64,000 nt of DNA from Desulforamulus reducens MI-1 (GTDB lineage: Bacteria > Bacillota > Desulfotomaculia > Desulfotomaculales > Desulfotomaculaceae), in the NCBI RefSeq assembly GCF_000016165.1, contig NC_009253.1, forward strand, positions 840,332 through 904,331. Direction: 5' to 3'. Both the position numbers and the translations under genes were made by a program. Of this stretch, positions 1-64,000 are shown in pieces. How positions within the stretch are numbered: the stretch's first letter is position 1; the number at the start of each line of letters is the position of its first letter. Below the pieces are notes generated by a model. It ran no database searches. It was not told the DNA's origin and saw only the letters and a list, made by a program, of their open reading frames with translations.

Positions 1-420
1 TTTCTCGTACCCCAGGTGGAGGCAGAAACCTATTGGACCTCATTGCCAGACCCTCCACATGTAATCGAAAGACTATACCACGAACATGGCACCAGTGAGC
101 AGTTTCACAGCGAACTTAAGACAGACCTGGATTTAGAAAGACTGCCCTCTGGCAAATTTGACACTAACAACCTAATACTACATTTTGGAGTAGTGGCCTA
201 CAATCTGTTGCGCATGATAGGACAATCAACAACTAGAATGCAGCATGTGCCCTTGCGAAAGCAGGCAGAACGCCGTAGGATTAGGACGGTGATTCAGAAC
301 TTAATCACGTTGGCATCACGGTTAGTTTCACATGCAAGAAAGAAGAAATTACGATTTGGAAAGCACAGTCCCTGGTTTGAAACATTTAAACAAGCTTACT
401 CTGTGTGTTTAGCAAGATAG
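1..420 (+). CDS. DDE transposase, C-terminal part (IS1380-like), truncated by window edge
   Basis: The frame is open from base 1 and ends at a TAG at 418-420, so only the C-terminal ~139 residues of a transposase are seen. The segment YHEHGTSEQFHSELKTDLDL, followed by LERLPSGKF and a hydrophobic AYNLLRMIGQ stretch, matches from memory the C-terminal catalytic part of IS4/IS1380-type DDE transposases; the Glu in SEQFHSELK is the likely third acidic residue. It ends in a basic tail. The other end of the element lies outside the window. I found no clear terminal inverted repeat after the stop, so the IS boundary is not set. Family assignment to IS1380 is likely, not certain. Confidence 0.75.
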   Translation, partial: FLVPQVEAETYWTSLPDPPHVIERLYHEHGTSEQFHSELKTDLDLERLPSGKFDTNNLILHFGVVAYNLLRMIGQSTTRMQHVPLRKQAERRRIRTVIQNLITLASRLVSHARKKKLRFGKHSPWFETFKQAYSVCLAR

Positions 421-830
421 AAATATCCACAGAACGATAAAACTTTGCACTAAAAGAAGTGATTAGTTTGTTGTTGCCAAATTTAGCCCTAATACGTTTA
501 AGTGAATTATTGAATTATTGAATTGTTGTATCGCAAGACGGCAATACAAAATTTCCCATAAATACTGAGGGATATGGTTACTAAATGGGTTACTCACGGA
601 TTCAGGTGAAGATCATAATTGCTATTACAACTTTGAAAATTGCTTAATTAAGAAATCTATGTAAAACCATATACCGCACCAACTCTTGCTCGGTTGGTAG
701 TGCATAAACAATTACAAATCTAAAACCAATAGTTTAATTCACTTTTCAATAAACTAATTGGAAAAATTCCTCCTCATAAGGCATATTAATTTACCTAGGA
801 GAATAGTTGCCTAAAAGAGGAGGGGGACAG
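421..830. other. Non-coding AT-rich gap downstream of the transposase
   Basis: About 400 bases with no convincing gene. It holds short A/T-rich repeats (GAATTATT units near 500-520). It probably contains the outer end of the insertion sequence, but no terminal repeat can be assigned without the other end. Confidence 0.4.
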
Positions 831-899
831 ATGAAAAGAATTGTTATCTGTGGAAGAAATGACGGTGGTAAGCAAGCGTTTTGTCTTTCCGTCCGTTAG
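831..899 (+). CDS. 22-residue ORF resembling a broken P-loop ATPase start
   Basis: A very strong ribosome site (AGAGGAGGGGG, 817-827) stands just before ATG 831. The peptide begins MKRIVICGRNDGGK, which looks like the N-terminal beta strand and P-loop of a ParA/MinD/CooC-type ATPase (usual form CGKGGSGK) before it stops at TAG 897. It may be the remnant of a decayed ATPase gene or a short leader peptide. The terminator at 939-966 follows. The ribosome site supports translation; the link to ATPases is inference from 14 residues. Confidence 0.4.
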   Translation: MKRIVICGRNDGGKQAFCLSVR

Positions 900-938
900 T
901 TAATAAGGCCTTAAAGAATAATATATTTGAAATCTTTC

Positions 939-966
939 CCGGGTTATTGCCCGGGATTTTATTTTT
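939..966 (+). terminator. Rho-independent terminator
   Basis: Perfect stem CCCGGG (939-944) / CCCGGG (951-956) with a six-base loop, followed by ATTTTATTTTTAT. It ends the transcript of the short ORF at 831. Confidence 0.75.
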
Positions 967-994
967 ATAAAAGTGCTTTATTTAGGAGGGTGCA

Positions 995-1180
995 GTGAAA
1001 ATGAGAATATCTAGGCAACTCTCCTTACCCATTACCGGATCACTGATTGTAAGAGGCCAGTGTCCAGTTTGCAAAGGTGACTCCACACAGATATTTAAAT
1101 CTAAGAAGGTAGATTATTGCCTATGCCAATATTGTCTTCATAAATGGAGAAAGGAATTATCCAGAGAGGTGAACTTATGA
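995..1180 (+). CDS. Small zinc-ribbon protein
   Basis: A 61-residue protein with two CxxC knuckles, CPVC (about residue 24) and CQYC (about residue 44), separated by ~20 residues: the layout of a small zinc ribbon that may bind nucleic acid. GTG 995 and ATG 1001 both sit behind AGGAGGG (984-990); ATG 1001 has the longer spacing. The stop overlaps the next start (ATGA at 1177-1180), so the two genes are translationally coupled. Its role is unknown. Confidence 0.6.
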   Translation: MKMRISRQLSLPITGSLIVRGQCPVCKGDSTQIFKSKKVDYCLCQYCLHKWRKELSREVNL

Positions 1181-1338
1181 ATAAGAATTATCTAGATGTT
1201 TTAATTAAACTTGGTCGTAAACGGATGGAAGAATTAGCTTTGGAATTAGGAAGGACACGACACACCCAAGAGTTTTACGATGCAGCCAGTAGTTGGACAA
1301 GCATTCTGAAGGTGCAAAGTAAGATGACAGTGGCATGA
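1177..1338 (+). CDS. Small protein of unknown function
   Basis: A 53-residue, probably all-helical protein starting MNKNYLDVLIKLGRKRMEEL. ATG 1177 overlaps the stop of the zinc-ribbon gene and is preceded by GAGAGGTGA, so it is preferred over the upstream in-frame ATG at 1144, which lies inside the previous gene. No family recognised. Probably made in fixed ratio with its upstream partner. Confidence 0.5.
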   Translation: MNKNYLDVLIKLGRKRMEELALELGRTRHTQEFYDAASSWTSILKVQSKMTVA

Positions 1339-1447
1339 TCAGATATCTCGCCTTCTAAAATCGCTATGTCCCAGTTAAATCAAGGCATTGAAGGTTTTAC
1401 TACCGTGTTTCTTGTCAGCATTGCATAATAAAGGAGGGTAAGAACGA

Positions 1448-1558
1448 TTGTTGGTTAATATCAGTAAGGGCTTATTTTATAATAAGTATTTTATCTTTAA
1501 AAGGTTTAAAAAGGAAAATGTAGAAAATTATCATAAAGTTATAATTAATAAGAATTGA
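1448..1558 (+). CDS. Possible 36-residue basic peptide
   Basis: A canonical AAGGAGG (1431-1437) precedes tandem TTG codons at 1448/1451. The frame runs 36 residues, rich in Lys and aromatic residues (GLFYNKYFIFKRFKKEN), to TGA 1556-1558. The strong ribosome site is the only support. It overlaps the promoter of the next operon. Confidence 0.3.
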   Translation: MLVNISKGLFYNKYFIFKRFKKENVENYHKVIINKN

Positions 1559-1583
1559 CCTTTTCCAAAGGTAATTATAAACT
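1555..1583 (+). promoter_or_regulatory. Promoter with inverted-repeat operator for the 1621 operon
   Basis: TTGACC (1555-1560), a 17-base spacer and TAAACT (1578-1583) resemble a sigma-A promoter. The start of the spacer carries a perfect dyad ACCTTT-TCC-AAAGGT (1558-1572) overlapping the -35 box, as expected for a repressor site. The winged-helix domain of the first gene of the operon is one possible ligand (inference). Confidence 0.5.
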
Positions 1584-1620
1584 TAAATGTAATAAAATGT
1601 AAATAGGGAGATTTCATTAT

Positions 1621-2334
1621 ATGAATTGGACTTCAGAAGAACACTTTGTTACATCGTTTGTAGGCATGTTAATGAATTCCCACCATTCAGACAACTTTTA
1701 CGTTTTGAGGGAAGTTAAAACTAGTTATGGTAGGCCAGACGTTGTTGTCATTGAATATGATCAAGATAAACTTAATGATAGGCGTCGTAGAATTCCAATT
1801 AGTAAAAATTTATTTACTAAAGAATGTGCCTACGTTATGGCTTTTTTAACATATAGAAGATGGGTTAAAATTAGCAATTTACAAAAATTCCTAAATTGCT
1901 CACATAGCCAAATTAAAAATGTTATTCAAATCTTAAATCTTCATGGTCTAATATTACACAGGGATGACTGTATTCGGGCTAAGCCTATTAGAGAAAATTT
2001 AGTAATTAAGAGACTCTGTACATATGAAGCAAAGCTTTTCAAATGGAAAGACGCTATTGAACAAGCAGAGAGGCATTTGTGGTTTACAGGCGATTCATAT
2101 GTACTGCTACCGGAGTACAAACAGAGCTTATTAAATGAGGTGTCGACCGAATGTAGGAGACGAGGGGTAGGTCTTACTTTATTTGATCTTAAAGAAAATA
2201 ATTTGTGCATAAATGTAAGATCTGCAGAGACTGGTATTAAGAATTCCCCGTTTTTATGGATTATTAATGAGTTATTTATAACGGGAGAGATAACTAATGA
2301 TAAAGGAATTCAAACCGGATATTTCTCAAATTAA
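1621..2334 (+). CDS. PD-(D/E)XK-like nuclease with internal winged helix
   Basis: A 237-residue protein. Residues ~28-45 contain a strand, GRPD and VVVIEY; residues ~133-150 read YEAKLFKWKDAIEQA. Together they give the D...E-x-K layout of PD-(D/E)XK nuclease-fold proteins, with the QA-helix motif after it. Between them (residues ~65-120) is a winged-helix-like segment (ISNLQKFLNCSHSQIKNVI, then LNLHGLILH). So this is a DNA-binding, possibly DNA-cleaving protein. It opens a three-gene operon with a Ser/Thr kinase, whose start lies 38 bases inside this gene. The cassette is more AT-rich than the conjugation genes. Nuclease activity is inferred from motifs only. Confidence 0.55.
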   Translation: MNWTSEEHFVTSFVGMLMNSHHSDNFYVLREVKTSYGRPDVVVIEYDQDKLNDRRRRIPISKNLFTKECAYVMAFLTYRRWVKISNLQKFLNCSHSQIKNVIQILNLHGLILHRDDCIRAKPIRENLVIKRLCTYEAKLFKWKDAIEQAERHLWFTGDSYVLLPEYKQSLLNEVSTECRRRGVGLTLFDLKENNLCINVRSAETGIKNSPFLWIINELFITGEITNDKGIQTGYFSN

Positions 2335-3151
2335 AGTGTTATTTCCAGAGTTAGTTGATTTACAAGAAATTGGGCCTGGGGGTCAGAAATTAGTTTATTC
2401 TGCTAAGCATCCAGAACATGGGCTAATTGTTCTTAAACTAATAAAACCAGGTTCCCCAACAACAAGGCAGCGAACATTAAGAGAATTGTATATTGCTTCT
2501 GAGCTAAAAGGAGCTTGTTTTGCTAAGCTTCATGGCTTTGGGGATATTAATATTGAAAATGAAGAAGTAATTTTTATCATGGAAGAGTATATTGATGGTA
2601 ACACATTGCGTGCATTAATTCAGGCAAAAAGTCTTAGTTTAAAAGAGATAATACTTATTGGTAAAGAGTTACTCCATGCGCTTGATGTAGTAGACCAAAA
2701 AGGCTTAGTTCATAGAGATGTAAAGCCAGAAAATATAATTGTTTCTAAAAGTAGGATTGTCCTATTAGATTTTGGGATAGCTAGACATTTAAATTTATCA
2801 TCCTTAACTGATGATATGGCTATGTTTGGGCCTATGACCCCAGGTTATGCAGCTCCTGAACAAATAAAAAACGAGAAAAGAAGAATTTGTTCAAGAACTG
2901 ATTTATTTTCTTGGGGGGTTGTTATGTATGAGTGCATTACAGGGAAGAATCCGTTTATTGATGGGTGTGCAACCCCACAAGAGATTCTAATTAAAACAAT
3001 TAAGTACAATCCTCCGACAATATTAGAAATAAATTATAAATTTTCTAAAGTTATAGACAAGTGTTTGAAAAAAGTAATTCATAGACGTCCGATCTCTGCT
3101 AAAATGGTGTTAGAAAATTTAGAAGGATGTGAAAAAGACTTATGTCCTTAA
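2297..3151 (+). CDS. Eukaryotic-like Ser/Thr protein kinase
   Basis: A 284-residue soluble kinase with all catalytic motifs: glycine-rich loop GPGGQKLVY (about residue 26), the VLK lysine, the alpha-C Glu in RELY, catalytic loop HRDVKPEN (~138), DFG (~158) and APE (~187). There is no transmembrane segment or PASTA domain, unlike PrkC-type sporulation kinases, so it is a stand-alone cytoplasmic kinase. It starts inside the preceding nuclease-like gene and overlaps the following one by 10 bases, so the three proteins are almost certainly co-translated. The substrate may be one of its two partners (inference). Confidence 0.9.
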   Translation: MIKEFKPDISQIKVLFPELVDLQEIGPGGQKLVYSAKHPEHGLIVLKLIKPGSPTTRQRTLRELYIASELKGACFAKLHGFGDINIENEEVIFIMEEYIDGNTLRALIQAKSLSLKEIILIGKELLHALDVVDQKGLVHRDVKPENIIVSKSRIVLLDFGIARHLNLSSLTDDMAMFGPMTPGYAAPEQIKNEKRRICSRTDLFSWGVVMYECITGKNPFIDGCATPQEILIKTIKYNPPTILEINYKFSKVIDKCLKKVIHRRPISAKMVLENLEGCEKDLCP

Positions 3152-4335
3152 GATTTTTCTTACAGCAGGGGCATGGGATGATGGGTCTAAATAAGGAGTT
3201 TATAAAAAAATATAATAATATGGGAGTTATTCTTTCCCCTAGGTCCTGCACAAGAGAACAAGTTGAAAAACATGCCGCTGAAATCAAAAATTTAGGTGGG
3301 ACAGTTTTGTTCGACCCCCAGTTTTATGAACCTAGGACATCACATGAAAAATTATTAGGGTATCCGTATTGGGAAGAAATTAGTTTTGAAACATCGGAAT
3401 TTACTATTAGTGATCAGAAGGAGCTTTGTAAAAAAGTTATTGATTATCAGGTTAATATTTTAAAGGTTAAAGAAGTTATCTTGCCTGGTCGATACTCAAA
3501 TGTTTTAAGTGAATCTTGGTTGGAAATGCAAGCTTCGTTTGCAGATTATTCCTCCGAATTGTCTTTAGGTTTACCAGTGTATTCTACACTTGCAATTGGA
3601 TCTGATATTGTTGGTGAATCAGAGATGTTTGATCGTATTATTGATGAATTAGTTTCTTTCCCAGTTGATGGAGTCTACGTTGTATTAAGATCACCAGGGG
3701 ATAAATTTTTAGTTAATGATGAAACTTATTTATACAATGTTTTGGATGGCCTATTAAGTCTTTGTCTAGCTGGTAAACGAATAATTGTTGGTTATGCAAA
3801 CCAACAATCACTTATTTATAGTGCTGCTGGTATTTCTGGAATTGCAAGTGGAAATTTTAGAAATGTTAGGTCCTTTAATCCGGAAATATTTGATATTCAA
3901 GACGAAGACACCCATATAACAAGAGCTACCTGGTATTATGATGCAAATACTTTAAGTGAGTTTAGACCTCAACAGCTTAGCCTAGCCTACAGAAGAGGAT
4001 TATCTAAACATTTTGGTCCAAGTTGTGATTATTGTAAACAACTATTAAAATCACCGAATCCAGCGTTAGTTCCTTGGAAAGAGCCCTCTGCTTTTAGGCA
4101 TTATCTTTACGAACTTAGACGCCAATGGCTTGAAATAGATAAGGTTGAACCTGGAAATAGAATTCAGTTTGTTAAAGATATGTTATATGCAGCTAGCCAC
4201 AGATTAGAATATTTAGAGGAAAATGGGTTTAGACCTGGCCAAAGAGCATTCAGTAAATATTTTGATCCTACTATTGGAGCGGTTGAGGCTTTTGAAATCG
4301 ATAGATCGGAGGATATTAGAATGCTAAGAAAATAA
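3142..4335 (+). CDS. Unknown protein, possible TIM-barrel fold, third gene of kinase cassette
   Basis: A 397-residue soluble protein with alternating beta/alpha segments (GVILSPRSC, GGTVLFDPQFY, EVILPGRYS, GVYVVLRSPGD, KRIIVGYANQQSL, ISGIASGNFRNVR), which suggests a TIM-barrel. The rhythm faintly recalls tRNA-guanine transglycosylase-like enzymes, but I could not confirm their catalytic or zinc residues; only one CxxC (CDYC) is present. The C-terminal third is helical and charged. It overlaps the kinase gene by 10 bases. Function unknown; a nucleic-acid-modifying enzyme is only a hypothesis. Confidence 0.6.
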   Translation: MSLRFFLQQGHGMMGLNKEFIKKYNNMGVILSPRSCTREQVEKHAAEIKNLGGTVLFDPQFYEPRTSHEKLLGYPYWEEISFETSEFTISDQKELCKKVIDYQVNILKVKEVILPGRYSNVLSESWLEMQASFADYSSELSLGLPVYSTLAIGSDIVGESEMFDRIIDELVSFPVDGVYVVLRSPGDKFLVNDETYLYNVLDGLLSLCLAGKRIIVGYANQQSLIYSAAGISGIASGNFRNVRSFNPEIFDIQDEDTHITRATWYYDANTLSEFRPQQLSLAYRRGLSKHFGPSCDYCKQLLKSPNPALVPWKEPSAFRHYLYELRRQWLEIDKVEPGNRIQFVKDMLYAASHRLEYLEENGFRPGQRAFSKYFDPTIGAVEAFEIDRSEDIRMLRK

Positions 4336-4591
4336 AGATTTTTAGTAAGATATATCTTCATAGGAATGTTTACCGCGGGTTATATTTAATTAGTTCTTTC
4401 TGAATATAATAAATATACAATATTTAGTGTCGGAGTTTTGTTAGTGCAATTTTTTGTCCAATAAGATATTTTACAGATAAAAAACAGGTAGCCCAGAAGT
4501 AGGAAGAAATGACCACTTTAAACAATCTTTGTCGTATAAGCATACTTCAAGATTTCGTAAAAAATATTCAATAAATAAGCATTTCCCGAAT

Positions 4592-4618
4592 AAAAAAGCC
4601 CGGTTAGCCGGGTTTTTT
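4592..4618 (+). terminator. Rho-independent terminator, possibly bidirectional
   Basis: AAAAAAG-CCCGG-TTAG-CCGGG-TTTTTT. It lies in the ~300-base gap between the kinase cassette and the integrase; the rest of that gap (4336-4591) shows no gene. Confidence 0.8.
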
Positions 4619-4641
4619 GCTTTTTATAGGGGGTCTAACAC

Positions 4642-5523
4642 ATGAAAAATACTTCGGGAAATATTTTAAGTGATTTTTTAGAGGATATTTACTCCGGTGG
4701 TACCGCCCGGAGTACGGTGGAAGCCTACCAGAAAGATGTAGTGTATTTTTCTAAATGGTACATCGATACAACCGGTAAAGAGCCACATCTGTGGGACATA
4801 ACCAGTATCGATCTTAGGGAGTATCAGGAATATATGCTAAGTGTTCAGGGTCTGATGCCAGCTACAATAAATCGTCGTATGGCTGCCATGGAGAAATATA
4901 TAAGGTGGGCGCATGGAAAAGGTTATATCAGCAGATTGTTAGCATTTCCCAAAATTATAAAGGAGCAAAAAACTCCGCCTAAAGCACTGGGGCGAGTGGA
5001 ACAGAATCGTCTTCTCAGAGAAGCTGAACGACATGGAAAGGCCAGGGATATTGCTTTGATCCGGCTTATGATGAGTTGTGGTCTACGGGTGGGTGAGGTG
5101 GTTTCCATTCGCCTGAGTGATCTGGATATTGGTGAACGTCACGGAACGGTCGCCGTACTGGGAAAGGGTAAAAAATACCGGAAAGTGCCGGTACCGCCGG
5201 AAGCGAGGAAGGCTATCAAAGAATGGCTGGCTGAGCGAACCCAAAGGTACCCAGATAACGACTGGCTTTTTCCAAATCGGAATGTTGGCAATATCACAGC
5301 CAGGAACGTGGAACAGGTGATTAAGAATATAGGGAAATTTGCTGGTCTTGATCTACACCCTCATGTTTTGCGCCACACGGCGGCAACAAATATGATTCGG
5401 ACTGGAGCAGATATTGTAACAGTGGCCCAAATTCTAGGACATGCTAATTTGAATACCACGGCCATATATACTAAGCCAGATAGCAAAACAATGTTAAAGG
5501 CGCTAGAAAAGGGGGAGGTTTAA
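4642..5523 (+). CDS. Tyrosine recombinase / phage-type integrase (XerC/D-like)
   Basis: A 293-residue enzyme with an N-terminal SAM-like core-binding domain (residues ~5-90) and a catalytic domain carrying the full set: Arg in CGLRVGE (~149), Lys in GKGKKYRKVP, HVLRHT (~241), the second His in LGHANLNTT and Tyr in AIYTK (~278). The length fits XerC/XerD or a small element integrase. ATG 4642 has AGGGGG upstream. It could integrate the element, resolve multimers of a plasmid, or invert DNA. No directionality factor or attachment site was seen next to it. Confidence 0.9.
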   Translation: MKNTSGNILSDFLEDIYSGGTARSTVEAYQKDVVYFSKWYIDTTGKEPHLWDITSIDLREYQEYMLSVQGLMPATINRRMAAMEKYIRWAHGKGYISRLLAFPKIIKEQKTPPKALGRVEQNRLLREAERHGKARDIALIRLMMSCGLRVGEVVSIRLSDLDIGERHGTVAVLGKGKKYRKVPVPPEARKAIKEWLAERTQRYPDNDWLFPNRNVGNITARNVEQVIKNIGKFAGLDLHPHVLRHTAATNMIRTGADIVTVAQILGHANLNTTAIYTKPDSKTMLKALEKGEV

Positions 5524-5548
5524 GAAAATTAAATGCATAATTGCTAAA

Positions 5549-5866
5549 TTATGTGCCATAGATGATTGGGATTAACAGAAAAGCTAAGAAAACAATAACG
5601 TAAGGTATGCCAACTATATAGTAACCCCAACTTTTTTTCATCCGCAAAGATAAGAGTGCAAGAAGATGTGAAAAAGGTAAGAAATACCCTAGTAGGTCAA
5701 GAAGTAATAGGGGTGAACATGTAAGATACCAGGCAAAACCTATGCTAAGTAAAGAACCAATAACTAAATAACGAGGTCGGTTGCTATGTATCCCAATCAG
5801 AGAAATTAATAATGATCCAATGATTGAAGGCCACCCTATAAATATTTGCGCTAGTAAAGGCAACAT
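5549..5866 (-). CDS. Small integral membrane protein
   Basis: A 105-residue protein with about four hydrophobic segments and few charges (IGWPSIIGSLLISLIGI, YFLPFSHLLALLSL, YYIVGIPYVIVFLAFLLI). On the minus strand the ATG at 5866 is preceded by AAAGGAGG with good spacing, which supports it as a real gene although it runs against its neighbours. No family recognised. Confidence 0.6.
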   Translation of the reverse strand: MLPLLAQIFIGWPSIIGSLLISLIGIHSNRPRYLVIGSLLSIGFAWYLTCSPLLLLDLLGYFLPFSHLLALLSLRMKKSWGYYIVGIPYVIVFLAFLLIPIIYGT

Positions 5867-6130
5867 TATCCGCCTCCTTTATTAGTGGTATTTTAACTCA
5901 ATTATATTATCTTTTTAGGATAATATTGTGAGTTCCCTTAAGTGCGTACTCCAACCAAGATCTGAACCAGTCTATTTTAGGAAGGGTTAAGTTCCAAGGT
6001 TAAAAAAGCAAAACATCAACTATCAATATTTGTCGTAATTTGTATGAAGGATAATCAAAAACCATGGCGAATTTCCAGAATTTGTTGGTGTAATAACCTA
6101 GTTTTAATAGATTTTAGAAAGAAGTGTTGA

Positions 6131-6319
6131 GTGTTGTTTGAGATTGAAAAGTTGTTGAGTAAGATTGAATTTCTTCGATATGAACTCAAACGTGTAGCTA
6201 GAAACAAGCATTTCACAGACCCTGAGGTTATAGCTGCCAGTGAACGGTTAGACAGAGTATTGACTCAGTACTATAGATTAAGGGATATGAGGTTTCTAAA
6301 TAAAACGGAAGTTGGATAA
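6131..6319 (+). CDS. Spo0E-like aspartyl-phosphate phosphatase
   Basis: A 62-residue protein with the short helical-hairpin pattern of Spo0E-like regulators: an N-terminal helix (IEKLLSKIEFLRYELK), then FTDPEVIAASERLDRVLTQY. The family signature S-x-x-L-D is present as SERLD. In Bacillus and Clostridia these proteins dephosphorylate Spo0A~P and delay sporulation. On a mobile element it would tend to keep the host vegetative (inference). GTG 6131 is the likely start, though the ribosome site is weak. A terminator follows at 6393. Confidence 0.7.
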   Translation: MLFEIEKLLSKIEFLRYELKRVARNKHFTDPEVIAASERLDRVLTQYYRLRDMRFLNKTEVG

Positions 6320-6392
6320 TGCCTGAGACATAGAAATACCCCCTACCAGAATGCTGGAAAATATATTTATAAATTAATTACCTATAATCTGC

Positions 6393-6420
6393 AACCCGTC
6401 TATTGAAGATGGGTTTTTTA
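6393..6420 (+). terminator. Rho-independent terminator
   Basis: AACCCGTC-TATTGAA-GATGGGTT, followed by TTTTATTTT. It ends the Spo0E-like transcript. Confidence 0.75.
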
Positions 6421-6457
6421 TTTTACAGAACCTATTCCAATGTAAGGAGGGAGAGTT

Positions 6458-6619
6458 ATGGGGCGCCAAAGGAGGGAAAAGAAATCAAAATCAAGATGCA
6501 AAACCACTAAGATAACAAAGCATAGTGCAAGATTATATCTTTTATTCCCACTAACTGAAGATCAAAAGTATGACGATTTCAGCCCTGGTAGATTAATAGT
6601 ACAGGCGGAAATAAGATGA
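6458..6619 (+). CDS. Small basic protein
   Basis: A 53-residue ORF starting MGRQRREKKSKSRCKTTK behind a near-perfect TAAGGAGGG. The N-terminal half is highly basic, the C-terminal half neutral (LYLLFPLTEDQKYDDF). It is the first gene before the conjugation cluster. It may bind nucleic acid; no family recognised. The ribosome site is the main evidence. Confidence 0.5.
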   Translation: MGRQRREKKSKSRCKTTKITKHSARLYLLFPLTEDQKYDDFSPGRLIVQAEIR

Positions 6620-6693
6620 AGGTCTTAAATCGTAATTTCAGGGGGGTGTAAAAATTTAAAAATAACATTTTTGAGAAGGCAGAAATATCAAGC

Positions 6694-7098
6694 ATGGCCA
6701 GTAAGAATTTTCTAATACCCCTAGCTTTATTGACTCTATTAATAGTCCCAACCAGCCCAGCCCTAGCAGCGTGGGATATTAATGGTGGCCTCATGAATGT
6801 CTTTAATTTATTTAAATTAATAGTGTTGATAGCATCCGTAGTTGGATTTATCAAAGAAATATGGAGCCGCCGGAGCCTGCTATATATAGTCGGCTTACTT
6901 CTCATGGCAACATTTATATACTCCAGCTATGAACCGGGAGAAATAAGGCAAATGGGTAATGGTATTAAGGCATTTTTGAAAATCAACATAAACAAGGATG
7001 TGCAACCTCAACAACCAAATCCGGGTGTTAAATCAACACCGGAACCCCAGGCACCGAATACTGATCAACTGAATAACAACGAAACCGTACAACCTTAA
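6694..7098 (+). CDS. Small membrane protein, candidate conjugative pilin (VirB2/TcpD-like)
   Basis: A 134-residue protein with a signal-like N-terminus (LIPLALLTLLIVP...ALAA), two hydrophobic segments (residues ~40-55 and ~62-80) and a Pro/Gln-rich hydrophilic tail. Size and topology match VirB2/TrbC-type subunits or TcpD proteins, and it stands at the head of the type IV secretion genes. Its core end, MGNGIKAFLKI, recurs in the next gene as IGGGIKALLKM, so the two are paralogues. ATG 6694 lacks an ideal ribosome site. The pilin role is inference from size and position. Confidence 0.6.
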   Translation: MASKNFLIPLALLTLLIVPTSPALAAWDINGGLMNVFNLFKLIVLIASVVGFIKEIWSRRSLLYIVGLLLMATFIYSSYEPGEIRQMGNGIKAFLKININKDVQPQQPNPGVKSTPEPQAPNTDQLNNNETVQP

Positions 7099-7116
7099 AT
7101 AGGGGGCTAGGTTAAC

Positions 7117-7473
7117 ATGAGTAAGTTTAAGAAAAATATAATGAGCTTCATTTTTACACGGCATCAACTGCTTTCGATCCTAACGATGGTAGCAATAAGT
7201 TTTCTTGCTTCTTTTTCAACTCCTGAAGTTGCATTTGCAGATTTAGACATTACAGCATCTGCAAAATCTGTCCTAAGTTTTTTTCAATTACTAATTGTTT
7301 TAGCTGCAGCCAAAATCATTACTGAATTTGTGGGTAAAGGACATCTTGTACCGGCGGTTATTACTGTTATTGCAGCTGCATTTCTTTATGTAGTCATAGA
7401 TCCAGAGATCATGAAAGAAATCGGAGGTGGGATTAAAGCATTATTAAAAATGAAAGGTTCTCAAACATCTTAA
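7117..7473 (+). CDS. Small membrane protein, paralogue of the preceding gene (VirB2/TcpD-like)
   Basis: A 118-residue protein with a signal-like segment (LLSILTMVAISFLASF...AFAD) and two further hydrophobic stretches (VLSFFQLLIVLAAAKII and VPAVITVIAAAFLYVVI). It ends GGGIKALLKMKG, parallel to its upstream neighbour. It lacks the Pro-rich tail of that protein. Two such genes in tandem may give a major and a minor subunit of the conjugative channel (inference). Confidence 0.6.
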   Translation: MSKFKKNIMSFIFTRHQLLSILTMVAISFLASFSTPEVAFADLDITASAKSVLSFFQLLIVLAAAKIITEFVGKGHLVPAVITVIAAAFLYVVIDPEIMKEIGGGIKALLKMKGSQTS

Positions 7474-7490
7474 TAATGTTGGAGGTAAAA

Positions 7491-8717
7491 ATGAAAAGAA
7501 AACTCATTGGGGTTTGGGTGGTTGGGGTTATCTGCCTGCTGATATGGTTTCCCAAACAAACGTTAGCAATGGGTATGATTGATACTCAATCTGCAGTAGT
7601 TGGTAAGATATTAAACTATGATAAAAGCTGTGACACATATACCGTATATGGCCGTCGTAGCGTTATGACCAAAAACGGTTGGCAGGTGGTGGAAACTCAG
7701 AAATTCTATCATGTTATTCCAATGACTGATACTGCCAAACAAAAACTTCGCCAAGGTATTGGGTCAGGAGTCAAAGCATTCGGAGTAACCCAGACTGCTA
7801 CAGGGCTAAGAGAGCAGAACCTTTTAGCTGAAACTGTTTTACCGTATAATCCGGATGCCGATAGGGCAGCCGGGGTATCAGCTGCATTTGGTCCAGCTGA
7901 AGGTCCCTTTGATTGGATTGGTTTTGGCGTAGCAAACCGTCCCACATATCTATCTACTATTGAGCTTAAAAAAGAGGGACAAGGGGAAAAAATAACTGAG
8001 TTTGTAAATGCCTTAGCCACAATACGAGATGCCCTGTTCAATAGTGACGGGGAGGAATCTAAGACAGAACGATCAGCTAGTCAAAAATTACCCTATATTT
8101 TGCATACCATAGAAGGAGATGAAGAAAAGAACGATATTTACACCGATGTTTACAAATGGTGGAAAGCTAACATTGATACGAAATGGTACCTCGAAAAAGA
8201 TTTAGACACACTAAACCAACTGGGTTCGGCCAGTGGTGGTTTAGCTTTCTTTAAGGGGAAGGTTGGTAGTAACGGGGGATATATTGAAAGTGTGCCGGCT
8301 ATACGACCTAATATAGAAAAATATATGAATAAAGTTGGTGGCGGGGGAAGTAGTTATTTAGAGAAAACTCCTGGTATATTTTTCGGCAGCTTGACATACG
8401 ACCGGGAAACAAAGACTTTGTATGTTTCTGGACCCTTTTATAAACGCATAGACAGCCTGGTTAATGATATGGAAGCCGTTAAAAGTGGGTTGGGGAGCAC
8501 ACAGAGGCATGAAAGATGGGAAGTCAAAGGGGTAAGCCCTTCAAGAATGGATGTATTGTTAAAGAATAAATGCTGGGTCTCAGGTCGCAAAGTATTAAAC
8601 TATGAAAAAGGAAAGCTAATTGATTACTACTTCTCCGTGGATAAAACACTGACAGTAAATGAATTTAACTCTGCCCTTGATTTTATTAGGGATATTTCCC
8701 TTAAAGGTGGCATGTAA
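7491..8717 (+). CDS. Exported protein of the conjugation cluster, function unknown
   Basis: About 408 residues with a clear signal peptide (MKRKLIGVWVVGVICLLIWF...TLA). ATG 7491 is chosen over ATG 7476 because GGAGG (7481-7485) lies between them. The mature part is hydrophilic and extracytoplasmic, with a Gly-rich linker (VGGGGSS, ~282) and two Cys. No known fold recognised. It sits between the pilin-like genes and tcpC, so it is probably an envelope component of the secretion channel, at the cell wall or surface. Confidence 0.65.
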   Translation: MKRKLIGVWVVGVICLLIWFPKQTLAMGMIDTQSAVVGKILNYDKSCDTYTVYGRRSVMTKNGWQVVETQKFYHVIPMTDTAKQKLRQGIGSGVKAFGVTQTATGLREQNLLAETVLPYNPDADRAAGVSAAFGPAEGPFDWIGFGVANRPTYLSTIELKKEGQGEKITEFVNALATIRDALFNSDGEESKTERSASQKLPYILHTIEGDEEKNDIYTDVYKWWKANIDTKWYLEKDLDTLNQLGSASGGLAFFKGKVGSNGGYIESVPAIRPNIEKYMNKVGGGGSSYLEKTPGIFFGSLTYDRETKTLYVSGPFYKRIDSLVNDMEAVKSGLGSTQRHERWEVKGVSPSRMDVLLKNKCWVSGRKVLNYEKGKLIDYYFSVDKTLTVNEFNSALDFIRDISLKGGM

Positions 8718-8718
8718 T

Positions 8719-9675
8719 GTGTTCAACTTAAAAAAAAACAAGTCCTTGGAAATTCCACGCATAAGCAGAGAAACAAAGGCAATGCTATATCGTTGGCTGG
8801 CTTCCGGCATCCTATGGTTCTTTCTAATAGGGTGTTTTTTTATGGGTATTCAGTCTAGAATATCAACTACTGAAGCCATGGATTATATTCGGGGAAAGGC
8901 CCTTACCCCGGAAACTGCAGAAAAAGTTAGAATATCCTCTGAATTGGCTCGGGGTCTGGCGGTGGAGTGGGCTACCTTCGACGGAGAGGACAAAGAAGAC
9001 TACATGAAAAGGTTATCTGTATACCTGAATGAGGGGCACGTAGATCCACCGGCCGGTATGCAAAAATGTCTTTCAGCAAATGTTCTTTCATCTAAACAGG
9101 TACCCGGGGAAGAAGATCACTACCGTGTACAGGTTTTACTGCATGTTTCTAAGTTAGTGAAAATTCCTGAAAGCAAAGCCTATGGCATCTCGGAAGCCCG
9201 TCGAGTGGCCATTAGCGAACCGGATAAGAGTACCAATGAAAGAACCCTTACAACATGGCAAGAAGAGGTTTTGAATACAGAGGTTTCGGTGAAAGTTCTA
9301 AAAGATGAAGCCTTTGTGATTGGACTACCGGTTATCATCCCTATACAAAAGTCCGCAGGGGTGGCTACAGACAAATATATCGATTCTGAAGAAGCACCTA
9401 AGGATTTTACAATCTTTATTCAGCAGGCATTAACCATGTATTGCGAAGGGAATGACATGACCAATTATGTGGTCCCTGGTGCCAATGTTACCTACCTGGG
9501 AGGGTATAAAATAAAGAATGTTGCAGTAACTAATTTTTCTCAAAGAGAAAAAACGGCAAAAGCAGTGGTTTATGTAACGGTTTCCAGTGAGGGATTAGAT
9601 GAAATACAAATGTCAATGGTGATTGAAGCCGAGAAAAAAGACCGGTGGTTATTAAGCCGCATAGGGAGTTGGTAA
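8719..9675 (+). CDS. tcpC: TcpC-like conjugation protein (VirB8-type scaffold)
   Basis: A 319-residue bitopic protein: a short basic cytoplasmic tail, one transmembrane helix (WLASGILWFFLIGCFFMGI, residues ~27-46) and an extracytoplasmic domain of two similar halves (residues ~55-180 and ~215-318), as in TcpC of pCW3 and ConC of ICEBs1, which form the VirB8-like scaffold. GTG 8719 is preferred because AAGGTGG lies 8 bases upstream and the previous gene stops at 8717; the longer frame overlaps that gene. Followed immediately by TcpE and VirB4, the usual order. Confidence 0.8.
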   Translation: MFNLKKNKSLEIPRISRETKAMLYRWLASGILWFFLIGCFFMGIQSRISTTEAMDYIRGKALTPETAEKVRISSELARGLAVEWATFDGEDKEDYMKRLSVYLNEGHVDPPAGMQKCLSANVLSSKQVPGEEDHYRVQVLLHVSKLVKIPESKAYGISEARRVAISEPDKSTNERTLTTWQEEVLNTEVSVKVLKDEAFVIGLPVIIPIQKSAGVATDKYIDSEEAPKDFTIFIQQALTMYCEGNDMTNYVVPGANVTYLGGYKIKNVAVTNFSQREKTAKAVVYVTVSSEGLDEIQMSMVIEAEKKDRWLLSRIGSW

Positions 9676-9677
9676 AA

Positions 9678-10046
9678 ATGTTTTACCATAGTTACAAAAG
9701 CCTTTTCAAAATTAAGTTTAAAATCTACTCAATCGGAAAGTACCAGCTGGCACGTCCAATCCCCTTGGACACACTGGGTATACTGATTATCTTAGCCCTA
9801 CCCTCATATCTTATAGCCGGACCAATAGCTGGGGCATTTGGTACAAATAGGGTTGCAACTGCCATTCTAGTGGATTTTTTGTTAACTAGCTTTGCCCATA
9901 AATTTGATCCCCAGGGTCGACCGTTTTTAGAGTTTGTCTATGATATCTTTACATTCATTTTTAGACCGAAAAAAAGGGATTTTTACGAAACTGTACAGAC
10001 AAACCGAAAACATAGATTACGTTGGGAGGCATTAGACCTTGAGTAA
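9678..10046 (+). CDS. tcpE: TcpE-like conjugation membrane protein
   Basis: 122 residues. Begins with YKSLFKIKFKIYSIGKYQLA followed by RPIPLDTLGI, a typical TcpE opening, then two hydrophobic segments (LGILIILALPSYLIAG and VATAILVDFLLTSFA) and a C-terminal basic stretch. TcpE proteins are small partners of the VirB4 ATPase at the membrane. ATG 9678 lies two bases after the TcpC stop, with GGGAGTTGG as ribosome site; the longer GTG frame overlaps tcpC. A terminator follows. Confidence 0.8.
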   Translation: MFYHSYKSLFKIKFKIYSIGKYQLARPIPLDTLGILIILALPSYLIAGPIAGAFGTNRVATAILVDFLLTSFAHKFDPQGRPFLEFVYDIFTFIFRPKKRDFYETVQTNRKHRLRWEALDLE

Positions 10047-10074
10047 ACCGGTGTGAGTTAAATCCACCGGTTTT
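10045..10074 (+). terminator. Terminator between tcpE and virB4
   Basis: AAACCGGTG (10045-10053) pairs with CACCGGTTTT (10065-10074), followed by ATTACTTT. It may attenuate rather than fully separate the two halves of the conjugation operon, because the gene content continues. Confidence 0.65.
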
Positions 10075-10111
10075 ATTACTTTAAAAGGGTAGTTTCAGGA
10101 GGAAAACAGAC

Positions 10112-12529
10112 ATGCCACAATTTCCTATAGCTGCTTTCTATAAAAACATTATTTTCTCGAAAACTGGTAGGGCCTTTGCTATGTACCGTATACCGCCTCG
10201 TCTATGGCGTTTTTTCTCGGCTGAGAGAAAGATGGCTACAGTGGGGTTTCTAAGTGAAATTTTATCCGGTTTCAACGGTCGTGGACAGTTATTGCTCCTC
10301 TGGCAAGAATTAGCCGTAGACGAAGGGGGGTATCTAAAGGGATGCTTAGGAGAGAAACCATTAGATTTAAAGTGTAGGGATGAAGCGATACGACATGCCC
10401 GATCAGCTAGGGCTGCACAATCCCGTGGGGCACGCATTCGAAGGCGATTTATACTGTTTGAGTTATCGTTAAAACAACACATTTCTGATTTACAAGACTT
10501 CCTGATGGTGGCCCGGGACACGGCGCTAAAAACGCTCCTCTCCATCCGACCCATGCAAATTCCAGATTCAATTAAGCAGGTGGCTGATAATGCAGAACAA
10601 GAACGTTACCTAAATCTTCGTCAATATGGGTTAAGCAGAGCTACTTTTAATGATCTTGATTTTACCATTCGCAAAGTGGCAGACCGGATAGGTGTACTGC
10701 CACCGCCTCTTCCGGAAAGGGAAGGAGGGGTACTAACACCGGCTATGGTGGCTGCCTTTACTGATGGAGCTGTCTTAGATGAAAAATTGGATCACATTGT
10801 TGTAAGCAATGGAAACATTGATAAGCACCTCCAATCATTTGTTTTCTTTGTAGACACACCAGAACAATTACCACCCATTGGGAGAAATATCTATGATCCT
10901 GGAGAACTCAGTTTTCCCTTTGACGTTTCCATTCACTTTGAAGTGATCCCGGCCCACACCGCCGAGGGCAAAGTGAATAGCAAAAAGCGTATGTTAAAGG
11001 GTCAAATGGTAGAGGCATTGGGTGCCGATGAGTCTCCTGATTCTGATGAAGTAGATGGCATCCAGGATAGTAACAAGCTCAAAAAGAAACTCAAAAAGGG
11101 CCAACCATTGGGTCGTATTGCCATTTGCCTGGGGTTAGCGTCACGAGAATTAAAAGAATTAAGATCTAGGGGAGATAGGATATGCCAGCATTATAAACCC
11201 ATAAGCTTCAGAGCAGTTCGTCCAATCTCAAAGCAGTTAGAAGCCATCTACTCTTTTATTCCGGGATCGGAGCCTGCAGCACCGATCATTGAATGTGATC
11301 CTGGTTATATTGCTGCCACTGGCCCACACTTTGCGTCAGAACTAGGTGATCCACAGGGATTTTTCCTTGGTTGGTCCGGGCAAATCCCTGTATTGTGGAA
11401 ACCTGGTCGACCGGCCCTGGAATTGAATAAGACCAACGCTATTGTCATTACCGGTACTCTTGGTGGGGGTAAAACTTTTTTGGCCATCTACCTTGCCTAT
11501 CTGGTTCTCCTCTCGGGGGGTTACGTAATGGCCACAGATCCCAAAGGAGATTTCTTTCCCTTTAAAGATTTATTTGGTGATTTGGTAAGGATTATTGATC
11601 TTTCACCCCGCAGTGGCATCTCCTTTAGCCCCTTTGTTCTAGCCAAGGATGAAATAAAGGCAAAGAGCATTGCCTTAAATTACTTGACGCTATCCCTCAA
11701 TGCTGTGGGAAATGAGGCAAGGCGGCTGGCCATTTCCCAGGCTTTAGGGCTGCTGTACCAGAGACCGGTCCATGACAGGTACATGGGGATGTTTAGACAA
11801 GATCTGCACAGAGTATCCCAGAACGCCCCTCATAGCAAGGTGCGAGAAGAAGCAGAACAATGCTTATTTTTACTAACAACCATTGAAGAGATGGATGTAG
11901 GAAGGATTGTCTTTGGGAGATCATCAGGAGTGTTCTTTGATCAGGGGGAAAGAATGGTCATATTACACACAAAAGAAATTCCAAGACCCCAACCTAAAAC
12001 ACCGCCCAGCGAATACACCGAAGATGAGCGCCAGGGGGTTGCTCTTATTAACCTGCTGGATGCCATATCGCGGGAAGTGTCTTTTAGTCTTCCCAAGAAC
12101 CTCATAAAACTGAAGATTACGGATGAAGCCTGGGCCATTCTTACAGTATCAACAGGCGAAAGATTATTAAAAGAAGAAATACGGGTAGGTCGTTCTTTCA
12201 ATCTTATTCCTGTGCTAATTTCACAGAATATGACGGATATAAATAAATCCGACATCCTCAATAACGTAAGTCAAATATTCTGCTTTCGTGCTGAGTCGGC
12301 CAGTGAAGTAGATGCCAATCTACAGGCATTGGGTGCCGATCCGAAGTCTGTTAAGCCCGAGACCTTTGCTGAACTTAAATCCGGCAGGTGCTTGTATAAA
12401 GACGCCGAAGGAAGGGTTGGTTGGCTGGACGTAGAGATGAATCCTCCCTATCTTGCGGAGTTGTTTGACACCAAACCAAAGGAAGAAAAACAAAAGAGAA
12501 AGGAGGATCAGCTTTATGAAGATTCATAA
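10112..12529 (+). CDS. virB4: VirB4-type conjugation ATPase (TcpF/ConE-like)
   Basis: An 805-residue ATPase that powers the type IV secretion channel. The N-terminal ~400 residues form the VirB4-type domain; Walker A is GTLGGGKT (~448), the sequence KGDFF lies ~40 residues later, and Walker B is KITDEAW (~668). A charged insert rich in Lys/Asp at ~305-330 is unusual. The C-terminus is a short acidic/basic tail. ATG 10112 is preceded by AGGAGG. Its end overlaps the next gene by 14 bases, implying coupling to the VirB6-like protein. Confidence 0.9.
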   Translation: MPQFPIAAFYKNIIFSKTGRAFAMYRIPPRLWRFFSAERKMATVGFLSEILSGFNGRGQLLLLWQELAVDEGGYLKGCLGEKPLDLKCRDEAIRHARSARAAQSRGARIRRRFILFELSLKQHISDLQDFLMVARDTALKTLLSIRPMQIPDSIKQVADNAEQERYLNLRQYGLSRATFNDLDFTIRKVADRIGVLPPPLPEREGGVLTPAMVAAFTDGAVLDEKLDHIVVSNGNIDKHLQSFVFFVDTPEQLPPIGRNIYDPGELSFPFDVSIHFEVIPAHTAEGKVNSKKRMLKGQMVEALGADESPDSDEVDGIQDSNKLKKKLKKGQPLGRIAICLGLASRELKELRSRGDRICQHYKPISFRAVRPISKQLEAIYSFIPGSEPAAPIIECDPGYIAATGPHFASELGDPQGFFLGWSGQIPVLWKPGRPALELNKTNAIVITGTLGGGKTFLAIYLAYLVLLSGGYVMATDPKGDFFPFKDLFGDLVRIIDLSPRSGISFSPFVLAKDEIKAKSIALNYLTLSLNAVGNEARRLAISQALGLLYQRPVHDRYMGMFRQDLHRVSQNAPHSKVREEAEQCLFLLTTIEEMDVGRIVFGRSSGVFFDQGERMVILHTKEIPRPQPKTPPSEYTEDERQGVALINLLDAISREVSFSLPKNLIKLKITDEAWAILTVSTGERLLKEEIRVGRSFNLIPVLISQNMTDINKSDILNNVSQIFCFRAESASEVDANLQALGADPKSVKPETFAELKSGRCLYKDAEGRVGWLDVEMNPPYLAELFDTKPKEEKQKRKEDQLYEDS

Positions 12530-14105
12530 AAAAGCCCTATGTGCTGCACTGATTATCATAACCCTTTGCAATCCAGCTATCAGTTTAGCAGCCCAACGAT
12601 TTTACCCTGGAGATGAATGGCCTGCGGAAAAAAATCAAATCGGTGCCATCGATATTCACTCGGAAAAAATATTGGATGCAACGATGTATCCGGTCAGTTT
12701 TGCCATAACGGCCTTAGCTACCGTAAGCATTGCTGGGAAAATTGCTCAAAAACCAGTGACAGCCACGTTTCAAAAAATCTTTGTTGACATGTCAAAACGA
12801 TATGCGCAGAAATATGGTTACGTTCCCGTTGTAATCGGGGCTGGAACAGGGCAAACCGGCAGTACAGCTTTACTTTGGATGAACTGGCCGCCAAGCCGAT
12901 ATATTTTTGAAAATGCTGAGGCAAAGTTGATCGGAAACATTGGCAATGGGATAGCTAATACCATAATTTATATTTTTAACGGTATTGCCAATTTACTCTT
13001 CTCCTTAACCAAAACCATGGTACTAATGGCCAATAATATTATTTTTTTGGCCTTTGACACGCAGTGGGTACAAGCGACGGCGGATTGGATCTCTGATACC
13101 ACTCAGTTAGTTGGAGGTGAATTTTCCGGGAAAAGCAAAATGAAGTTTGCTTCCATCTTGTTTCTTTTATGCCTTTCCATCCTGGCCGGGGGTGTTGCTT
13201 TATATATCTATAATGGCCATATCGTCAAGGCCGGTAAAATATTCTTGGGAGCAGCTATAAGTATTGCTGCTCTTTATTTCTATCTTGGGTATAGCAACAC
13301 TATTATTAAATCTACAGCAAACTTTATGGATGCCTTTGCCGGTGCAGCACTTGAAATGGCCGGTGTAATCTTGCCGGAGACGGAACAAACTGTAACAGCG
13401 AACATGACTCCCCTTGAAAAAGGATTGGCCCAGGCTACCAATGCCGCATGGACGGCTATGGTTGCTTGCCCTTGGAGTTGGGGGCAGTTTGGTACCGCAG
13501 ACCCTGACAACCTGAAGCTAACAGCTTCATCCTCAGGGAAAAAGAGTGAATGGGATGTTTTAAAGGATGTAATACCGCCACAGCAAACGGTGCCGCCCAG
13601 TGGACAGGGCATCAGACTTTCCAGGAGTGATTTGGAAGCAAAAAAGGATCAACTCTATATTGATACCCTATTCCTAGGGAGTGATGATGCAATTAGAAGT
13701 AAATTGCTCAATGCAGTATCGGCCGATCAGGTGGGTTTTGCAGTATTCTCAGACAAAGTAGATCATGGTGCCCATGCAGTTACCGTTGCAGCTTGCCAAC
13801 CATCGGTCTCCTCTGTTTTCCGCCATATTGGTGTGGCTTTTATAACGATTTTTCCAGCTGGAGCTTATTTAACCATGGTTCTATTTTTAGCAATTCCCAT
13901 CATCATTTCACAGCTTGGCCTCATGGTAGCCCTGATATTCTTACCCCTCATTTTCATAGTAGGGGTTGCCGGAGAGACAGGACAAATCTATCTAAAAAAA
14001 GGAATGGGTCTGGTGTTGCAGTGCTTTTCAATCAAAATCGTATACGGACTTTACATGGGTGTTATCCTTTTTCTCGCAGCTCTGATTTCAACTTCATTAC
14101 TGTAA
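12516..14105 (+). CDS. VirB6/TcpH-like polytopic channel protein
   Basis: A 529-residue protein. It has a signal-like N-terminus (ALCAALIIITLCNPAISLA), hydrophobic segments near residues 140-180, 205-235 and 238-270, a hydrophilic loop (~285-430), then a cluster of helices in the last 110 residues (VAFITIFPAGAYLTMVLFLA and following). This layout fits the inner-membrane channel protein of Gram-positive systems. ATG 12516 follows AAAGGAGGA and overlaps the virB4 stop. The loop carries several Cys and probably lies outside the membrane. Assignment is by topology and position. Confidence 0.7.
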   Translation: MKIHKKALCAALIIITLCNPAISLAAQRFYPGDEWPAEKNQIGAIDIHSEKILDATMYPVSFAITALATVSIAGKIAQKPVTATFQKIFVDMSKRYAQKYGYVPVVIGAGTGQTGSTALLWMNWPPSRYIFENAEAKLIGNIGNGIANTIIYIFNGIANLLFSLTKTMVLMANNIIFLAFDTQWVQATADWISDTTQLVGGEFSGKSKMKFASILFLLCLSILAGGVALYIYNGHIVKAGKIFLGAAISIAALYFYLGYSNTIIKSTANFMDAFAGAALEMAGVILPETEQTVTANMTPLEKGLAQATNAAWTAMVACPWSWGQFGTADPDNLKLTASSSGKKSEWDVLKDVIPPQQTVPPSGQGIRLSRSDLEAKKDQLYIDTLFLGSDDAIRSKLLNAVSADQVGFAVFSDKVDHGAHAVTVAACQPSVSSVFRHIGVAFITIFPAGAYLTMVLFLAIPIIISQLGLMVALIFLPLIFIVGVAGETGQIYLKKGMGLVLQCFSIKIVYGLYMGVILFLAALISTSLL

Positions 14106-14120
14106 AAACGGAGTGGTTTT

Positions 14121-15245
14121 ATGTTTAGTTTAGCTTGTATTCTGCTGGTTGCTCTCTTTGTGGCGGCCATTATCTTTAGAAAGAGGTTTGTGAATGCAGC
14201 ACTGTCCTTTATATCCGGAACTTCAGTAAAACACCAGGGAATGTTTGATTCAGTTCCGGATTGGGCAAAGGTATTGCTGGCGGAAAGAATAATGAATAGG
14301 CACAGTCAGAAAAACGCAGAGCAAGAGAAGAAACAAGAAAATAACCAAGAAGCTGTACTGATCGAGCCGGAATTTCCGCCCTACCGGGAGGAAATAACCT
14401 TTGAACCCTATGAGATCGATCATGAAAAATTTATTGGTAGTGGTCATTGTGATAGCAAGCCCCATGGGCCGCTATTGTTGCCGCCTTCGAGTGATAACAA
14501 AGGTGGTAGAAATATTGAAGATCAAACCCAGTCAAGCAAGCATCAAGAGTTTGACAATGAAATCGTCTTTGAATCTGCCCCAGGGGAACGGTCTGGCGGG
14601 ATTATATCCTTTGATCCAGAGATGGAAAATGAGGATATGGAGATTAACTGGTCTTCCGAGGATTCTCAGAGTGGTTCTATGAATACAGAGAAGAAGGAAA
14701 CAATAAGCGATCACTTAGGTGATAGTAGCGGTGAAACTAAATCACAGTTTGATCTATTGCTTGAACAGCATAGTAATCAGGAGAAAGAAAGTGAGAGGGA
14801 ACTAGCAATGGAAAAATACAATCAATTCTTAAACCAGGCATCACGGTCAGAACAGCAGAAAACTGAAAATGCATCTAACGAAGAAGAATCTTTAATGGCC
14901 CGATACCGTGAGTTTGAAAAAGCACCGGGCATAATGCCTGAGGATGTACAACAGACACAGGAAGGTAGAAAACAACCTCAAAAAGAAAAACAGTCTCCTG
15001 TTGATCTATTAGAGAAGCCTCTACACGAGCGAAACAGCAATTCGGATAAATTACAGTTTAATCAATTACTTGAATTATTTAATGACCCGGAAAAAGAAAG
15101 GGAAAGAGAACGGGCCACGCAAAAATACTATCAATTCTTGAACCAAGCGTCCCGGCCAGAGCAGCAGGAATCTGAAAACGTTTCTAGTGACGAAGATTCT
15201 TTAATAGAGAGATATCGGGAAATTGAAAAGGAGTTAAATATGTAG
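14121..15245 (+). CDS. Membrane-anchored acidic coiled-coil protein with internal duplication
   Basis: A 374-residue protein with one N-terminal transmembrane helix (residues 1-18) and a long, charged Glu/Gln/Ser-rich cytoplasmic tail. The last ~190 residues hold two copies of a ~62-residue unit: first FDLLLEQHSNQEKE...YNQFLNQASR...EEESLMARYREFEK, second FNQLLELFNDPEKE...YYQFLNQASR...DEDSLIERYREIEK. It ends the conjugation operon after the channel protein. It may be a cytoplasmic adaptor or substrate-recruiting factor (inference). No named family recognised. Confidence 0.65.
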   Translation: MFSLACILLVALFVAAIIFRKRFVNAALSFISGTSVKHQGMFDSVPDWAKVLLAERIMNRHSQKNAEQEKKQENNQEAVLIEPEFPPYREEITFEPYEIDHEKFIGSGHCDSKPHGPLLLPPSSDNKGGRNIEDQTQSSKHQEFDNEIVFESAPGERSGGIISFDPEMENEDMEINWSSEDSQSGSMNTEKKETISDHLGDSSGETKSQFDLLLEQHSNQEKESERELAMEKYNQFLNQASRSEQQKTENASNEEESLMARYREFEKAPGIMPEDVQQTQEGRKQPQKEKQSPVDLLEKPLHERNSNSDKLQFNQLLELFNDPEKERERERATQKYYQFLNQASRPEQQESENVSSDEDSLIERYREIEKELNM

Positions 15246-15317
15246 TTATAGCTTTTATGGTAACTGTGTTCGGTTGTGTAACGTCTACTTTCTCTCCTTC
15301 AACCTGTCATATTTAAA

Positions 15318-15354
15318 ATGTACGTTGCATACACTATGTACATAATAGTATGAT
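15318..15354 (+). promoter_or_regulatory. Promoter and operator of the toxin-antitoxin pair
   Basis: TTGCAT (15325-15330), an 18-base spacer and TATGAT (15349-15354) form a promoter just ahead of the antitoxin ribosome site. ATGTAC (15318-15323) and GTACAT (15338-15343) form an inverted repeat across the -35 and spacer, as expected for autoregulation by an antitoxin. Confidence 0.55.
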
Positions 15355-15368
15355 GGAGGTGGGAGGCG

Positions 15369-15785
15369 ATGCATATGCAAGAGGTATTAAACGCCACAGA
15401 GGTCAGAAAAGAATGGGGAAGTTTTATTGATACGGTAGTCAGGGAAAAGCCTAAAATGGTTAAGAGAAATCGTGACTTTTTTTTAGCTATGTCTATAAAA
15501 CATATTAAGACAATCCTTATAGGTTACAAAATTGAAGCCCATTATATTGAAGAAAAAGATGGTACAGTCACAGCTACATTTGCTAATTTTGATCTAGTAG
15601 TTAATGCTCCAACCCAAGAAGCAGCACGCAGGGCTTTGGCAGAAGAACTTATAGAATATGCAAAAGAATATTTTAATGAATTTCAGCTCTACTACAATTC
15701 CCCGAATCGTCAACCACATTTTCCCTATATCATGGCAGTCTTATTGCAGGATGATTTAGAAGGAGTTATTAAGCTAATTGCCTAG
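15369..15785 (+). CDS. Putative antitoxin (Phd/YefM-like start, HicB-like body)
   Basis: A 138-residue protein. Residues ~3-35 (EVLNATEVRKEWGSFIDTVV) resemble the N-terminal DNA-binding part of Phd/YefM antitoxins. The rest (DGTVTATFANFDLVVNAPTQ, then EAARRALAEELIEYAKEY) resembles a HicB-like fold. It is followed, with an 8-base overlap, by a small basic protein, a classic type II order. ATG 15369 has GGAGGT upstream. It would neutralise the toxin and repress its own promoter. The pair is isolated by its own promoter inside the conjugation cluster, so it is likely an addiction module for the element. Confidence 0.6.
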   Translation: MHMQEVLNATEVRKEWGSFIDTVVREKPKMVKRNRDFFLAMSIKHIKTILIGYKIEAHYIEEKDGTVTATFANFDLVVNAPTQEAARRALAEELIEYAKEYFNEFQLYYNSPNRQPHFPYIMAVLLQDDLEGVIKLIA

Positions 15786-15996
15786 CTGGAGGGACTTAAA
15801 AAGGTTCTGTGAAAATGATGATTGGGAATTATATAAAAGTACCGACCATGATTTCTACCGTAAAATAATGCCCGATGGGACAATTAAGCGAACAAAGGTA
15901 TCTAGGGGTACTGGGGAGATCCGGGGTAATTTGTGGGAGACAATTAGAAAAAAACAACTGCAAGTAAGTAAAGATTATTTTAACAGCAAATTATAG
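15778..15996 (+). CDS. Putative toxin (HicA/cytotoxic translational repressor-like)
   Basis: A 72-residue basic protein starting at TTG 15778: a helix (WRDLKRFCENDDWELYK), then STDHDFYRKIMPDGTIKRTK. The His in TDHDFY and the beta-hairpin that follows recall HicA-type mRNA interferases, but the exact family is uncertain. It overlaps the antitoxin by 8 bases and has AGGAG in the 3' end of that gene as its ribosome site. Confidence 0.55.
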   Translation: MPSWRDLKRFCENDDWELYKSTDHDFYRKIMPDGTIKRTKVSRGTGEIRGNLWETIRKKQLQVSKDYFNSKL

Positions 15997-16076
15997 AACC
16001 AGGGTAATGTCTTAACTTATTATTTTACGTAAAAAATATTGGTTACTTAGTTAACTTCATACTGAAAACAAAAAAT

Positions 16077-16100
16077 AGTGGCATTTGCCACTTTTTTTAT
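16077..16100 (+). terminator. Rho-independent terminator
   Basis: AGTGGC-ATTT-GCCACT followed by a run of T. It separates the toxin-antitoxin pair from the cell-wall hydrolase gene. Confidence 0.8.
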
Positions 16101-16116
16101 TTACTGAGGTGATTTT

Positions 16117-17175
16117 TTGAATGACTTAAACACTTCAGCTATTAAAAATTTCAAATGGTTTGCACTGGGGATTGGTTCTTCAGGGCTTCTGTTACTGATT
16201 TTATTAGTTTTCTTTTTAACTGGTTTTTTCATGACCTTCCTGGGTAACTTTCGGCTTCATTCGGGGTTTCTTTCTGGTTCACCCACGGATCTGGCGGCGA
16301 AGGAGATCGGTGAATATATGCCCATATTTTTACAAGCCCAGGATCGTTTTGGGGTCTCCTGGGCGGTGCTGGCGGCGATTGCCTCGACGGAATCGGGATT
16401 TGGTAAAAGTGAAAGATATATTCTCCAAAAGGGCATATCTGAGGCGGGGGCGGTGGGGTTTATGCAGTTTATGCCTTCGACCTGGAGTGGGTCTACAAAT
16501 CCCAGAGCCAATGATAATCCAGATAACCCCCAATGGGATGACAACCCCCAGACCATCAAGCAGTACGGAGGTTATGGAGTTGACGCAAATAATGACGGCA
16601 AAGCAGATCCCTTTGATCCGGAAGATGCAATTTTATCTGCAGCGAAATACCTAAAGGCAAATAATTTTGAAAGCGACCCCCGCCAGGCCTTATTTTGCTA
16701 TAACCATGCAACCTGGTACGTCAACATGATCTTAGAAAAAGCCGAAACCTATGCATCCATAACGCCCATGGGGGAGGGCAGTTGGCCACTACCACCGCAA
16801 TGGAACAGCATTACCTCCCCCTTTGGTAAAAGAACCCTAAATGGAGAAGAGGAATTTCACCCCGGCCTTGACATTGCCTGCCCTATTGGTACACCAGTTT
16901 TTGCAGTAATCGGCGGCGAAGTTATAACGGCAGATTGGGTTTCTGGGTATGGGTATTGTGTAATGATGAAGCACCCGGATGAGACCGTAACAGTCTACGG
17001 ACACTTATCGGATATAAAGGTGACGATGGGTGACAATGTTAAACAGGGTCAGGTCATAGCCCTTTCTGGAAACACAGGTAGATCTACAGGCCCTCACTTA
17101 CATTTTGAAGTCAGGAAAGCAAATAACCTATGTAACCCCATGGATTGGCTAAAAACCCCCAGTTCAAATTACTAA
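16117..17175 (+). CDS. Bifunctional cell-wall hydrolase: lytic transglycosylase plus M23 endopeptidase (VirB1/TcpG role)
   Basis: A 352-residue protein that opens the cell wall for the conjugation apparatus. It has one N-terminal transmembrane helix (residues ~17-48), a lysozyme-like/SLT domain (residues ~65-215) with the catalytic Glu in IASTESGFG (~91) and AVGFMQFMPSTW, then a LytM/M23 domain (residues ~225-348) with zinc ligands in HPGLDIA (~249) and GPHLHFEV (~325). Inside the first domain, DANNDGKADPFDPED looks like a calcium-binding loop. Start is TTG 16117 behind TGAGGTGA. Such two-domain hydrolases are typical of Gram-positive conjugation systems. Confidence 0.9.
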   Translation: MNDLNTSAIKNFKWFALGIGSSGLLLLILLVFFLTGFFMTFLGNFRLHSGFLSGSPTDLAAKEIGEYMPIFLQAQDRFGVSWAVLAAIASTESGFGKSERYILQKGISEAGAVGFMQFMPSTWSGSTNPRANDNPDNPQWDDNPQTIKQYGGYGVDANNDGKADPFDPEDAILSAAKYLKANNFESDPRQALFCYNHATWYVNMILEKAETYASITPMGEGSWPLPPQWNSITSPFGKRTLNGEEEFHPGLDIACPIGTPVFAVIGGEVITADWVSGYGYCVMMKHPDETVTVYGHLSDIKVTMGDNVKQGQVIALSGNTGRSTGPHLHFEVRKANNLCNPMDWLKTPSSNY

Positions 17176-17244
17176 GGGTTTATAATGCACGGCTCAGGTG
17201 CTAATGGCTGAGACAGTCAGAATTATTAAGGAGGTGTGCTTGCT

Positions 17245-19194
17245 ATTAGCTTAATTGTAATTACCTCACCGGCCACTGATGCTGGTAAGACTTTTTTAGC
17301 AACTGGTATTGCAGAGACCCTGGCGTATAGTCAATATAAAACCAGCTTTTTAGACTATGACATTGCTGTGGGGGATTCTCTGCGCATTTTTGGCCTAATG
17401 GATGACGCTCGAAGGCCTCATCCCACGGTTTCCTCATGGCAAGACTATCCTGACTTAGCCCAGTCATCACTTAAAACCAAAAATGGTGTTTTAGTATTTC
17501 CTAAACCGGAAATATCTTATGAAGTAATCACCCGAGAAAACGCAATGAAGTTGGTTCAGGCGGTAAAGGATTTTTCCGACGCTATTGTTGTTGATCTAGG
17601 AACAGACCACAGGATGCCCCATTACGAGGCTTTTATAAAAGCTGCGGATACAGCTTTTCTTGTGGTTGATTGTGATGAAAAAGCCTTGGTTCGTCTAAAA
17701 TCATTTATACATAACAATGCAATAAATCCCCAGAATGGGTGGATTTTAGCTATCAATTCCAGGGAAAGGAACGCAACCTATTCTACAAAAGAATTTGTAC
17801 GTATTGCTAAGGGTCTAAACAATGTAACCAAGGTAATTGAAATACCTTTTTTCAAGGAAATTGAGAAACAGTTCCCTAAGACGTTTCCTCCAAGTTCCTC
17901 AGTTGCTAAAGAAATATTTAATATTCTCCAAGGGGGCTCAGTGAAAAAATCAATCCTAACAGATGGAATAAAATATCTAAAAAATAATATGAGTTGCATA
18001 AGTAATTCAAATGAAGAAGAGGAGATCTCTAATCAATCATTTGAAGTTTTGATCAATGGTGAATTAATAAATTATTGCAGCTTGAAAGAAATCAATAACA
18101 TCGAAGATAGTATAGAAGCCATCTTTTTACCAACTGATTTTTCAAATATCTATGAAGTTATAAAAGAGCTGCGGAGAAAGACTGCTTTGCAAAAAGTCGC
18201 TATTGTAACCATTGGAAATTACGATTCCAAATTAATTGAATCAGGTGCTGATGAGTGTTTTCAAAAAATAAGCCCCGAAGTATTAAAAATAGTCAAGACT
18301 AAGGCCCAGAAATTAAGGGGGTTGTGGCATAAGGCAAATATAGACGAATTAACTGGTTGTTATCAGCGAAATTTTATGGACGAATGTTTTAACCACGCCA
18401 TTCAAAATCATAAGGAGAAAGGGGAACCTTTTTCAGTAAACATCTTTGACCTTAACGACTTTAAAAATATAAATGATACTCATGGTCACAACGCTGGGGA
18501 TTTGGTACTCAAAGCCTTTGGTCAACATCTCTGTACTACGTGTAGAGATATAGATATTCCTATCCGGAGTGGTGGGGATGAATTTATACTCATTCTTCCT
18601 AACGAAACTCTTGAAACAGCAAAAATAGTAGCAGAAAGAATAAGGTCAAGTTGGCAGGGAGTGTTCACATCTCCCAGTGGAAGATTCACGGCAACCTTCT
18701 CTGTTGGTATTTCTCAGGCAGGAGCAGACGGGGTTACCCAAGAGCAATTATTAAATGCGGCTGATAGAAGAATGTATCAGGACAAACAAAAATTCAAAAG
18801 CAATGTTATTTGTAAATATAAAAAAATAACCACGAATAGCCTTATGGTTACAACAAATCTCGTTGAGATAGACCAGCTCATTCAAAATAACAAAAAACCC
18901 CTGGTTGTTATCGATGCCGATAAAGGCCAACTAATAAACACGTTGGATATCAATCCAAATACAGCCTGGCAACATGATTGGCGCATAGGTTTGGCTGCTA
19001 CACCTGCCAAAATCGGCAAGAAAACAGAGTTGTATTCTATCCCTCCGGATGAAACCGATATCGAATGGGAAGAAAGGGATCTAAGGGTATTAAAAGAAAT
19101 TGTCCTGCAGGCTATTAAAGCCAAGAAAAAAGTTGTGATTGTAGCCGATAAACTCTATCCCGAAATTTCAGAAAGACTCTCCAGTATTTCATAG
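17245..19194 (+). CDS. MinD/ParA-type ATPase fused to pseudo-receiver and GGDEF diguanylate cyclase
   Basis: A ~650-residue fusion. Residues ~1-235 are a deviant P-loop ATPase (P-loop SPATDAGKT at ~10; FLDYDIAVGDSLRIFG). Residues ~265-355 look receiver-like (AIFLPTDFSNIYEVIKELRR) without a full phosphorylation set. Residues ~365-530 are a GGDEF domain with intact SGGDEF (~443) and an inhibitory I-site RDID just before it, so active synthesis of c-di-GMP with product inhibition is expected. A ~110-residue C-terminal domain is unrecognised. It opens the Tad operon. The perfect AAGGAGGTG (17228-17236) overlaps the only GTG in frame (17236), so ATT 17245 is the likely start. Confidence 0.8.
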   Translation: MSLIVITSPATDAGKTFLATGIAETLAYSQYKTSFLDYDIAVGDSLRIFGLMDDARRPHPTVSSWQDYPDLAQSSLKTKNGVLVFPKPEISYEVITRENAMKLVQAVKDFSDAIVVDLGTDHRMPHYEAFIKAADTAFLVVDCDEKALVRLKSFIHNNAINPQNGWILAINSRERNATYSTKEFVRIAKGLNNVTKVIEIPFFKEIEKQFPKTFPPSSSVAKEIFNILQGGSVKKSILTDGIKYLKNNMSCISNSNEEEEISNQSFEVLINGELINYCSLKEINNIEDSIEAIFLPTDFSNIYEVIKELRRKTALQKVAIVTIGNYDSKLIESGADECFQKISPEVLKIVKTKAQKLRGLWHKANIDELTGCYQRNFMDECFNHAIQNHKEKGEPFSVNIFDLNDFKNINDTHGHNAGDLVLKAFGQHLCTTCRDIDIPIRSGGDEFILILPNETLETAKIVAERIRSSWQGVFTSPSGRFTATFSVGISQAGADGVTQEQLLNAADRRMYQDKQKFKSNVICKYKKITTNSLMVTTNLVEIDQLIQNNKKPLVVIDADKGQLINTLDINPNTAWQHDWRIGLAATPAKIGKKTELYSIPPDETDIEWEERDLRVLKEIVLQAIKAKKKVVIVADKLYPEISERLSSIS

Positions 19195-19228
19195 CCGGGC
19201 ACCCTAGGTGTCCGGCTCCTTTATTTTT
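19193..19228 (+). terminator. Rho-independent terminator
   Basis: AGCCGGGCACC-CTA-GGTGTCCGGCT followed by CCTTTATTTTT. It separates the GGDEF fusion from the rest of the Tad operon, which suggests separate control or attenuation. Confidence 0.8.
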
Positions 19229-19255
19229 AAGACTACTTTTAGGTAGGTGATAAAA

Positions 19256-20560
19256 ATTATATACTTCTACGGTTCAGAAACCCTTAGAAAAAAGTTATCG
19301 ATGCTAGCCTTATCGAATCAGCCAGACAAAGCAAAATATGCTGTTATTGAAATGCCCGGGGGCTTAGATGCCATTGATAATATACCCCCTGGTATTCCCA
19401 TATTTGCTGTTGTTACTGCTGTCATGTCCTTCCCGGAACTGAAGGTCATCCATACTCATAATGGGGTCAAGGTTATGAATCCAGAAAAAATTATTGAGGA
19501 ACTATCAGGTATCATGCCTGCTCAACCCAATGACGATTTTGATCTATTCTTTGATGAGCCAGTCCCACAAGAACAGAAAAATGATGCTTTTACAGGCTCA
19601 GAAGACCAACCCGATAAATTTAACCTGGCGCCAAGACAACAGAAAGAAATAATGCATGAACCGGTTATTGATTATCCTGTAAGAAAGAATTATCTTAGCA
19701 GGCCTTCCACTAAAGCTAAGGTAATCATTTCTTTTTCAGCCGATACAGGTATCGGGAAAACAACCGTGGCCTCTAACCTTGGTTGCTATGCAGCCAAGCT
19801 GGGGATAAAAGACCCCGTGGTTGTAGACTTCGACTTGGGCGTTGGCAATTTGGATGTGGCTGTGGGTATGGTCAATGAGCAAGATCGGCAAAAACTTATG
19901 GACAAAAAAGTCCTTCCCAGTGGGGGAAGCTGGGCCACGGTAATTGACTGGCGCAACCACGCGGGGACCCTAAAGCAAAATACCCTCAAACATCATTCAG
20001 GCTTTTATGTTTTACCATCGTACAACCAGGAAGGCATTGATGAAATATCTCCTTCTGAAGCCCAGGAACTCATTGATATTTTGTCAGAGACCTATGGGCT
20101 TGTGGTAATTGACATGGGGCACAGGGCATCTGAACCCCATGCACGCATGGCTCTGGAGATGGCTGACACCGTTATCTTAGTGGCCGGTCAGACACAAAAA
20201 ACCCTGGCTAGAATCACAGACTTTCTAAAACAGTCCGGTGGTCCCAAGAATAATATGCAGTTGTTATTTAACATGGTGGACCCATTGAAACGGTACGATC
20301 CTTCTCAGGTGGCAGAAAAACTGGGCTTTAAGTCTTACCACGAGATCCATATGGATGGTAAAAGTTCTGTGGCGGCTGAACGGAGACGGAAACTGTTTGT
20401 AGAGCTTAACGGCAGCACTGCCGGAGAAGAGCTAAAGAAATTTGCACATACCATCCTGCCAGTGGATGACTATCCTGAAACAGAAGAAACTAAGTCCTCC
20501 ATACTAACAGGGCTTAACCCATTTAATAAGCTATCAAAAATCTTCAAAAGGAGGGACTAA
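19256..20560 (+). CDS. TadZ/CpaE-like MinD-family ATPase 1
   Basis: About 434 residues. The N-terminal ~130 residues have a receiver-like beta/alpha pattern without clear phospho-acceptor; after a linker, a MinD/ParA ATPase domain follows, with P-loop SADTGIGKTT (~161), VVDFDLGVGNLDVAVGM as the switch region and VVIDMGHR as Walker B. TadZ/CpaE proteins localise the Tad secretion ATPase at the membrane or pole. The SD-like AGGTGA (19245-19250) makes ATT 19256 the best start; the in-frame GTG 19247 lies inside it. It precedes two further members of the family. Confidence 0.75.
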   Translation: MIYFYGSETLRKKLSMLALSNQPDKAKYAVIEMPGGLDAIDNIPPGIPIFAVVTAVMSFPELKVIHTHNGVKVMNPEKIIEELSGIMPAQPNDDFDLFFDEPVPQEQKNDAFTGSEDQPDKFNLAPRQQKEIMHEPVIDYPVRKNYLSRPSTKAKVIISFSADTGIGKTTVASNLGCYAAKLGIKDPVVVDFDLGVGNLDVAVGMVNEQDRQKLMDKKVLPSGGSWATVIDWRNHAGTLKQNTLKHHSGFYVLPSYNQEGIDEISPSEAQELIDILSETYGLVVIDMGHRASEPHARMALEMADTVILVAGQTQKTLARITDFLKQSGGPKNNMQLLFNMVDPLKRYDPSQVAEKLGFKSYHEIHMDGKSSVAAERRRKLFVELNGSTAGEELKKFAHTILPVDDYPETEETKSSILTGLNPFNKLSKIFKRRD

Positions 20561-20562
20561 CA

Positions 20563-21594
20563 ATAGAGAACAGCTATATTTACCTGCCAAACTTCCAAGT
20601 CTTTAATGAAAAACTATCATCTTTAACCGGGCTAAGATGCCTTAATGATTTAGGAGAAAGTCCACCAGCTGTGACGGTTATAGTCAGAAAGTGTAATCAG
20701 GGGGGTGTTGATGACCCAATCCTGCATATCTCAGACGTTTTCCGAACCTTGGTGGTAGCTGGTCCTCGAAACAATCAAGGCATGGCTTACCACAACCGAG
20801 TTACTTCCCTTGGGGTAGCAAGTGATAACGTTATCTTCTTAGAGAAAGGCACAAACTGGGCTCAAATGGTTGCTGACAGGGTTATCGCTATGATAGCTGC
20901 TAAGCCCGTTGTACAAAATGAAGATGATTATTGGGGGTTTGATTCCGATCCCCAGCCCCCAGTTATAAAACCTAAGAAGATCAAGGTAATATCCATTCTT
21001 GGCTACCGTGGAGGAACAGGACGGAGCACCATTGCTGCTTCTCTGGCCCTGCACTATGTTACAGCAGGCGAAAGGGTGACCTTGATTGACTTAGGTTCCC
21101 CGCCATCCCTGCATCGCCATACAGGTGCCGTGATGGAGATGCAAGATGGGGTATTGTTCGGAAGTGCCTGTTGTGATGTATATTCCCCGGCTTCCCCAGC
21201 ATGGGCATTTTCTCCTGAACAACTGGGGGCCATGATCGAGGATTTTAGAAAAAATAGATACCGCCGTATTATTGTTGACTTTTCAGCCCAACCTGCACCG
21301 GGCCTGTTAGAAACAGTTCAATCAGACCGGATTATTACAGTGGTTGACTCTGACATTGAGCAATCCGTAGAACCTGCCATGGAGCAAAAGAACAACTCCA
21401 TTTTTGTCTACAATAAGGCCATTCCAGAGACGGATGTTGACCTAATACAAGAGTACACCGGGGATTCACTGATCGTTATTCCAAGGGATGTAGTTGGTAT
21501 CCAGGCTGCCTTAACCGCCAAGGAACCAGCCTACAATAAAAGTGAAGCTGTGGCCACTGGCATAGGTGCTCTGGCCGCAGAAATTGAGAAGTAA
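20563..21594 (+). CDS. TadZ/CpaE-like MinD-family ATPase 2, P-loop Lys replaced by Arg
   Basis: The frame is open from 20563, giving ~344 residues: a receiver-like N-terminal half, then an ATPase domain with P-loop GYRGGTGRST (~147), VTLIDLGSPPSLHRH and RRIIVDFSAQ. The conserved P-loop Lys is Arg (TGRST), so ATP hydrolysis may be lost or altered. GTG 20671 has no ribosome site, whereas AAGGAGGG (20548-20555) sits at ideal distance from ATA 20563; I therefore extend the gene upstream. It may act as a regulatory partner of its active paralogues (inference). Confidence 0.7.
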   Translation: MENSYIYLPNFQVFNEKLSSLTGLRCLNDLGESPPAVTVIVRKCNQGGVDDPILHISDVFRTLVVAGPRNNQGMAYHNRVTSLGVASDNVIFLEKGTNWAQMVADRVIAMIAAKPVVQNEDDYWGFDSDPQPPVIKPKKIKVISILGYRGGTGRSTIAASLALHYVTAGERVTLIDLGSPPSLHRHTGAVMEMQDGVLFGSACCDVYSPASPAWAFSPEQLGAMIEDFRKNRYRRIIVDFSAQPAPGLLETVQSDRIITVVDSDIEQSVEPAMEQKNNSIFVYNKAIPETDVDLIQEYTGDSLIVIPRDVVGIQAALTAKEPAYNKSEAVATGIGALAAEIEK

Positions 21595-21611
21595 ACGGAG
21601 GGGAGGAAGTC

Positions 21612-23033
21612 TTGAATAAGATTAAGTTATTTGTGTCAGGCCCACGGGAATTTGTTGATTATATAACGCATCAGGTAGAAAATAACCCGGGAGCCATGAT
21701 GATTGTTAATGTCTCAACAGAGCCATCTCAAACAGTAGCAATCCTTGAGTCTGGGTCAACCAGTGCAGATGTGTTACTGCTGGGTTTTGATGACAGAAAG
21801 ATTGAAACGATGGTTCAACCACTGTCCCGTTTTTCGGAAAACTTTCCCATATTTATTTCCGCAAAACAGCTTTCCGTTGCCCATAAAAAGTGGAAACCCT
21901 TCTACTTCAATATTGCCCGGGAGGGTGGAGAACTTTCAGCCATAACTAGATATTTCAAGGATAGACCCCAGGATATTGCCATACCAGAAAGGGCCAGTGT
22001 AATCAACACAGTTGCATCCCAAGCACGGGTGGAACACGTAAAGGAACGGGAAAATAGGATTGAAACAATACCGGTCGATAAAAAAGTAATTACAGTCTTT
22101 GGACAAAAGGGGGGGATTGGCAAAACCTGTACCGTTGTCTCGGTCTCTCAAAGTTTGTCCACCCTGACAACCATGTCCGTTTGTGTTCTTGACTTAGACA
22201 TGAACAGGGATTATGGTGACATTCTCCGTTATTTTGGCTACGTGGGCAACGATAAGGTGGATGCCTTAACCATTGAACGTCCAGATTGGGCTGGACAACT
22301 TAAATTACCCACAGAGAAAACCTTATCTGCCTGGACAAAATTGCTTTCAGGAGAAAAGTCCGGGGATGGCAAATTTATGCTGAGTGATGAAATGCGCCTA
22401 AACAAAAAATTGGTTGAGCACTGCCTAATCAAAATAAAACCCAACCTGTTTTTCCTGCCGCCGGTCCGTACAATCATGGATGAACATTCAATCTCAGAAA
22501 CGGATGTGCGGAAAATCATTAGCATATTAAGAAGGCACTTTTCAACAGTTATTATAGATGGCGGTAACACGCTTTCCACCCAAACCGTAAGTGCTATATC
22601 AGAGTCCGATGACCTTTTAATTATGGCAGAGGCGGCCATTGCCTCATTCGATAGTCTTGCGGACTTTACCTTAAATACGCTGAATATCGTTAAAGGCCAT
22701 GCAGTACCAAGGATTATCATCAACATGATGATGGATAAAGATAAAATACCCCGTAAGCAATATGTCGATCCAGAAAAGGAACTGCCGGAAATTGTGGGCG
22801 GGTTTCCAGTAATCGCCGTATTTCCCTGGGATGATGAACTTAATATATCAGTTAGATGGAAGTTGATTGTGCCTTATTATGGCGCACACGATACGCCTTT
22901 TACCCGGGAAATGCCCAATTTGTTAAAGCACCTGTATCCAAAGGAAATATTTAGCCAAGCAAAGGAGAAAGACAGTGGTAATGGTTTCTTTCGCTTCTTT
23001 AAAAAGTTTCTGGCTTTAGGAGGTGCCCGATAG
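21612..23033 (+). CDS. cpaE: TadZ/CpaE-like MinD-family ATPase 3
   Basis: A 473-residue protein with an N-terminal receiver-like domain (residues ~1-110: DVLLLGFDDRKIETM) and a full MinD/ParA ATPase domain: P-loop GQKGGIGKT (~164), CVLDLDMNRDYGDIL, and VIIDGGNTLS as Walker B. A ~40-residue insertion (DWAGQLKLPTEKTL...) follows switch I. It starts at TTG 21612 behind GGAGGGGAGG and lies directly before the CpaF ATPase gene, the classical cpaE-cpaF order. Confidence 0.85.
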   Translation: MNKIKLFVSGPREFVDYITHQVENNPGAMMIVNVSTEPSQTVAILESGSTSADVLLLGFDDRKIETMVQPLSRFSENFPIFISAKQLSVAHKKWKPFYFNIAREGGELSAITRYFKDRPQDIAIPERASVINTVASQARVEHVKERENRIETIPVDKKVITVFGQKGGIGKTCTVVSVSQSLSTLTTMSVCVLDLDMNRDYGDILRYFGYVGNDKVDALTIERPDWAGQLKLPTEKTLSAWTKLLSGEKSGDGKFMLSDEMRLNKKLVEHCLIKIKPNLFFLPPVRTIMDEHSISETDVRKIISILRRHFSTVIIDGGNTLSTQTVSAISESDDLLIMAEAAIASFDSLADFTLNTLNIVKGHAVPRIIINMMMDKDKIPRKQYVDPEKELPEIVGGFPVIAVFPWDDELNISVRWKLIVPYYGAHDTPFTREMPNLLKHLYPKEIFSQAKEKDSGNGFFRFFKKFLALGGAR

Positions 23034-23036
23034 AAA

Positions 23037-24347
23037 ATGCAAAAGGACCAGTTTAAGGGCTTGCAGGGTATATCTCCTTTGCTGCGTCAAAGGCAAGATC
23101 AACAGTTAGAAGAAATTATCTACTCCCGATTTGGTGAGTTAGTAATGGAGTGCAGAGCCCATGCCTTAACGATTTTTCAAAAGAACAAAGGTGAGAAGAT
23201 TGATGGCAATTACCTAGAATCAGAATTAAACAATCTTCTAAGCAAAAAGTACGGAAATATTGGGTTGTCGGAACGAGAAAATATTGCCCGTATGGTTAAA
23301 AACGAAATGCTGGGGTATGGCGTTCTGCAGGACCTAATAGATGATCCTCTGATCTCTGATATCTATGTTATACGGTACAACAGAGTACGGTATAAAAGGG
23401 ACGGCAAACTCTATGTTGCTAAGAATGTACGCTTCCGAGATGAGCAACACCTTCGTCAGTTCATTGACCTACTATGTTATATCGGTAAACGCAAGGTAGA
23501 TGAATCTAATCCTACAGTATCCCTTACTACACCGGAAGGACACCGGGTGGCAATAACCCTGGGAACCATAGCAGATGGCTTCTCAACCATGTCTATACGG
23601 AAATTTCTATTTACAGGAAATATTGATGGACTTGTCAAAAATGGCACCTTCTCCAAAAGGGCGGCAGAATTTATAAGACGTTGCGTTAAGGGAAGACGGA
23701 ATATTGTTATCGTTGGCCCCCAGAACACAGGCAAAACCACATTGATTGCTGTTCTTGGCCATGAGTTTGATGAAAACGAACTGCCGGTCCTGGTGGAAGA
23801 GGTCCGTGAGTGTACTATTGAACACCCGGATCTTCGTGTATTTGTTGCCAGACAAGCTAACATGGAGGGCAAAGGGGAATATGGCTTTAAACGCATTTTA
23901 AAGGATTCCTTACAATCAGGCGGCACACGGGTTCTGGTTGCTGAAGTACGGGACGGCAGTGTTTATTACATGCTCACAGCCATGGCCATGGGTCAGCAGG
24001 GTAGTATGGGCACCTTCCACGCCGATTCGCCACAGGATGCAATCCAAATTCGCTTAGTACTTATGCTAAGCCAAGCCCCGGAATGTGCCGGAATGACCAT
24101 CGAAAGCATGTACCGCATCATTGGGGCTGCAGTACACACCGTTATAATGCTTAACCTCGATGAAAACGGTAGAAGGATATGCTCTCACATATCCGAAGTT
24201 CTAAAATCCACTGGGGAACCCCCGGAGGTAATAGATATTTTTGAAAGGAGGAACGGGGAGCTAGTATACACAGGTAATTATCCCATTAGGGCCGCAGAAG
24301 AAATGAAACAGTATGGGGTGGATTTTAAAGGGGTGATTGAAAATTAA
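23037..24347 (+). CDS. cpaF: CpaF/TadA-type pilus secretion ATPase (first set)
   Basis: A 436-residue hexameric secretion ATPase that drives Tad/Flp pilus assembly. The N-terminal domain (~1-170) is followed by the RecA-like core: Walker A GPQNTGKTT (~227), Asp box LVEEVRECTIEHPD, Walker B TRVLVAEVRDGSVY, and the His box GTFHADSP. All family motifs are intact. The gene lies between the CpaE-like ATPase and a CpaB-like gene, and its end overlaps the latter by 11 bases. Confidence 0.92.
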   Translation: MQKDQFKGLQGISPLLRQRQDQQLEEIIYSRFGELVMECRAHALTIFQKNKGEKIDGNYLESELNNLLSKKYGNIGLSERENIARMVKNEMLGYGVLQDLIDDPLISDIYVIRYNRVRYKRDGKLYVAKNVRFRDEQHLRQFIDLLCYIGKRKVDESNPTVSLTTPEGHRVAITLGTIADGFSTMSIRKFLFTGNIDGLVKNGTFSKRAAEFIRRCVKGRRNIVIVGPQNTGKTTLIAVLGHEFDENELPVLVEEVRECTIEHPDLRVFVARQANMEGKGEYGFKRILKDSLQSGGTRVLVAEVRDGSVYYMLTAMAMGQQGSMGTFHADSPQDAIQIRLVLMLSQAPECAGMTIESMYRIIGAAVHTVIMLNLDENGRRICSHISEVLKSTGEPPEVIDIFERRNGELVYTGNYPIRAAEEMKQYGVDFKGVIEN

Positions 24348-24936
24348 AAAGCACAATATCTTTTATGTCTTATTTGTTGTTTTTGCAGTGGTTACAGCCA
24401 TAGGGGTATTCCACGGATATAACACCGTTACAAAGAAAGTACCCGTGGCAAAGGCCGGGGCAGATCTCGTTCAGGATGAAATGGCCTCCTCAAAAAATCT
24501 TGTAATTGGACAAACACCCATCGGAGCCTTGCAAAAAGATACCGTCAGGCATCCTGACGAAATTAAGGGGATGTACGCCAAGGGCTTCATACCGGCTGGA
24601 ACTGTTTTGAGAAAGTCAATGTTTATTTCCTTCAAAGATGCTGGGGTGGCCGCCAGACTAGCTAATTACCCTGGTAAAATTGCTGTATCCCTTGGGGCCG
24701 ATATTTACACCTCGGTGGGTGGGGAATTGAAGAGGGAATACAAAGTTAACATTAAAAGTGGCTATAAAGGATCAGAACGGGAGATTGCAAAGGAAGCCAT
24801 TGTTCTCTCCGAACCCACCGCCAAAAAAGAGGCCATTGTCCTTGCTATGACACCAGAGGAATCAACGTTATTAACATCTGCCAGGAGTAACAATGAAAAA
24901 TTGACCGTACAAATATTACCGGTTAAGGGGGACTAA
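24337..24936 (+). CDS. cpaB: CpaB/RcpC-like pilus assembly protein (SAF-type)
   Basis: A 199-residue protein with one N-terminal transmembrane helix (IFYVLFVVFAVVTAIGVF) followed by a SAF-like domain: VPVAKAGADLVQDEM, then GFIPAGTVLRKSMF. CpaB/RcpC proteins sit outside the membrane and help pilus assembly. Start TTG 24337 overlaps the CpaF gene and is preceded by AAAGGGGTGAT. A divergent second copy occurs at 42019. Confidence 0.7.
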   Translation: MKIKKHNIFYVLFVVFAVVTAIGVFHGYNTVTKKVPVAKAGADLVQDEMASSKNLVIGQTPIGALQKDTVRHPDEIKGMYAKGFIPAGTVLRKSMFISFKDAGVAARLANYPGKIAVSLGADIYTSVGGELKREYKVNIKSGYKGSEREIAKEAIVLSEPTAKKEAIVLAMTPEESTLLTSARSNNEKLTVQILPVKGD

Positions 24937-24939
24937 AAA

Positions 24940-25809
24940 ATGTGGGTTTCCCTTTTTGCATTTCTTGCCGTTGTTTGTCTTGGCATCGGAATCATTTACC
25001 AGAAAGACTATTCCAAATTGAAGGAACTGCTTTCTGGCAAATCTTCCGTCAAGGTAGATGATAAGTCAAGTATTCTTGATGAATTATGGGGAACACCCCC
25101 TGACACCCGAAAAGCCACTCTGAACCAGGCTATGGTTGGTCTGGTTTTAGGTTTTATGGCAGGGGAGTTTATAAGCAGCACAGTTGCTTTACTGCTGGCC
25201 CCTTCCGGATTTGTACTGGGTCCACGTATTTATGAATTAGCAGTCAGAGGTTATAAAAGAAAAAAATTCCGTACTTTGTTTACCCGGGCTGTATCGGACA
25301 TGGCTGTGGTAGCCCGCAACAGTACGATTCTGGAAGGTATTGCCCATGTTGCGGAAAATGCCAAACCGCCAGTATCCGATATCTTTAGTTACATTTCTGA
25401 AAGCATTCAAAAAGGGGAAAAAGACTACTTAGCCATTATCAAAGCTGCAGAAGTATATAATGTTCCTGAATTGCTCCCTCTGGCCGACTCCGTGAGAATT
25501 ATCGCTGACCTTGGGGGTGGGAAAAGGGCGCCGGAAATATTAACTTCTGCCGCAGAGATGGTCAAACACCAAAACAGGTTTATTGATAAGGTGAACATTG
25601 CTGTATCGGAAATGCTATGGGATGCGGCCATCTCAATGCTGATCTTGGTTGCTTGTTTTGCTTGGCTGGCTCTCCCGGAAGATTCAGTATACCGTCTTTC
25701 ATTATCTAAACATCCCATGCTGCTGGCCGCGGGATTTGGCAGTTTGATTATTTGCTGGGTTTTTATTTTTGCTGAGCTCAAGAAGTTTAAGTCAAAATGT
25801 GGTCTTTAA
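24940..25809 (+). CDS. tadB: TadB-like membrane platform protein (first set)
   Basis: A 289-residue protein with an N-terminal helix, a second near residue 65-95, a cytoplasmic region (residues ~100-230: FTRAVSDMAVVARNSTILEG..., the T2SS F-type helical domain) and two C-terminal helices (AAISMLILVACFAWLAL and LLAAGFGSLIICWVFIF). TadB and TadC together form the inner-membrane platform of the Tad machine. ATG 24940 follows AAGGGGGA, three bases after the CpaB stop. Confidence 0.75.
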   Translation: MWVSLFAFLAVVCLGIGIIYQKDYSKLKELLSGKSSVKVDDKSSILDELWGTPPDTRKATLNQAMVGLVLGFMAGEFISSTVALLLAPSGFVLGPRIYELAVRGYKRKKFRTLFTRAVSDMAVVARNSTILEGIAHVAENAKPPVSDIFSYISESIQKGEKDYLAIIKAAEVYNVPELLPLADSVRIIADLGGGKRAPEILTSAAEMVKHQNRFIDKVNIAVSEMLWDAAISMLILVACFAWLALPEDSVYRLSLSKHPMLLAAGFGSLIICWVFIFAELKKFKSKCGL

Positions 25810-25839
25810 AGGAGGTTTTACGGAAGGGGATAGTATCTT

Positions 25840-26127
25840 GTGGATTCCTTTGAAAGCTGGACTACTGAGTACCTACTCCAAGATGCCATTGCAGGGGGTG
25901 TCTTTGTTTTTATCTTTCTATTAGCAGCCAGGTTTGCTGTTCGAGCAATCATTGGCAGTTGGTTTGGCCGAAGAAATGGAGCCCTTGTATCAACAATCGT
26001 AGAGGTCTTTGCTACCTTTTACTTTGTCATACAGGCATCCTACAACCCAGGGGTCTATTTAGGGGCAGTTTTGGCCTTCAGTGCTGGTATTATGAGACAT
26101 TTAATCGGGAACATCAGGGGTTTATAA
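25840..26127 (+). CDS. Small membrane protein within the Tad operon
   Basis: A 95-residue protein with two to three hydrophobic segments (AIAGGVFVFIFLLAARFAV, VSTIVEVFATFYFVIQ, VYLGAVLAFSAGIM). It starts at GTG 25840 with GGAAGGGG upstream. It lies between the TadB- and TadC-like genes, a position not standard in known tad loci; it may be an accessory platform subunit. No family recognised. Confidence 0.6.
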   Translation: MDSFESWTTEYLLQDAIAGGVFVFIFLLAARFAVRAIIGSWFGRRNGALVSTIVEVFATFYFVIQASYNPGVYLGAVLAFSAGIMRHLIGNIRGL

Positions 26128-26149
26128 CTTTTGTTAAGGGGTGATAACC

Positions 26150-27013
26150 ATTGGCCATATTGTAACAGTATCTTTATTGTGCAGTTTGCTATCTTTAGCC
26201 GCAGGATTCTATTACCGAAAACAATATTCAGTCTTAAAAGAGAGATTATCGGGGCAAAAAAACAAGCTGACTTTTCTGCAGCTTTTTTCTAAAAAACTAC
26301 CAGAATACCTAAAGGCATTGGGCATTGTCTTAGACTTCAAAAAGATTAATAACTGGCTTGTATTAGCAGGACGACCCTTTAAGCTAAACGCCGAAGAATT
26401 TGTGGGAGCTTACATCGTTTTGGTCGCAGGTACCGGCGTAGTTGCCTACACCATGATTAACCTGGGGTTGGTTAGTAAGTTGATAGGCTTTTTGTTTTTT
26501 GCGGTGCCATCGGTGGTGCCGTATTTTCATATTGAATCTGAAGCCCAAAAAGCCAGGGATAAGATTAACACAGAGTTGATTAACCTGATCTATTCCATGG
26601 ATCTTGGCGTATCAAACGGCCTTGATGAAAAGTTGCTCATTCAGTGGGCAGCCGAGGGAAAAGGCCTATTGGCATCCATGCTTAGGGAATCATTAAAAGA
26701 AGTTGATCTTGGTGGAGAAGAATATCTTATCTTTTACAGGTTGGCCGAAGACTACAATGTCCCCGATGCAGAAGAGGTTGGCATGTTAATAAAACATGCA
26801 GAAAAGAACGGGGTAGATATTTCTCAAAGCCTGTATGACTTAGCCAGGGATTTTCGGTATCGGCGCGACAGTGACCTAGACAAGAATATAGGCAAAGTAA
26901 AGCTGACCATTGGGGTCTATGTGGTTTTGGCCTATATGGTAATGACCTTTGCCCTCATTGCCGGTCCGATCATGGTAGAATACCTTCCCTATTTATCGAA
27001 AGGTACCGGTTAA
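26150..27013 (+). CDS. tadC: TadC-like membrane platform protein (first set)
   Basis: About 287 residues: an N-terminal helix (VTVSLLCSLLSLAAGFYY), a helix pair near residues 85-125, a cytoplasmic helical domain (ELINLIYSMDLGVSNGLDEK, then LAEDYNVPDAEEVGML) and a C-terminal helix (VYVVLAYMVMTFALIAGPI), the type II secretion F-like layout. Partner of TadB. AAGGGGTGAT (26136-26145) overlaps the in-frame GTG 26141, so ATT 26150 is the probable start. Confidence 0.75.
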   Translation: MGHIVTVSLLCSLLSLAAGFYYRKQYSVLKERLSGQKNKLTFLQLFSKKLPEYLKALGIVLDFKKINNWLVLAGRPFKLNAEEFVGAYIVLVAGTGVVAYTMINLGLVSKLIGFLFFAVPSVVPYFHIESEAQKARDKINTELINLIYSMDLGVSNGLDEKLLIQWAAEGKGLLASMLRESLKEVDLGGEEYLIFYRLAEDYNVPDAEEVGMLIKHAEKNGVDISQSLYDLARDFRYRRDSDLDKNIGKVKLTIGVYVVLAYMVMTFALIAGPIMVEYLPYLSKGTG

Positions 27014-27038
27014 TTACCTAATGAAAGGGGGGAAACCG

Positions 27039-27221
27039 ATGTTTAAAAGGATAAAACGGTTCCTAACTAAAAAAGCTGGATTTAATTTTATCCAAGCTGG
27101 TTTAATGCTGGCCATTGCAGCAGTGGCTATTTACTATGGCTGGAACGACCACCTTAAAGACCCGTATTATGATAATGTCACTAAAACTGGCGGATACATG
27201 ACTACTGGTGGACAAGAATAA
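27039..27221 (+). CDS. Small pilin-like membrane protein at the end of the Tad operon
   Basis: A 60-residue protein: a basic head (MFKRIKRFLTKKAGFNF), one hydrophobic helix (IQAGLMLAIAAVAIYYGW) and a short polar tail. It follows TadC, where the Flp-type pilin would be expected. The canonical G-x(4)-E-Y prepilin signature is not clear, so it is only a candidate pilin. ATG 27039 follows AAGGGGGGAAA. A terminator follows at 27238. Confidence 0.55.
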   Translation: MFKRIKRFLTKKAGFNFIQAGLMLAIAAVAIYYGWNDHLKDPYYDNVTKTGGYMTTGGQE

Positions 27222-27237
27222 GCACTGCTTATTAACC

Positions 27238-27266
27238 GAAACCCGGTCCTTTGGATCGGGTTTCCT
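27238..27266 (+). terminator. Rho-independent terminator
   Basis: GAAACCCG/CGGGTTTC with inner GTCC/GGAT pairing and a TTT loop, followed by CTTG. The T-run is weak, but the 12-bp stem at the end of the Tad operon supports it. Confidence 0.6.
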
Positions 27267-27363
27267 TGAAAAATAAGACAATAAGACTCGGAGAAATTAA
27301 CTGGTTATCTTATAGGTGAAGATTAGGGACCCAAACCTCTATTCTTCAAAAGCAAAGTACATA

Positions 27364-28164
27364 CTATAGATTCCACTCATATTTATACCAAGGACGAATA
27401 ATTGGTTTTACAATATTTTTCTTATTGTCAGATTTAACCCATTTAATAAAACTTACACATAAGCAAAATGGTAATCTCCATCCACGAAATATAAAATCAT
27501 AAAAACTTATAATCTGTGTTTTCAAAAGCCATTTTCTAAAGGTAGCAATCCAATGAAATGGTAATGTAAAGAAACCAAATCGTATTTTTGAGAACAGACC
27601 AAGCTCTTTACATATTGGAGGGGGAAAGGAAAATAAATGAGACATTTCTTCAGGATTTACAAGCCATGTAGTAAGAATGATCTTTTTAGCACCAGCATTT
27701 TTGAGATTATTAAAACATATTTCCAAATCTTCATATATAAATTTTCTTCTATTAGGGTATTTGGAATAAATCAGAAATGCCAGAGGACTCATCTGTATCT
27801 TCCAAGTTCCCTTCCCCCGATATATACCACAACCAATACTACCTATTGGAACGAAACTAAGGGAATAAAACATATAACTAGTTGTAAAAAAACTCCAAAT
27901 TATCATATAACCAAGATTTTTAACACTAACCGATTCATACAGCAATCCGAGAATAACAAAGTAAACAAACAAAGTAATATAGGAACCAAACCTAGATACA
28001 ACAAGACTTCCAAGGGGCAATCTCAGTATATTGGAATGATTAGGCAAATTGTAGGAATCAATAGAGCAAGTAGAGTAACCGTTGGAGATTGTATCTCTAG
28101 CATTCTGGTTGGGTTCACACCAGGCATTTTCCTTTTGGTCATTATTTTTACTATGTACAGTCAT
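27364..28164 (-). CDS. Membrane protein of unknown function
   Basis: A 266-residue protein on the minus strand. After a polar ~50-residue head, it has two hydrophobic helices (YITLFVYFVILGLLYE and NLGYMIIWSFFTTSYMFYSL), then a soluble region (IYEDLEICFNNLKNAGAKKI) and an aromatic-rich C-terminus. The start ATG at 28164 is preceded on that strand by AAAGGAGT at good distance. The plus-strand frame across the same bases lacks a ribosome site in this part. It is an AT-rich insertion between two parts of the Tad cluster. No family recognised. Confidence 0.6.
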   Translation of the reverse strand: MTVHSKNNDQKENAWCEPNQNARDTISNGYSTCSIDSYNLPNHSNILRLPLGSLVVSRFGSYITLFVYFVILGLLYESVSVKNLGYMIIWSFFTTSYMFYSLSFVPIGSIGCGIYRGKGTWKIQMSPLAFLIYSKYPNRRKFIYEDLEICFNNLKNAGAKKIILTTWLVNPEEMSHLFSFPPPICKELGLFSKIRFGFFTLPFHWIATFRKWLLKTQIISFYDFIFRGWRLPFCLCVSFIKWVKSDNKKNIVKPIIRPWYKYEWNL

Positions 28165-28623
28165 AAACTTTTACTCCTTTCATTAAAAACTAATTTATTT
28201 AAAATACAAGAAATTTCCAAGTTGTATTTACTTGTGACCTTAAGCCTTTTTCTTATTATAGTCGGCATATGTCAACTTACCAATGGTCTTCTAGTAGTTT
28301 CGATTAGCAGAACTTTAAGAAATAAAAATTTATATATCTTATATCCCAAAGGTAGGTTATTACAAGTTAAGGTTGATAAAACTTGGGTTTTGATTAACTT
28401 TTTTGTAGGAACTTTATGTCCCGTTATTATTCCGACTATTTTGTGGGTAATATTTTTTGATATTAAAATAGTAAATGTGAAAAGTGGTTTTTTGTTATTC
28501 TTATTATTATGTCTAGTCCTAAATGCATTACATGATAACTGGAATTACATTTGGGAAGAACAAATCAAATCTAATCATACTAAATTCTTCTTACAGCAGT
28601 TAAATTTTAGAAAGTATCAATGA
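28153..28623 (+). CDS. Membrane protein, divergent from the 27364 gene
   Basis: From ATG 28153 the frame gives 156 residues with two strong hydrophobic segments (LYLLVTLSLFLIIVGICQL and NFFVGTLCPVIIPTILWVIFF) plus a third (GFLLFLLLCLVLNAL). No ribosome site is visible before this ATG, and the first 12 bases overlap the start of the minus-strand gene; the true start may lie further in (TTG near 28222). The upstream part of the long open frame (27637-28152) is a shadow of the minus-strand gene. Function unknown. Confidence 0.5.
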   Translation: MYSHKLLLLSLKTNLFKIQEISKLYLLVTLSLFLIIVGICQLTNGLLVVSISRTLRNKNLYILYPKGRLLQVKVDKTWVLINFFVGTLCPVIIPTILWVIFFDIKIVNVKSGFLLFLLLCLVLNALHDNWNYIWEEQIKSNHTKFFLQQLNFRKYQ

Positions 28624-28658
28624 TGTTTCTAATGTATAAATTCTATTTACTTGCTTTT

Positions 28659-28683
28659 GATAGCTACCCTACGGGTGGCTATC
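28659..28683 (+). terminator. Hairpin terminator candidate
   Basis: GATAGC-TACCC-TAC-GGGTG-GCTATC followed by AGTATTTTAAG. It sits between the inserted membrane genes and the resumed Tad operon. Confidence 0.55.
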
Positions 28684-28733
28684 AGTATTTTAAGGGAAGC
28701 TATAAAATTGTAGCTGTAGGAGAGTGGTAATTA

Positions 28734-29234
28734 TTGGTAAGCATGATTGTTATATTTTCATTGGCTTTGACAGCCTATATAGACATTAAAAAACGGGAGA
28801 TCCCACATATAAGTGTCATATTGCTGCTATGCCTGGGTATCTACCTGCACTGGCAAGAACCATTATTCTTCCTAATTGGTATCTTTAGTATGTTTATTCC
28901 TCTGCTTCTCTTTAGTCTTGTCACAGGAAGTCTAGGTGAGGGAGATATAAAGCTTTTCGCTGTGATGGGAGGCATCATGGGGATAATGGATTGCCTGCTT
29001 TTCTTTGGCATAGTTAACCTTACTTCGATTGCTGGCGAACTCCTTTACAGAGCATATAAAGGAGAGCTGCGAAAGATTATGGTTCAACAAAAAGAACTGG
29101 CTTTATCCTTTATTAACGGTACATCAAAAAGTTTTATTGAACAGGTAAAACCAGAGGATACCGTACCCCTGGGAGCCTACTTTCTTCCGGGATACCTGAT
29201 TTACTACATGGGGGTGATTTATGGTGTGTTTTAA
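28734..29234 (+). CDS. Prepilin peptidase, A24 family (first Tad set)
   Basis: A 166-residue polytopic membrane protease that processes pilin precursors. The two catalytic Asp lie in AYIDIKKREIPH (~12) and GEGDIKLFAVMGG (GxGD motif, ~70), both intact. Short form without the N-methylase domain, as in TadV/CpaA. Start TTG 28734 follows GGAGAGTGG. The following TadE-like gene overlaps by 14 bases. Confidence 0.88.
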   Translation: MVSMIVIFSLALTAYIDIKKREIPHISVILLLCLGIYLHWQEPLFFLIGIFSMFIPLLLFSLVTGSLGEGDIKLFAVMGGIMGIMDCLLFFGIVNLTSIAGELLYRAYKGELRKIMVQQKELALSFINGTSKSFIEQVKPEDTVPLGAYFLPGYLIYYMGVIYGVF

Positions 29235-29685
29235 AAGGTTCATGGTTAAAAAACGGGGAGAAGGATTAATTTTTATCTCCATTATCTTTGTAATTCTCAT
29301 TGTATTAATCCTGAACGGTGCTCAATTGGGCATGTTTGCCTATTCCAAGGATATTACAAATACGGCTTCCCGGGAGGGGGCCAGGGCCTATGCCGTTGAG
29401 CACAGTGAAGATTTAGCAAGGAATCAAATAAAAGAGATTGTCTCAAAAACCCTATATGTCAATGAAGAAACCTTCCCTGGAGAGAATGTTGAACTTTCGG
29501 AGATAACCCATGAAGATCAACCCTTCTGCAAAGCAAGGGTAAGCTACAACGTTCCCGTTATTGCCCCGGATATATTAAAAATACTTAACCCCAAGGACCC
29601 CGGTTGGGGACGGTTTAAGAAAGTTACATCATCGGCTTATTTTCTAAAGGAGTATCAACCGGAGGAAGAGTTGGATGAAGAATAA
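29221..29685 (+). CDS. tadE: TadE-like pseudopilin
   Basis: A 154-residue protein: short basic head (KRFMVKKRGEG), one hydrophobic helix (LIFISIIFVILIVLILNGAQLG) and the typical TadE continuation DITNTASREGARAYAVEHSE. TadE/TadF proteins are minor pilins processed by the A24 peptidase. It overlaps the peptidase gene upstream and the TadG-like gene downstream. Confidence 0.8.
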   Translation: MVCFKRFMVKKRGEGLIFISIIFVILIVLILNGAQLGMFAYSKDITNTASREGARAYAVEHSEDLARNQIKEIVSKTLYVNEETFPGENVELSEITHEDQPFCKARVSYNVPVIAPDILKILNPKDPGWGRFKKVTSSAYFLKEYQPEEELDEE

Positions 29686-30226
29686 GGTTCTAAAGGGTAA
29701 GAAGGGTTTTACCTTTATATTGTTTGTACCAGTATTTTTAATCATTATGCTATTCATGGCCAGGGGTATCGACTGGGGTATGGCTACCGTGGCCAGAGGA
29801 AAATTGCAAACCATTTCCGATGCCGGTTCTCTGGCCGGGGCCAGTGCTGTTGAACCGATCACTAAAGTGGAATTGGTGAATAATGATGATGGTTCTTTGG
29901 AACTCCGTGAGAAAGTGACTGGCATCAAAATTAACAGCGAAGAAGCCCAAAGGAGAGCCCGTTTAGCCAGAGAGTTAAACGGCGGTACCCAGGACTATTG
30001 GCAAGGTGTGGGTGGTCACTGGGAAGGGACAGAGGAACGTATAGAAGGGGATGACATCTACTGCGTTAAGTCTACCGCCAGGGTGAAGTTACCCTTTCTA
30101 TCACGAATATATGAAAAAGTCTCTGGCCATAAGGATTTAACAATTACCATGCCAGGGGATGCTAGATCAGTTTTGATAAAACAGAAAATGAATATTGATG
30201 GGGAAGGGGATGGTATTTCTGAATAG
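29675..30226 (+). CDS. TadG-like pseudopilin
   Basis: A 183-residue protein with a basic head (KNKVLKGKKGF), one hydrophobic helix (TFILFVPVFLIIMLFMARGI) and TVARGKLQTISDAGSLAGAS, the characteristic TadG-type DAAALAGA-like segment. Much shorter than classical TadG, lacking the von Willebrand region. ATG 29675 overlaps the TadE stop. Confidence 0.75.
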   Translation: MKNKVLKGKKGFTFILFVPVFLIIMLFMARGIDWGMATVARGKLQTISDAGSLAGASAVEPITKVELVNNDDGSLELREKVTGIKINSEEAQRRARLARELNGGTQDYWQGVGGHWEGTEERIEGDDIYCVKSTARVKLPFLSRIYEKVSGHKDLTITMPGDARSVLIKQKMNIDGEGDGISE

Positions 30227-30635
30227 GAAAACATTTGCCTTGATTGCTGTATTTATATTTATACTTGGTGGTGGAATCGGGGCTATGATTGACCACTACT
30301 ATTACATTACAATACCTCAGCTAAATGCCATGGCAGAGGCCCAGCGCCAGCAGGAAGCACTAAATAAGGCGGTACGGCATGGTAAGGTGGTTGAGGTTAA
30401 GCAACAGGAGTTAACTGTTGCTGTAACCGAGTCAGGGGAGGAAACGGAAAAGGGAAAGACCATCACAGTGACATTGACCCCTCGCACCAATATCCAGAAA
30501 GGGGATCTTTTTTTGAACCGTGATGGACAGGTGGTAGATATTACGCAGCATCTGAAACCGGGAATAGAAGTGGATTTGCTGGTCAGAGGGGATAAAGCCA
30601 TGGCCCTGTATTGGGAGCCAGGAGAGGAAAAATAG
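30198..30635 (+). CDS. Membrane-anchored beta-rich protein
   Basis: About 145 residues: an N-terminal transmembrane helix (FALIAVFIFILGGGIGAMI), a short coiled segment (LNAMAEAQRQQEALNK) and a beta-rich extracellular domain (GKVVEVKQQELTVAVTESG, then DLFLNRDGQVVDI, LKPGIEVDLLVRGDKAMAL). The same domain order appears in the protein at 31408, so they are paralogues. The start overlaps the TadG-like gene, so it belongs to the same operon. Start could also be ATG 30210. Function unknown. Confidence 0.65.
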   Translation: MGKGMVFLNRKTFALIAVFIFILGGGIGAMIDHYYYITIPQLNAMAEAQRQQEALNKAVRHGKVVEVKQQELTVAVTESGEETEKGKTITVTLTPRTNIQKGDLFLNRDGQVVDITQHLKPGIEVDLLVRGDKAMALYWEPGEEK

Positions 30636-30653
30636 GTTGGGCGGGATTTGAAC

Positions 30654-30896
30654 ATGGATATAACTGTATTTCCATCGGATGCTCGGATGCAAAGTTATAT
30701 TGTGTGGTCTAGTAATGCTACGGATTGGATTTATTTTTTCTTCTTCTTTATTTTAGTTGTCATAGCAGCTGTATATTGCACAAAGAAGATTAAATCGAAT
30801 CTAGGCTATTTAGCTGTTATGGTTGCAGTCATAATACTTCTTTCTATTGCAAGCCATTCATTATTAATTGATGTGGAATATGCTTCGATCACGTAA
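30654..30896 (+). CDS. Small two-helix membrane protein
   Basis: An 80-residue protein with two hydrophobic segments (WIYFFFFFILVVIAAVYC and LGYLAVMVAVIILLSI) separated by a basic loop (TKKIKSN). ATG 30654 follows GCGGGA; TTG 30648 is an alternative. No family recognised. Confidence 0.5.
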   Translation: MDITVFPSDARMQSYIVWSSNATDWIYFFFFFILVVIAAVYCTKKIKSNLGYLAVMVAVIILLSIASHSLLIDVEYASIT

Positions 30897-30948
30897 TTAA
30901 AGAAGTGGTGAAATTATAAATCTTTACGAGGAAGAGAGGGATATAAAC

Positions 30949-31332
30949 ATGAATAATTTTAAAATCTCGAAAACTATTAAGATATTCTTAGCTGGATATC
31001 TTGTTGGCATTTTTCTAACTACAGCACATTTTAACTATAAGATTAATGAGCGAGATTTTTTGTTTTCGCAATTGTTAAAATATCATGATGCGTTTATTGT
31101 TTCAGTTTCAAATACTATAAAAGAAATGGAGCGTGAATATGGGCATAAAGTTGCGGTAAGTTACAGTAACAAGCTAAAGGAGAATTTTCAAAACGAGCAT
31201 AAGAAAAGTATCAATGAATATGATGCTAAGAAAGCAGATGAAATTTTTGAGAATAATAAACGGATAAACAGTGTGTATACGCATACCTATCTTAGTAAAA
31301 ACCAAAGTGTTTACAAAGACATAGTGAATTAG
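30949..31332 (+). CDS. Membrane-anchored helical protein
   Basis: A 127-residue protein with one N-terminal hydrophobic segment (IKIFLAGYLVGIFLTTAHF) and a charged helical extracellular or cytoplasmic tail. Ribosome site GAAGAGAGGG. A terminator follows at 31365. AT-rich, unknown function. Confidence 0.5.
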   Translation: MNNFKISKTIKIFLAGYLVGIFLTTAHFNYKINERDFLFSQLLKYHDAFIVSVSNTIKEMEREYGHKVAVSYSNKLKENFQNEHKKSINEYDAKKADEIFENNKRINSVYTHTYLSKNQSVYKDIVN

Positions 31333-31364
31333 AAACAGTCATATAAGCAGTAAACGGTTTAGAC

Positions 31365-31390
31365 ACCGGGGGATTCCCCGGTTTTTGTTT
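31365..31390 (+). terminator. Rho-independent terminator
   Basis: ACCGGGGG-ATT-CCCCGGT followed by TTTTGTTTTT. Confidence 0.8.
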
Positions 31391-31407
31391 TTATAGGGGG
31401 TATGCAA

Positions 31408-31794
31408 ATGAGGAAAAAGATTATTGCACTGTCCTTGGTTCTTGTAATATCTACGGGTATCGGATTGGGGGTTAAGTATTATAAACAGAATGAGTCTGTT
31501 CTAACAAAAAGCGAATCTACAATTTGGACCACCAAAAAGCAAGAATCAGATAAAACGAAAAGTCAGGGTGACGTATTAGATGTTAAGCCAAATCAAATTA
31601 CAGTAAAAACTTCAGGGAAAACAATTACCTATACTACAGATAAAAACACCATTATCCAAGAGGGAACAACTCTTCTTTGCAATCCCGATGGGAAAGGTAA
31701 CAGAGAAGTAGACCTTACGGCCTGTTTAAAATCAGGAATGAATGTAAACATATCAGCCCAAGGAGACAAGGTTTATAATGGTAAAAGATGCTAA
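31408..31794 (+). CDS. Exported/anchored beta-rich protein, paralogue of 30198
   Basis: A 128-residue protein with a signal or anchor segment (IIALSLVLVISTGIGLGV), a Lys/Ser-rich linker and a beta domain: GDVLDVKPNQITVKTSGKTI...LKSGMNVNISAQGDKVYNG. This aligns with the domain of the protein at 30198 (VVEVKQQELTV, LKPGIEVDLLVRGDK). AGGGGG (31395-31400) favours ATG 31408 over ATG 31402. Its 3' end overlaps the actin-like fragment at 31778. Confidence 0.55.
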   Translation: MRKKIIALSLVLVISTGIGLGVKYYKQNESVLTKSESTIWTTKKQESDKTKSQGDVLDVKPNQITVKTSGKTITYTTDKNTIIQEGTTLLCNPDGKGNREVDLTACLKSGMNVNISAQGDKVYNGKRC

Positions 31795-31957
31795 AAAGCG
31801 TTTGGGAGAGCTTGCTGACTTTGCGGCAGGATTCTATCTATGCGGAGGTGGTGCTGAAGCACTGCCCCTTAAAGAACTGCTTCCAGGTGCAGTAATCCAT
31901 GATAATCCACAAACCGCCAATGCCAGAGCCTATTTACAATTGGCCATGAGTGAATAA
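31778..31957 (+). pseudogene. C-terminal fragment of a ParM/StbA-like actin ATPase
   Basis: A 59-residue frame whose core FYLCGGGAEALPLKELLPGA, then VIHDNPQTANARAYLQLAM, matches the C-terminal nucleotide-binding segment of ParM/StbA/Alp-type plasmid segregation actins (GGGA... NPQ-x-ANARGY). A full protein is ~300 residues, so five sixths are missing. The ATG at 31778 has AAGGAGACAAGG upstream. It looks like the leftover of a partition gene, replaced at its 5' side by the 31408 gene. Family match is from memory. Confidence 0.55.
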
Positions 31958-31968
31958 TTAAATTCAGT

Positions 31969-31992
31969 TAGGTGGAACTGACCACCTAACAG
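31969..31992. terminator. Bidirectional hairpin
   Basis: GTTAGGTGG-AACTGA-CCACCTAAC, a perfect 9-bp stem between convergent gene ends (the actin fragment on plus, the 32018 gene on minus). No strong T-run; termination is a guess. Confidence 0.45.
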
Positions 31993-32017
31993 TAGTTGCG
32001 AGGAGTAACTTCAATAC

Positions 32018-32269
32018 TTACAAGATTCCTGTAAGCATTGAAGTTACATATCTCAATAAAAACACTAAAATTAAGACGGCAACTACTATTTCGAAGAACT
32101 TAAAAATTATAAGCAAGGCAGGGTTATCTTTTAACAGTAAATGAATTATGGCAATAAAAAGACCAATCGTTCCGGTAATAATAACTGTCTGGATTTCACT
32201 TTCAATTGCTAAATTCACTAACCCTAATAAATCATTTTGGAGTTGGTAAAAAAATGAGTCAATATCCAT
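32018..32269 (-). CDS. Small membrane protein
   Basis: An 83-residue minus-strand protein with two hydrophobic helices (VIITGTIGLFIAIIHLLL and FFEIVVAVLILVFLLRYV) and an N-terminal helix. Its 5' end overlaps that of the plus-strand gene at 32254 by 16 bases, so the two are divergent and overlapping. GAAAGGG lies about 12 bases before the ATG. Function unknown. Confidence 0.45.
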   Translation of the reverse strand: MDIDSFFYQLQNDLLGLVNLAIESEIQTVIITGTIGLFIAIIHLLLKDNPALLIIFKFFEIVVAVLILVFLLRYVTSMLTGIL

Positions 32270-32607
32270 TCGCTAAACAGCCCTTTCAACGTTTAATAAG
32301 TTTTACAGACAAATACATTACTCCTTTACTAATAGGAATAGGCACGGCAGTTCCAATGCTTGGAGTTATTTATCTTATAGGTATTTTTTATTGGATCGTA
32401 CATTATTTTTCCAGTCAGTTGACAACCTTACCGCCATACTTTCTGGTTGGAGTAATATTTTCATTATTAGCCTCACTTATAGGTGCGGTTACCTTTACTT
32501 TAAAGACTTACAAATATATTAATAATAAGAATAAAACAAATAAGTTGATATATATTGTGGGAATGACTAGCTATTTTTTATATGCTTTTTTATTAATTGT
32601 CACATAA
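32254..32607 (+). CDS. Membrane protein of unknown function
   Basis: A 117-residue protein with three to four hydrophobic segments (ITPLLIGIGTAVPMLGVIYL, YFLVGVIFSLLASLIGAV, IYIVGMTSYFLYAFLLIV). ATG 32254 follows GGAGTTGG. The upstream in-frame start at 32206 has no ribosome site and overlaps the minus-strand gene. No family recognised. Confidence 0.5.
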   Translation: MSQYPFAKQPFQRLISFTDKYITPLLIGIGTAVPMLGVIYLIGIFYWIVHYFSSQLTTLPPYFLVGVIFSLLASLIGAVTFTLKTYKYINNKNKTNKLIYIVGMTSYFLYAFLLIVT

Positions 32608-32627
32608 GTTAATAAAAATATCCATAG

Positions 32628-32673
32628 TTGACTTCTCCCCACGGCTAAAGCCGGGGGATTTACGGTACATTCT
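32628..32673. repeat. IS200/IS605-end-like hairpin
   Basis: GACTTCTCCCC-A-CGGC-TAAA-GCCG-GGGGATTTAC forms a hairpin (CCCC...GGGG with one bulged A). Motifs of the form CTTCTCCCC...GGGGGATT are typical of IS200/IS605/TnpB element ends. No tnpA or tnpB gene is nearby, so this would be a solo end or remnant. Confidence 0.5.
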
Positions 32674-32678
32674 GGTAA

Positions 32679-32806
32679 AAGACCATTTTTTCAATCAAAA
32701 GAAAAAGATTGTATCAATAGATGGCCCTGTTATTGAAGTCCACTCCCAAGATAATAAAATCCAAGAATTTGTTGTAGAAACTGAGGGGGGATTTTTCGGG
32801 TTTTAG
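32679..32806 (+). pseudogene. Short C-terminal protein fragment behind the IS-end hairpin
   Basis: An open frame of ~43 codons (VKDHFFNQKKKIVSIDGPVI...) continues directly out of the hairpin without its own start or ribosome site. It may be the 3' part of a gene interrupted by the insertion. No family recognised. Confidence 0.3.
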
Positions 32807-32874
32807 TAAAAAACAATCATGTTTTTGCAACACAAAAAATCAGTTAGTAAAAGAATAACTGGAGGTAAGAAAAT

Positions 32875-33378
32875 ATGGGGGGAAAAAAAGAGACCATTAC
32901 AATGGGGTTGGTAATGCTAATAATATTTGTCATAATAATTTCCATATTTTACGCTATGGTGTCTTTTGCTCATGGTAGTCTTGAAAAGGAGCAGGCAAAG
33001 AAAGAAAACTTACGAGCAACGTATCAAAAGAGTGGAATGAAACAAGTAACCCTAGTAGATTCAGATTCAGGTAATCATGTGTTTGTGCATGAACCAGGTA
33101 CAGTTGTTGATATTGTTTCAGAATACAAAATTACTCAAAAAAATAAAGATACAGTTAAAAAAGCAGGAATAACGGTATCTACAATAGATGGCAAAATTGC
33201 TGCTGCAGAAATTATTGGAAAAGGATATTTTTTGGAAGTCACTGACTACTTTTATGGCAAATCTGATGATTATAAACTAAATATTTTTACGGATAAAAAG
33301 ACTTACCAGCAAATAATTGAGAGAGGACTTAGGGGAGAAAAGGTTTACTGTACAAAGCACGTAACACCTAGGGATTAA
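32875..33378 (+). CDS. Membrane-anchored extracellular protein
   Basis: A 167-residue protein: N-terminal helix (ITMGLVMLIIFVIIISIFYAMV), then a soluble domain with KKENLRATYQKSGMKQVTLV and a C-terminal beta/alpha part. ATG 32875 is preceded by CTGGAGGTAAG. No family recognised. Confidence 0.5.
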   Translation: MGGKKETITMGLVMLIIFVIIISIFYAMVSFAHGSLEKEQAKKENLRATYQKSGMKQVTLVDSDSGNHVFVHEPGTVVDIVSEYKITQKNKDTVKKAGITVSTIDGKIAAAEIIGKGYFLEVTDYFYGKSDDYKLNIFTDKKTYQQIIERGLRGEKVYCTKHVTPRD

Positions 33379-33420
33379 CCTCGGTTTTTGTTTTTATAGG
33401 AATAAAATGGTAATAAAGTA

Positions 33421-33449
33421 TTGACAAAAAAAGGGGTACAATATATAGT
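33421..33449 (+). promoter_or_regulatory. Promoter of the AbrB-Fic pair
   Basis: A consensus TTGACA (33421-33426), 17-base spacer and TATAGT (33444-33449), 44 bases before the AbrB-like start. Confidence 0.7.
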
Positions 33450-33492
33450 AAGGAAAAGGTAAGGAACTATACTAGATATGGGATGATAAAAA

Positions 33493-33702
33493 TTGTCTAA
33501 ACTAATACTTTCTACTATGACATCAAAAGGTCAGACAACGGTACCAAACAGTGTTAGAAAAATGATTGGACTAAAGGAAGGCGACAAAATACTATATACT
33601 CCACATGAAAATGGTTTTTTAATCACAAAATTAGAAGCAGGATACTCTACCTGCCCTTGTTGCCAGGGAACCGGGATAGTAAAGGAAAAGGGAAGTGATT
33701 AA
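33493..33702 (+). CDS. AbrB/MazE-type regulator with C-terminal zinc-like motif
   Basis: A 69-residue protein with the swapped-hairpin AbrB fold: LSTMTSKGQTTVPNSVRKMI, GLKEGDKILY, GFLITKLE. An extra tail reads CPCCQGTG, a DnaJ-like zinc knuckle not usual in AbrB antitoxins. TTG 33493 is the start. It overlaps, or nearly so, the Fic gene and is likely its antitoxin and repressor (inference). Confidence 0.8.
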   Translation: MSKLILSTMTSKGQTTVPNSVRKMIGLKEGDKILYTPHENGFLITKLEAGYSTCPCCQGTGIVKEKGSD

Positions 33703-33703
33703 G

Positions 33704-34474
33704 ATGTTTATGAAAATAGATAATCTTAAAAAAGTATTAGAGGCTGAGAGACCTTTATACCCTGAGTTGATGGCAACAATAGCCCAAAAATTCCGTGAGG
33801 ACTGGACGTATAATACCAACGCCATCGAGGGCAACACAATGACCTTACAGGAGACAGCTTTTTTTCTTCGTGAGGGTTTAACTGTTAAAGGTCGCACACT
33901 TAAAGAGCATTTAGAGATGATTAACCATGCCGAGGCCGTGGACTTTCTAAAAGATGCTATCAAACACAGAGATTTAACGGAGGGACTAATTAAAGAATTT
34001 CATGCCATGCTGTTCTCTGGCATCAAGACTTTAGCTGGGGGAGTACCAGTTATACCAGGAGCCTACAAAACAAAAGACAATCACGTTTTAACCGCCAGCG
34101 GAATAATTCACCATTACGCACCAGCAACTCAGGTTTCTGCTGAAATGGAAAACCTTATAAACTGGTACAATGACAGCAAACTAAAAATGCATCCGATTGA
34201 ATTAGCTGCTCTCTTTCACCACCGATTTGTTGCCATTCATCCCTTCCCTGATGGAAACGGTAGAGTAAGCCGGTTGTGTATGAACTACATCTTAATGAAG
34301 AACGGTTATCCCCCGGCCATTATCCGCAAGGAGAACCGCTGGGACTATTACACTGCCCTGGAAGAAGCAGACAACAATAAGACCGAAGCATTTGTGCAGT
34401 TAGTAGCTGCTGAGGTTAAGCAAAGCCTTGAATTGATGATTACGGAGATAGAGAAAGTTAAACGGGTTAATTGA
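33704..34474 (+). CDS. Fic-domain AMP-transferase
   Basis: A 256-residue Fic protein that would transfer AMP (or another nucleotide part) to a target protein. The core motif HPFPDGNGRVSR (~178) is complete. An N-terminal TNAIEGN (~35) matches the auto-inhibitory (S/T)xxxE(G/N) helix, so it is a self-inhibited class II Fic. ATG 33704 follows GGAAGTGATT, two bases after the AbrB stop. A mobile-element toxin or a regulator of a host target are both possible. Confidence 0.88.
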   Translation: MFMKIDNLKKVLEAERPLYPELMATIAQKFREDWTYNTNAIEGNTMTLQETAFFLREGLTVKGRTLKEHLEMINHAEAVDFLKDAIKHRDLTEGLIKEFHAMLFSGIKTLAGGVPVIPGAYKTKDNHVLTASGIIHHYAPATQVSAEMENLINWYNDSKLKMHPIELAALFHHRFVAIHPFPDGNGRVSRLCMNYILMKNGYPPAIIRKENRWDYYTALEEADNNKTEAFVQLVAAEVKQSLELMITEIEKVKRVN

Positions 34475-34556
34475 TAATTTAACTTTCCATACAATGCTGC
34501 CGTACTCGCTACGGCGGAAGTTGACTAGGTTCACAGAATAGAAAGTAGGTGATTAC

Positions 34557-35426
34557 ATGAAAAAAATCTTCGTTACTGGCCTGTTGGCTGTATCAATGGC
34601 TTTAGTTATTGCCACTGGTGCGTTCTCTGCGCAGGGAGACCCTCTGACTAATGGTGTGCTTCGTTTTATGATTGGACAAAAGCACTATCTAGTTGATAAA
34701 AATACGACTGAAATGGATGCGGCACCATATATCAAAAGCGGACGTACCTTTGTTCCTGTTCGGTTCCTGGGAGACGGCCTAAGTGCGGCAACTGATTATA
34801 CCACCGATGGAACGGTTACAGTTACTAAAGGAGATAAGCTAGTTACCCTGAAAATCGGTTCTGGCCAATTGAAAATAGGTAATGCTCAAAGCTGGATGGA
34901 CGTAGCCCCCGAGATCAAAGAGGGACGGACTTACCTGCCTGCTAGATTCGTGGCCGAAGCCTTTGGCTATCATGTGGATTGGGATGCAGATACCGAAACA
35001 GTTAGGGTATTCCCCGATGGAGTGGTGTTGAAGCCAGAAATAGTTTATCAGTTAGAGAAATTCTTAGGTGCTGAAATGACGTACTACGTAGATAGCATGG
35101 ATAGTAAATATAACCATTGGAAATATGGTTCTAAAAAAGATAACTTTGATGTAGGTTATGATAATGATGGTGATATTTATATCCGTGTCTTTGAACATGC
35201 AAAAGAAGAAGATATTCAAAAGTCCTTTGCTGTTATGCGGGGATTGTATCCGAACAACCCTGAGATAGTTCAAAAAATGCAGTCAATCTTAGGAAAGAAA
35301 CGTCAGAAGAATGATTACGATGAAAAATGGAAAATTAAAGTGAACAATAGAAGCGTTCATGTAAATACATTTTGGAATGATAACACAGTTCTTTATAGTG
35401 TTATGGTTCTCAAAGATGATAAGTAA
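34557..35426 (+). CDS. Secreted protein with copper-amine-oxidase N-terminal (stalk) domains
   Basis: A 289-residue protein with a signal peptide (MKKIFVTGLLAVSMALVIA...FSA). Residues ~35-160 hold two stalk-domain repeats (SGRTFVPVRFLGDGLSAATD, then EGRTYLPARFVAEAFGYHVD), which anchor or present proteins at the surface of many Clostridia. Residues ~170-289 form a domain shared with the next protein (DYDEKWK...NTFWNDNTVLYSVMV). A terminator follows. Confidence 0.8.
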   Translation: MKKIFVTGLLAVSMALVIATGAFSAQGDPLTNGVLRFMIGQKHYLVDKNTTEMDAAPYIKSGRTFVPVRFLGDGLSAATDYTTDGTVTVTKGDKLVTLKIGSGQLKIGNAQSWMDVAPEIKEGRTYLPARFVAEAFGYHVDWDADTETVRVFPDGVVLKPEIVYQLEKFLGAEMTYYVDSMDSKYNHWKYGSKKDNFDVGYDNDGDIYIRVFEHAKEEDIQKSFAVMRGLYPNNPEIVQKMQSILGKKRQKNDYDEKWKIKVNNRSVHVNTFWNDNTVLYSVMVLKDDK

Positions 35427-35457
35427 GGCACACAATCGTGTGTCTTTTGTTTTTTTA
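35425..35457 (+). terminator. Rho-independent terminator
   Basis: AAGGCACAC-AATC-GTGTGTCTTTT (one G-T pair), followed by GTTTTTTT. Confidence 0.75.
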
Positions 35458-35470
35458 AGGGGGTATGAGA

Positions 35471-35968
35471 ATGAAAAGAATCTTAACTATCTGCGGAATA
35501 GTGGTATTATTTATCGGTATTTTTGCTTATGCAAAGTGGCCTTTTGAGCAAGAAGTTGTTACTGAAAAAACAGACCAATCAGTGGCAGTTGAAAAGATCG
35601 AGAAGCAGCTTAACATTCAAATGACTAAGCCTGAAAAGGCTAATTTCTGGGACTATCAGTTAAAAGATAAGATAAGGATCACTTACGATGAACCAGAATC
35701 TATTGCAGAAGTTTCAATCTCTGTATTTAGTAACGCTACAACCGAAGATGTAAAAAACACCTGCAAGGTTTTGAAAGGATATTTTTCTCCAGAAGAACAG
35801 GAAGAAATTGCCGCAAAGATTCTTTCTATCTACCAGAAGAAGAAATCCAACCCTGAGTATGACGAACGCTGGGAACACAAATATGGTAATCGACGGGTAA
35901 ATGCTAATGCATTTTGGAATGACCAAACTGCTCTCATGTCCGTATTGATTTTCAAGGAGGGGAAGTAA
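35471..35968 (+). CDS. Exported single-domain protein, paralogue of the 34557 C-terminal domain
   Basis: A 165-residue protein: signal/anchor (ILTICGIVVLFIGIFAYA), then the same ~110-residue domain as in the gene before, with YDERWEHKYGNRRVNANAFW and NDQTALMSVLIFK aligned to its counterparts. It lacks the stalk domains. ATG 35471 has AAGGGGG 8 bases upstream. Function unknown. Confidence 0.65.
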   Translation: MKRILTICGIVVLFIGIFAYAKWPFEQEVVTEKTDQSVAVEKIEKQLNIQMTKPEKANFWDYQLKDKIRITYDEPESIAEVSISVFSNATTEDVKNTCKVLKGYFSPEEQEEIAAKILSIYQKKKSNPEYDERWEHKYGNRRVNANAFWNDQTALMSVLIFKEGK

Positions 35969-37417
35969 ATGAAACGATTTATCACCCTTCTGTCCTTAGT
36001 TTTCTTTACATTCTTTATTGTCAACACTGCTTTTGCAGGGCTATTGGAAGATACCTTACAACAATTACATTACGAAAACCCCAGGGTAATTCACGGTAAG
36101 ACGCTATACGCGCGATTAGCCGAGGGTACTGATCGACCCAGGGTAGTCTACGGTACACCCAATGATGTTAGTGGTGTCAACCCACCCCAGAGTTTAAAAA
36201 ACGGTCAATATAGATATTTAGGCTATGCCTATGATGGCGAACCCTTTACAAACTCTAACTTCCCCAATGATGACTTGAAAACAAACTATGATCAAAGAAA
36301 CTGGATTTCTGAACCGTGGAATAATGGACTATGTAATAATCAATGGAATGAAGACTTCTCCGAAGATGTTTGGAACTCTATCTTTGCAGCCCTACCACCT
36401 AGCTTACATGACAGAGACAAGGTCAAAATCCTCGTACCGCCAACCCCTACCACCATGGGTTCCGTCCGAGCCTGGCACCAAAGGCCGGATGGCATTTGGT
36501 ATGAGACATTTAACAGCATTCAGTATTTAGGCCCTGCAAGCCTTGAAGTGGTTCCTGATGAAGCCACCGTCAAAGTTGGCGGCACCCATCAATACCACGC
36601 AATCTTGCACTATAGCGACCCAAACATGAAACCACAAGACGTTACCAATACCGCAGAATGGTCTACCAACGTGCCTGAAATTTCCAAGGTTAATAAAGGG
36701 CTTGCCACTGGCCTAGCCAAAGGCACAGCAACAATTACGGCCAAACACTCGGGCCTAACGGATAGGGCACTGTTTAGAGTTATTAACGACAGTGAGCCAG
36801 AACCCCCAAGTCCAGAGAAACCAGAACCTCCTAAGCAGGGGGAAGAAGGAAACCTCTATGTTCTTTCAATCGAACTCCTGGATGCCAATGGCTCGCCATT
36901 CTATGGCACCCTGACTGCTGGTCAAAACTATAAAGTGAAAGCAACATATAAGTCCAAGTTTGACATATCTGGCTGGGCAAGGCTTGGAATGTTCTATAAA
37001 ACGTCCTCTGATGTAAGAAAAGTCGGTGATTATGTACATGTACAAATGTCACCCGGCGATACTACTGAAAAAACATGGGAATTTAATGCTGCACCAGGGA
37101 ATGGATCACTTATAGCAACGATCCAACTGGACTGGCGGAGTGGAGAAGCCTTTAACCCCTTGCAATTTGAGGGCAAAACAGAAACAACCTACGACGACAA
37201 TAAAATGTCTCTAAGCCTAGGAGGATCTGATAGCCCAACAGGTCCACCATCAACCCGAGTTTATGAGAGAACTGGCTATTATCACCCCGTCAGAACAGTA
37301 GCTGTACCGGTCTACCGCAAAGAATATGAAACAATCATAGAGTATGTAAAAGTCCCCTTTGTACCGGCTAAATATAAAGTTAAAACAATTCTTATCCCCC
37401 ATAAAGATGATGAATAA
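35969..37417 (+). CDS. Secreted protein with BIG2-type Ig-like domain
   Basis: A 482-residue protein with a signal peptide (FITLLSLVFFTFFIVNTAFA), an N-terminal unknown region with many Asn/Trp/Tyr (residues ~25-185), a BIG2-like domain (~187-275: SLEVVPDEATVKVGGTHQYH...GLATGLAKGTATITAKHSG), a Pro/Glu linker (PEPPSPEKPEPPK) and a second beta-domain (~300-400, CARDB-like). ATG 35969 directly follows the previous stop, with AAGGAGGGG upstream. Likely a surface adhesin or pilus-associated protein. Confidence 0.75.
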   Translation: MKRFITLLSLVFFTFFIVNTAFAGLLEDTLQQLHYENPRVIHGKTLYARLAEGTDRPRVVYGTPNDVSGVNPPQSLKNGQYRYLGYAYDGEPFTNSNFPNDDLKTNYDQRNWISEPWNNGLCNNQWNEDFSEDVWNSIFAALPPSLHDRDKVKILVPPTPTTMGSVRAWHQRPDGIWYETFNSIQYLGPASLEVVPDEATVKVGGTHQYHAILHYSDPNMKPQDVTNTAEWSTNVPEISKVNKGLATGLAKGTATITAKHSGLTDRALFRVINDSEPEPPSPEKPEPPKQGEEGNLYVLSIELLDANGSPFYGTLTAGQNYKVKATYKSKFDISGWARLGMFYKTSSDVRKVGDYVHVQMSPGDTTEKTWEFNAAPGNGSLIATIQLDWRSGEAFNPLQFEGKTETTYDDNKMSLSLGGSDSPTGPPSTRVYERTGYYHPVRTVAVPVYRKEYETIIEYVKVPFVPAKYKVKTILIPHKDDE

Positions 37418-37422
37418 TTCTT

Positions 37423-37452
37423 AGACCTGCACCCGCAGGTCTTTATTTTTTA
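37423..37452 (+). terminator. Rho-independent terminator
   Basis: AGACCTGC-ACCC-GCAGGTCT followed by TTATTTTTT. Confidence 0.85.
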
Positions 37453-37465
37453 GGGAGGTGGTAAT

Positions 37466-39670
37466 TTGAAAAAAGTAATGTTTCTGCTGGTGGTGGTATT
37501 ATTATTGTTTGCCACACCAGTTTTTGGGCAAACAAAAGATTGGCAGGACTTGGGAAATGGTATAAGCGTTTATGGCTATCGGAAAAATTATGGAGACAAA
37601 GATTTACTGATTGAGTGTGATAGTGGTACAGGAAAGGAAACTGGCAATGCTTTTTGGGCTCAAAAGAGAGTGAAAGAAAAAGATGTATTTGACCACTGGA
37701 ATTACATCAAAAAAGAAGATTTCTCTATTGTATCGGAAGTTCAGCCAGTGAAAGTAAAAAGAATCTTTGCGCCAAATATACCAACCAATGAATTTGATTC
37801 CGTAACAAATCCTACAACTGGGGAAAAAGTTGTAGCATCATCTGGAATGGTATCGTGGCCTGGAGATAACTTTGCTCGCATTGTTCCAGGAACAAATCCT
37901 GCTTATTGGTTAATTGTTGCCGAAGTAAAAAACCCCAACCCATTTCCGGTTAAGGCAGAGGTTAGAGTTGCTGTTCAGAGTATGGAAGTAAAAGAAGAAA
38001 TCAAGTTTCAAAGCCAGGAGACTAGATACGTTAAAGTAAACGATCAACCCCAAGAAAAAATACTTTCACAAAGGGCATCTAATGACCAAAATGGTTGGTC
38101 ATTGGCCTCGTGGAGTACAAAGATTACTGAAAATATGGACATTCAGTTACCGAAATATTTGGGAACGGGGAAAAGAGCATGGATTGATTGGGGTGATCTA
38201 ATAGGACAAACACTAGATTTAGAACTTTATAAACCCGATGTATTAGATCAGAACTCTGCATATTCAATTAAGGTCTACAACCGAAAAGGTGATCCTTGGT
38301 CATTTGATGGTTCTATTAGATATACCGAAGATGGGTGGATTGTAGCTGGTAAGGCGTTCCCTGAGAATAAACAAGAATATGTTTTAACTTTCATGAAAGA
38401 TTGGATAAAAAGAAATGCTTTAGAACTACCCGTTATAAGATCATATAGTGAAGAACAGGAAATTGATGGAATAACCATCGAACGGTGTAAACCATCCAAT
38501 GCTGCGCTGGCGGATATCGCAAGTTCCCTAAACAATATAGTTGGCCCCATAATTCAAGGTTATGATAGCAGAAAACGATCCCTTGCTGAGTATGAACAAA
38601 ACTTTAATGATCTACCAGTATTTAAGGTTGACGATCCAAAATTAGCAGGGTGGGCCGGGGATAAGCTGCCGGTTGTTACGCAAAGACCTATTTTTATCTC
38701 ACAGTATGAATTTGTGCCACAAGAAAGTCCCAACGTGGGGCTATTAAAGAAAACCTTACAACCGGGATTGTTCATCCAGGCGGATAATGAATCCAGGCCA
38801 AAATTAGAAACTAAGATTTTACTGAATAACTTTATAAAAGAAGTTACTGACAGTAAGACAAAGTACACTTTTTATGTTGATGTTAGTATTACAGGCATAA
38901 ATAACAATAACTTTGACGTAATTTTTAAAACCAATAATGGTGGCAATGTAAGAGTCTATCTTCCCCAGTTGCAGTACCTTAAAAACTATGTTCAAACCCT
39001 AAATAGTATAGGGGAAGAAACGCGATACGAAAAAATAAACCGTAAGAATATCAAGATAACCAAAAAATGGTATAAAGACCCAATAACCACACCTGACTTC
39101 AATTTTGTAACACTTGATAATTCAATCAGACTAGATAAAAACTCTTCAAAGCAATTGTTTAAAGGAATTAAAGAGATATGCTTTGAAATAGACACAACCC
39201 CAGAGCAAAGTGTAGAAGCTAAATTTAGTAATTTTTTTGGCGGTCAAAACGAGGCAATTTTTTTTAGCAATGGTAGCCGATATATAATGGAAATTCCTTA
39301 CCAAGATAGTTTTGTTGGATTAGCACTGTTCAATATGAAGTATAGAAGTTATAGCCTTGGTAAACAACAACATGACAGCTACTACAGCATTGGTATGTTT
39401 GGATGCTCTGCAGGTATTCAAAGTATGTCCAACCTGCATGAAGGCTTATTTCTGTTTCCTAAAGATGAATTTTATTACTTAGTTACTCAAAACCGCCAAA
39501 ATACATTAACTTTTCCTGGTAATTCAAAGGAGAATTTGTATAACATTGCAACCCCTAATAATAATCCATCCGAAAATCCTAGTCTCTCACTAGCAGATAT
39601 CTGGATGGAATACCGGGCTTATCGACCCTATGCAGTAGATTGGGAATATACTTGGGAAGAGTCTGAATAA
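37466..39670 (+). CDS. Large secreted protein, function unknown
   Basis: A 734-residue protein with a signal peptide (VMFLLVVVLLLFATPVFG), starting TTG 37466 behind AGGGAGGTGG. The mature part is beta-rich and aromatic, with no transmembrane anchor and few Cys. A helical stretch near residues 345-375 (AALADIASSLNNIVGPIIQG) stands out. Flanked by other exported genes, so it is probably an extracellular partner in a surface structure. No family recognised. Confidence 0.65.
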   Translation: MKKVMFLLVVVLLLFATPVFGQTKDWQDLGNGISVYGYRKNYGDKDLLIECDSGTGKETGNAFWAQKRVKEKDVFDHWNYIKKEDFSIVSEVQPVKVKRIFAPNIPTNEFDSVTNPTTGEKVVASSGMVSWPGDNFARIVPGTNPAYWLIVAEVKNPNPFPVKAEVRVAVQSMEVKEEIKFQSQETRYVKVNDQPQEKILSQRASNDQNGWSLASWSTKITENMDIQLPKYLGTGKRAWIDWGDLIGQTLDLELYKPDVLDQNSAYSIKVYNRKGDPWSFDGSIRYTEDGWIVAGKAFPENKQEYVLTFMKDWIKRNALELPVIRSYSEEQEIDGITIERCKPSNAALADIASSLNNIVGPIIQGYDSRKRSLAEYEQNFNDLPVFKVDDPKLAGWAGDKLPVVTQRPIFISQYEFVPQESPNVGLLKKTLQPGLFIQADNESRPKLETKILLNNFIKEVTDSKTKYTFYVDVSITGINNNNFDVIFKTNNGGNVRVYLPQLQYLKNYVQTLNSIGEETRYEKINRKNIKITKKWYKDPITTPDFNFVTLDNSIRLDKNSSKQLFKGIKEICFEIDTTPEQSVEAKFSNFFGGQNEAIFFSNGSRYIMEIPYQDSFVGLALFNMKYRSYSLGKQQHDSYYSIGMFGCSAGIQSMSNLHEGLFLFPKDEFYYLVTQNRQNTLTFPGNSKENLYNIATPNNNPSENPSLSLADIWMEYRAYRPYAVDWEYTWEESE

Positions 39671-39689
39671 TTTAGACGAGGTGATACAA

Positions 39690-40988
39690 TTGAAAAAATA
39701 CGTATCAGTATTAATAATTGCAATAGCTTATTTGCTAAATAATATTAATATTGCTTCTGCAGATATTATAACTTCAACAGTGTCATTAAAACGCACTGGC
39801 GTTAGTGCTGGGGATACTGCTGTGAGTTCATACTCTAGGGGGATGGTAGCTTACATTGAACATGCTCAAGCAGCTTATTTTTTGTATATACTAAACCATA
39901 AACCATATGCAATAGATAATCACCCTTTACATTTTTCTGTTGCTGACAATAACTATATAAATGGGACAATGACATTAGAAGTAAGAAGAAACGATATAAA
40001 CGGTCCACTTGAGTATGTTGAAACTAAAAGTTTTACCGGTGATAAATATTACGAGTACCTTTATTTTGATATACCAATATTAAACCCCTTTTTAGCATCA
40101 GGGGAACGTCTATATTATGTAATAAACAACCAAACCAATTGTAGATTAAGATATTATTTCTACCCCAGCAATGATTGGAAAGTATCGATTCAACTATATG
40201 ATCAAATTAACGCTGATATTTTAAGAGAGGCATCAGCTGCAAAGAACAATGCTGACCTTGCCCGACAATATGCAAGTTGGGCAAATGGCAATGCAGAGAC
40301 AGCAAAAAACAACATCCTATGGGGCACTGATATCGGTGGTAAATCCCTGGGGGCAACATTTGACCAGGCCGCATCAGCTAATAACTACGGCTACTGGTCG
40401 TCTGGATACCTTGATGGCTCTAAAAATGGCGGGAAATCTCTTGCATCAACATACGACCAAGCGAACTCTGCCAGTATTAATGCTTCTGGTGCTAAGACCT
40501 CGGCGGATTCCGCCAAAGCAAGTGCGGATTTAGCAAATACCCAAGCTACCACTGCAGCCAGTCGGGTATGGGACACTACCGAAAATAAATCCGCCGTCAC
40601 AATTGCTAAGGAATCCCGAGATAAGGCTAATACAGCAGTAACTCAAACCTTCTACAACGGCAAATCAGCTGCAGAATGGGCCGCCATTGCTGCTACCAGT
40701 GGTGGGGACTATATTGCCCCAAATTTAGAGTGCTCTTGGCAGGGTGGGGCTACCATAACAAATGCATCCCGGCAAGCCACCCTGGTGGTTTCAGTTTCAG
40801 ATAATGTCTCTGCCCCGGCTAATATCGCCCGGGCCTACTCCTTAGACGGAACAACCTATACTAATTTTACTGGCAACACGGTTACGATCACTTTTCCAAC
40901 TAGTCCGAAGTACAGGACAGTATATGTAAGGGCCACTGATGAGACCGGTAAACAAACGGTAAAAACCCTAAATATATTCGTCCAATAA
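39690..40988 (+). CDS. Secreted coiled-coil protein with C-terminal Ig-like domain
   Basis: A 432-residue protein with a signal peptide (VSVLIIAIAYLLNNINIASA). Residues ~30-170 form a beta domain; residues ~175-325 are Ala/Ser/Asn-rich helical repeats with two near-copies (GGKSLGATFDQAASA and GGKSLASTYDQANSA); the last ~95 residues form an Ig-like domain. TTG 39690 has GAGGTGAT upstream, so the longer GTG start is rejected. The architecture suggests a fibrous adhesin. Confidence 0.7.
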   Translation: MKKYVSVLIIAIAYLLNNINIASADIITSTVSLKRTGVSAGDTAVSSYSRGMVAYIEHAQAAYFLYILNHKPYAIDNHPLHFSVADNNYINGTMTLEVRRNDINGPLEYVETKSFTGDKYYEYLYFDIPILNPFLASGERLYYVINNQTNCRLRYYFYPSNDWKVSIQLYDQINADILREASAAKNNADLARQYASWANGNAETAKNNILWGTDIGGKSLGATFDQAASANNYGYWSSGYLDGSKNGGKSLASTYDQANSASINASGAKTSADSAKASADLANTQATTAASRVWDTTENKSAVTIAKESRDKANTAVTQTFYNGKSAAEWAAIAATSGGDYIAPNLECSWQGGATITNASRQATLVVSVSDNVSAPANIARAYSLDGTTYTNFTGNTVTITFPTSPKYRTVYVRATDETGKQTVKTLNIFVQ

Positions 40989-40996
40989 CTAACCAG

Positions 40997-41029
40997 CACT
41001 GCCAAATGGCAGTGCTTTCTTTTTTAAAG
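40997..41029 (+). repeat. Terminator, copy 1 of a perfect 33-bp direct repeat
   Basis: CACTGCC-AAAT-GGCAGTG followed by CTTTCTTTTTTAAAG. The same 33 bases recur exactly at 41955-41987. It functions as a rho-independent terminator after the coiled-coil gene. Confidence 0.9.
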
Positions 41030-41042
41030 GGAGGTGATGAAA

Positions 41043-41201
41043 TTGAACAGAAAAAGAATAATTAATGTGCTTTTATTTTTAGTTAATATTATTCTTATAC
41101 TAACAATCATTATTATTCAGTTCAAAGATATAAACTTACTAAAGGGAAAAACAAAATTTGCTTATTACACTGTTCAGTTATTTATCAAAAATTCACAGTA
41201 A
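41043..41201 (+). CDS. Small single-helix membrane protein
   Basis: A 52-residue ORF (MNRKRIINVLLFLVNIILIL...) with one hydrophobic helix. TTG 41043 lies 8 bases after AGGGAGG; ATG 41037 is too close. It overlaps the 3' end of the convergent gene at 41185 by 17 bases. It lies between the two 33-bp repeats. Confidence 0.4.
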   Translation: MNRKRIINVLLFLVNIILILTIIIIQFKDINLLKGKTKFAYYTVQLFIKNSQ

Positions 41202-41805
41202 TAGTGTAAGTTTCAATAATCGCAGCAATTGTTAATAATGCTTCAGAAACTATAAATACTAAGGCAACTTCCTTTTTAGAATAAATATTATCCGTCGAAT
41301 TTTGGTTACGTAGAATATTTGATGAAATTATAATTTTTGACAGTAAATATCCTTCTGGAATTGAATAGGATAACATTTCTGGAAGGCCATGAATCTTATT
41401 TATTTTAATCCAAGAGTTAAAAAAGCTAAATCCATTTTTATACAAAAATGCAATTATTGTTCCGCTTCTAATTAAGTTTATAATGTCAATAAAAACAAGA
41501 CTAAGCAAAGGTATAAGTGCAAGTAAATTAAAAATCTGATTCTTTCTTTTTGTGGATTGGTTTAAATACCATAAGCCAAATAAACAAAGTAAAAAATAGC
41601 AAATTAATATTAATGTATTCCAAAACCAAATATTCAATCCTAGAGAAAACCCTGTCATATTGTTCTGCTGTTGATAAATTGATAAGTAGTTATGTATGTG
41701 TTGATCTATGAAGGTTGATTTATAAAAATAACCCCAAATAATTTCAAAAAGAGTTTGAAATAAAAAGAAGAAAAGAACACATGCTATTAATCTATTTTTA
41801 TTCAT
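41185..41805 (-). CDS. SpoIIM-like (DUF95) membrane protein
   Basis: A 206-residue minus-strand protein with about five hydrophobic segments. The segment IHGLPEMLSYSIPEGYLLSK recalls the HG-x-x-E...G signature of SpoIIM/DUF95 proteins. In Bacillus SpoIIM acts in engulfment; many relatives have other roles. AAGGGGATG precedes its ATG. It is AT-rich and runs against its neighbours, between the two copies of the 33-bp repeat, so it is probably an insertion. Confidence 0.55.
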   Translation of the reverse strand: MNKNRLIACVLFFFLFQTLFEIIWGYFYKSTFIDQHIHNYLSIYQQQNNMTGFSLGLNIWFWNTLILICYFLLCLFGLWYLNQSTKRKNQIFNLLALIPLLSLVFIDIINLIRSGTIIAFLYKNGFSFFNSWIKINKIHGLPEMLSYSIPEGYLLSKIIISSNILRNQNSTDNIYSKKEVALVFIVSEALLTIAAIIETYTITVNF

Positions 41806-41954
41806 ATTTCATCCCCTTATCAGTAGTTATGTAGGGGCTTTCAGCCCATTATTTTTGACAATTATTATATCAAAACATTCTTTTCTTTGTATTCTATTAG
41901 ATATTAAATCCAGTCTAATTGCTGACCAAAATAATCTTACAAAACGGTAATCAT

Positions 41955-41987
41955 CACTGCCAAATGGCAGTGCTTTCTTTTTTAAAG
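41955..41987 (+). repeat. Terminator, copy 2 of the 33-bp direct repeat
   Basis: Identical over 33 bases to 40997-41029. It stands just before the second Tad operon. Confidence 0.9.
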
Positions 41988-42018
41988 AAGACTTTTAAAG
42001 CAACTGGAGGTGAATTTT

Positions 42019-42822
42019 ATTAATACTGCTGTACTGAAGAAGATACCACTAAAAACCATATTCATTGTCCTGGTCGGTATAGGGGTAACTGCAGGTTCCG
42101 TAGGGCAGTTGCAAACCTGGGTGGACACCCATCAGGAAAAGGTGAAAGTCCCGGTGGTCAAGCAAAAGGTAACGCAATACTCCATGATAGGCCCGGGCAT
42201 GATCGAAATGCAGGATAAGCTAAAACTGGCTGCGGATCCCTATGCAGTAAAAACACTTCAGGAAATTGAGGGAAAAGTGGCTGTAACTGACCTTATTCCA
42301 GGGGAACAGATTCGCCCTGACAAACTGGCCAATACGGATATACTTTTACAACCAGGGGAAGCATTTGTAACAGTCCGAATTGAAAAACCGGAACAGGCTT
42401 TAGCAGGACAAATAAGAGCAAACTCCATTGTAAATGTAATGTGGACCGCAGGACCCAACAGTCCTTCGTCCGTATTAGCTGAAAAGGCTCGGGTAATGTC
42501 CTTGATGGATGAAGGACTAAAGCCGGTACATACAGCCAGCGTATTTCAAGGTGTAGTTACCAATGCCACCGGACAGGCCCCTATCCCCAAGTACGTTATG
42601 CTCAAAGTTAAAGAAAGGGAGAGCTATGAATTTACCCGACCCCTGACCGGCGGTTTTATCTTACTGTCTGAAGTCTCTAAAGGAGTACAAACGCCCGTTC
42701 CGCCTGCCCAAAACGGAGAAGCTACTCCAACAACCCAACAAGGGAACCAACCGCCGGACAGCCAGAATAATACTCCTGGGGCAACCCCGAATATGAGCGA
42801 TCAGCCCCAACCACAACCGTAA
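42019..42822 (+). CDS. cpaB: CpaB/RcpC-like pilus assembly protein (second set)
   Basis: About 267 residues: an N-terminal transmembrane helix (LKTIFIVLVGIGVTAGSVG), a SAF-like domain (VPVVKQKVTQYSMIGPGMIE...AVTDLIPGEQIRPDKL), an RcpC-type domain (AFVTVRIEKPEQALAG...NSIVNVMW) and a Pro/Gln/Asn-rich tail. GGAGGTGA (42006-42013) overlaps the in-frame GTG 42010; ATT 42019 at ideal distance is the likely start. It opens the second Tad operon. Confidence 0.75.
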   Translation: MNTAVLKKIPLKTIFIVLVGIGVTAGSVGQLQTWVDTHQEKVKVPVVKQKVTQYSMIGPGMIEMQDKLKLAADPYAVKTLQEIEGKVAVTDLIPGEQIRPDKLANTDILLQPGEAFVTVRIEKPEQALAGQIRANSIVNVMWTAGPNSPSSVLAEKARVMSLMDEGLKPVHTASVFQGVVTNATGQAPIPKYVMLKVKERESYEFTRPLTGGFILLSEVSKGVQTPVPPAQNGEATPTTQQGNQPPDSQNNTPGATPNMSDQPQPQP

Positions 42823-42837
42823 AGAGGTGAATATTAA

Positions 42838-44283
42838 TTGTTGAAAGCGATAAAAGGTAAGTTTCAAAAAGTAAATTATGAGGTGCAGCAACACCAGACA
42901 GAACAACTCGATCCAAAGGTTAAAACGGAGCAAATTATATCCAAATTACACTCCATTAAGGATGGCTACATCGTAGAGCAGATAGGTGAAAAATCCTTTG
43001 AGCAAACAAAAGATATTGTGTTAAACCTGCTTTCAGAAACAACCATACTCACACAAAATGATATCGAACATATTAACGAACTGGAAAAGAAGTCAATGGT
43101 CGCCTGTGCCCATTCTGCCCTTCAACTGAAGAAAATTATCTTTGGTTTAATGCAAAGATTTGGCATAACCGTAAGAGATATGACTATTCAAGAGGTAGTT
43201 GATCAGATATTTAACGAAAAATGGGGCCTTGGTTCTGTACAGGAACTATATTCTGATCCGGAAGTTGACGAGGTTGAGATCATTGGTCCAGACAATGTTT
43301 TCAGTATAAGAAAGGGTAAATATTGTAAAGAAGCTATCAAACTAAAGCCTGAAGAACTTGATGCTATGGTCATAAAACTTCTGCGGGAATCTGCAGATCT
43401 TACCACAAGAAGGCCATTTATACGAACTGCCAGGAAAGATAAAACCAGGGTTTTTATTACCGGCGATCCATTGACCAAACAGATCACCATAACATTAAGA
43501 AAAAAGGATACCTTTCTTTATACCAAAGAAAGGCTTGAATCCAATGGCACCATGGATGCTAAAACATACGATCTAATGGCCCTGATTTTTAAATGGCTAC
43601 TTAATGTACTCATTTCTGGGCCGGTGAACTCTGGTAAAACCACACAGCTTGTTCACTTCTTTCAATACCGGGAACCAGAACTCAGAACCGTTGTTTTGGA
43701 ACCAAAACTAGAAATGATGCTTTTTGAGACATACCCAGGACGCAATATTATTCAATTGGAAGAACAGCCCCAGCTAGGTATTAACCTAAAAACCATGTTC
43801 AATGATGTAACACTTCAAATATCTCCTGTAAGTGTAATTATCGGTGAGATATTGGGTGGCAATGAAATCAGGGAAGCCGTTAAGGGCGGTGTTAGAGGTC
43901 AAAAGGGCAACTTATCCACTTTCCACTCAAAGAAGATTATCGATGCCCTGTACAATATGGCCTTGATCTACATTGAAGAGACTGACTCTAAATCAATCAC
44001 CATGGACGTAGCCATGCGCCGGGTGGTACAGGCCTATGATGTTATCATCCAGTTAGATACCATGCCACGAACTGGTCAGAAGAAGATTGTTCATATTGCC
44101 GCCCCATACCTGGAGGATGGAGAAATAAAATTACACGATATCGTGACATGGCATCCAGAAAGCGAAGATGATTACTTTATCGGCAGTTGGCAGCACCATT
44201 CCCTACCTAAATGGATTGTTGAAGAAATGTTTCGGAATGGACTGTCTAAAGCAAAACTCCGGGAGGCTGGTTATTCATGGTAG
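42838..44283 (+). CDS. cpaF: CpaF-type pilus secretion ATPase (second set)
   Basis: A 481-residue secretion ATPase: Walker A GPVNSGKTT (~261), Asp-box region VVLEPKLEMMLFET, Walker B SVIIGEILGGNEI and His box LSTFHSKK. It differs clearly from the first CpaF (EPKLE instead of EEVRE; GEILG instead of AEVRD), so the two sets diverged long ago. TTG 42838 with AAAGAGGTGA upstream. Confidence 0.9.
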   Translation: MLKAIKGKFQKVNYEVQQHQTEQLDPKVKTEQIISKLHSIKDGYIVEQIGEKSFEQTKDIVLNLLSETTILTQNDIEHINELEKKSMVACAHSALQLKKIIFGLMQRFGITVRDMTIQEVVDQIFNEKWGLGSVQELYSDPEVDEVEIIGPDNVFSIRKGKYCKEAIKLKPEELDAMVIKLLRESADLTTRRPFIRTARKDKTRVFITGDPLTKQITITLRKKDTFLYTKERLESNGTMDAKTYDLMALIFKWLLNVLISGPVNSGKTTQLVHFFQYREPELRTVVLEPKLEMMLFETYPGRNIIQLEEQPQLGINLKTMFNDVTLQISPVSVIIGEILGGNEIREAVKGGVRGQKGNLSTFHSKKIIDALYNMALIYIEETDSKSITMDVAMRRVVQAYDVIIQLDTMPRTGQKKIVHIAAPYLEDGEIKLHDIVTWHPESEDDYFIGSWQHHSLPKWIVEEMFRNGLSKAKLREAGYSW

Positions 44284-45281
44284 AGAATTTAGCCAGTTAC
44301 TTGTATGGACTTCCTTCCTTGGATATGGCAATACCCTATGTACTATTGGGGGTAGGATCTCTTGGAGTTGGTCTTACTGCAATGGTTCTAGCGAACCTAA
44401 TACTAAAGCATGCTACGAAAAGCAGTAATGTACTTTTTAATAAGATTAAGCAATCGGCTCACCACATGCGTTCCAGACCTCCGCAGTCATTACAGGAAGC
44501 CTTGGGAATTAGTAAGCAAGGCAAGTGGAGAGAGTTTCGAGAGAAGGTAACGGATAAAACAAGTTGGTTATTGCCAAAGAAACTTTTTACAAATTCAGCG
44601 TATCTCTCTCTAACAACGATTCTTTCATTTTCTATTGCAAGATTTTGTCTAGTCACTTTAAAAAATACACCCGCCGCCTTGGTATCGGTTATCGCCATTA
44701 TTCTTTTAATGTCCCAAGTTTTTAGTGCAGTTATATATCAAAAAAGATCAAAATACACCGAGCAAATACCATCCGCAATCAGGGTTATAAGCACTGTGCT
44801 GGAGGATACCAACGATTTTACCAGGGCACTGGAAAACGTAGTGGAACGATCGCCAGAACCAACCCGATCACTATTCAGGCGGGTGCTAGAGAGATTAAAT
44901 CATGGAGAGCAAAGAAAAAAAGTCTTTGGCTTAATTCCCAAAGCTATGGGCACAGGTCATAGCATTATGTTGGCCAATGTCCTGGAGGAAGGATATCGAC
45001 ATGGAGTAGCCGCACTACCCATGTTCAACACCCTGGCCAGCCAGTTCGATACGATGCATAAATTGGAGTTAAATAATAAGGTTTTACTGATTCCCTCTAG
45101 GTTTTCATCCGTACTGCTGCATATCGGCGTGGTGGCTCTGGTGTTATTATCCACCCGTTTAGTTCCGGATGCTATGAAATATATAACTGATAACATTGGC
45201 AAATCTTTAGTTGTCCTCTGCTTTGTGTCGATGATTATTAATATTGTCACGGATAAACTTTGGAGTACAGTGGAGGGTTAG
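44277..45281 (+). CDS. tadB: TadB-like membrane platform protein (second set)
   Basis: A 334-residue protein with an N-terminal helix (LLGVGSLGVGLTAMVLANLI), a helix pair (~100-155), a cytoplasmic helical domain (VISTVLEDTNDFTRALENVV) and C-terminal helices (VLLHIGVVALVLLSTRLV and SLVVLCFVSMIINIV). It overlaps cpaF by 7 bases. Confidence 0.75.
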   Translation: MVENLASYLYGLPSLDMAIPYVLLGVGSLGVGLTAMVLANLILKHATKSSNVLFNKIKQSAHHMRSRPPQSLQEALGISKQGKWREFREKVTDKTSWLLPKKLFTNSAYLSLTTILSFSIARFCLVTLKNTPAALVSVIAIILLMSQVFSAVIYQKRSKYTEQIPSAIRVISTVLEDTNDFTRALENVVERSPEPTRSLFRRVLERLNHGEQRKKVFGLIPKAMGTGHSIMLANVLEEGYRHGVAALPMFNTLASQFDTMHKLELNNKVLLIPSRFSSVLLHIGVVALVLLSTRLVPDAMKYITDNIGKSLVVLCFVSMIINIVTDKLWSTVEG

Positions 45282-45283
45282 AC

Positions 45284-46108
45284 ATGGTGGAGTTAGGAAA
45301 GGTGCTATTTGTAACCGGTTCTTTAGGTATTGGGATTGCAGCAGCTGCAGTCTCTTCCGAGGTGGCAAATGTAGTAGAACGTATCTATGAAAATATCAAT
45401 GGACAAGTACAATTAAGAAAACTTAGAAGGGTTGAACAGCAGCGTACGGACCCAATTAAATACTTGAAGGGTTTGAAAGAACAGGCTTTAAAGCAACGGG
45501 AGACAATACAGGTTTTCACAATAGCTATGACTTTAGGTTTATTTGGCCTTTGGATTGCCCCCATGTTTAAGTCACTTGGCTTTGCAGGGGGGACAAGCCT
45601 GGGCTTTTTATTATATTCCTGGTATATAAGGCAACACGAAAAGGGGGTGAGATTAAAGAAACTTACGGAGGCTGTATTGATTTATGACGCAATGAATGTA
45701 TATATTCCAACCGGCAGAAACCTTACACAAACATTGGAAAGCATTTTACCTTCCCTGAAAGTATTACGACAGCCAATTGAAAAATTTTTAAACAGATACC
45801 CATCAGACCCAAAACAAGCCAAGTTATTGTTGGAACAAGACTTAAACTTTGATGAAGCAGGCTTATTGGTTAACGTGATGCTGCAGGTTGCATCCACCGG
45901 ACGATTAGAAGTTACTAGTTCAGAGGCAGTAAGGCTAGAAGACATTCGTAAATCCATGCACCAAACCAGCCAAGCTATGCGGCCAACGTATATCCAGTTA
46001 GTTAATTTGCTTCCTCTCCTCTGTGGTGCTTCGCTGGTAATCTACATTGTGGGAAAACATGCCTTAGACACAATTAAAGCACTAAATTCGACAAATATGA
46101 TGAATTAA
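45284..46108 (+). CDS. tadC: TadC-like membrane platform protein (second set)
   Basis: A 274-residue protein with an N-terminal helix, a helix pair near residues 75-110 (IAMTLGLFGLWIAPMFKSLG), a cytoplasmic domain (DAMNVYIPTGRNLTQTLESI) and a C-terminal helix (LVNLLPLLCGASLVIYIVG). ATG 45284 follows TGGAGGG, two bases after the TadB stop; the longer frame is rejected. Confidence 0.72.
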   Translation: MVELGKVLFVTGSLGIGIAAAAVSSEVANVVERIYENINGQVQLRKLRRVEQQRTDPIKYLKGLKEQALKQRETIQVFTIAMTLGLFGLWIAPMFKSLGFAGGTSLGFLLYSWYIRQHEKGVRLKKLTEAVLIYDAMNVYIPTGRNLTQTLESILPSLKVLRQPIEKFLNRYPSDPKQAKLLLEQDLNFDEAGLLVNVMLQVASTGRLEVTSSEAVRLEDIRKSMHQTSQAMRPTYIQLVNLLPLLCGASLVIYIVGKHALDTIKALNSTNMMN

Positions 46109-46127
46109 TTTTAAGGAGGTATTTTTA

Positions 46128-46406
46128 ATGTTAAATGTAATTAAGGAATTTTGGAACGATGATAAAGGTGATGGTAATACTCTATCCCAAGTTGGTTGGG
46201 CAATTGCTGTATTAGGAGCCGTTGGACTTGTAACAAGCATCGGGTTAGTCGGATTGAAGAACAAAGGTTTTAATTTTGCCAAAGATTTTACTAGCTACAA
46301 AGTTGTCACTCCTGATTCAATCGACATCAACGCTGCTTCTCCCACTACAACGGCTGAAATAATCGACGGAACTACTGCACCAATCACTGTCACGATCAAG
46401 AACTAA
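46128..46406 (+). CDS. Candidate Flp-type pilin A (second set)
   Basis: A 92-residue protein: head MLNVIKEFWNDDKGDGNTLS, one helix (GWAIAVLGAVGLVTSIGLV), then a Thr/Ser-rich tail. The head and helix align with the next ORF (MLKELKQFWQNDAGEGN), which marks them as tandem paralogues. Position after TadC and before the prepilin peptidase suits a major pilin. AAGGAGGT upstream is perfect, as expected for an abundant product. Confidence 0.65.
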   Translation: MLNVIKEFWNDDKGDGNTLSQVGWAIAVLGAVGLVTSIGLVGLKNKGFNFAKDFTSYKVVTPDSIDINAASPTTTAEIIDGTTAPITVTIKN

Positions 46407-46418
46407 GATTGGTTAACT

Positions 46419-46598
46419 ATGTTAAAAGAATTAAAGCAATTTTGGCAGAATGATGCAGGAGAAGGGAATATACTATCAGCTTTAGGGTTGAGTATCTTTG
46501 CACTGGCAGCCGTATCAGTTGTAGGGGCTATTTTATGGACATCTGTTAAAAATTTAGCGATCTTTAAAGCCAAGGAAATTAAAAACATTGCACCATAA
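46419..46598 (+). CDS. Candidate Flp-type pilin B, paralogue of 46128
   Basis: A 59-residue protein, MLKELKQFWQNDAGEGNILS, then a helix (LGLSIFALAAVSVVGAIL) and a short basic tail. It lacks the long tail of pilin A. It lies 12 bases downstream of it and is followed by a terminator. Confidence 0.6.
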   Translation: MLKELKQFWQNDAGEGNILSALGLSIFALAAVSVVGAILWTSVKNLAIFKAKEIKNIAP

Positions 46599-46630
46599 AG
46601 AGGGGGTATCGCACTCCCTCTTTCTTTTTT
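46594..46630 (+). terminator. Rho-independent terminator after the pilins
   Basis: AAAGAGGG...CCCTCTTT stem with a T-rich tail. A terminator here would give higher expression of upstream genes than of the peptidase genes downstream. Confidence 0.7.
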
Positions 46631-46643
46631 TAGGGGGGATTCG

Positions 46644-47168
46644 ATGGTTTTTTTAGGATTTGATATGCTCGTTGGAGTCTTAGTAGTAGGGGGCTGTTTA
46701 AAGGATATATGGCACAGGGTTATACCAAAATGGTGTACAGTAGGTATTTTCTTATTAGCTGTCACTGTAAATATTTTAAAATTTGGTTGGTTGTCAGGAA
46801 TCATAAATACCTTAACCGGAGCCCTTTTCTTAACCTCAATGTATCTCATGTTAGGAGTTATGTTTAAGCAAAGACTGGGCGGAGGTGACTGGAAACTCAT
46901 CATTGCTCTGGGTGCCTATGTGGGATGGAATGATATGTCCGGGCTTTTACCCATACAACTGTTTTTTGCAGGCATCATGGAGTTATTGCATTTTGCTGTA
47001 AGGAGTAAAGCAATACTCCCGTGGAGTTTTGTTATGGCGTTCAAGGACCGGCTTATTGCCGAACTGTATGGCTATGCAGATCCGGTAGTCTATGCCTATG
47101 GTCCCTTTATTGGTCTGCCCTTTATCTTTTTCTTGCTATTAAAAAACTATCTTCTGTTTTTGATCTAG
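46644..47168 (+). CDS. Prepilin peptidase, A24-like (second set)
   Basis: A 174-residue polytopic protein. First Asp in CLKDIWHRVIPKW (~22), second in RLGGGDWKLIIALG (GGGD motif, ~77), both in place. The C-terminal half has two further helices. ATG 46644 follows AGGGGGGA. Confidence 0.82.
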   Translation: MVFLGFDMLVGVLVVGGCLKDIWHRVIPKWCTVGIFLLAVTVNILKFGWLSGIINTLTGALFLTSMYLMLGVMFKQRLGGGDWKLIIALGAYVGWNDMSGLLPIQLFFAGIMELLHFAVRSKAILPWSFVMAFKDRLIAELYGYADPVVYAYGPFIGLPFIFFLLLKNYLLFLI

Positions 47169-47179
47169 GGGGGATATTC

Positions 47180-47365
47180 ATGTTTAGAAAGCATTTGAAT
47201 AATAATGCAGGGTTTGGCCTGGGGGAAATACTGGTTTGTTTGGCCTTGGTTAGTTTTGTTGTGGCTGTGGGAGTACCCGTTGTGGCTGCCATCACAGGAG
47301 AAATGGATGGGTCTATGTCAAGGGTGATGGGGAGTTTTAAAAACATGCTAAATTCCGGGTATTAG
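47180..47365 (+). CDS. Type IV prepilin-like protein
   Basis: A 61-residue protein: MFRKHLNNNAG then FGLGE and a hydrophobic helix (ILVCLALVSFVVAVGVPVV). G|F-x-x-x-E is the class-A prepilin cleavage signature, with Glu at +5. Very short for a full pilin. It follows the peptidase directly and is probably its substrate. ATG 47180 behind AGGGGGGA. Confidence 0.68.
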   Translation: MFRKHLNNNAGFGLGEILVCLALVSFVVAVGVPVVAAITGEMDGSMSRVMGSFKNMLNSGY

Positions 47366-47382
47366 GATTAAAGGGAGGAAAG

Positions 47383-47790
47383 ATGCAAACGATACTGGGT
47401 TTTTTAATTGGCATCACCTTTACAATTGTTATACTTTTTCAACCCATCGAAACCTATAGCTTGCAAGTGAGGCATCAGTCGGCAGAAAAAATAGTCAACA
47501 AATATCTAACTCGGATAAAACTAGATGGTTATTTAACCACTGTAGATGAAAATAAGATGATAAACGAGTTTGCTAATATTGGCTGCCCTATTGAAAATAA
47601 GGATACCGATATTATAGTAAATGCTAGGGAATCAAGAGGGGATACCCGTATTCTTCGCAATACCGATCCTACTGCCGGAGAAGTATTTCTCACTGTAAAA
47701 TGCAAGCTAGATCCCAAACCGGCAGTTCCTAACGCACCAGAAACCCTTATGGTGGGAGGTACAGACTATAGTGAAAGACCTGATCCCTAA
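47383..47790 (+). CDS. TadE-like minor pilin candidate
   Basis: A 135-residue protein with an N-terminal hydrophobic helix (ILGFLIGITFTIVILFQPI) and an extracellular domain (QVRHQSAEKIVNKYLTRIKL). Matches TadE-type size and layout but not a clear signature. ATG 47383 follows AGGGAGGAAAG. Overlaps the next gene by 20 bases. Confidence 0.5.
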   Translation: MQTILGFLIGITFTIVILFQPIETYSLQVRHQSAEKIVNKYLTRIKLDGYLTTVDENKMINEFANIGCPIENKDTDIIVNARESRGDTRILRNTDPTAGEVFLTVKCKLDPKPAVPNAPETLMVGGTDYSERPDP

Positions 47791-48412
47791 TGTTCTAAGA
47801 AAAAAAGATGGCTTCGCACAAATTTTACTGTTACTTGTGTTCTTACCTTTATCAATTTTCAGTTTCGTATATTCAACCACCATCACCCAGGCGGTAACAG
47901 TCCATGATTTGGATGTACAAAAGGGTCTTGAACGGGCGGCTAAATCAGCCGTCATGCAAGTCACTAAAGAATCACAGGCCGATGGCAGGCCAAGAATCAA
48001 TACTACGAATGCCCAGGCGGTTTTTCAGCAACAGTTAGCCAAAAATCTTGGGTTGGATGAAACTACGTTAAACCCACTTTCAGGTAGCCAAGTGACGAGA
48101 CCTGATTATGTCTTGTTTGTCTACAATGTTGATGCCGATTATGCTTCAGGTGGCGCTTATTTGGCAACAAAATATGTTTTCTCTGGGGGCAGTTTAACAT
48201 CGCAAAGTTTATCTCCTACGGGTTATCCAACTACTTTTTCGGTATCAGACACTGACATTGTTATGGGGGATTCTGGAGCAATAAAGGTTACTCTGGATCG
48301 GCCCGGGGCAGTCGCTTTTGTTAAAACCAATATGACTAGAGTGACCGGTACTGGTCCAGAGACAATTACAAAGTGGGTATCAGCAAAGATAATCAGTCGA
48401 AATGGGATTTAA
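47771..48412 (+). CDS. TadG-like minor pilin candidate
   Basis: A 213-residue protein with a basic head (NVLRKKDGF), one hydrophobic helix (AQILLLLVFLPLSIFSFVY) and an extracellular beta-rich domain. GTG 47771 overlaps the previous gene. A terminator at 48391 ends the second Tad operon. Confidence 0.5.
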   Translation: MKDLIPNVLRKKDGFAQILLLLVFLPLSIFSFVYSTTITQAVTVHDLDVQKGLERAAKSAVMQVTKESQADGRPRINTTNAQAVFQQQLAKNLGLDETTLNPLSGSQVTRPDYVLFVYNVDADYASGGAYLATKYVFSGGSLTSQSLSPTGYPTTFSVSDTDIVMGDSGAIKVTLDRPGAVAFVKTNMTRVTGTGPETITKWVSAKIISRNGI

Positions 48413-48438
48413 CCTGATCGGCTGATTTTTTGTTTTTA
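48391..48438 (+). terminator. Rho-independent terminator
   Basis: AATCAGTCG (48391-48399) pairs with CGGCTGATT (48419-48427), 19-base loop, then TTTTTGTTTTT. Confidence 0.65.
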
Positions 48439-48469
48439 TATAAGGCTATTTTGAAAGGTGGGTTTGTAT

Positions 48470-49825
48470 GTGGCAGGTTTGATTTATCTAGTGTTGGGAG
48501 TAACGTCGGTGCTTTTATGGAGAACTGATTCAAATATTTGTAATGTGTGTATGAACTATGGGATTGGGTTTCTGAACAGGCCCTGGTACCTCTGGGGTGC
48601 CCTGTATTATTCCTTTATAACTCTAATCGCCTTTCGGTGGAGAAAAAATTGGTTGGTCATAACCTCAATGGTCTGCGGGTTAGTCTTTCACTCTTTCTTG
48701 ATTTATTACGGGTATAAAATGACCCATTCATTTTGCCAAGTTTGTTTAATCATGCTATTGGCCGAATTCTTGGCTACAGCCCTTTATTACTGGGGTAAAT
48801 TACACATTAATCAATATACATGGGTGTCTGTACCTAGTATCGCTACTCTTGTCATGGCGATATTACTTTTTGCCCTAAACCCAATTGTACTGGCAAAAGA
48901 AAAAACTCCAACCGTGGCCGCAGCCCCTAAAAAAGAGAATTCAATTAAGCAGATGGAAACCATTCCGATGCCTAAACAGGATGAAAGAATGGTTGAGCAA
49001 GGCGGACGTAAGCCAGTGGTGAAAGGTATAGGTCCGAAGTTAAATGTTTATACACCCCAAGGGTCCGAGACTGAATTAGATTTATCCGAAAAACCTGCTC
49101 TGCTGTTTGCCTGGTGGTGTCCTCATTGTGATTATGTCTTGCAGGAAATAGCACAATATAGTCTTTCAGACAGGCCCTACCTTGTAGTAACTAATTTAAA
49201 GGGTGATGACCTAAAGGCTATTGATGAAAAACTAAAAGCTAATGGATTAGCTGGCGTGCCTTACTTTCTTTATTACGAGCAACCACCAGTTGAAAGTGTC
49301 CCGGCAAGTATTTGGTGGTCAGAGGGTAAACTAAACACTTCTCCCGGCTATAGCATAAAGCCTGACTCAAAGAAATTGTTGAGTAAAGCAAGAATACCTA
49401 TCACGAAAGATAATGGTGGGAAGAATGCAATTCTGGCCGGGAAAGCAATAGACGGTGCAGTTATTCCCCCGGGGGGAATCTTTTCGTTTAATCAAATTGT
49501 TGGTGAGCGTTCCCCCGAAAGGGGATACAGGGTTTCTGGTGTGATTGAGAGTGACGGGAACGGTGGTTATAAGTACAGCCAGGGCACTGGTGGCGGGGTA
49601 TGTCGGACCTCCACAGTGGTTCATTGGGCGGCTAAGAAAGCGAGTTTGGAAGTGGCCGAATACCATAAACATAGTCTTCCGGTGGCATATGGCAAAGTAG
49701 ATGAAGATGCCGCAGTTGCTTGGCCATATGCCGATTACAAGTTCAGAAATAACACAGGAGATAAGTTAAGCGTTAAGGTTCAGCATACGGACAGTTGGCT
49801 GGAGGTTGAGATATGGAAAGGATAA
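48470..49825 (+). CDS. VKOR-like/thioredoxin/VanW three-domain fusion
   Basis: About 451 residues. (1) Residues ~1-140: four to five transmembrane helices with CNVC (~24) and SFCQVC (~88), the layout of a bacterial VKOR-type disulfide-forming enzyme. (2) Residues ~180-305: a thioredoxin-like domain with active site WWCPHC. (3) Residues ~305-450: a VanW-like domain (KAIDGAVIPPGGIFSFNQIV, GGGVCRTSTVVHWAA, KHSLPV). VKOR-Trx fusions are known; the addition of VanW is unusual. Likely makes disulfides in exported proteins. The start is GTG 48470 or TTG 48464, after AAAGGTGG. Confidence 0.78.
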   Translation: MAGLIYLVLGVTSVLLWRTDSNICNVCMNYGIGFLNRPWYLWGALYYSFITLIAFRWRKNWLVITSMVCGLVFHSFLIYYGYKMTHSFCQVCLIMLLAEFLATALYYWGKLHINQYTWVSVPSIATLVMAILLFALNPIVLAKEKTPTVAAAPKKENSIKQMETIPMPKQDERMVEQGGRKPVVKGIGPKLNVYTPQGSETELDLSEKPALLFAWWCPHCDYVLQEIAQYSLSDRPYLVVTNLKGDDLKAIDEKLKANGLAGVPYFLYYEQPPVESVPASIWWSEGKLNTSPGYSIKPDSKKLLSKARIPITKDNGGKNAILAGKAIDGAVIPPGGIFSFNQIVGERSPERGYRVSGVIESDGNGGYKYSQGTGGGVCRTSTVVHWAAKKASLEVAEYHKHSLPVAYGKVDEDAAVAWPYADYKFRNNTGDKLSVKVQHTDSWLEVEIWKG

Positions 49826-49829
49826 TGAT

Positions 49830-50207
49830 ATGTGGGGTGGTCTTGAATTGTTAGATTTAGAAATGACTAATAATGTTCCAGCGATCATGGTTTCACTTCA
49901 CTTTGCAAGCATAGTTTATTTTGTTTTTAACAAGAATATTGAGACGGTTAAAGAAAATATCAGATATTCTTTAATGGCAGCTGTACCGTCTAGCATATTT
50001 GTACTAAGTTCTTTGGCATGGAAGTATCTCTATTTGATGTCTGATAAAATCAACAATCTAAAGCAATATTCAATAGTTATATTATTGTTGGTCCTTGCTG
50101 TTTTAGTAATGTACATAGCAATAGCGTTAATAGGGATCATTCTTTGCTATCTAATGAACAAAGTTAAGATTGATCTTAAAGGATTTATAGGGAGGTTTAA
50201 GAATTGA
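49830..50207 (+). CDS. Small membrane protein
   Basis: A 125-residue protein with three hydrophobic segments (VSLHFASIVYFVF, AAVPSSIFVLSSLAW, VILLLVLAVLVMYIAIALIG). ATG 49830 is chosen over 49806, which lies inside the previous gene. Function unknown. Confidence 0.5.
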   Translation: MWGGLELLDLEMTNNVPAIMVSLHFASIVYFVFNKNIETVKENIRYSLMAAVPSSIFVLSSLAWKYLYLMSDKINNLKQYSIVILLLVLAVLVMYIAIALIGIILCYLMNKVKIDLKGFIGRFKN

Positions 50208-50686
50208 AAGTATTCGTAGATGGAGGCTTAGGTATGAATGTAGCGTTTATTTTAAGACGCATTTGTTCTCTTATACTCATTGGGATAGGCTATTATTTAT
50301 TTTGGCCGGATATAGTCTTGGTATGGAATCAGAAAGGTTTAAAAATACTTAATGACTGGTTCTCAATGGGCTTGCTCATGTTTTTTTACATAATCCCTCT
50401 CCTGTTTATTGTGCAACTGATAAAGCTACTAATGGGTGGATATCTGTTTAGAGAAAATGAATTTAAAAACGGATCCCTTAAACAAACGCTACTTCTCTTA
50501 TTACCTATACAGAACAGAAAAACCTTGTTACTCTATGCTGTTGAATCTGTTATTATTGCGCCAGCTGCTTTTGGAATAGTTCGATTTGTCTATTCTGATA
50601 GGTTTCATTTTCATCCAATAACATTTCTAATATCCTTAATAGTCGGTTTTCTGATAGCTTATTCTTGTAAAGATAAGGTTTACTAA
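50204..50686 (+). CDS. Membrane protein of unknown function
   Basis: A 160-residue protein with four hydrophobic segments (ICSLILIGIGYYLFW, MGLLMFFYIIPLLFIV, VESVIIAPAAFGIV, ITFLISLIVGFLIAY). TTG 50204 overlaps the preceding stop (TTGA) with GGGAGGTTT upstream, so coupled. Confidence 0.5.
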   Translation: MKVFVDGGLGMNVAFILRRICSLILIGIGYYLFWPDIVLVWNQKGLKILNDWFSMGLLMFFYIIPLLFIVQLIKLLMGGYLFRENEFKNGSLKQTLLLLLPIQNRKTLLLYAVESVIIAPAAFGIVRFVYSDRFHFHPITFLISLIVGFLIAYSCKDKVY

Positions 50687-50736
50687 AAGAATTTGAATCA
50701 AGAGAAATAGTACACATAAACTTATGGAGGTTGTTT

Positions 50737-51012
50737 ATGAGGTTAATAAGTACTTTGATTTTTTGTTCTTTATTATTAGGGTTGTGTTCTCAAGTATATG
50801 GAAATGAAGTATCGAATAAGGCATGTACAGACAATGCTATGGAAATGGCACGTAAACATGCCGTAAATCCTGTCTTAATCGTTATCAATGGTAAGATACC
50901 AAACCCAAGCGATTTTGCAGAATTTGCACCATTAAAATTACCCTGTATGTCTCCTTCTGAAGCTGCTTGCTTGGCTTTGGAACCAGTAGGAGGAATAAAA
51001 AATGAAAAATAA
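50737..51012 (+). CDS. Small exported protein
   Basis: A 91-residue protein with a signal peptide (LISTLIFCSLLLGLCSQVYG) and a short mature domain with three Cys (ACTDN, LPCMS, AACLA), so it might be a substrate of the neighbouring VKOR-Trx enzyme. ATG 50737 after GGAGGTTG. Overlaps the next gene by 11 bases. Confidence 0.5.
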   Translation: MRLISTLIFCSLLLGLCSQVYGNEVSNKACTDNAMEMARKHAVNPVLIVINGKIPNPSDFAEFAPLKLPCMSPSEAACLALEPVGGIKNEK

Positions 51013-51253
51013 AACCTTTATATTTATTACACTGTTTCTTATTTTGTTATCTATAACGGTAATGATGACGGGCTATTTAATAAAAAAGGATTCTATAAAT
51101 AACAGTCCGTCGAATATTTACACAGAAAATCAGGTATCGAAAGCCCAAAGAATTGTAGAATACACCCGTCAAGACGGGCAAAAAGTAAATTTGCTTGTGG
51201 ATTTTCAGAAAACTGATGGTGGTTGGAAAATGACCTCAATGCAGGTGAAATAA
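51002..51253 (+). CDS. Small membrane-anchored protein
   Basis: An 83-residue protein with an N-terminal helix (FIFITLFLILLSITVMMTGY) and a short extracellular domain. GTAGGAGGAA ribosome site. Unknown family. Confidence 0.45.
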   Translation: MKNKTFIFITLFLILLSITVMMTGYLIKKDSINNSPSNIYTENQVSKAQRIVEYTRQDGQKVNLLVDFQKTDGGWKMTSMQVK

Positions 51254-51256
51254 GCA

Positions 51257-53440
51257 ATGAAGAAAATCCTGGCTTTCTTATTAACCCTTCATATTTTCAC
51301 GAATACAGCTTTTGCTTCGGGTGTCTGGGATTATAAGATCAATTCCTCAGACACCCCTTCTATTGTTGACAGTGCTGTCACCACAGCAGCAGTTGATACT
51401 GCACTGAATGAAGTAAGACTTCCAGAAAACACAGCCAGCATGATTTCCTTTTGGCCGGATGGCAGCCCAGACTATATTATGATGACCCCGACGAAAATAA
51501 TTCATTTCTCATTTAATGGTACTGGGTATGACGAGAATATAATTTTAGAGATTACACCAGAGAGTTCACCTACAGCTATAGTAGCAACTGGACCTTTTCC
51601 GGATGTAAAACTTGGTGTAGGAGCTCAAATACGACATATGAGTTTTGATGGCAGTGGTTATACAAGAAATGCCCCCCTTGAAAAGAGTGGCATGGATGGG
51701 GCCTATACCCTATCGTCAAATAGAGCTGGAGAATTTGCTTCTCTTGTCGGCAATCAGGCACAAAGGTATATGTTTGACGGTTCATCCACAGTCAGAGTTC
51801 CGTCATTGGAGCCAAACGTTGACTTAGATAGCCCTGTGGATGCCGGAATCTTTCCTGAGAGTTTACACATGGCTACTTTGGAGAGGGACAAGTTACGTGT
51901 ATTTCGACGGGACAGTTACGGGAACCCATTATCAACGGTTACGCTGGCTTCATCGTTATCCAATCCCAAGGATCTATCCACCTCGGGTGCCGGAGATATA
52001 GGTGCCATCATCGGTAACACAGCACCCCATTACAGCTACGGTGGAGGCTTTTGGGCATATAACCCATCGTTATCCATAACCTCTGGTCTAACAAACCCAA
52101 AGGCAATTGCCCTACGGCATAAGTCCTTTGATCGAATAATAGTTGATGGCAATGAAGCTAAGTATTATCGCTGGACCGGTACCCAACTGGTTTATGATTC
52201 AGCCAAATCAAAGGTTATTCCGGATTTGGGTTCAATAACCTATCGGCCCTATGCTGTTATACAATCCAAAGCCAAGGACCCCATGAGTAATGTTAAATAC
52301 GTTCGGGCCAGAGCCTATCACCTAGTACCTGACGGTACCGCAGTAACCTGGAGCGTTACGGCTGACGGTAACAATTGGGTTAAAAAATGGCGGGTCAGGG
52401 GAACTCCCTCGGGGACAACTTGTGAGGTGTCACAGGATAACGGCCTCACCTGGATAGTATTGGGGGATGCGGCCAAGGCAACCCCGGAAGTGGATACGAA
52501 AGAACTTTGGGCAGAAGTAACACCCGGTAGAACAGTTAAGTGGAAAGCAGAACTTACCACGAGTAACATGACTATTACACCAAAGATTAAACCCTTTGTG
52601 GTTGGTGGTGTGGCTGTAAATTGGGCAGCCGGTACCCCACCCAACGTTCCAATCATAGACTTGCCTGCAGTATGTTATACCACTTCCACGCCCACGATTT
52701 CATGGACCTACTCTGACCCCGATGGCGATCCGATTTTCGCTCACCAGTTGCAGATTAAACGAAAAAGTGATGGGGTTTTAATCTATGATTCAGGGAAAGT
52801 AGTAAGTGACCGGCCGGAACACAAAATTAACACAAGCTATGATCCCTCGGTTCCAGGGCCCTTATGGAACTCCGGAGACTATGAGTTCACAGTCCAGCTT
52901 AAAGTATGGGACTCCACTGATATGGAAAGCCTCTGGTCACCACCGGGTGAATTTTGTGTGCTGGCCTTTGAACGTCCACGGATCGCAGAGATAGTCAGTG
53001 CTCCCACGGGGCAAGATTCCCCTAAAGTGTTGGATACCGTAACACACAAGGTAATTACCCCGGGAATGCTAGAAGATCAATTACCTAAAGCAAAGGCAGG
53101 TTCAAGGGTAAAGTTACTGGTGGACAGTATTGGTCCGATAAATACTCTTAGTACGGTTAAATTCCCTTATCTGTCCTTGGAGGCCACAGTAAAGACACCA
53201 ATAATTTCAAAGTATCCTTTGGGCAGTAAAATAAACACCTGGGAAATTGACTTTTGGACCGATGCAAATTTAGAAAAATGTCCGTCAGGTACATTAGTAA
53301 CAATGCAGATTACAGGTGATGCCGGAGCAAAAGGAGTTGCTACACTGAACTCCCCACCTTATGCGGCAGGGGTAATAGTTACCCAAGGTAGTATCTATGA
53401 GGATTGGTTTCCTGTACTGCAGGGCAGAGATGGAGATTAA
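51257..53440 (+). CDS. Large secreted beta-propeller/Ig-like protein
   Basis: A 727-residue protein with a signal peptide (ILAFLLTLHIFTNTAFA). Residues ~50-330 show repeated ~45-residue beta units (FSFNGTGYDENI, MSFDGSGYTRNA, YMFDGSSTVRV, YSYGGGFWAYN), which suggests a beta-propeller. Then come a beta domain (~340-450), a fibronectin/Ig-like domain (~470-570: STPTISWTYSDPDGDPIFAH) and a final beta domain. Probably a surface adhesin paired with the second Tad system. Confidence 0.7.
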   Translation: MKKILAFLLTLHIFTNTAFASGVWDYKINSSDTPSIVDSAVTTAAVDTALNEVRLPENTASMISFWPDGSPDYIMMTPTKIIHFSFNGTGYDENIILEITPESSPTAIVATGPFPDVKLGVGAQIRHMSFDGSGYTRNAPLEKSGMDGAYTLSSNRAGEFASLVGNQAQRYMFDGSSTVRVPSLEPNVDLDSPVDAGIFPESLHMATLERDKLRVFRRDSYGNPLSTVTLASSLSNPKDLSTSGAGDIGAIIGNTAPHYSYGGGFWAYNPSLSITSGLTNPKAIALRHKSFDRIIVDGNEAKYYRWTGTQLVYDSAKSKVIPDLGSITYRPYAVIQSKAKDPMSNVKYVRARAYHLVPDGTAVTWSVTADGNNWVKKWRVRGTPSGTTCEVSQDNGLTWIVLGDAAKATPEVDTKELWAEVTPGRTVKWKAELTTSNMTITPKIKPFVVGGVAVNWAAGTPPNVPIIDLPAVCYTTSTPTISWTYSDPDGDPIFAHQLQIKRKSDGVLIYDSGKVVSDRPEHKINTSYDPSVPGPLWNSGDYEFTVQLKVWDSTDMESLWSPPGEFCVLAFERPRIAEIVSAPTGQDSPKVLDTVTHKVITPGMLEDQLPKAKAGSRVKLLVDSIGPINTLSTVKFPYLSLEATVKTPIISKYPLGSKINTWEIDFWTDANLEKCPSGTLVTMQITGDAGAKGVATLNSPPYAAGVIVTQGSIYEDWFPVLQGRDGD

Positions 53441-53535
53441 CAGACTATTTGAATCTAATTGTGTTAAATAAATTTCTGGGAATAAGTAAAGTTCCATTTC
53501 AGTGTAAGTGAGTTAACTCTAAGGAGATGAAGGTT

Positions 53536-53604
53536 ATGATTCTTGTATTAGAAATTGTTGTTATTATCGCTATAATTCTAAGAAGGTTAAAACTAGAGTT
53601 GTAA
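53536..53604 (+). CDS. 22-residue membrane microprotein candidate
   Basis: MILVLEIVVIIAIILRRLKL, then EL: one hydrophobic helix with a basic end. AAGGAG (53521-53526) lies at suitable distance. Such peptides are often real but this one rests only on its ribosome site and composition. Confidence 0.35.
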   Translation: MILVLEIVVIIAIILRRLKLEL

Positions 53605-53656
53605 AGGAGAAAGGGATGTTCCTGCTGGGAAAATGGAATAGAAAGGGGAATAAAGG

Positions 53657-54415
53657 GTGGATGATGTTACAAGAATTTTGCGAGATGAAAAAGTCTCTAT
53701 AGTGTTTCAACCAATTAATGATTTAAAGAATAACTCTACCTATGCTTATGAGGCATTGGCCAGGGGACCGATGGGGGGGAATCTGTATTATCCAACGTCT
53801 TTATTTTCAGTTGCCCAAAAGTTAGGAAAAATTGATGAGATAGATTTGCTTTGTGTAAAGAAAGCATTACAAGAAAGTGAAGTCTTTCCGAAGGTTAAAC
53901 TATTTATAAATGTTAGGCCTGCCACCCTATTGAACCGATCTCAAGATATCTTTAAACTGCTTCCAAAGGGTAGGAACATCGTTTTAGAGGTTGCAGAAAT
54001 TGGATTAGGAGTAAAAATGCAAAAAGAACTGATCAGAGTTGTTCGTGAACTTAAGGAATATGGGATAAAGATTGCCCTTGATGACATAGGTGCCGGGGAC
54101 AGAAACTTTACCAATCTCTGTGAAATTCCTGCAGATTTTCTTAAAATTGATAAATGCATAATCCAGGGGCTGACCAAGTTCAAGAATGGTTCAGCCCCTC
54201 ACTACTTGGCCTTATTGAAAGCATTAAATACTGTTTCAAGGGAATTAGGTGCAATGGTGATCACCGAGGGGGTAGAGACTCCACTTCAGTTACAGATTGT
54301 GAGAGATGCCGGAATAAGGTTAGTCCAGGGTTTTCTTATTTCACATCCTAAGCCGGCAGGTTACTGGATTAAAAATAGGAGGGATATATGTGCTAGTGGG
54401 AGTCGATATTTGTAA
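53657..54415 (+). CDS. EAL-domain c-di-GMP phosphodiesterase
   Basis: A 252-residue single-domain EAL protein that would hydrolyse c-di-GMP. Key residues are in place: YEALAR (~31), FINVRPATLL, VLEVAE, LDDIGAG, FLKIDK, VITEGVE and VQGF. No sensory or membrane part. Together with the GGDEF fusion at 17245, the element carries both synthesis and breakdown of c-di-GMP. GTG 53657 start. The next gene overlaps by 26 bases. Confidence 0.9.
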   Translation: MDDVTRILRDEKVSIVFQPINDLKNNSTYAYEALARGPMGGNLYYPTSLFSVAQKLGKIDEIDLLCVKKALQESEVFPKVKLFINVRPATLLNRSQDIFKLLPKGRNIVLEVAEIGLGVKMQKELIRVVRELKEYGIKIALDDIGAGDRNFTNLCEIPADFLKIDKCIIQGLTKFKNGSAPHYLALLKALNTVSRELGAMVITEGVETPLQLQIVRDAGIRLVQGFLISHPKPAGYWIKNRRDICASGSRYL

Positions 54416-54905
54416 TACTATTTCCAACGTAAATTACGAGTTGCTTCAAAGGTTCAATATAAATCTGAAAGTATATCCGGCACCAGAAGTACCGGAGCAT
54501 TTCTTCACGTCACCCGATGGCCTTAAGATCTTTGCAACCGCCCGGCCCTACTTTAGAGCGAAGGAAATGCTACATATGATTTCTGCTTCAGGATATAAAC
54601 TTATTTACATGACCAGCAGGCCTAAGATGGCGGAGTTTGTAACTCGTCGGTGGTTAGATATCCACGATTTTCCTCATGGTAGAGTCGAATTTGTATCCAG
54701 TAAAGAAAAAGCAATCATGGCCCATGATGCTGGGATGGTTGCCTTTTTTGATGATGATCCCTTCGTGATAAAGGATCTAATACAAAAGGGAATTCCGAGG
54801 GTATTTGTTAAAACTGCTCCATATAATAGGCATTTTGCAAGTGAAAATGTATTTAGATTTAATGTATGGACAGAGGTGACACCTTATATTAAAAAACGTG
54901 CATAA
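54390..54905 (+). CDS. HAD-like hydrolase (5'-nucleotidase type), motif I altered
   Basis: A 171-residue protein with HAD topology: motif I VGVDICNT, a T/S motif (IYMTSRPK), a Lys (SSKEKA) and motif IV FFDDDPFVI. In motif I the second Asp of DxDx(T/V) is Cys (DICNT), so catalysis may be reduced or changed. GTG 54390 after ATAGGAGGG. Overlap with the EAL gene suggests a joint role in nucleotide turnover, for example after c-di-GMP or mononucleotide release (inference). Confidence 0.65.
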   Translation: MLVGVDICNTISNVNYELLQRFNINLKVYPAPEVPEHFFTSPDGLKIFATARPYFRAKEMLHMISASGYKLIYMTSRPKMAEFVTRRWLDIHDFPHGRVEFVSSKEKAIMAHDAGMVAFFDDDPFVIKDLIQKGIPRVFVKTAPYNRHFASENVFRFNVWTEVTPYIKKRA

Positions 54906-54936
54906 TTTGCAATACAATTACATGAAAAATGCCTAC

Positions 54937-55084
54937 AAGACCCCTGGAAAATTATTGGCAATAGATTTACCCTACCTAACTAATGAAACGAGCTCCTGGG
55001 GCTTGCTGGGGCGGTTTACGAAGGTTTAGAAATTATATATATTCCCTAAAGTGATGATATCCAACTATTGGTTGGGGATTTTTT
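54937..55084 (+). promoter_or_regulatory. Structured leader with terminator upstream of the rep gene
   Basis: AAG-A-CCCC-T-GG (54937-54947) can pair with CC-T-GGGG-CTT (54995-55004) across a ~47-base loop. It is followed by a terminator-like stem CCAAC-TATTG-GTTGG (55061-55075) and GGATTTTTT. This resembles an attenuation leader for control of replication initiator synthesis. No antisense promoter was verified. Confidence 0.4.
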
Positions 55085-55176
55085 ATTGTACGACTAAATT
55101 CGGTTCTGTTGATGGGTTTTCTTTGGGTGGCTTTACAACTTGAATTTCTAGTCTATTTAGCTAAAGAGGTGATTTC

Positions 55177-56562
55177 ATGGCAAAGATGACAGATTTAAAT
55201 GAACATATACAAGAAATGATTAATGCAGGATCGACGTTGGTTGTCGAAGACCTGGAAGAACACTGTGGTTATACTCGTTTTTCAAATGTGTTATTGAGAA
55301 ATCCGGACATATCCGAATTGGATAAAATTGTATATGGATTGATTAGAAGTTTTGCCTTTGGGGATAAAATAAATGCCTTCCCCGGTCAGGACAGGCTTGC
55401 CCAATACGTTGGAAAAAGACGTGAGACAGTAAACGCTTCTCTAAACCGTCTTAAAAAACATGGACTAATTGACTGGATAAGGCGTGGTATGGGTGAAACA
55501 AACGTTTATATTATCAAGAAATTGCCTGATCAGATGATCTTGGAATACATTAACCGAGAGGCCGAACTTGAGAAGCAGCAAGAAGGAAAAAAGACGCTTG
55601 CCAGTTTGATGAAAGACCGAAGCAAAGAATTGATTCAGTCAAATCCCACGAATGTTAGCCTAGACGCACATCCGTCAATAAACCCCTTAAAATCAACGGA
55701 TGTGTGTTTAGACACACATCAAGATGTTAGCCAAAACGCACATCCGTTAAAAAAACCTGTAAAATCAACTAATGTGCGTTTAGACACACATCAGACGGAT
55801 GTTAGCCTAGACACACATCATGATGTGCGCCTAGACGCACACAAAGAAAACAAGTATAAGAATACAAGTATTAAAAGAACAACAACAACTACTAAGAAAG
55901 ATTTTCTAAGTAAGAAAAAGGGTGACTCAGATTCTAGCTCGACGATTGAACCAGATAAGCAAGATCTGCCATCATTGGTCAGTGAGGGTAATGTTGTTGT
56001 TGTTGATAACACATCAACAACGAATTTAGAGAGCAAGAACTCAGAAAAAATCTCTGACCATGAAAATGTTGTTGTGGCTTTAGACAAAGAAGGATTTACT
56101 GACGAGGAACTGGAGGATGCTCCAGTTTTCGATTTACCAGAGGAATTGTACTCCCAATCCCTTTGGCGAAACCCACCCCAAAGGAAACCCCAGGAGCAAA
56201 AACAAAAAGATGCCGTTCAATCAGAGCAAAAAGGCATTCCTCAAGATTTAGAACTGGAGGATATTTATAAATTTATTGCCATGAACTTTGAGGTTAAGGT
56301 CGACCAAAAGTTTATTAAAAATTTGGCATTAAAACATTGGCACAAAGGGGGTCTGGAATATTTCTTAAACACTGTCTTGGCAGTTATTCAATTCGCAGAA
56401 AACAAAAAGATCAGGTTTGAAGCTGTATTAACAAAGGCGTTGGAAAAAGAATGGAAACCAAATAATAGAGTCAGATCCAAAGATCCTTTTTTGTGTAACA
56501 ACCGAACCAACGACCAAGCAGATCAAAGGAAAAGAACCTTAATGCGTTCTATGTATTCTTAA
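55177..56562 (+). CDS. Putative replication initiator with N-terminal winged helix and internal iteron array
   Basis: A 461-residue protein. Residues ~45-115 form a winged helix (LSELDKIVYGLIRSF-like: ISELDKIVYGL, RLAQYVGKRRETVNASLNRL, KKHGLIDWIRRG), as in plasmid and phage replication initiators. A middle part (~155-230) repeats the motif (D/N)V-x-LD-x-H six times; a long low-complexity Thr/Ser/Asp region follows; the C-terminal domain (~365-440) is helical. The repeats correspond to DNA repeats at 55651-55842, as when an origin lies inside the rep gene. ATG 55177 after AAAGAGGTGAT. Assignment is by architecture and context. Confidence 0.6.
   Translation: MAKMTDLNEHIQEMINAGSTLVVEDLEEHCGYTRFSNVLLRNPDISELDKIVYGLIRSFAFGDKINAFPGQDRLAQYVGKRRETVNASLNRLKKHGLIDWIRRGMGETNVYIIKKLPDQMILEYINREAELEKQQEGKKTLASLMKDRSKELIQSNPTNVSLDAHPSINPLKSTDVCLDTHQDVSQNAHPLKKPVKSTNVRLDTHQTDVSLDTHHDVRLDAHKENKYKNTSIKRTTTTTKKDFLSKKKGDSDSSSTIEPDKQDLPSLVSEGNVVVVDNTSTTNLESKNSEKISDHENVVVALDKEGFTDEELEDAPVFDLPEELYSQSLWRNPPQRKPQEQKQKDAVQSEQKGIPQDLELEDIYKFIAMNFEVKVDQKFIKNLALKHWHKGGLEYFLNTVLAVIQFAENKKIRFEAVLTKALEKEWKPNNRVRSKDPFLCNNRTNDQADQRKRTLMRSMYS
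55651..55842 (+). repeat. Six ~22-bp iteron-like repeats inside the rep gene
   Basis: Copies start at 55651, 55699, 55723, 55771, 55798 and 55822. Consensus is (G/A)ATGT(T/G)(A/C/T)G(C/T)(C/T)TAGACRCACATC. Start-to-start distances are 48, 24, 48, 27 and 24. Copy 2 is a perfect dyad GATGTGTGT-TTAG-ACACACATC; copies 4 and 6 are near-dyads. Likely initiator-binding sites of a replication origin. Confidence 0.7.
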
Positions 56563-56641
56563 AAAATATGACTGGTTCTGAAAGTTGGTTAACGCTGGTT
56601 TTATTTACAGGTTGATGGGGATAAATAATTAGGCAAAAGTA

Positions 56642-56684
56642 GGGCAATTGATAATGAAATTCATTATTGGAGATTGCCTTTTTT
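56642..56684 (+). terminator. Rho-independent terminator after rep
   Basis: GGCAAT...ATTGCC with an inner ATAATGAA/TTCATTAT stem, followed by TTTTTT. Confidence 0.8.
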
Positions 56685-56714
56685 GACCCCGGCCCCCCAG
56701 GCTCCCCCGGTCGC

Positions 56715-56768
56715 CTTCGCGCAACTCCTTACCCCAAAGGGGAACACAACGGTGTTGAGTTGCGGAAG
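56715..56768. other. Cruciform/three-way-junction element in GC-rich DNA
   Basis: An outer stem CTTC-g-CGCAACTC (56715-56727) / GAGTTGCG-GAAG (56757-56768) encloses two hairpins side by side: CCCC-AAA-GGGG (56732-56742) and AACAC-AACG-GTGTT (56743-56756). Candidate single-strand origin, transfer-origin part or structured RNA. Confidence 0.6.
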
Positions 56769-56891
56769 CCTTGCCCTGCCTGGCCCCAGGTGTATTACCG
56801 GGTGCGCGCCCAGGCCTCCGGGTCCCGGGAAACCTTGTCCAGGTTAACCAAACGTAGGAATTATATGTATTACTGGGCATTTTTAGAGATC

Positions 56892-56907
56892 GTTCACTTA
56901 AGTGAAC
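56892..56907. promoter_or_regulatory. Palindrome GTTCACTTAAGTGAAC, copy 1
   Basis: Perfect 16-bp palindrome ~140 bases before the ribbon-helix-helix gene. Likely operator or centromere-like binding site. Confidence 0.65.
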
Positions 56908-56989
56908 AATGAGGGCATGGCCGAGCCAGGGAACCCGGACCAGGTCCCAGGGCGGCGACCCAGGAACCCCGGAACCAGGGGCCAGGATA

Positions 56990-57015
56990 GCAGCCGGGCG
57001 CGGAGGCCCGGCTGC
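56990..57015. other. Strong GC hairpin upstream of the ribbon-helix-helix gene
   Basis: GCAGCCGGGC (56990-56999), loop GCGGAG, GCCCGGCTGC (57006-57015): a perfect 10-bp stem with no T-run, 31 bases before the start codon. It could be an attenuator, a nick-region hairpin or a transcript-stability element. Confidence 0.6.
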
Positions 57016-57045
57016 CCCAGGACGAACAATAAAGAGGTGAGGCAA

Positions 57046-57378
57046 ATGAGCACATCGGAGAGTTTTAGATTGCCAAAGGATCTGGCAGGTAAACTTCAGT
57101 CAGAGGCAATCAGAAAGCACACCACCAAAACGGCGGTCAATATTGACGCTTTGGAATATTACTTTGGTAAGCCGGAGATGGTCATGGCCATGGCGGCTTT
57201 TATGGCTTCTACGGAACTGCTGGCCATGGCCAAAAAGCAGGATGTCAAAGAGCTAAGAAAGGGGTTTATTACGCAGGCGCGGGCCTTATTGGAGGTGGAC
57301 AGGGATGATTTTCACAAGGCTGGCCAGGGACAGCAAAAAGATCATAAAAGTTTTGGGTCTGGTGAATCCCCTGTTTGA
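57046..57378 (+). CDS. Ribbon-helix-helix DNA-binding protein (relaxosome/partition accessory candidate)
   Basis: A 110-residue protein. Residues ~4-40 read SFRLPKDLAGKLQSEAIRKH, then TTKTAVNIDALEYYF: a short beta strand and two helices as in CopG/Arc-type ribbon-helix-helix domains. The helical C-terminal part is unassigned. ATG 57046 after AAAGAGGTGAGG. It lies in a GC-rich segment with palindromes that fit its dimeric binding mode, so it may be autoregulatory or act at the transfer origin. Confidence 0.6.
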   Translation: MSTSESFRLPKDLAGKLQSEAIRKHTTKTAVNIDALEYYFGKPEMVMAMAAFMASTELLAMAKKQDVKELRKGFITQARALLEVDRDDFHKAGQGQQKDHKSFGSGESPV

Positions 57379-57757
57379 TACCAGGCGTGAGGACCTAACC
57401 CCCAGTGAATTTTGGCAAGCTGGAACGTACTTTACTCACCCGGCTAGGGCCAAGGCAGTCCTGGTAAACCTGGAGCCAGGGCGGCCCCTGGGCCGGGAGA
57501 ACCTGGTCCACCTGGGACGCCAGGGGGCGGCACTCCTGGAGGCCAGGACCGGGATGGTCACGGACTGGTGTGGGGGGATATCGAAGGATGGTAGGCGGGT
57601 GGTGCTGGTGTTTAAGAAACTGGCCTATGATGCTAGAAATTTTCGGAGGAGGGAGTTATGGGTCGAGCCGGAGGATCTTCGGGCCTTGGCGGAGTTGGTA
57701 CCCGGGCGGACAAGAAAAGGGCGTCCACGGGAACGGGTAATGGAGCGAAGGCGGTAG
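57305..57757 (+). CDS. Unknown basic GC-rich protein overlapping the ribbon-helix-helix gene
   Basis: A 150-residue, very basic protein (MIFTRLARDSKKIIKVLGLV... ending RTRKGRPRERVMERRR). ATG 57305 lies inside the upstream gene (74-base overlap) with TTGGAGGTGG before it, so translation is coupled. The coding is GC-rich, unlike the flanking genes. A DNA-binding role in transfer is a guess; no family recognised. Confidence 0.5.
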   Translation: MIFTRLARDSKKIIKVLGLVNPLFDTRREDLTPSEFWQAGTYFTHPARAKAVLVNLEPGRPLGRENLVHLGRQGAALLEARTGMVTDWCGGISKDGRRVVLVFKKLAYDARNFRRRELWVEPEDLRALAELVPGRTRKGRPRERVMERRR

Positions 57758-57764
57758 GGGGGGT

Positions 57765-57780
57765 GTTCACTTAAGTGAAC
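57765..57780. promoter_or_regulatory. Palindrome GTTCACTTAAGTGAAC, copy 2
   Basis: Identical 16-bp palindrome, 7 bases after the stop of the basic-protein gene. Confidence 0.65.
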
Positions 57781-57872
57781 GATTGGAAAGGGGGTGATGT
57801 TTGGTTTAAGAAGGTAGCTTTTTGTCTGACACAGGGGAATTAGCAAGGTTGCAGGAGAAAGGGGGAAAAACC

Positions 57873-58364
57873 ATGAGTAAGGATTCAAATTGCGTTCACT
57901 TAAGTGAACGGGTTGCGGGAAACAAAGGGGATGTGTTGATTTTGGCTACTCCTGGTTGGGGGATGGGATGCAATCCTTTTAGTGTTAACTTTTTATCTGG
58001 GCTAAACAGGCAGGAGAACATTGTGACAGATCCAAAGGCTGATTTGTTTAAATGTTATTGGGATCCACTGATGGAGCAGAATGGGCCTGAAGGTATTCAG
58101 GAAGTAGTTACTACACAAGGATTTGACGATAATAAACAAGATTTCTATCTTTCCTTAGCTGGACTTGTTCAATACGGAGGTTTTATTAAGGACCCAGATA
58201 GAAGTTTGGCAATAATGATATTCCTGGAAAACAAACCAGTGGAACAACTTAATAAAATTTTTGAGGATGAACACCAGAGTGGAAGACTGCCGGTGTTTTT
58301 CTATGAGCGTTGGGTAAGGTATAGGAGCAGCTTGGAACAGACTGAATCAAAGGCGGGTGATTAA
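57873..58364 (+). CDS. Short VirD4-like protein lacking the ATPase motifs
   Basis: A 163-residue protein whose C-terminal ~70 residues (LAGLVQYGGFIKD, KPVEQLNKIFEDEHQSGRLP, VFFYERW) align with the full VirD4 at 58844 (LMGLTRYGSFLKD, WPVEKLDETFEKEYRSGQIP, VYFYEKW). A preceding YWDPL parallels RWNPL. No Walker A or B survives (a degenerate GWGMGCN stands near the N-terminus). It resembles the all-alpha insert of VirD4 and may modulate the coupling protein. ATG 57873 is chosen over TTG 57822 because AGGAGAAAGGGGG precedes it. Confidence 0.6.
   Translation: MSKDSNCVHLSERVAGNKGDVLILATPGWGMGCNPFSVNFLSGLNRQENIVTDPKADLFKCYWDPLMEQNGPEGIQEVVTTQGFDDNKQDFYLSLAGLVQYGGFIKDPDRSLAIMIFLENKPVEQLNKIFEDEHQSGRLPVFFYERWVRYRSSLEQTESKAGD
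57894..57909. promoter_or_regulatory. Palindrome GTTCACTTAAGTGAAC, copy 3
   Basis: Third copy, here extended to an 18-bp palindrome (CG...CG), within the first codons of the short VirD4-like gene. Confidence 0.65.
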
Positions 58365-58856
58365 ATGCTGTGGCGAACTCATTTAGTCATGGGCCTGGGG
58401 GCTGGATATATGGTCGCAGGATTTGACCCGGTCTTATTAGCAGTTGCCGGGGTGGGGTCCTTGCTGCCTGATCTGGACCATCCAAACAGTTGGATTGGCA
58501 ATAAGATACCGGTACTACCCACGATAACAAGGGGTATATTAGGGCACCGGGGGGCACTGCATAGTTTGGCTGCCACTTTAGCCTTAGGGCTGCTTCTTGG
58601 TTTATTCTGGGGTAAGAATCTTGGTATAGCGGTGGCAGCTGGGTACCTGGCGCACCTGGTGGGGGACATGTTTACCCGATCCGGTGTGCCTTTATTATGG
58701 CCTTTGCCAATCATGGTTAAGTTGCCACTGGTGAGAACCGGTAGCATACTGGAGAGGTTTGTGGTATTTCCGGTTATGATACTGGGCCTGGTTTACTGGG
58801 CAGTGTGGCCGATGGTGTCTGGTTATGTTTGGCGGGTGATAGCATGGATTGGTTAA
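58365..58856 (+). CDS. DUF457/YdjM-type membrane metal-dependent hydrolase A
   Basis: A 163-residue polytopic protein with the family's metal-binding motifs: LLPDLDHPNS (~35), GHRGALHSL (~64) and HLVGDMFTRSG (~94). Starts directly after the short VirD4-like gene and overlaps virD4 by 13 bases. A paralogue lies on the other side of virD4. The substrate is not known; phospholipid-type substrates are discussed for the family. Confidence 0.8.
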   Translation: MLWRTHLVMGLGAGYMVAGFDPVLLAVAGVGSLLPDLDHPNSWIGNKIPVLPTITRGILGHRGALHSLAATLALGLLLGLFWGKNLGIAVAAGYLAHLVGDMFTRSGVPLLWPLPIMVKLPLVRTGSILERFVVFPVMILGLVYWAVWPMVSGYVWRVIAWIG

Positions 58857-60892
58857 AAAAGGGTAATGCTGCGATGTATTTAGTATTGGCAGTGGTTTTC
58901 GGGGCCCTTGTTTTAATTTTCCCGGTGCTGGCACTGGTATTTCTCTGCATGATGGTTGCTTGGTGGGCTGGTGGGAAAGTTCTCTATACACCAGCTATTG
59001 TTTTTGTTACTGCAATTAGCCTAGGTTTAACAGCTGGATATGGGATGAAGTGTGTGCAGCAAGTACCGAGGTTTGATATGAGTTCTGGTGAATGGGTAAA
59101 ATCGGATGTCCAGGCTCTATCAATTAGGTCATGGTTTTCTGCAAAGGAACTATCAAACCCGGGCAACCGAGCAGGGCGCACTGGAGTTCTTTTAGGAAGT
59201 TTGGGTGGACTGGGGGTTGCGGTAGCATTTAAGAGACGAGGGAAAAAACGGTTGCATGGACCGGGGATAGTCCAAGGGCGTCCGGTGGTCAAGGGTGGTT
59301 GGGGTGACGAAAAAGAAGCTGCTAAGATATGCGAATTTGGTCCCCCGAAGCCCGGGAAGTACGGCGGAGGTGTTGTCTTAGGAAAGTTAAACGGCCGCAT
59401 TTTACGGGTGATTATTGGCCGCATGGCAATTGCAGCTCACACCGCCATTTTTGGAGCCACGGGTGCAGGTAAAACCTTTGGGTGGGTTTTGCCCAACATT
59501 GTATCAACAGCCCATGATGGTTGGTCTATGGTAATTTCAGATCCCAAGGGCGAACTCGTAGCCGGCAAGTGGAATGCCAGTGGAGAATATGAGCCGGGAA
59601 TTGCTGATTGGCTGAAGAAGCAGGGCTACGAGATTATAATTTTAAACTTTAAAGATCCCAGTCAGGGTAGCCACCGGTGGAATCCGTTGTTCGAGGCCAA
59701 GGATGATGCGGAATTCCGGCAAGTTTGCGAAGCCATGATTCTCAGTGCAGGAAAGGAAAACCCGTTTTTTGCTGGTGGTGAATCAAACCTTTTTACGGCA
59801 TTGATGGGATTAACCCGATATGGAAGTTTTCTTAAAGACGAAATGAGGCATATGAGAACCGTGCTTTCTTTATTGTCCTGGCCAGTGGAAAAGTTGGATG
59901 AAACTTTTGAGAAGGAGTATCGCTCAGGCCAGATACCAGTCTATTTTTATGAAAAATGGCGTGCAGCTGCTGGAATGTTTAACAACTTTGCCACCGGGGT
60001 GCAAAGTAAGGTGGCTGTTATGACGGACGGTCCTCTGGCAGCCTTAACGGCCGGTCATGATATCAATCTGTTGGCTTTGTCAAAGAAAAAAACAGCGTTG
60101 TTCTGTATCTTGCCAACTATCGGAGATCTAAAGCCTTTGCTTACTGCTTTTTATTACTTGCTTTTTAAACGGTTGGTTGAATACGCAGAGGCCAATAACA
60201 ATCGGCTGCCAATACCAGTTCGGTTTATCCTAGATGAGTTTGCTAACATTGGTAGAATTCCTAATTTTTCAAACCGTATATCTTTTGATCGAGGACTTGG
60301 GATTTGCTACAACTACATTATTCAAAACCGTACCCAGTTAAATAGCCTATATGGATCTGATGTTGCAGAAACGTTTTTGGGTAACACAGATATTCGGATG
60401 GCTTTAAGGGTTAACGACGATAAAACCGCCGGTTATTTTACACGACAGCTTGGCAGTGCAGACGTTTGGGATATCTCTGAGAGAAAGGACGTAACATGGC
60501 CATGGAAGCGCATGGAAATTACCAAAAAAACGGAAAGTAAGAAAAAATTGGACTTGTTATATCCTTGGCAATTCTATGAGATGGAATTCTATACAGCTGT
60601 GGTTAGGGTACCGACTTGTCGCCCATTTTATTTAGACACGGTGGCTTTTTCAGATTTAAAAGAGTTTAAGGAGCTGTCACGGGAACCAAAAACAATTACA
60701 GATTTTGCACCAGCGGTACCTAATCATGTGCCGACACCTGCCATTCCGAGCGCTGAAGAAGAGGATGAAGCACCAACACCCCCTAAGCGACAGAGAAAAA
60801 GAAAGGAAAGCCATCCGGATCCTGCACCGGACGTAGCCAGCGTATTAGAGTTAAACAAAGGGGACGACGATATTATGAGAATGTTTGGCTAG
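58844..60892 (+). CDS. virD4: VirD4-type type IV coupling protein
   Basis: A 682-residue coupling ATPase that brings DNA-protein substrate to the VirB4 channel. Two N-terminal transmembrane segments (residues ~8-70), Walker A GATGAGKT (~204), ISDPKGEL, Walker B FILDEFANIGRIP (~460), QNRTQL and a C-terminal acidic/basic tail (EEEDEAPTPPKRQRKRKE). ATG 58844 overlaps the preceding gene; the earlier in-frame start is inside it. Unlike ICEBs1/pCW3 types, which use FtsK-like coupling proteins, this is a true VirD4/TraG form. Confidence 0.92.
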   Translation: MDWLKKGNAAMYLVLAVVFGALVLIFPVLALVFLCMMVAWWAGGKVLYTPAIVFVTAISLGLTAGYGMKCVQQVPRFDMSSGEWVKSDVQALSIRSWFSAKELSNPGNRAGRTGVLLGSLGGLGVAVAFKRRGKKRLHGPGIVQGRPVVKGGWGDEKEAAKICEFGPPKPGKYGGGVVLGKLNGRILRVIIGRMAIAAHTAIFGATGAGKTFGWVLPNIVSTAHDGWSMVISDPKGELVAGKWNASGEYEPGIADWLKKQGYEIIILNFKDPSQGSHRWNPLFEAKDDAEFRQVCEAMILSAGKENPFFAGGESNLFTALMGLTRYGSFLKDEMRHMRTVLSLLSWPVEKLDETFEKEYRSGQIPVYFYEKWRAAAGMFNNFATGVQSKVAVMTDGPLAALTAGHDINLLALSKKKTALFCILPTIGDLKPLLTAFYYLLFKRLVEYAEANNNRLPIPVRFILDEFANIGRIPNFSNRISFDRGLGICYNYIIQNRTQLNSLYGSDVAETFLGNTDIRMALRVNDDKTAGYFTRQLGSADVWDISERKDVTWPWKRMEITKKTESKKKLDLLYPWQFYEMEFYTAVVRVPTCRPFYLDTVAFSDLKEFKELSREPKTITDFAPAVPNHVPTPAIPSAEEEDEAPTPPKRQRKRKESHPDPAPDVASVLELNKGDDDIMRMFG

Positions 60893-60907
60893 TGGAGGTG
60901 TTTTAGG

Positions 60908-61450
60908 GTGACAGGTATTACTCACGCTGCGGCGGGATCTGCTGTGGGGGCGGCTCTAGCCGCCCTAGGGGGCCAGGAAGTGACGGGTGCAGTAGTTGGG
61001 GCAGTTGCAGCGTTACTTCCGGATATGGATCATCCTGGTAGTTACTCCGGCCGGATGATGAGGCCCTTGGCGGTTTGGTTGGAAGAAAAGTATGGCCACC
61101 GGAACAGCCCTACACATACGCTGCTTTTTTGTCTGACAGTAGGGTTGATTTTAGGGGTTTTCGTAGCAGGTATTATGGGCAGCGCCTTCTTAATATTCTC
61201 CGGTACCGCAGGTGCAATTTCCCATTTGGTTTTGGATGGGATGACCCGCAGTGGCATTCAGCCATTACGATTGTTCTTACCAATGCTACCAGGGAGGCAA
61301 TGGAGGCGGGTCAAAGAAAAACTTGAGAGTGCATCCTGGACCCATAAAAAGTGGAGTGGTCCAATATACACCGGTAAGGACAGCAGAGAGTTTGTTCTGG
61401 CGGTGTTTTGTATTTTGTTAACTCTTTTGATTATTGGCAAACAATTATAA
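60908..61450 (+). CDS. DUF457/YdjM-type membrane metal-dependent hydrolase B
   Basis: A 180-residue paralogue of the 58365 protein: LLPDMDHPGSYSG, YGHRNSPTHTLLF, HLVLDGMTRSGI. It is longer by a C-terminal basic segment and a final transmembrane helix (LAVFCILLTLLIIG). GTG 60908, 15 bases after virD4, with GGAGGTG upstream. Confidence 0.78.
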   Translation: MTGITHAAAGSAVGAALAALGGQEVTGAVVGAVAALLPDMDHPGSYSGRMMRPLAVWLEEKYGHRNSPTHTLLFCLTVGLILGVFVAGIMGSAFLIFSGTAGAISHLVLDGMTRSGIQPLRLFLPMLPGRQWRRVKEKLESASWTHKKWSGPIYTGKDSREFVLAVFCILLTLLIIGKQL

Positions 61451-61470
61451 GCGAAAGGAACGATCAGAAG

Positions 61471-62283
61471 ATGATGTATAAACCTGAAGGATATGTAATA
61501 ACTGCTGATAGATGGGAGCAGTTGCATAATGCAAGGGAACGAAAGGCTGCCGTTGAAGCAGTTGTGGACCGAGTAACCTGGGTAAGTGAAATTCCTGTCT
61601 GGATGCTGGATATGGGGGATGGAATAATCGGTATGGTACCCTTTGGTGAAACGGGTCTGGATTCAAAGGAAACCATGGTTCGGTTTGTGGGACAGAGGAT
61701 ATTTGTTAAAGTAAAGGGATTCGATAAGGACTCTAAGATTGTGGGATGTTCAAGAAGCGAAGTTATTGCTGATGCCAGGGAGATGTTCTACAAGAAGGTT
61801 AAGGAAGGAGAGCTGGTACCGGCAGTGGTAAAGGCAGTGTTGGCCAGAACTGATGAAAAACCTGAACGTCTCCAGGTTGATGTAGGTGGGGGATTTTATG
61901 TGGAGGTACCCAGAAAAGATGCTACCCGGAGTCAAGTTCTTCGTCTTGATGAGCTGTTTCCCTCAGGGACTTCTGTCCGGGCCCGGGTTATTCAAGTGGA
62001 TGCGGAGAATAACAGAATCCGGATTTCTCTATATGACCCACAAGATCCATGGGAAACCTTTGATGCAAGAAGAGGAGATTTTCTATCCGGCCGTGTTGTA
62101 AAGGTTGTTGACGATCCGATCAAACTTGTTTTTCTTGAGGTTAAGCCAGGAATTGTGGGGATTGCAAATTTACCGCAGCGTGGGCGTTTAAGAAAAGGTG
62201 ACGTGGTACCGGTGGCCGTCACAATGTTTAGCAGAGAGAAGAAGAAGCTACATTTAAGAATTAAAGGGGCTCGGTTGGCCTAA
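61471..62283 (+). CDS. S1-domain RNA-binding protein
   Basis: A 270-residue soluble protein with three S1/OB-like repeats: residues ~45-95 (GDGIIGMVPFGETGLD), ~105-190 (LVPAVVKAVLARTDE...GGFYVEVP) and ~195-268 (FLSGRVVKVVDDPIKLVFLE... GIVGIANLPQRGRLRKGDVV). S1 domains bind RNA or single-stranded DNA. Co-directional with the coupling gene. ATG 61471 after AAAGGA. Phage and element S1 proteins like this occur without known role. Confidence 0.7.
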   Translation: MMYKPEGYVITADRWEQLHNARERKAAVEAVVDRVTWVSEIPVWMLDMGDGIIGMVPFGETGLDSKETMVRFVGQRIFVKVKGFDKDSKIVGCSRSEVIADAREMFYKKVKEGELVPAVVKAVLARTDEKPERLQVDVGGGFYVEVPRKDATRSQVLRLDELFPSGTSVRARVIQVDAENNRIRISLYDPQDPWETFDARRGDFLSGRVVKVVDDPIKLVFLEVKPGIVGIANLPQRGRLRKGDVVPVAVTMFSREKKKLHLRIKGARLA

Positions 62284-62297
62284 AGAGGTGGTGCCAG

Positions 62298-62798
62298 ATG
62301 ACTGTACTGGTTGATCAAGTGAAAAAGCCTGGACTGTTAACCAGTACCCGGGCAGAAAAGGTTTTAAGATTTTTAGAGTCTAGTGCTGGTGCATCGGAAG
62401 ATGCACTGGCCCTTCTTTTTCCCTTTTACAGACAGGCTTTGCGAATCTTGCGAGGTTCCGGGTATGTGTTGCGGTGTTGGAAACCCGGACAGGAAGTGTA
62501 TTGGTGCCCATTAACGAAGCCCCTTCCCACTGATGATACCTATGAAGCCAGATGTGCTTTGGGGTGGTTGGCAGCAAGACTGGTCGAATGTGGTGCCGAA
62601 TTGCAGGGGAGAGAAGCAGTACTAAAAAATGGCCAGCGTTTACGGGTTTATGTTGTACCGCCAGTACCAATTGAAAAAGAACCGGGACTGGCAATATTAA
62701 TTAAAAAGGGTGTTGTTTTGCCTAAAGGGTGGTTTTACGTTAATGTACAAAATCTCAGAAAAGCAAAGTTGATGGATTGTGTTATAAGGATTGATTGA
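62298..62798 (+). CDS. Unknown protein with possible winged-helix N-terminus
   Basis: A 166-residue protein. Residues ~15-70 (KVLRFLESSAGASEDALALL, RQALRILRGSGYVLR) look like a winged helix, as in replication-relaxation-type proteins. The remainder is alpha/beta (GWLAARLVECGAELQGREAV). ATG 62298 follows AAAGAGGTGG. No certain family. Confidence 0.45.
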   Translation: MTVLVDQVKKPGLLTSTRAEKVLRFLESSAGASEDALALLFPFYRQALRILRGSGYVLRCWKPGQEVYWCPLTKPLPTDDTYEARCALGWLAARLVECGAELQGREAVLKNGQRLRVYVVPPVPIEKEPGLAILIKKGVVLPKGWFYVNVQNLRKAKLMDCVIRID

Positions 62799-62878
62799 AT
62801 TGAGTAAATATTTTGTTATTTAGTTGATAAATATGTAACATATGGTAAAATAATGAAGGGTATTGTTAACTAAAATGA

Positions 62879-62995
62879 AAGCCTCAACGCCTGGTAGAAA
62901 GGGGGTGGGGCTCACAAGATGTAGTACAGATTATCATAGCTCTACTCCTATTTTTATCTCTTGTTGTGGCAATAGTCGGCCTAGTGGTTAAGTAA
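62879..62995 (+). pseudogene. Holin-like type I toxin (Hol-Tox), start codon out of frame
   Basis: The frame 62918-62995 encodes DVVQIIIALLLFLSLVVAIV plus GLVVK, the single-helix signature of the putative holin-like toxins of Firmicutes. A strong AAAGGGGGTGGGG (62898-62910) precedes it, but the ATG at the right distance (62919) is one base out of frame and followed by TAG. So either translation begins at a non-standard codon or the toxin is inactivated. Confidence 0.5.
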
Positions 62996-63000
62996 ATATA

Positions 63001-63031
63001 AATCCGTAAGCTTGGCAGAAGCTTACGGATT
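63001..63031. terminator. Perfect 13-bp hairpin
   Basis: AATCCGTAAGCTT-GGCAG-AAGCTTACGGATT just after the holin-like frame. Similar hairpins commonly follow holin-like toxin genes. The T-run is absent. Confidence 0.65.
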
Positions 63032-63178
63032 AAGACCCCAAGTTGGTGAGGCCCACAAGAGCATTTTCAGTTAGCTTTCCCTCTTTTATAATATCCTTCT
63101 TAAATTTTTAACATATTATCACGAAACATACTACAAATGATCTACACCGTGTATTAAAGTCTATTAATAATCATCAAA

Positions 63179-63277
63179 AAACCACCTAAGTGGTTTGGCA
63201 AAGATTAAATCGCTCCACGGAACGGGTCTTCTTTGCCTAGGGGAGATTCGTACTCCACGGAATAAGAATCTCTATCC
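63179..63277. ncRNA. Three consecutive hairpins with a repeated loop, upstream of DUF3800
   Basis: Hairpin 1: AAACCAC-CTAA-GTGGTTT (63179-63196). Hairpin 2: GGCAAAGA...TCTTTGCC (63197-63237). Hairpin 3: GAGATTC...GAATCTC with outer GG/CC (63240-63277). Hairpins 2 and 3 carry the same loop CTCCACGGAA (63213-63222, 63253-63262). Structured RNA motifs named after DUF3800 are known from comparative work; which one this matches, if any, is not established. Confidence 0.6.
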
Positions 63278-63306
63278 TTGCATTTTATTCTAATGATTTA
63301 TATAGA
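63278..63306 (+). promoter_or_regulatory. Promoter of the DUF3800 gene
   Basis: TTGCAT (63278-63283), 17-base spacer, TATAGA (63301-63306), 40 bases before the start. It starts just after the hairpins, so transcripts from it would not include them. Confidence 0.55.
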
Positions 63307-63345
63307 TCATGTCAAGAAATGAAAAAGGAAGGATAGTTGATATAA

Positions 63346-64000
63346 ATGTCAGAAAATTGTATTAGGTTATTTTTTGATGAAAGTGGAAAGAACAGTGATA
63401 AACCCACTTTGATGGGGGGATTATTAATACCTGATACTGTTTATCGACTAAAAGAGTTTGAAAATTTATCTGCTTTATTAAAAAGTGCTCAATTAAAACT
63501 CCATTGGAATGAATATTCTGGTGGTGATAACGATCGGAAAAATATATCTAATGTTATTTATTCACTAATGCAATATGCAACAATGTTTAAGTTCAATGTA
63601 ATTATGTATCATAAGCCTAATGGTCAGGATTATAATTCTGGGCTATTTAAAAAAATGGTCTATAACAAATTACCCGAACGGATTCTTTATGGGTTACTTA
63701 GACATGGAGTTGCTGTAAAAACAGAAGTAGAAATAATGATCGAAAAATCAACTGAGTATGAGAATACTCAGTTAAATAAAAAAATCGTTGATCAACTAAA
63801 TATTCATTCCATGTATAGGGGCGAGCCTTTTCATATAAGAAATTGTTGTTTAATTCCTAAAGGAAAAGAAATAGGATTGGAACTTACAGATCTAATTCTC
63901 GGAATTATAAGGACTATCATCAAAAATAAAACCAATGATTCAAAAGGGAATACGGCAAGAAATATACTTATTACTGAGTTGCTTAAAAACAAAAATTTTT
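63346..64000 (+). CDS. DUF3800 protein, N-terminal part (runs off window)
   Basis: At least 218 residues. IRLFFDESGKNSDKPTLMGG is the typical DUF3800 opening (FxDESG, beta strand, GG). Later: MYHKPNGQDYNSG and the C-terminal acidic motif GLELTDLILGIIRT. DUF3800 proteins are thought to have an RNase H-like fold and turn up often near mobile and defence genes. ATG 63346 has AAAGGAAGG upstream at slightly long distance. The end lies outside the window. Confidence 0.75.
   Translation, partial: MSENCIRLFFDESGKNSDKPTLMGGLLIPDTVYRLKEFENLSALLKSAQLKLHWNEYSGGDNDRKNISNVIYSLMQYATMFKFNVIMYHKPNGQDYNSGLFKKMVYNKLPERILYGLLRHGVAVKTEVEIMIEKSTEYENTQLNKKIVDQLNIHSMYRGEPFHIRNCCLIPKGKEIGLELTDLILGIIRTIIKNKTNDSKGNTARNILITELLKNKNF

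Follow-up and report, generated by a model that had tools for sequence, protein, structure and literature searches.

We have found that a single reading frame of the bacterium Desulforamulus reducens MI-1 joins a ParA/MinD-fold domain, a receiver-like domain, a GGDEF domain whose diguanylate cyclase site is intact as judged from its residues, and a second, shortened MinD-like domain, and that this gene lies between the conjugation genes and the Tad pilus genes of a mobile element. The reading that we favour, to which we would give about an even chance, is that the fusion protein is a diguanylate cyclase that docks onto the base of a Gram-positive conjugative element's own Tad pilus and controls that pilus. 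Positions below refer to the window, by which we mean the whole stretch of 64,000 nucleotides that was analysed; genomes carry handles (G007 and so on) where they have to be told apart.

Table 1. Features of the window around the fusion gene and elsewhere on the element
Feature	Position	Strand	Basis
XerC/phage-type tyrosine recombinase	4642..5523	+	domain/family match
TcpC, TcpE, VirB4/TcpF-type ATPase, CD3337/EF1877-family membrane protein	8659..14105	+	domain/family matches
SLT + M23 peptidoglycan hydrolase of the conjugation cluster	16117..17175	+	Pfam; same neighbour in relatives
Fusion protein (ATPase-like, receiver-like, GGDEF, shortened MinD-like), 652 aa	17236..19194	+	ORF, Pfam, structural matches
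N-terminal ParA/MinD-fold domain, aa 1-235	17236..17940	+	Pfam CbiA, AlphaFold + Foldseek, profile match
P-loop SPATDAGKT, aa 11-19	17266..17292	+	sequence, alignment
Atypical receiver-like domain, aa ~268-360	18037..18315	+	phmmer, structural alignments to REC-GGDEF enzymes
GGDEF (diguanylate cyclase) domain, aa 367-520	18334..18795	+	Pfam E=3e-36; PleD E=6e-28
I-site RDID, aa 437-440	18544..18555	+	sequence, PleD alignment
Active-site motif SGGDEF, aa 445-450	18568..18585	+	sequence, PleD alignment
C-terminal shortened MinD-like domain (WQHDWR), aa 535-652	18838..19191	+	hhalign
Terminator-like hairpin directly after fusion gene	19193..19217	+	11 pairs; consensus match only
MinD/CpaE-like protein, amphipathic C-terminal tail	19247-20560	+	domain/family matches, helical moment
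BcsQ-like MinD-like protein	20671-21594	+	Pfam
MinD/CpaE-like protein, N-terminal part + ATPase, amphipathic tail, directly before tadA	21612-23033	+	domain/family matches, helical moment
Tad core: TadA ATPase (23037-24347), SAF/CpaB-like, two TadB/TadC-like (T2SSF) membrane proteins	23037..27013	+	Pfam; NCBIfam TadA family
A24 prepilin peptidase, TadE-like, Tad/TadG-like proteins	28734..30226	+	domain matches
Stand-alone EAL phosphodiesterase	53657..54415	+	Pfam E=1.5e-42
T4SS coupling protein (VirD4/TraG type)	58805..60892	+	domain match; 79% identical in G007

Domains of the fusion protein

The fusion ORF has no internal stops or frameshifts and lies inside one contig of 3,608,104 bases. 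Its start is ambiguous, being either the GTG at 17236, which stands only 1 nt past a GGAGG (17230-17234), or a nearby downstream codon; the codon at 17245 is ATT. A preliminary description of this DNA had proposed that one polypeptide joins an ATPase, a receiver-like domain and a GGDEF domain, and Pfam, phmmer and structural alignments agree with it; both of the domains that it had suggested searching for, GGDEF and CbiA, were returned by Pfam. The ORF is continuous between ATPase and GGDEF, and a frameshift or assembly artefact is ruled out by the single contig, the absence of stops and the recurrence of the architecture in 10 other genomes.

The CbiA/MinD/ParA match begins at residue 7 (Pfam E=8e-6, just above the cut-off), and the N-terminal domain also has profile matches to MinD and to the TadZ structure 3fkq. 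Its AlphaFold model (pLDDT 80) is matched by Foldseek to MinD, FleN, FlhG and TadZ 3fkq, a test that is not fully independent since the alignment behind the model held MinD paralogues, which favour that fold. The preliminary description calls this domain a deviant P-loop ATPase: the fold is that of ParA/MinD and the P-loop keeps the Lys of GKT, but the signature Lys of the deviant Walker motif is absent. The receiver-like part is recognized because phmmer and structural alignments extend from the GGDEF domain back into the receiver of REC-GGDEF enzymes, beginning at residue 248 (6d9m) and residue 276 (6zxm), and no conserved phospho-acceptor Asp was seen in it. A TadZ-like layout does not hold, as TadZ has its receiver ahead of the ATPase and the window fusion has it behind. 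The fourth domain (aa ~535-652), a shortened second MinD-like copy with a WxHDWR motif, matched the complete MinD-like domains of the family at 98.5% when aligned together with three relatives by hhalign; those complete domains match MinD-type ATPases at 96.6% in profile comparison.

The AlphaFold model of the full-length protein, built from 3 sequences, is poor (pLDDT 57) except in the GGDEF domain, and a structural look-up with it covered mainly aa 364-521. Helical moments calculated over the linkers of the family gave no consistent amphipathic helix above background, the linker after the ATPase in the window fusion having a moment of 0.60, below the 90th percentile of the background (0.72).

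The GGDEF enzyme

The GGDEF domain scores 125 bits against a curated Pfam cut-off of 23.8, and its best match among solved structures is PleD. The PleD positions D327, K332, N335, D344, R359, D362, GG[D/E]EF (E370, E371) and K442 are kept in all 11 members of the family described below; R446 is Arg or Lys across members, Lys being found in the window fusion and two relatives. An inhibitory RxxD stands five residues before GG[D/E]EF in every member. The window fusion, by its aligned residues, has an intact diguanylate cyclase site, as had been read earlier from its SGGDEF and RDID motifs, and the GGDEF domains of all members appear catalytically intact. Such full retention of the site, at 30-40% identity between members across the phylum, speaks for both catalysis and feedback inhibition being under selection.

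The universal I-site also fits a different role, that of a BcsE-like scaffold responsive to c-di-GMP, in which binding at the I-site would alter the grip of the ATPase and receiver domains on the pilus motor and synthesis would be secondary. BcsE has a degenerate REC-GGDEF and binds a partner of the MinD type (PMC7439463), and the neighbouring protein at 20671-21594 is BcsQ-like by Pfam. However, pure sensors usually lose the active site, as BcsE has done, whereas all 11 members of this family retain it, and the Pfam matches listed for the fusion at E<=1 include none to the BcsE/GIL family. We consider this role distinctly improbable.

A family of pilus-linked GGDEF fusions

GGDEF is combined with the ATPase, its relic or both in eleven proteins from three classes of one phylum. 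When the C-terminal domain was used as query, 8 of the 113 genomes of the class were matched, all with GGDEF fused. A wider search across the phylum (398 genomes) brought in G188, G256 and G208, likewise with GGDEF; G191 and G011, found in the wider search, have a receiver and a MinD-like domain without GGDEF and are left out of the member count. Carriers include Desulfocucumis palustris and Desulfoscipio geothermicus. Weak profile matches from the phylum search (E>1e-5) that were opened proved to be ordinary MinD/FlhG-like proteins. Viral contigs were searched and held no relatives, which rejects a phage origin, and no plasmid record covered 80% of the query, the top plasmid matches being to GGDEF only.

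Domain order varies. The window fusion reads MinD-REC-GGDEF-short MinD; G007 and G024 lack the receiver (MinD-GGDEF-short MinD), and G208 ends in a complete copy (MinD-REC-GGDEF-MinD). A receiver-like domain replaces the N-terminal ATPase in G038 (REC-REC-GGDEF-short MinD) and in G058, G073, G188 and G256 (REC-REC-GGDEF-MinD). G019 reads REC-MinD-REC-GGDEF, with the ATPase after a receiver as in TadZ, and G037, whose start is cut by a contig end, reads MinD-MinD-REC-GGDEF. In a tree of these 11 GGDEF domains and 27 others from the window's genus and family, in which the outgroups are nearest hits only, the members form one group with support of 96/91, and none of 500 shuffles scored as low. 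This single clade, together with the architecture in 10 other genomes, excludes chance, and the simplest reading is that the pilus-linked GGDEF arose once, as the tree would have it, and that its domains were shuffled afterwards.

The P-loop Lys is absent from the other four related N-terminal domains, those of G007 (PAVGTST), G024 (GGAGTT), and G208 and G037 (PGAGAT), and also from complete MinD-like copies of relatives (SPWMSEIGTT, SPWLEGAGVTT and similar). Because this Lys is mostly missing, the fused ATPase domains look like docking pseudo-ATPases. That the fused ATPase is an active localiser, as was first supposed, is doubtful on these motifs, which lack either the deviant signature Lys (window fusion) or the P-loop Lys itself.

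The junction of conjugation and Tad genes

In most loci the fusion gene sits directly after the SLT/M23 hydrolase gene and directly before Tad genes. The order hydrolase, fusion, CpaE or CpaB, and TadA is common to G007, G024, G038, G019 (with intervening ORFs), G256 and G208; the hydrolase side of the junction is present in G188, and the Tad side in G058 and G073. The early claim that Tad genes and a mobile element surround the gene is borne out by Tad genes downstream and by conjugation genes and a recombinase upstream. Its placement at the head of a Tad operon is correct in position only: 52 bases with a terminator-like hairpin separate the fusion gene from the next Tad gene, so that co-transcription is not assured, while the fusion ORFs of G007, G024 and G038 overlap the following ORF or come close to touching it.

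Downstream of the fusion gene are encoded three more MinD-like proteins, two with amphipathic tails whose moments (0.80-0.81) exceed the background 90th percentile of 0.72. The protein at 21612-23033 is a better CpaE/TadZ candidate than the fusion, because it has an N-terminal part plus an ATPase, an amphipathic tail and a place directly before tadA. The fusion protein does join a CpaE-like domain to a predicted c-di-GMP synthase, as the preliminary description held, but it is one of four MinD-like proteins and not the best CpaE candidate among them.

The Tad set comprises TadA, TadB/TadC, RcpC/CpaB-like, TadE and prepilin peptidase proteins, some with Pfam scores below curated cut-offs. As for a Flp-type major pilin, the small ORF at 25840-26127 has no Pfam match. 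The best conserved small ORF near the pilin genes, at 30195-30635, encodes a small protein that is 52% identical in the G007 element. The same element of the window has a second Tad-like set at 42010-46108, made up of an RcpC/CpaB-like protein, a TadA-type ATPase, a T2SSF-like protein and one more membrane protein; a similar set comes after the fusion-linked Tad genes in G019 (L068:4927-8780).

The element, its EAL gene and its surroundings

Hallmarks of integrative conjugative elements are present in the window, namely a T4SS ATPase, a coupling protein and a recombinase. No relaxase was found among the subset of window ORFs that was scanned, and no tRNA lies within the window or close to it. 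When the flanks were compared with sister genomes, the best identity was 36%, and this weak result is left out of the argument. Only two EAL matches occur in the genome; one of them is the gene on the element, whose product has a counterpart in the sister element of G007, at 46% identity. Directly after it, at 54390-54905, lies a gene whose product has a match to the LNS2 (phosphatidylinositol-transfer/lipin-like) domain and is 62% identical in the G007 element. G208 carries near-identical split EAL genes (G208:C1:1094305-1095062 and G208:C3:61906-62663), one about 30 kb downstream of its fusion gene. The element also encodes a Fic/DOC-family protein (33695-34474), and elsewhere in the window are a PHD-like antitoxin (15369-15785) and a predicted protein with a VanW domain and a weak VKOR-like N-terminal match (48458-49825). 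To the right of the window, a tyrosine recombinase is in two pieces (L107, 14278-14907 and 18205-18540) with a transposase-like ORF between them, and two transposase-like ORFs at L107:1814 and 8670 share the same N-terminal sequence.

The divided integrase and the insertion sequences near it raise the question of whether the fusion gene is neutral or decaying within an old, broken mobile element, a view that would also accommodate the hairpin after the gene and the loss of the P-loop Lys in most relatives. We think this very unlikely, given a full-length ORF, catalytic positions that are all kept at 30-40% identity across the phylum, and intact T4SS and Tad genes.

Readers of c-di-GMP were found outside the window. 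The window has no c-di-GMP riboswitch, nor have the 60 kb that surround the G007 gene, and no PilZ match falls in the window; the rest of the host genome holds about 14 other GGDEF matches, six c-di-GMP-I riboswitches and four PilZ matches. The global pool of c-di-GMP therefore has readers, which bears on an alternative in which the cyclase is active but not local: the element, with its EAL enzyme, would shift the overall c-di-GMP of the host, perhaps making it sessile and rich in cell contacts and thereby favouring transfer, and the ATPase part would only sense nucleotide or the assembly of the T4SS or pilus. The intact catalytic site and the scarcity of EAL matches, one of two being on the element, are in keeping with this alternative. 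It leaves unexplained the fusion to a pilus-type ATPase and the retention of the gene directly before Tad genes in distant genomes, and we regard it as rather unlikely, if the most serious competitor to a docked cyclase.

Discussion

A docked cyclase is the role that we judge most likely because of three precedents. A model fitted to tomograms arranges CpaE dimers in a ring about the Tad motor, and TadZ consists of an atypical receiver plus an ATPase (PMC13170226); the Tad pili of Caulobacter increase with moderate c-di-GMP and retract with high c-di-GMP (PMC6581867); and BcsE, whose REC-GGDEF is degenerate, has the MinD-like BcsQ as a binding partner (PMC7439463). On this model, the MinD-like domain, usually without its P-loop Lys, and the shortened copy would offer surfaces for docking onto the CpaE/MinD-like ATPases encoded next to the fusion, of which two have MinD-like amphipathic tails. 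Docking would gather GGDEF domains at the pilus motor, where they would make c-di-GMP until the I-site stops synthesis, and the EAL enzyme of the element would remove it. The c-di-GMP might then tune extension and retraction of the Tad pilus, and hence the cell contact needed for conjugation. We infer the docking, the local action and whatever part the protein plays in mating, and the mode of docking must vary, since the receiver is missing in two members and the N-terminal ATPase is replaced in five. Against a docked cyclase stand the hairpin after the gene, the lack of PilZ matches and c-di-GMP riboswitches in the window, and the lack of a consistent amphipathic helix in the linkers.

These observations suggest that the element itself brings along the signalling for the pilus that it builds. 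It is possible, and we put this forward tentatively, that a family of Gram-positive conjugative elements uses Tad as a mating pilus and confines to it a c-di-GMP circuit of its own, with the cyclase held on pseudo-CpaE domains at the pilus base and reset by the EAL enzyme. To our knowledge, conjugative pili are not generally known in such bacteria, and the consistent junction of T4SS and Tad genes hints that conjugation may here be assisted by a pilus and be equipped with c-di-GMP enzymes of its own. It has long been asked whether diguanylate cyclases act locally, and local action is usually inferred from co-localisation. With a cyclase and a pilus-base-type domain in one polypeptide, which has stayed together phylum-wide with its catalytic residues intact, local and global signalling could be told apart by cutting one linker.

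The separate parts are already known: GGDEF proteins, CpaE/TadZ, Tcp-type conjugation and, in this group of bacteria, Tad operons (PMC3244431). Four tad operons have been reported in Desulfotomaculum (Desulforamulus) reducens, in a paper that is silent on GGDEF, diguanylate cyclase and CpaE and in which conjugation appears just as one of the general functions of pili (PMC3244431). In the open-access papers that were searched, we found no report of the fusion architecture, of Tad pili on Gram-positive conjugative elements or of the combination of T4SS, Tad and c-di-GMP.

The fusion resembles CpaE/TadZ (E. rectale TadZ, PDB 3fkq; C. crescentus CpaE) in its ParA/MinD fold, atypical receiver, atypical Walker A motif and Tad locus, but it has in addition a GGDEF domain that is intact and another MinD-like domain in shortened form; the window fusion places its receiver after the ATPase and is accompanied by three other CpaE/MinD-like proteins in the cluster, and MinD and FleN rank above TadZ 3fkq among its sequence and fold matches. 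With PleD/DgcR-type REC-GGDEF cyclases (1w25, 6zxm) it shares the GGDEF fold, the catalytic and I-site residues and a receiver before the GGDEF domain, whereas its receiver is without the conserved acceptor Asp and ATPase-like domains stand at both ends. In the BcsE/BcsQ pair of enterobacterial cellulose secretion, likewise, a receiver-GGDEF tandem serves an export machine together with an ATPase of the MinD type (PMC7439463), but the GGDEF of BcsE is degenerate and BcsQ is a separate protein, while here the GGDEF domain is intact and the system is a Tad pilus beside a T4SS. Lastly, the window matches Gram-positive conjugation of the Tcp/VirB4 type in TcpC, TcpE, VirB4/TcpF, an EF1877-family protein, a peptidoglycan hydrolase and a coupling protein, and it differs in that its conjugation cluster runs directly into a Tad pilus cluster and a c-di-GMP enzyme.
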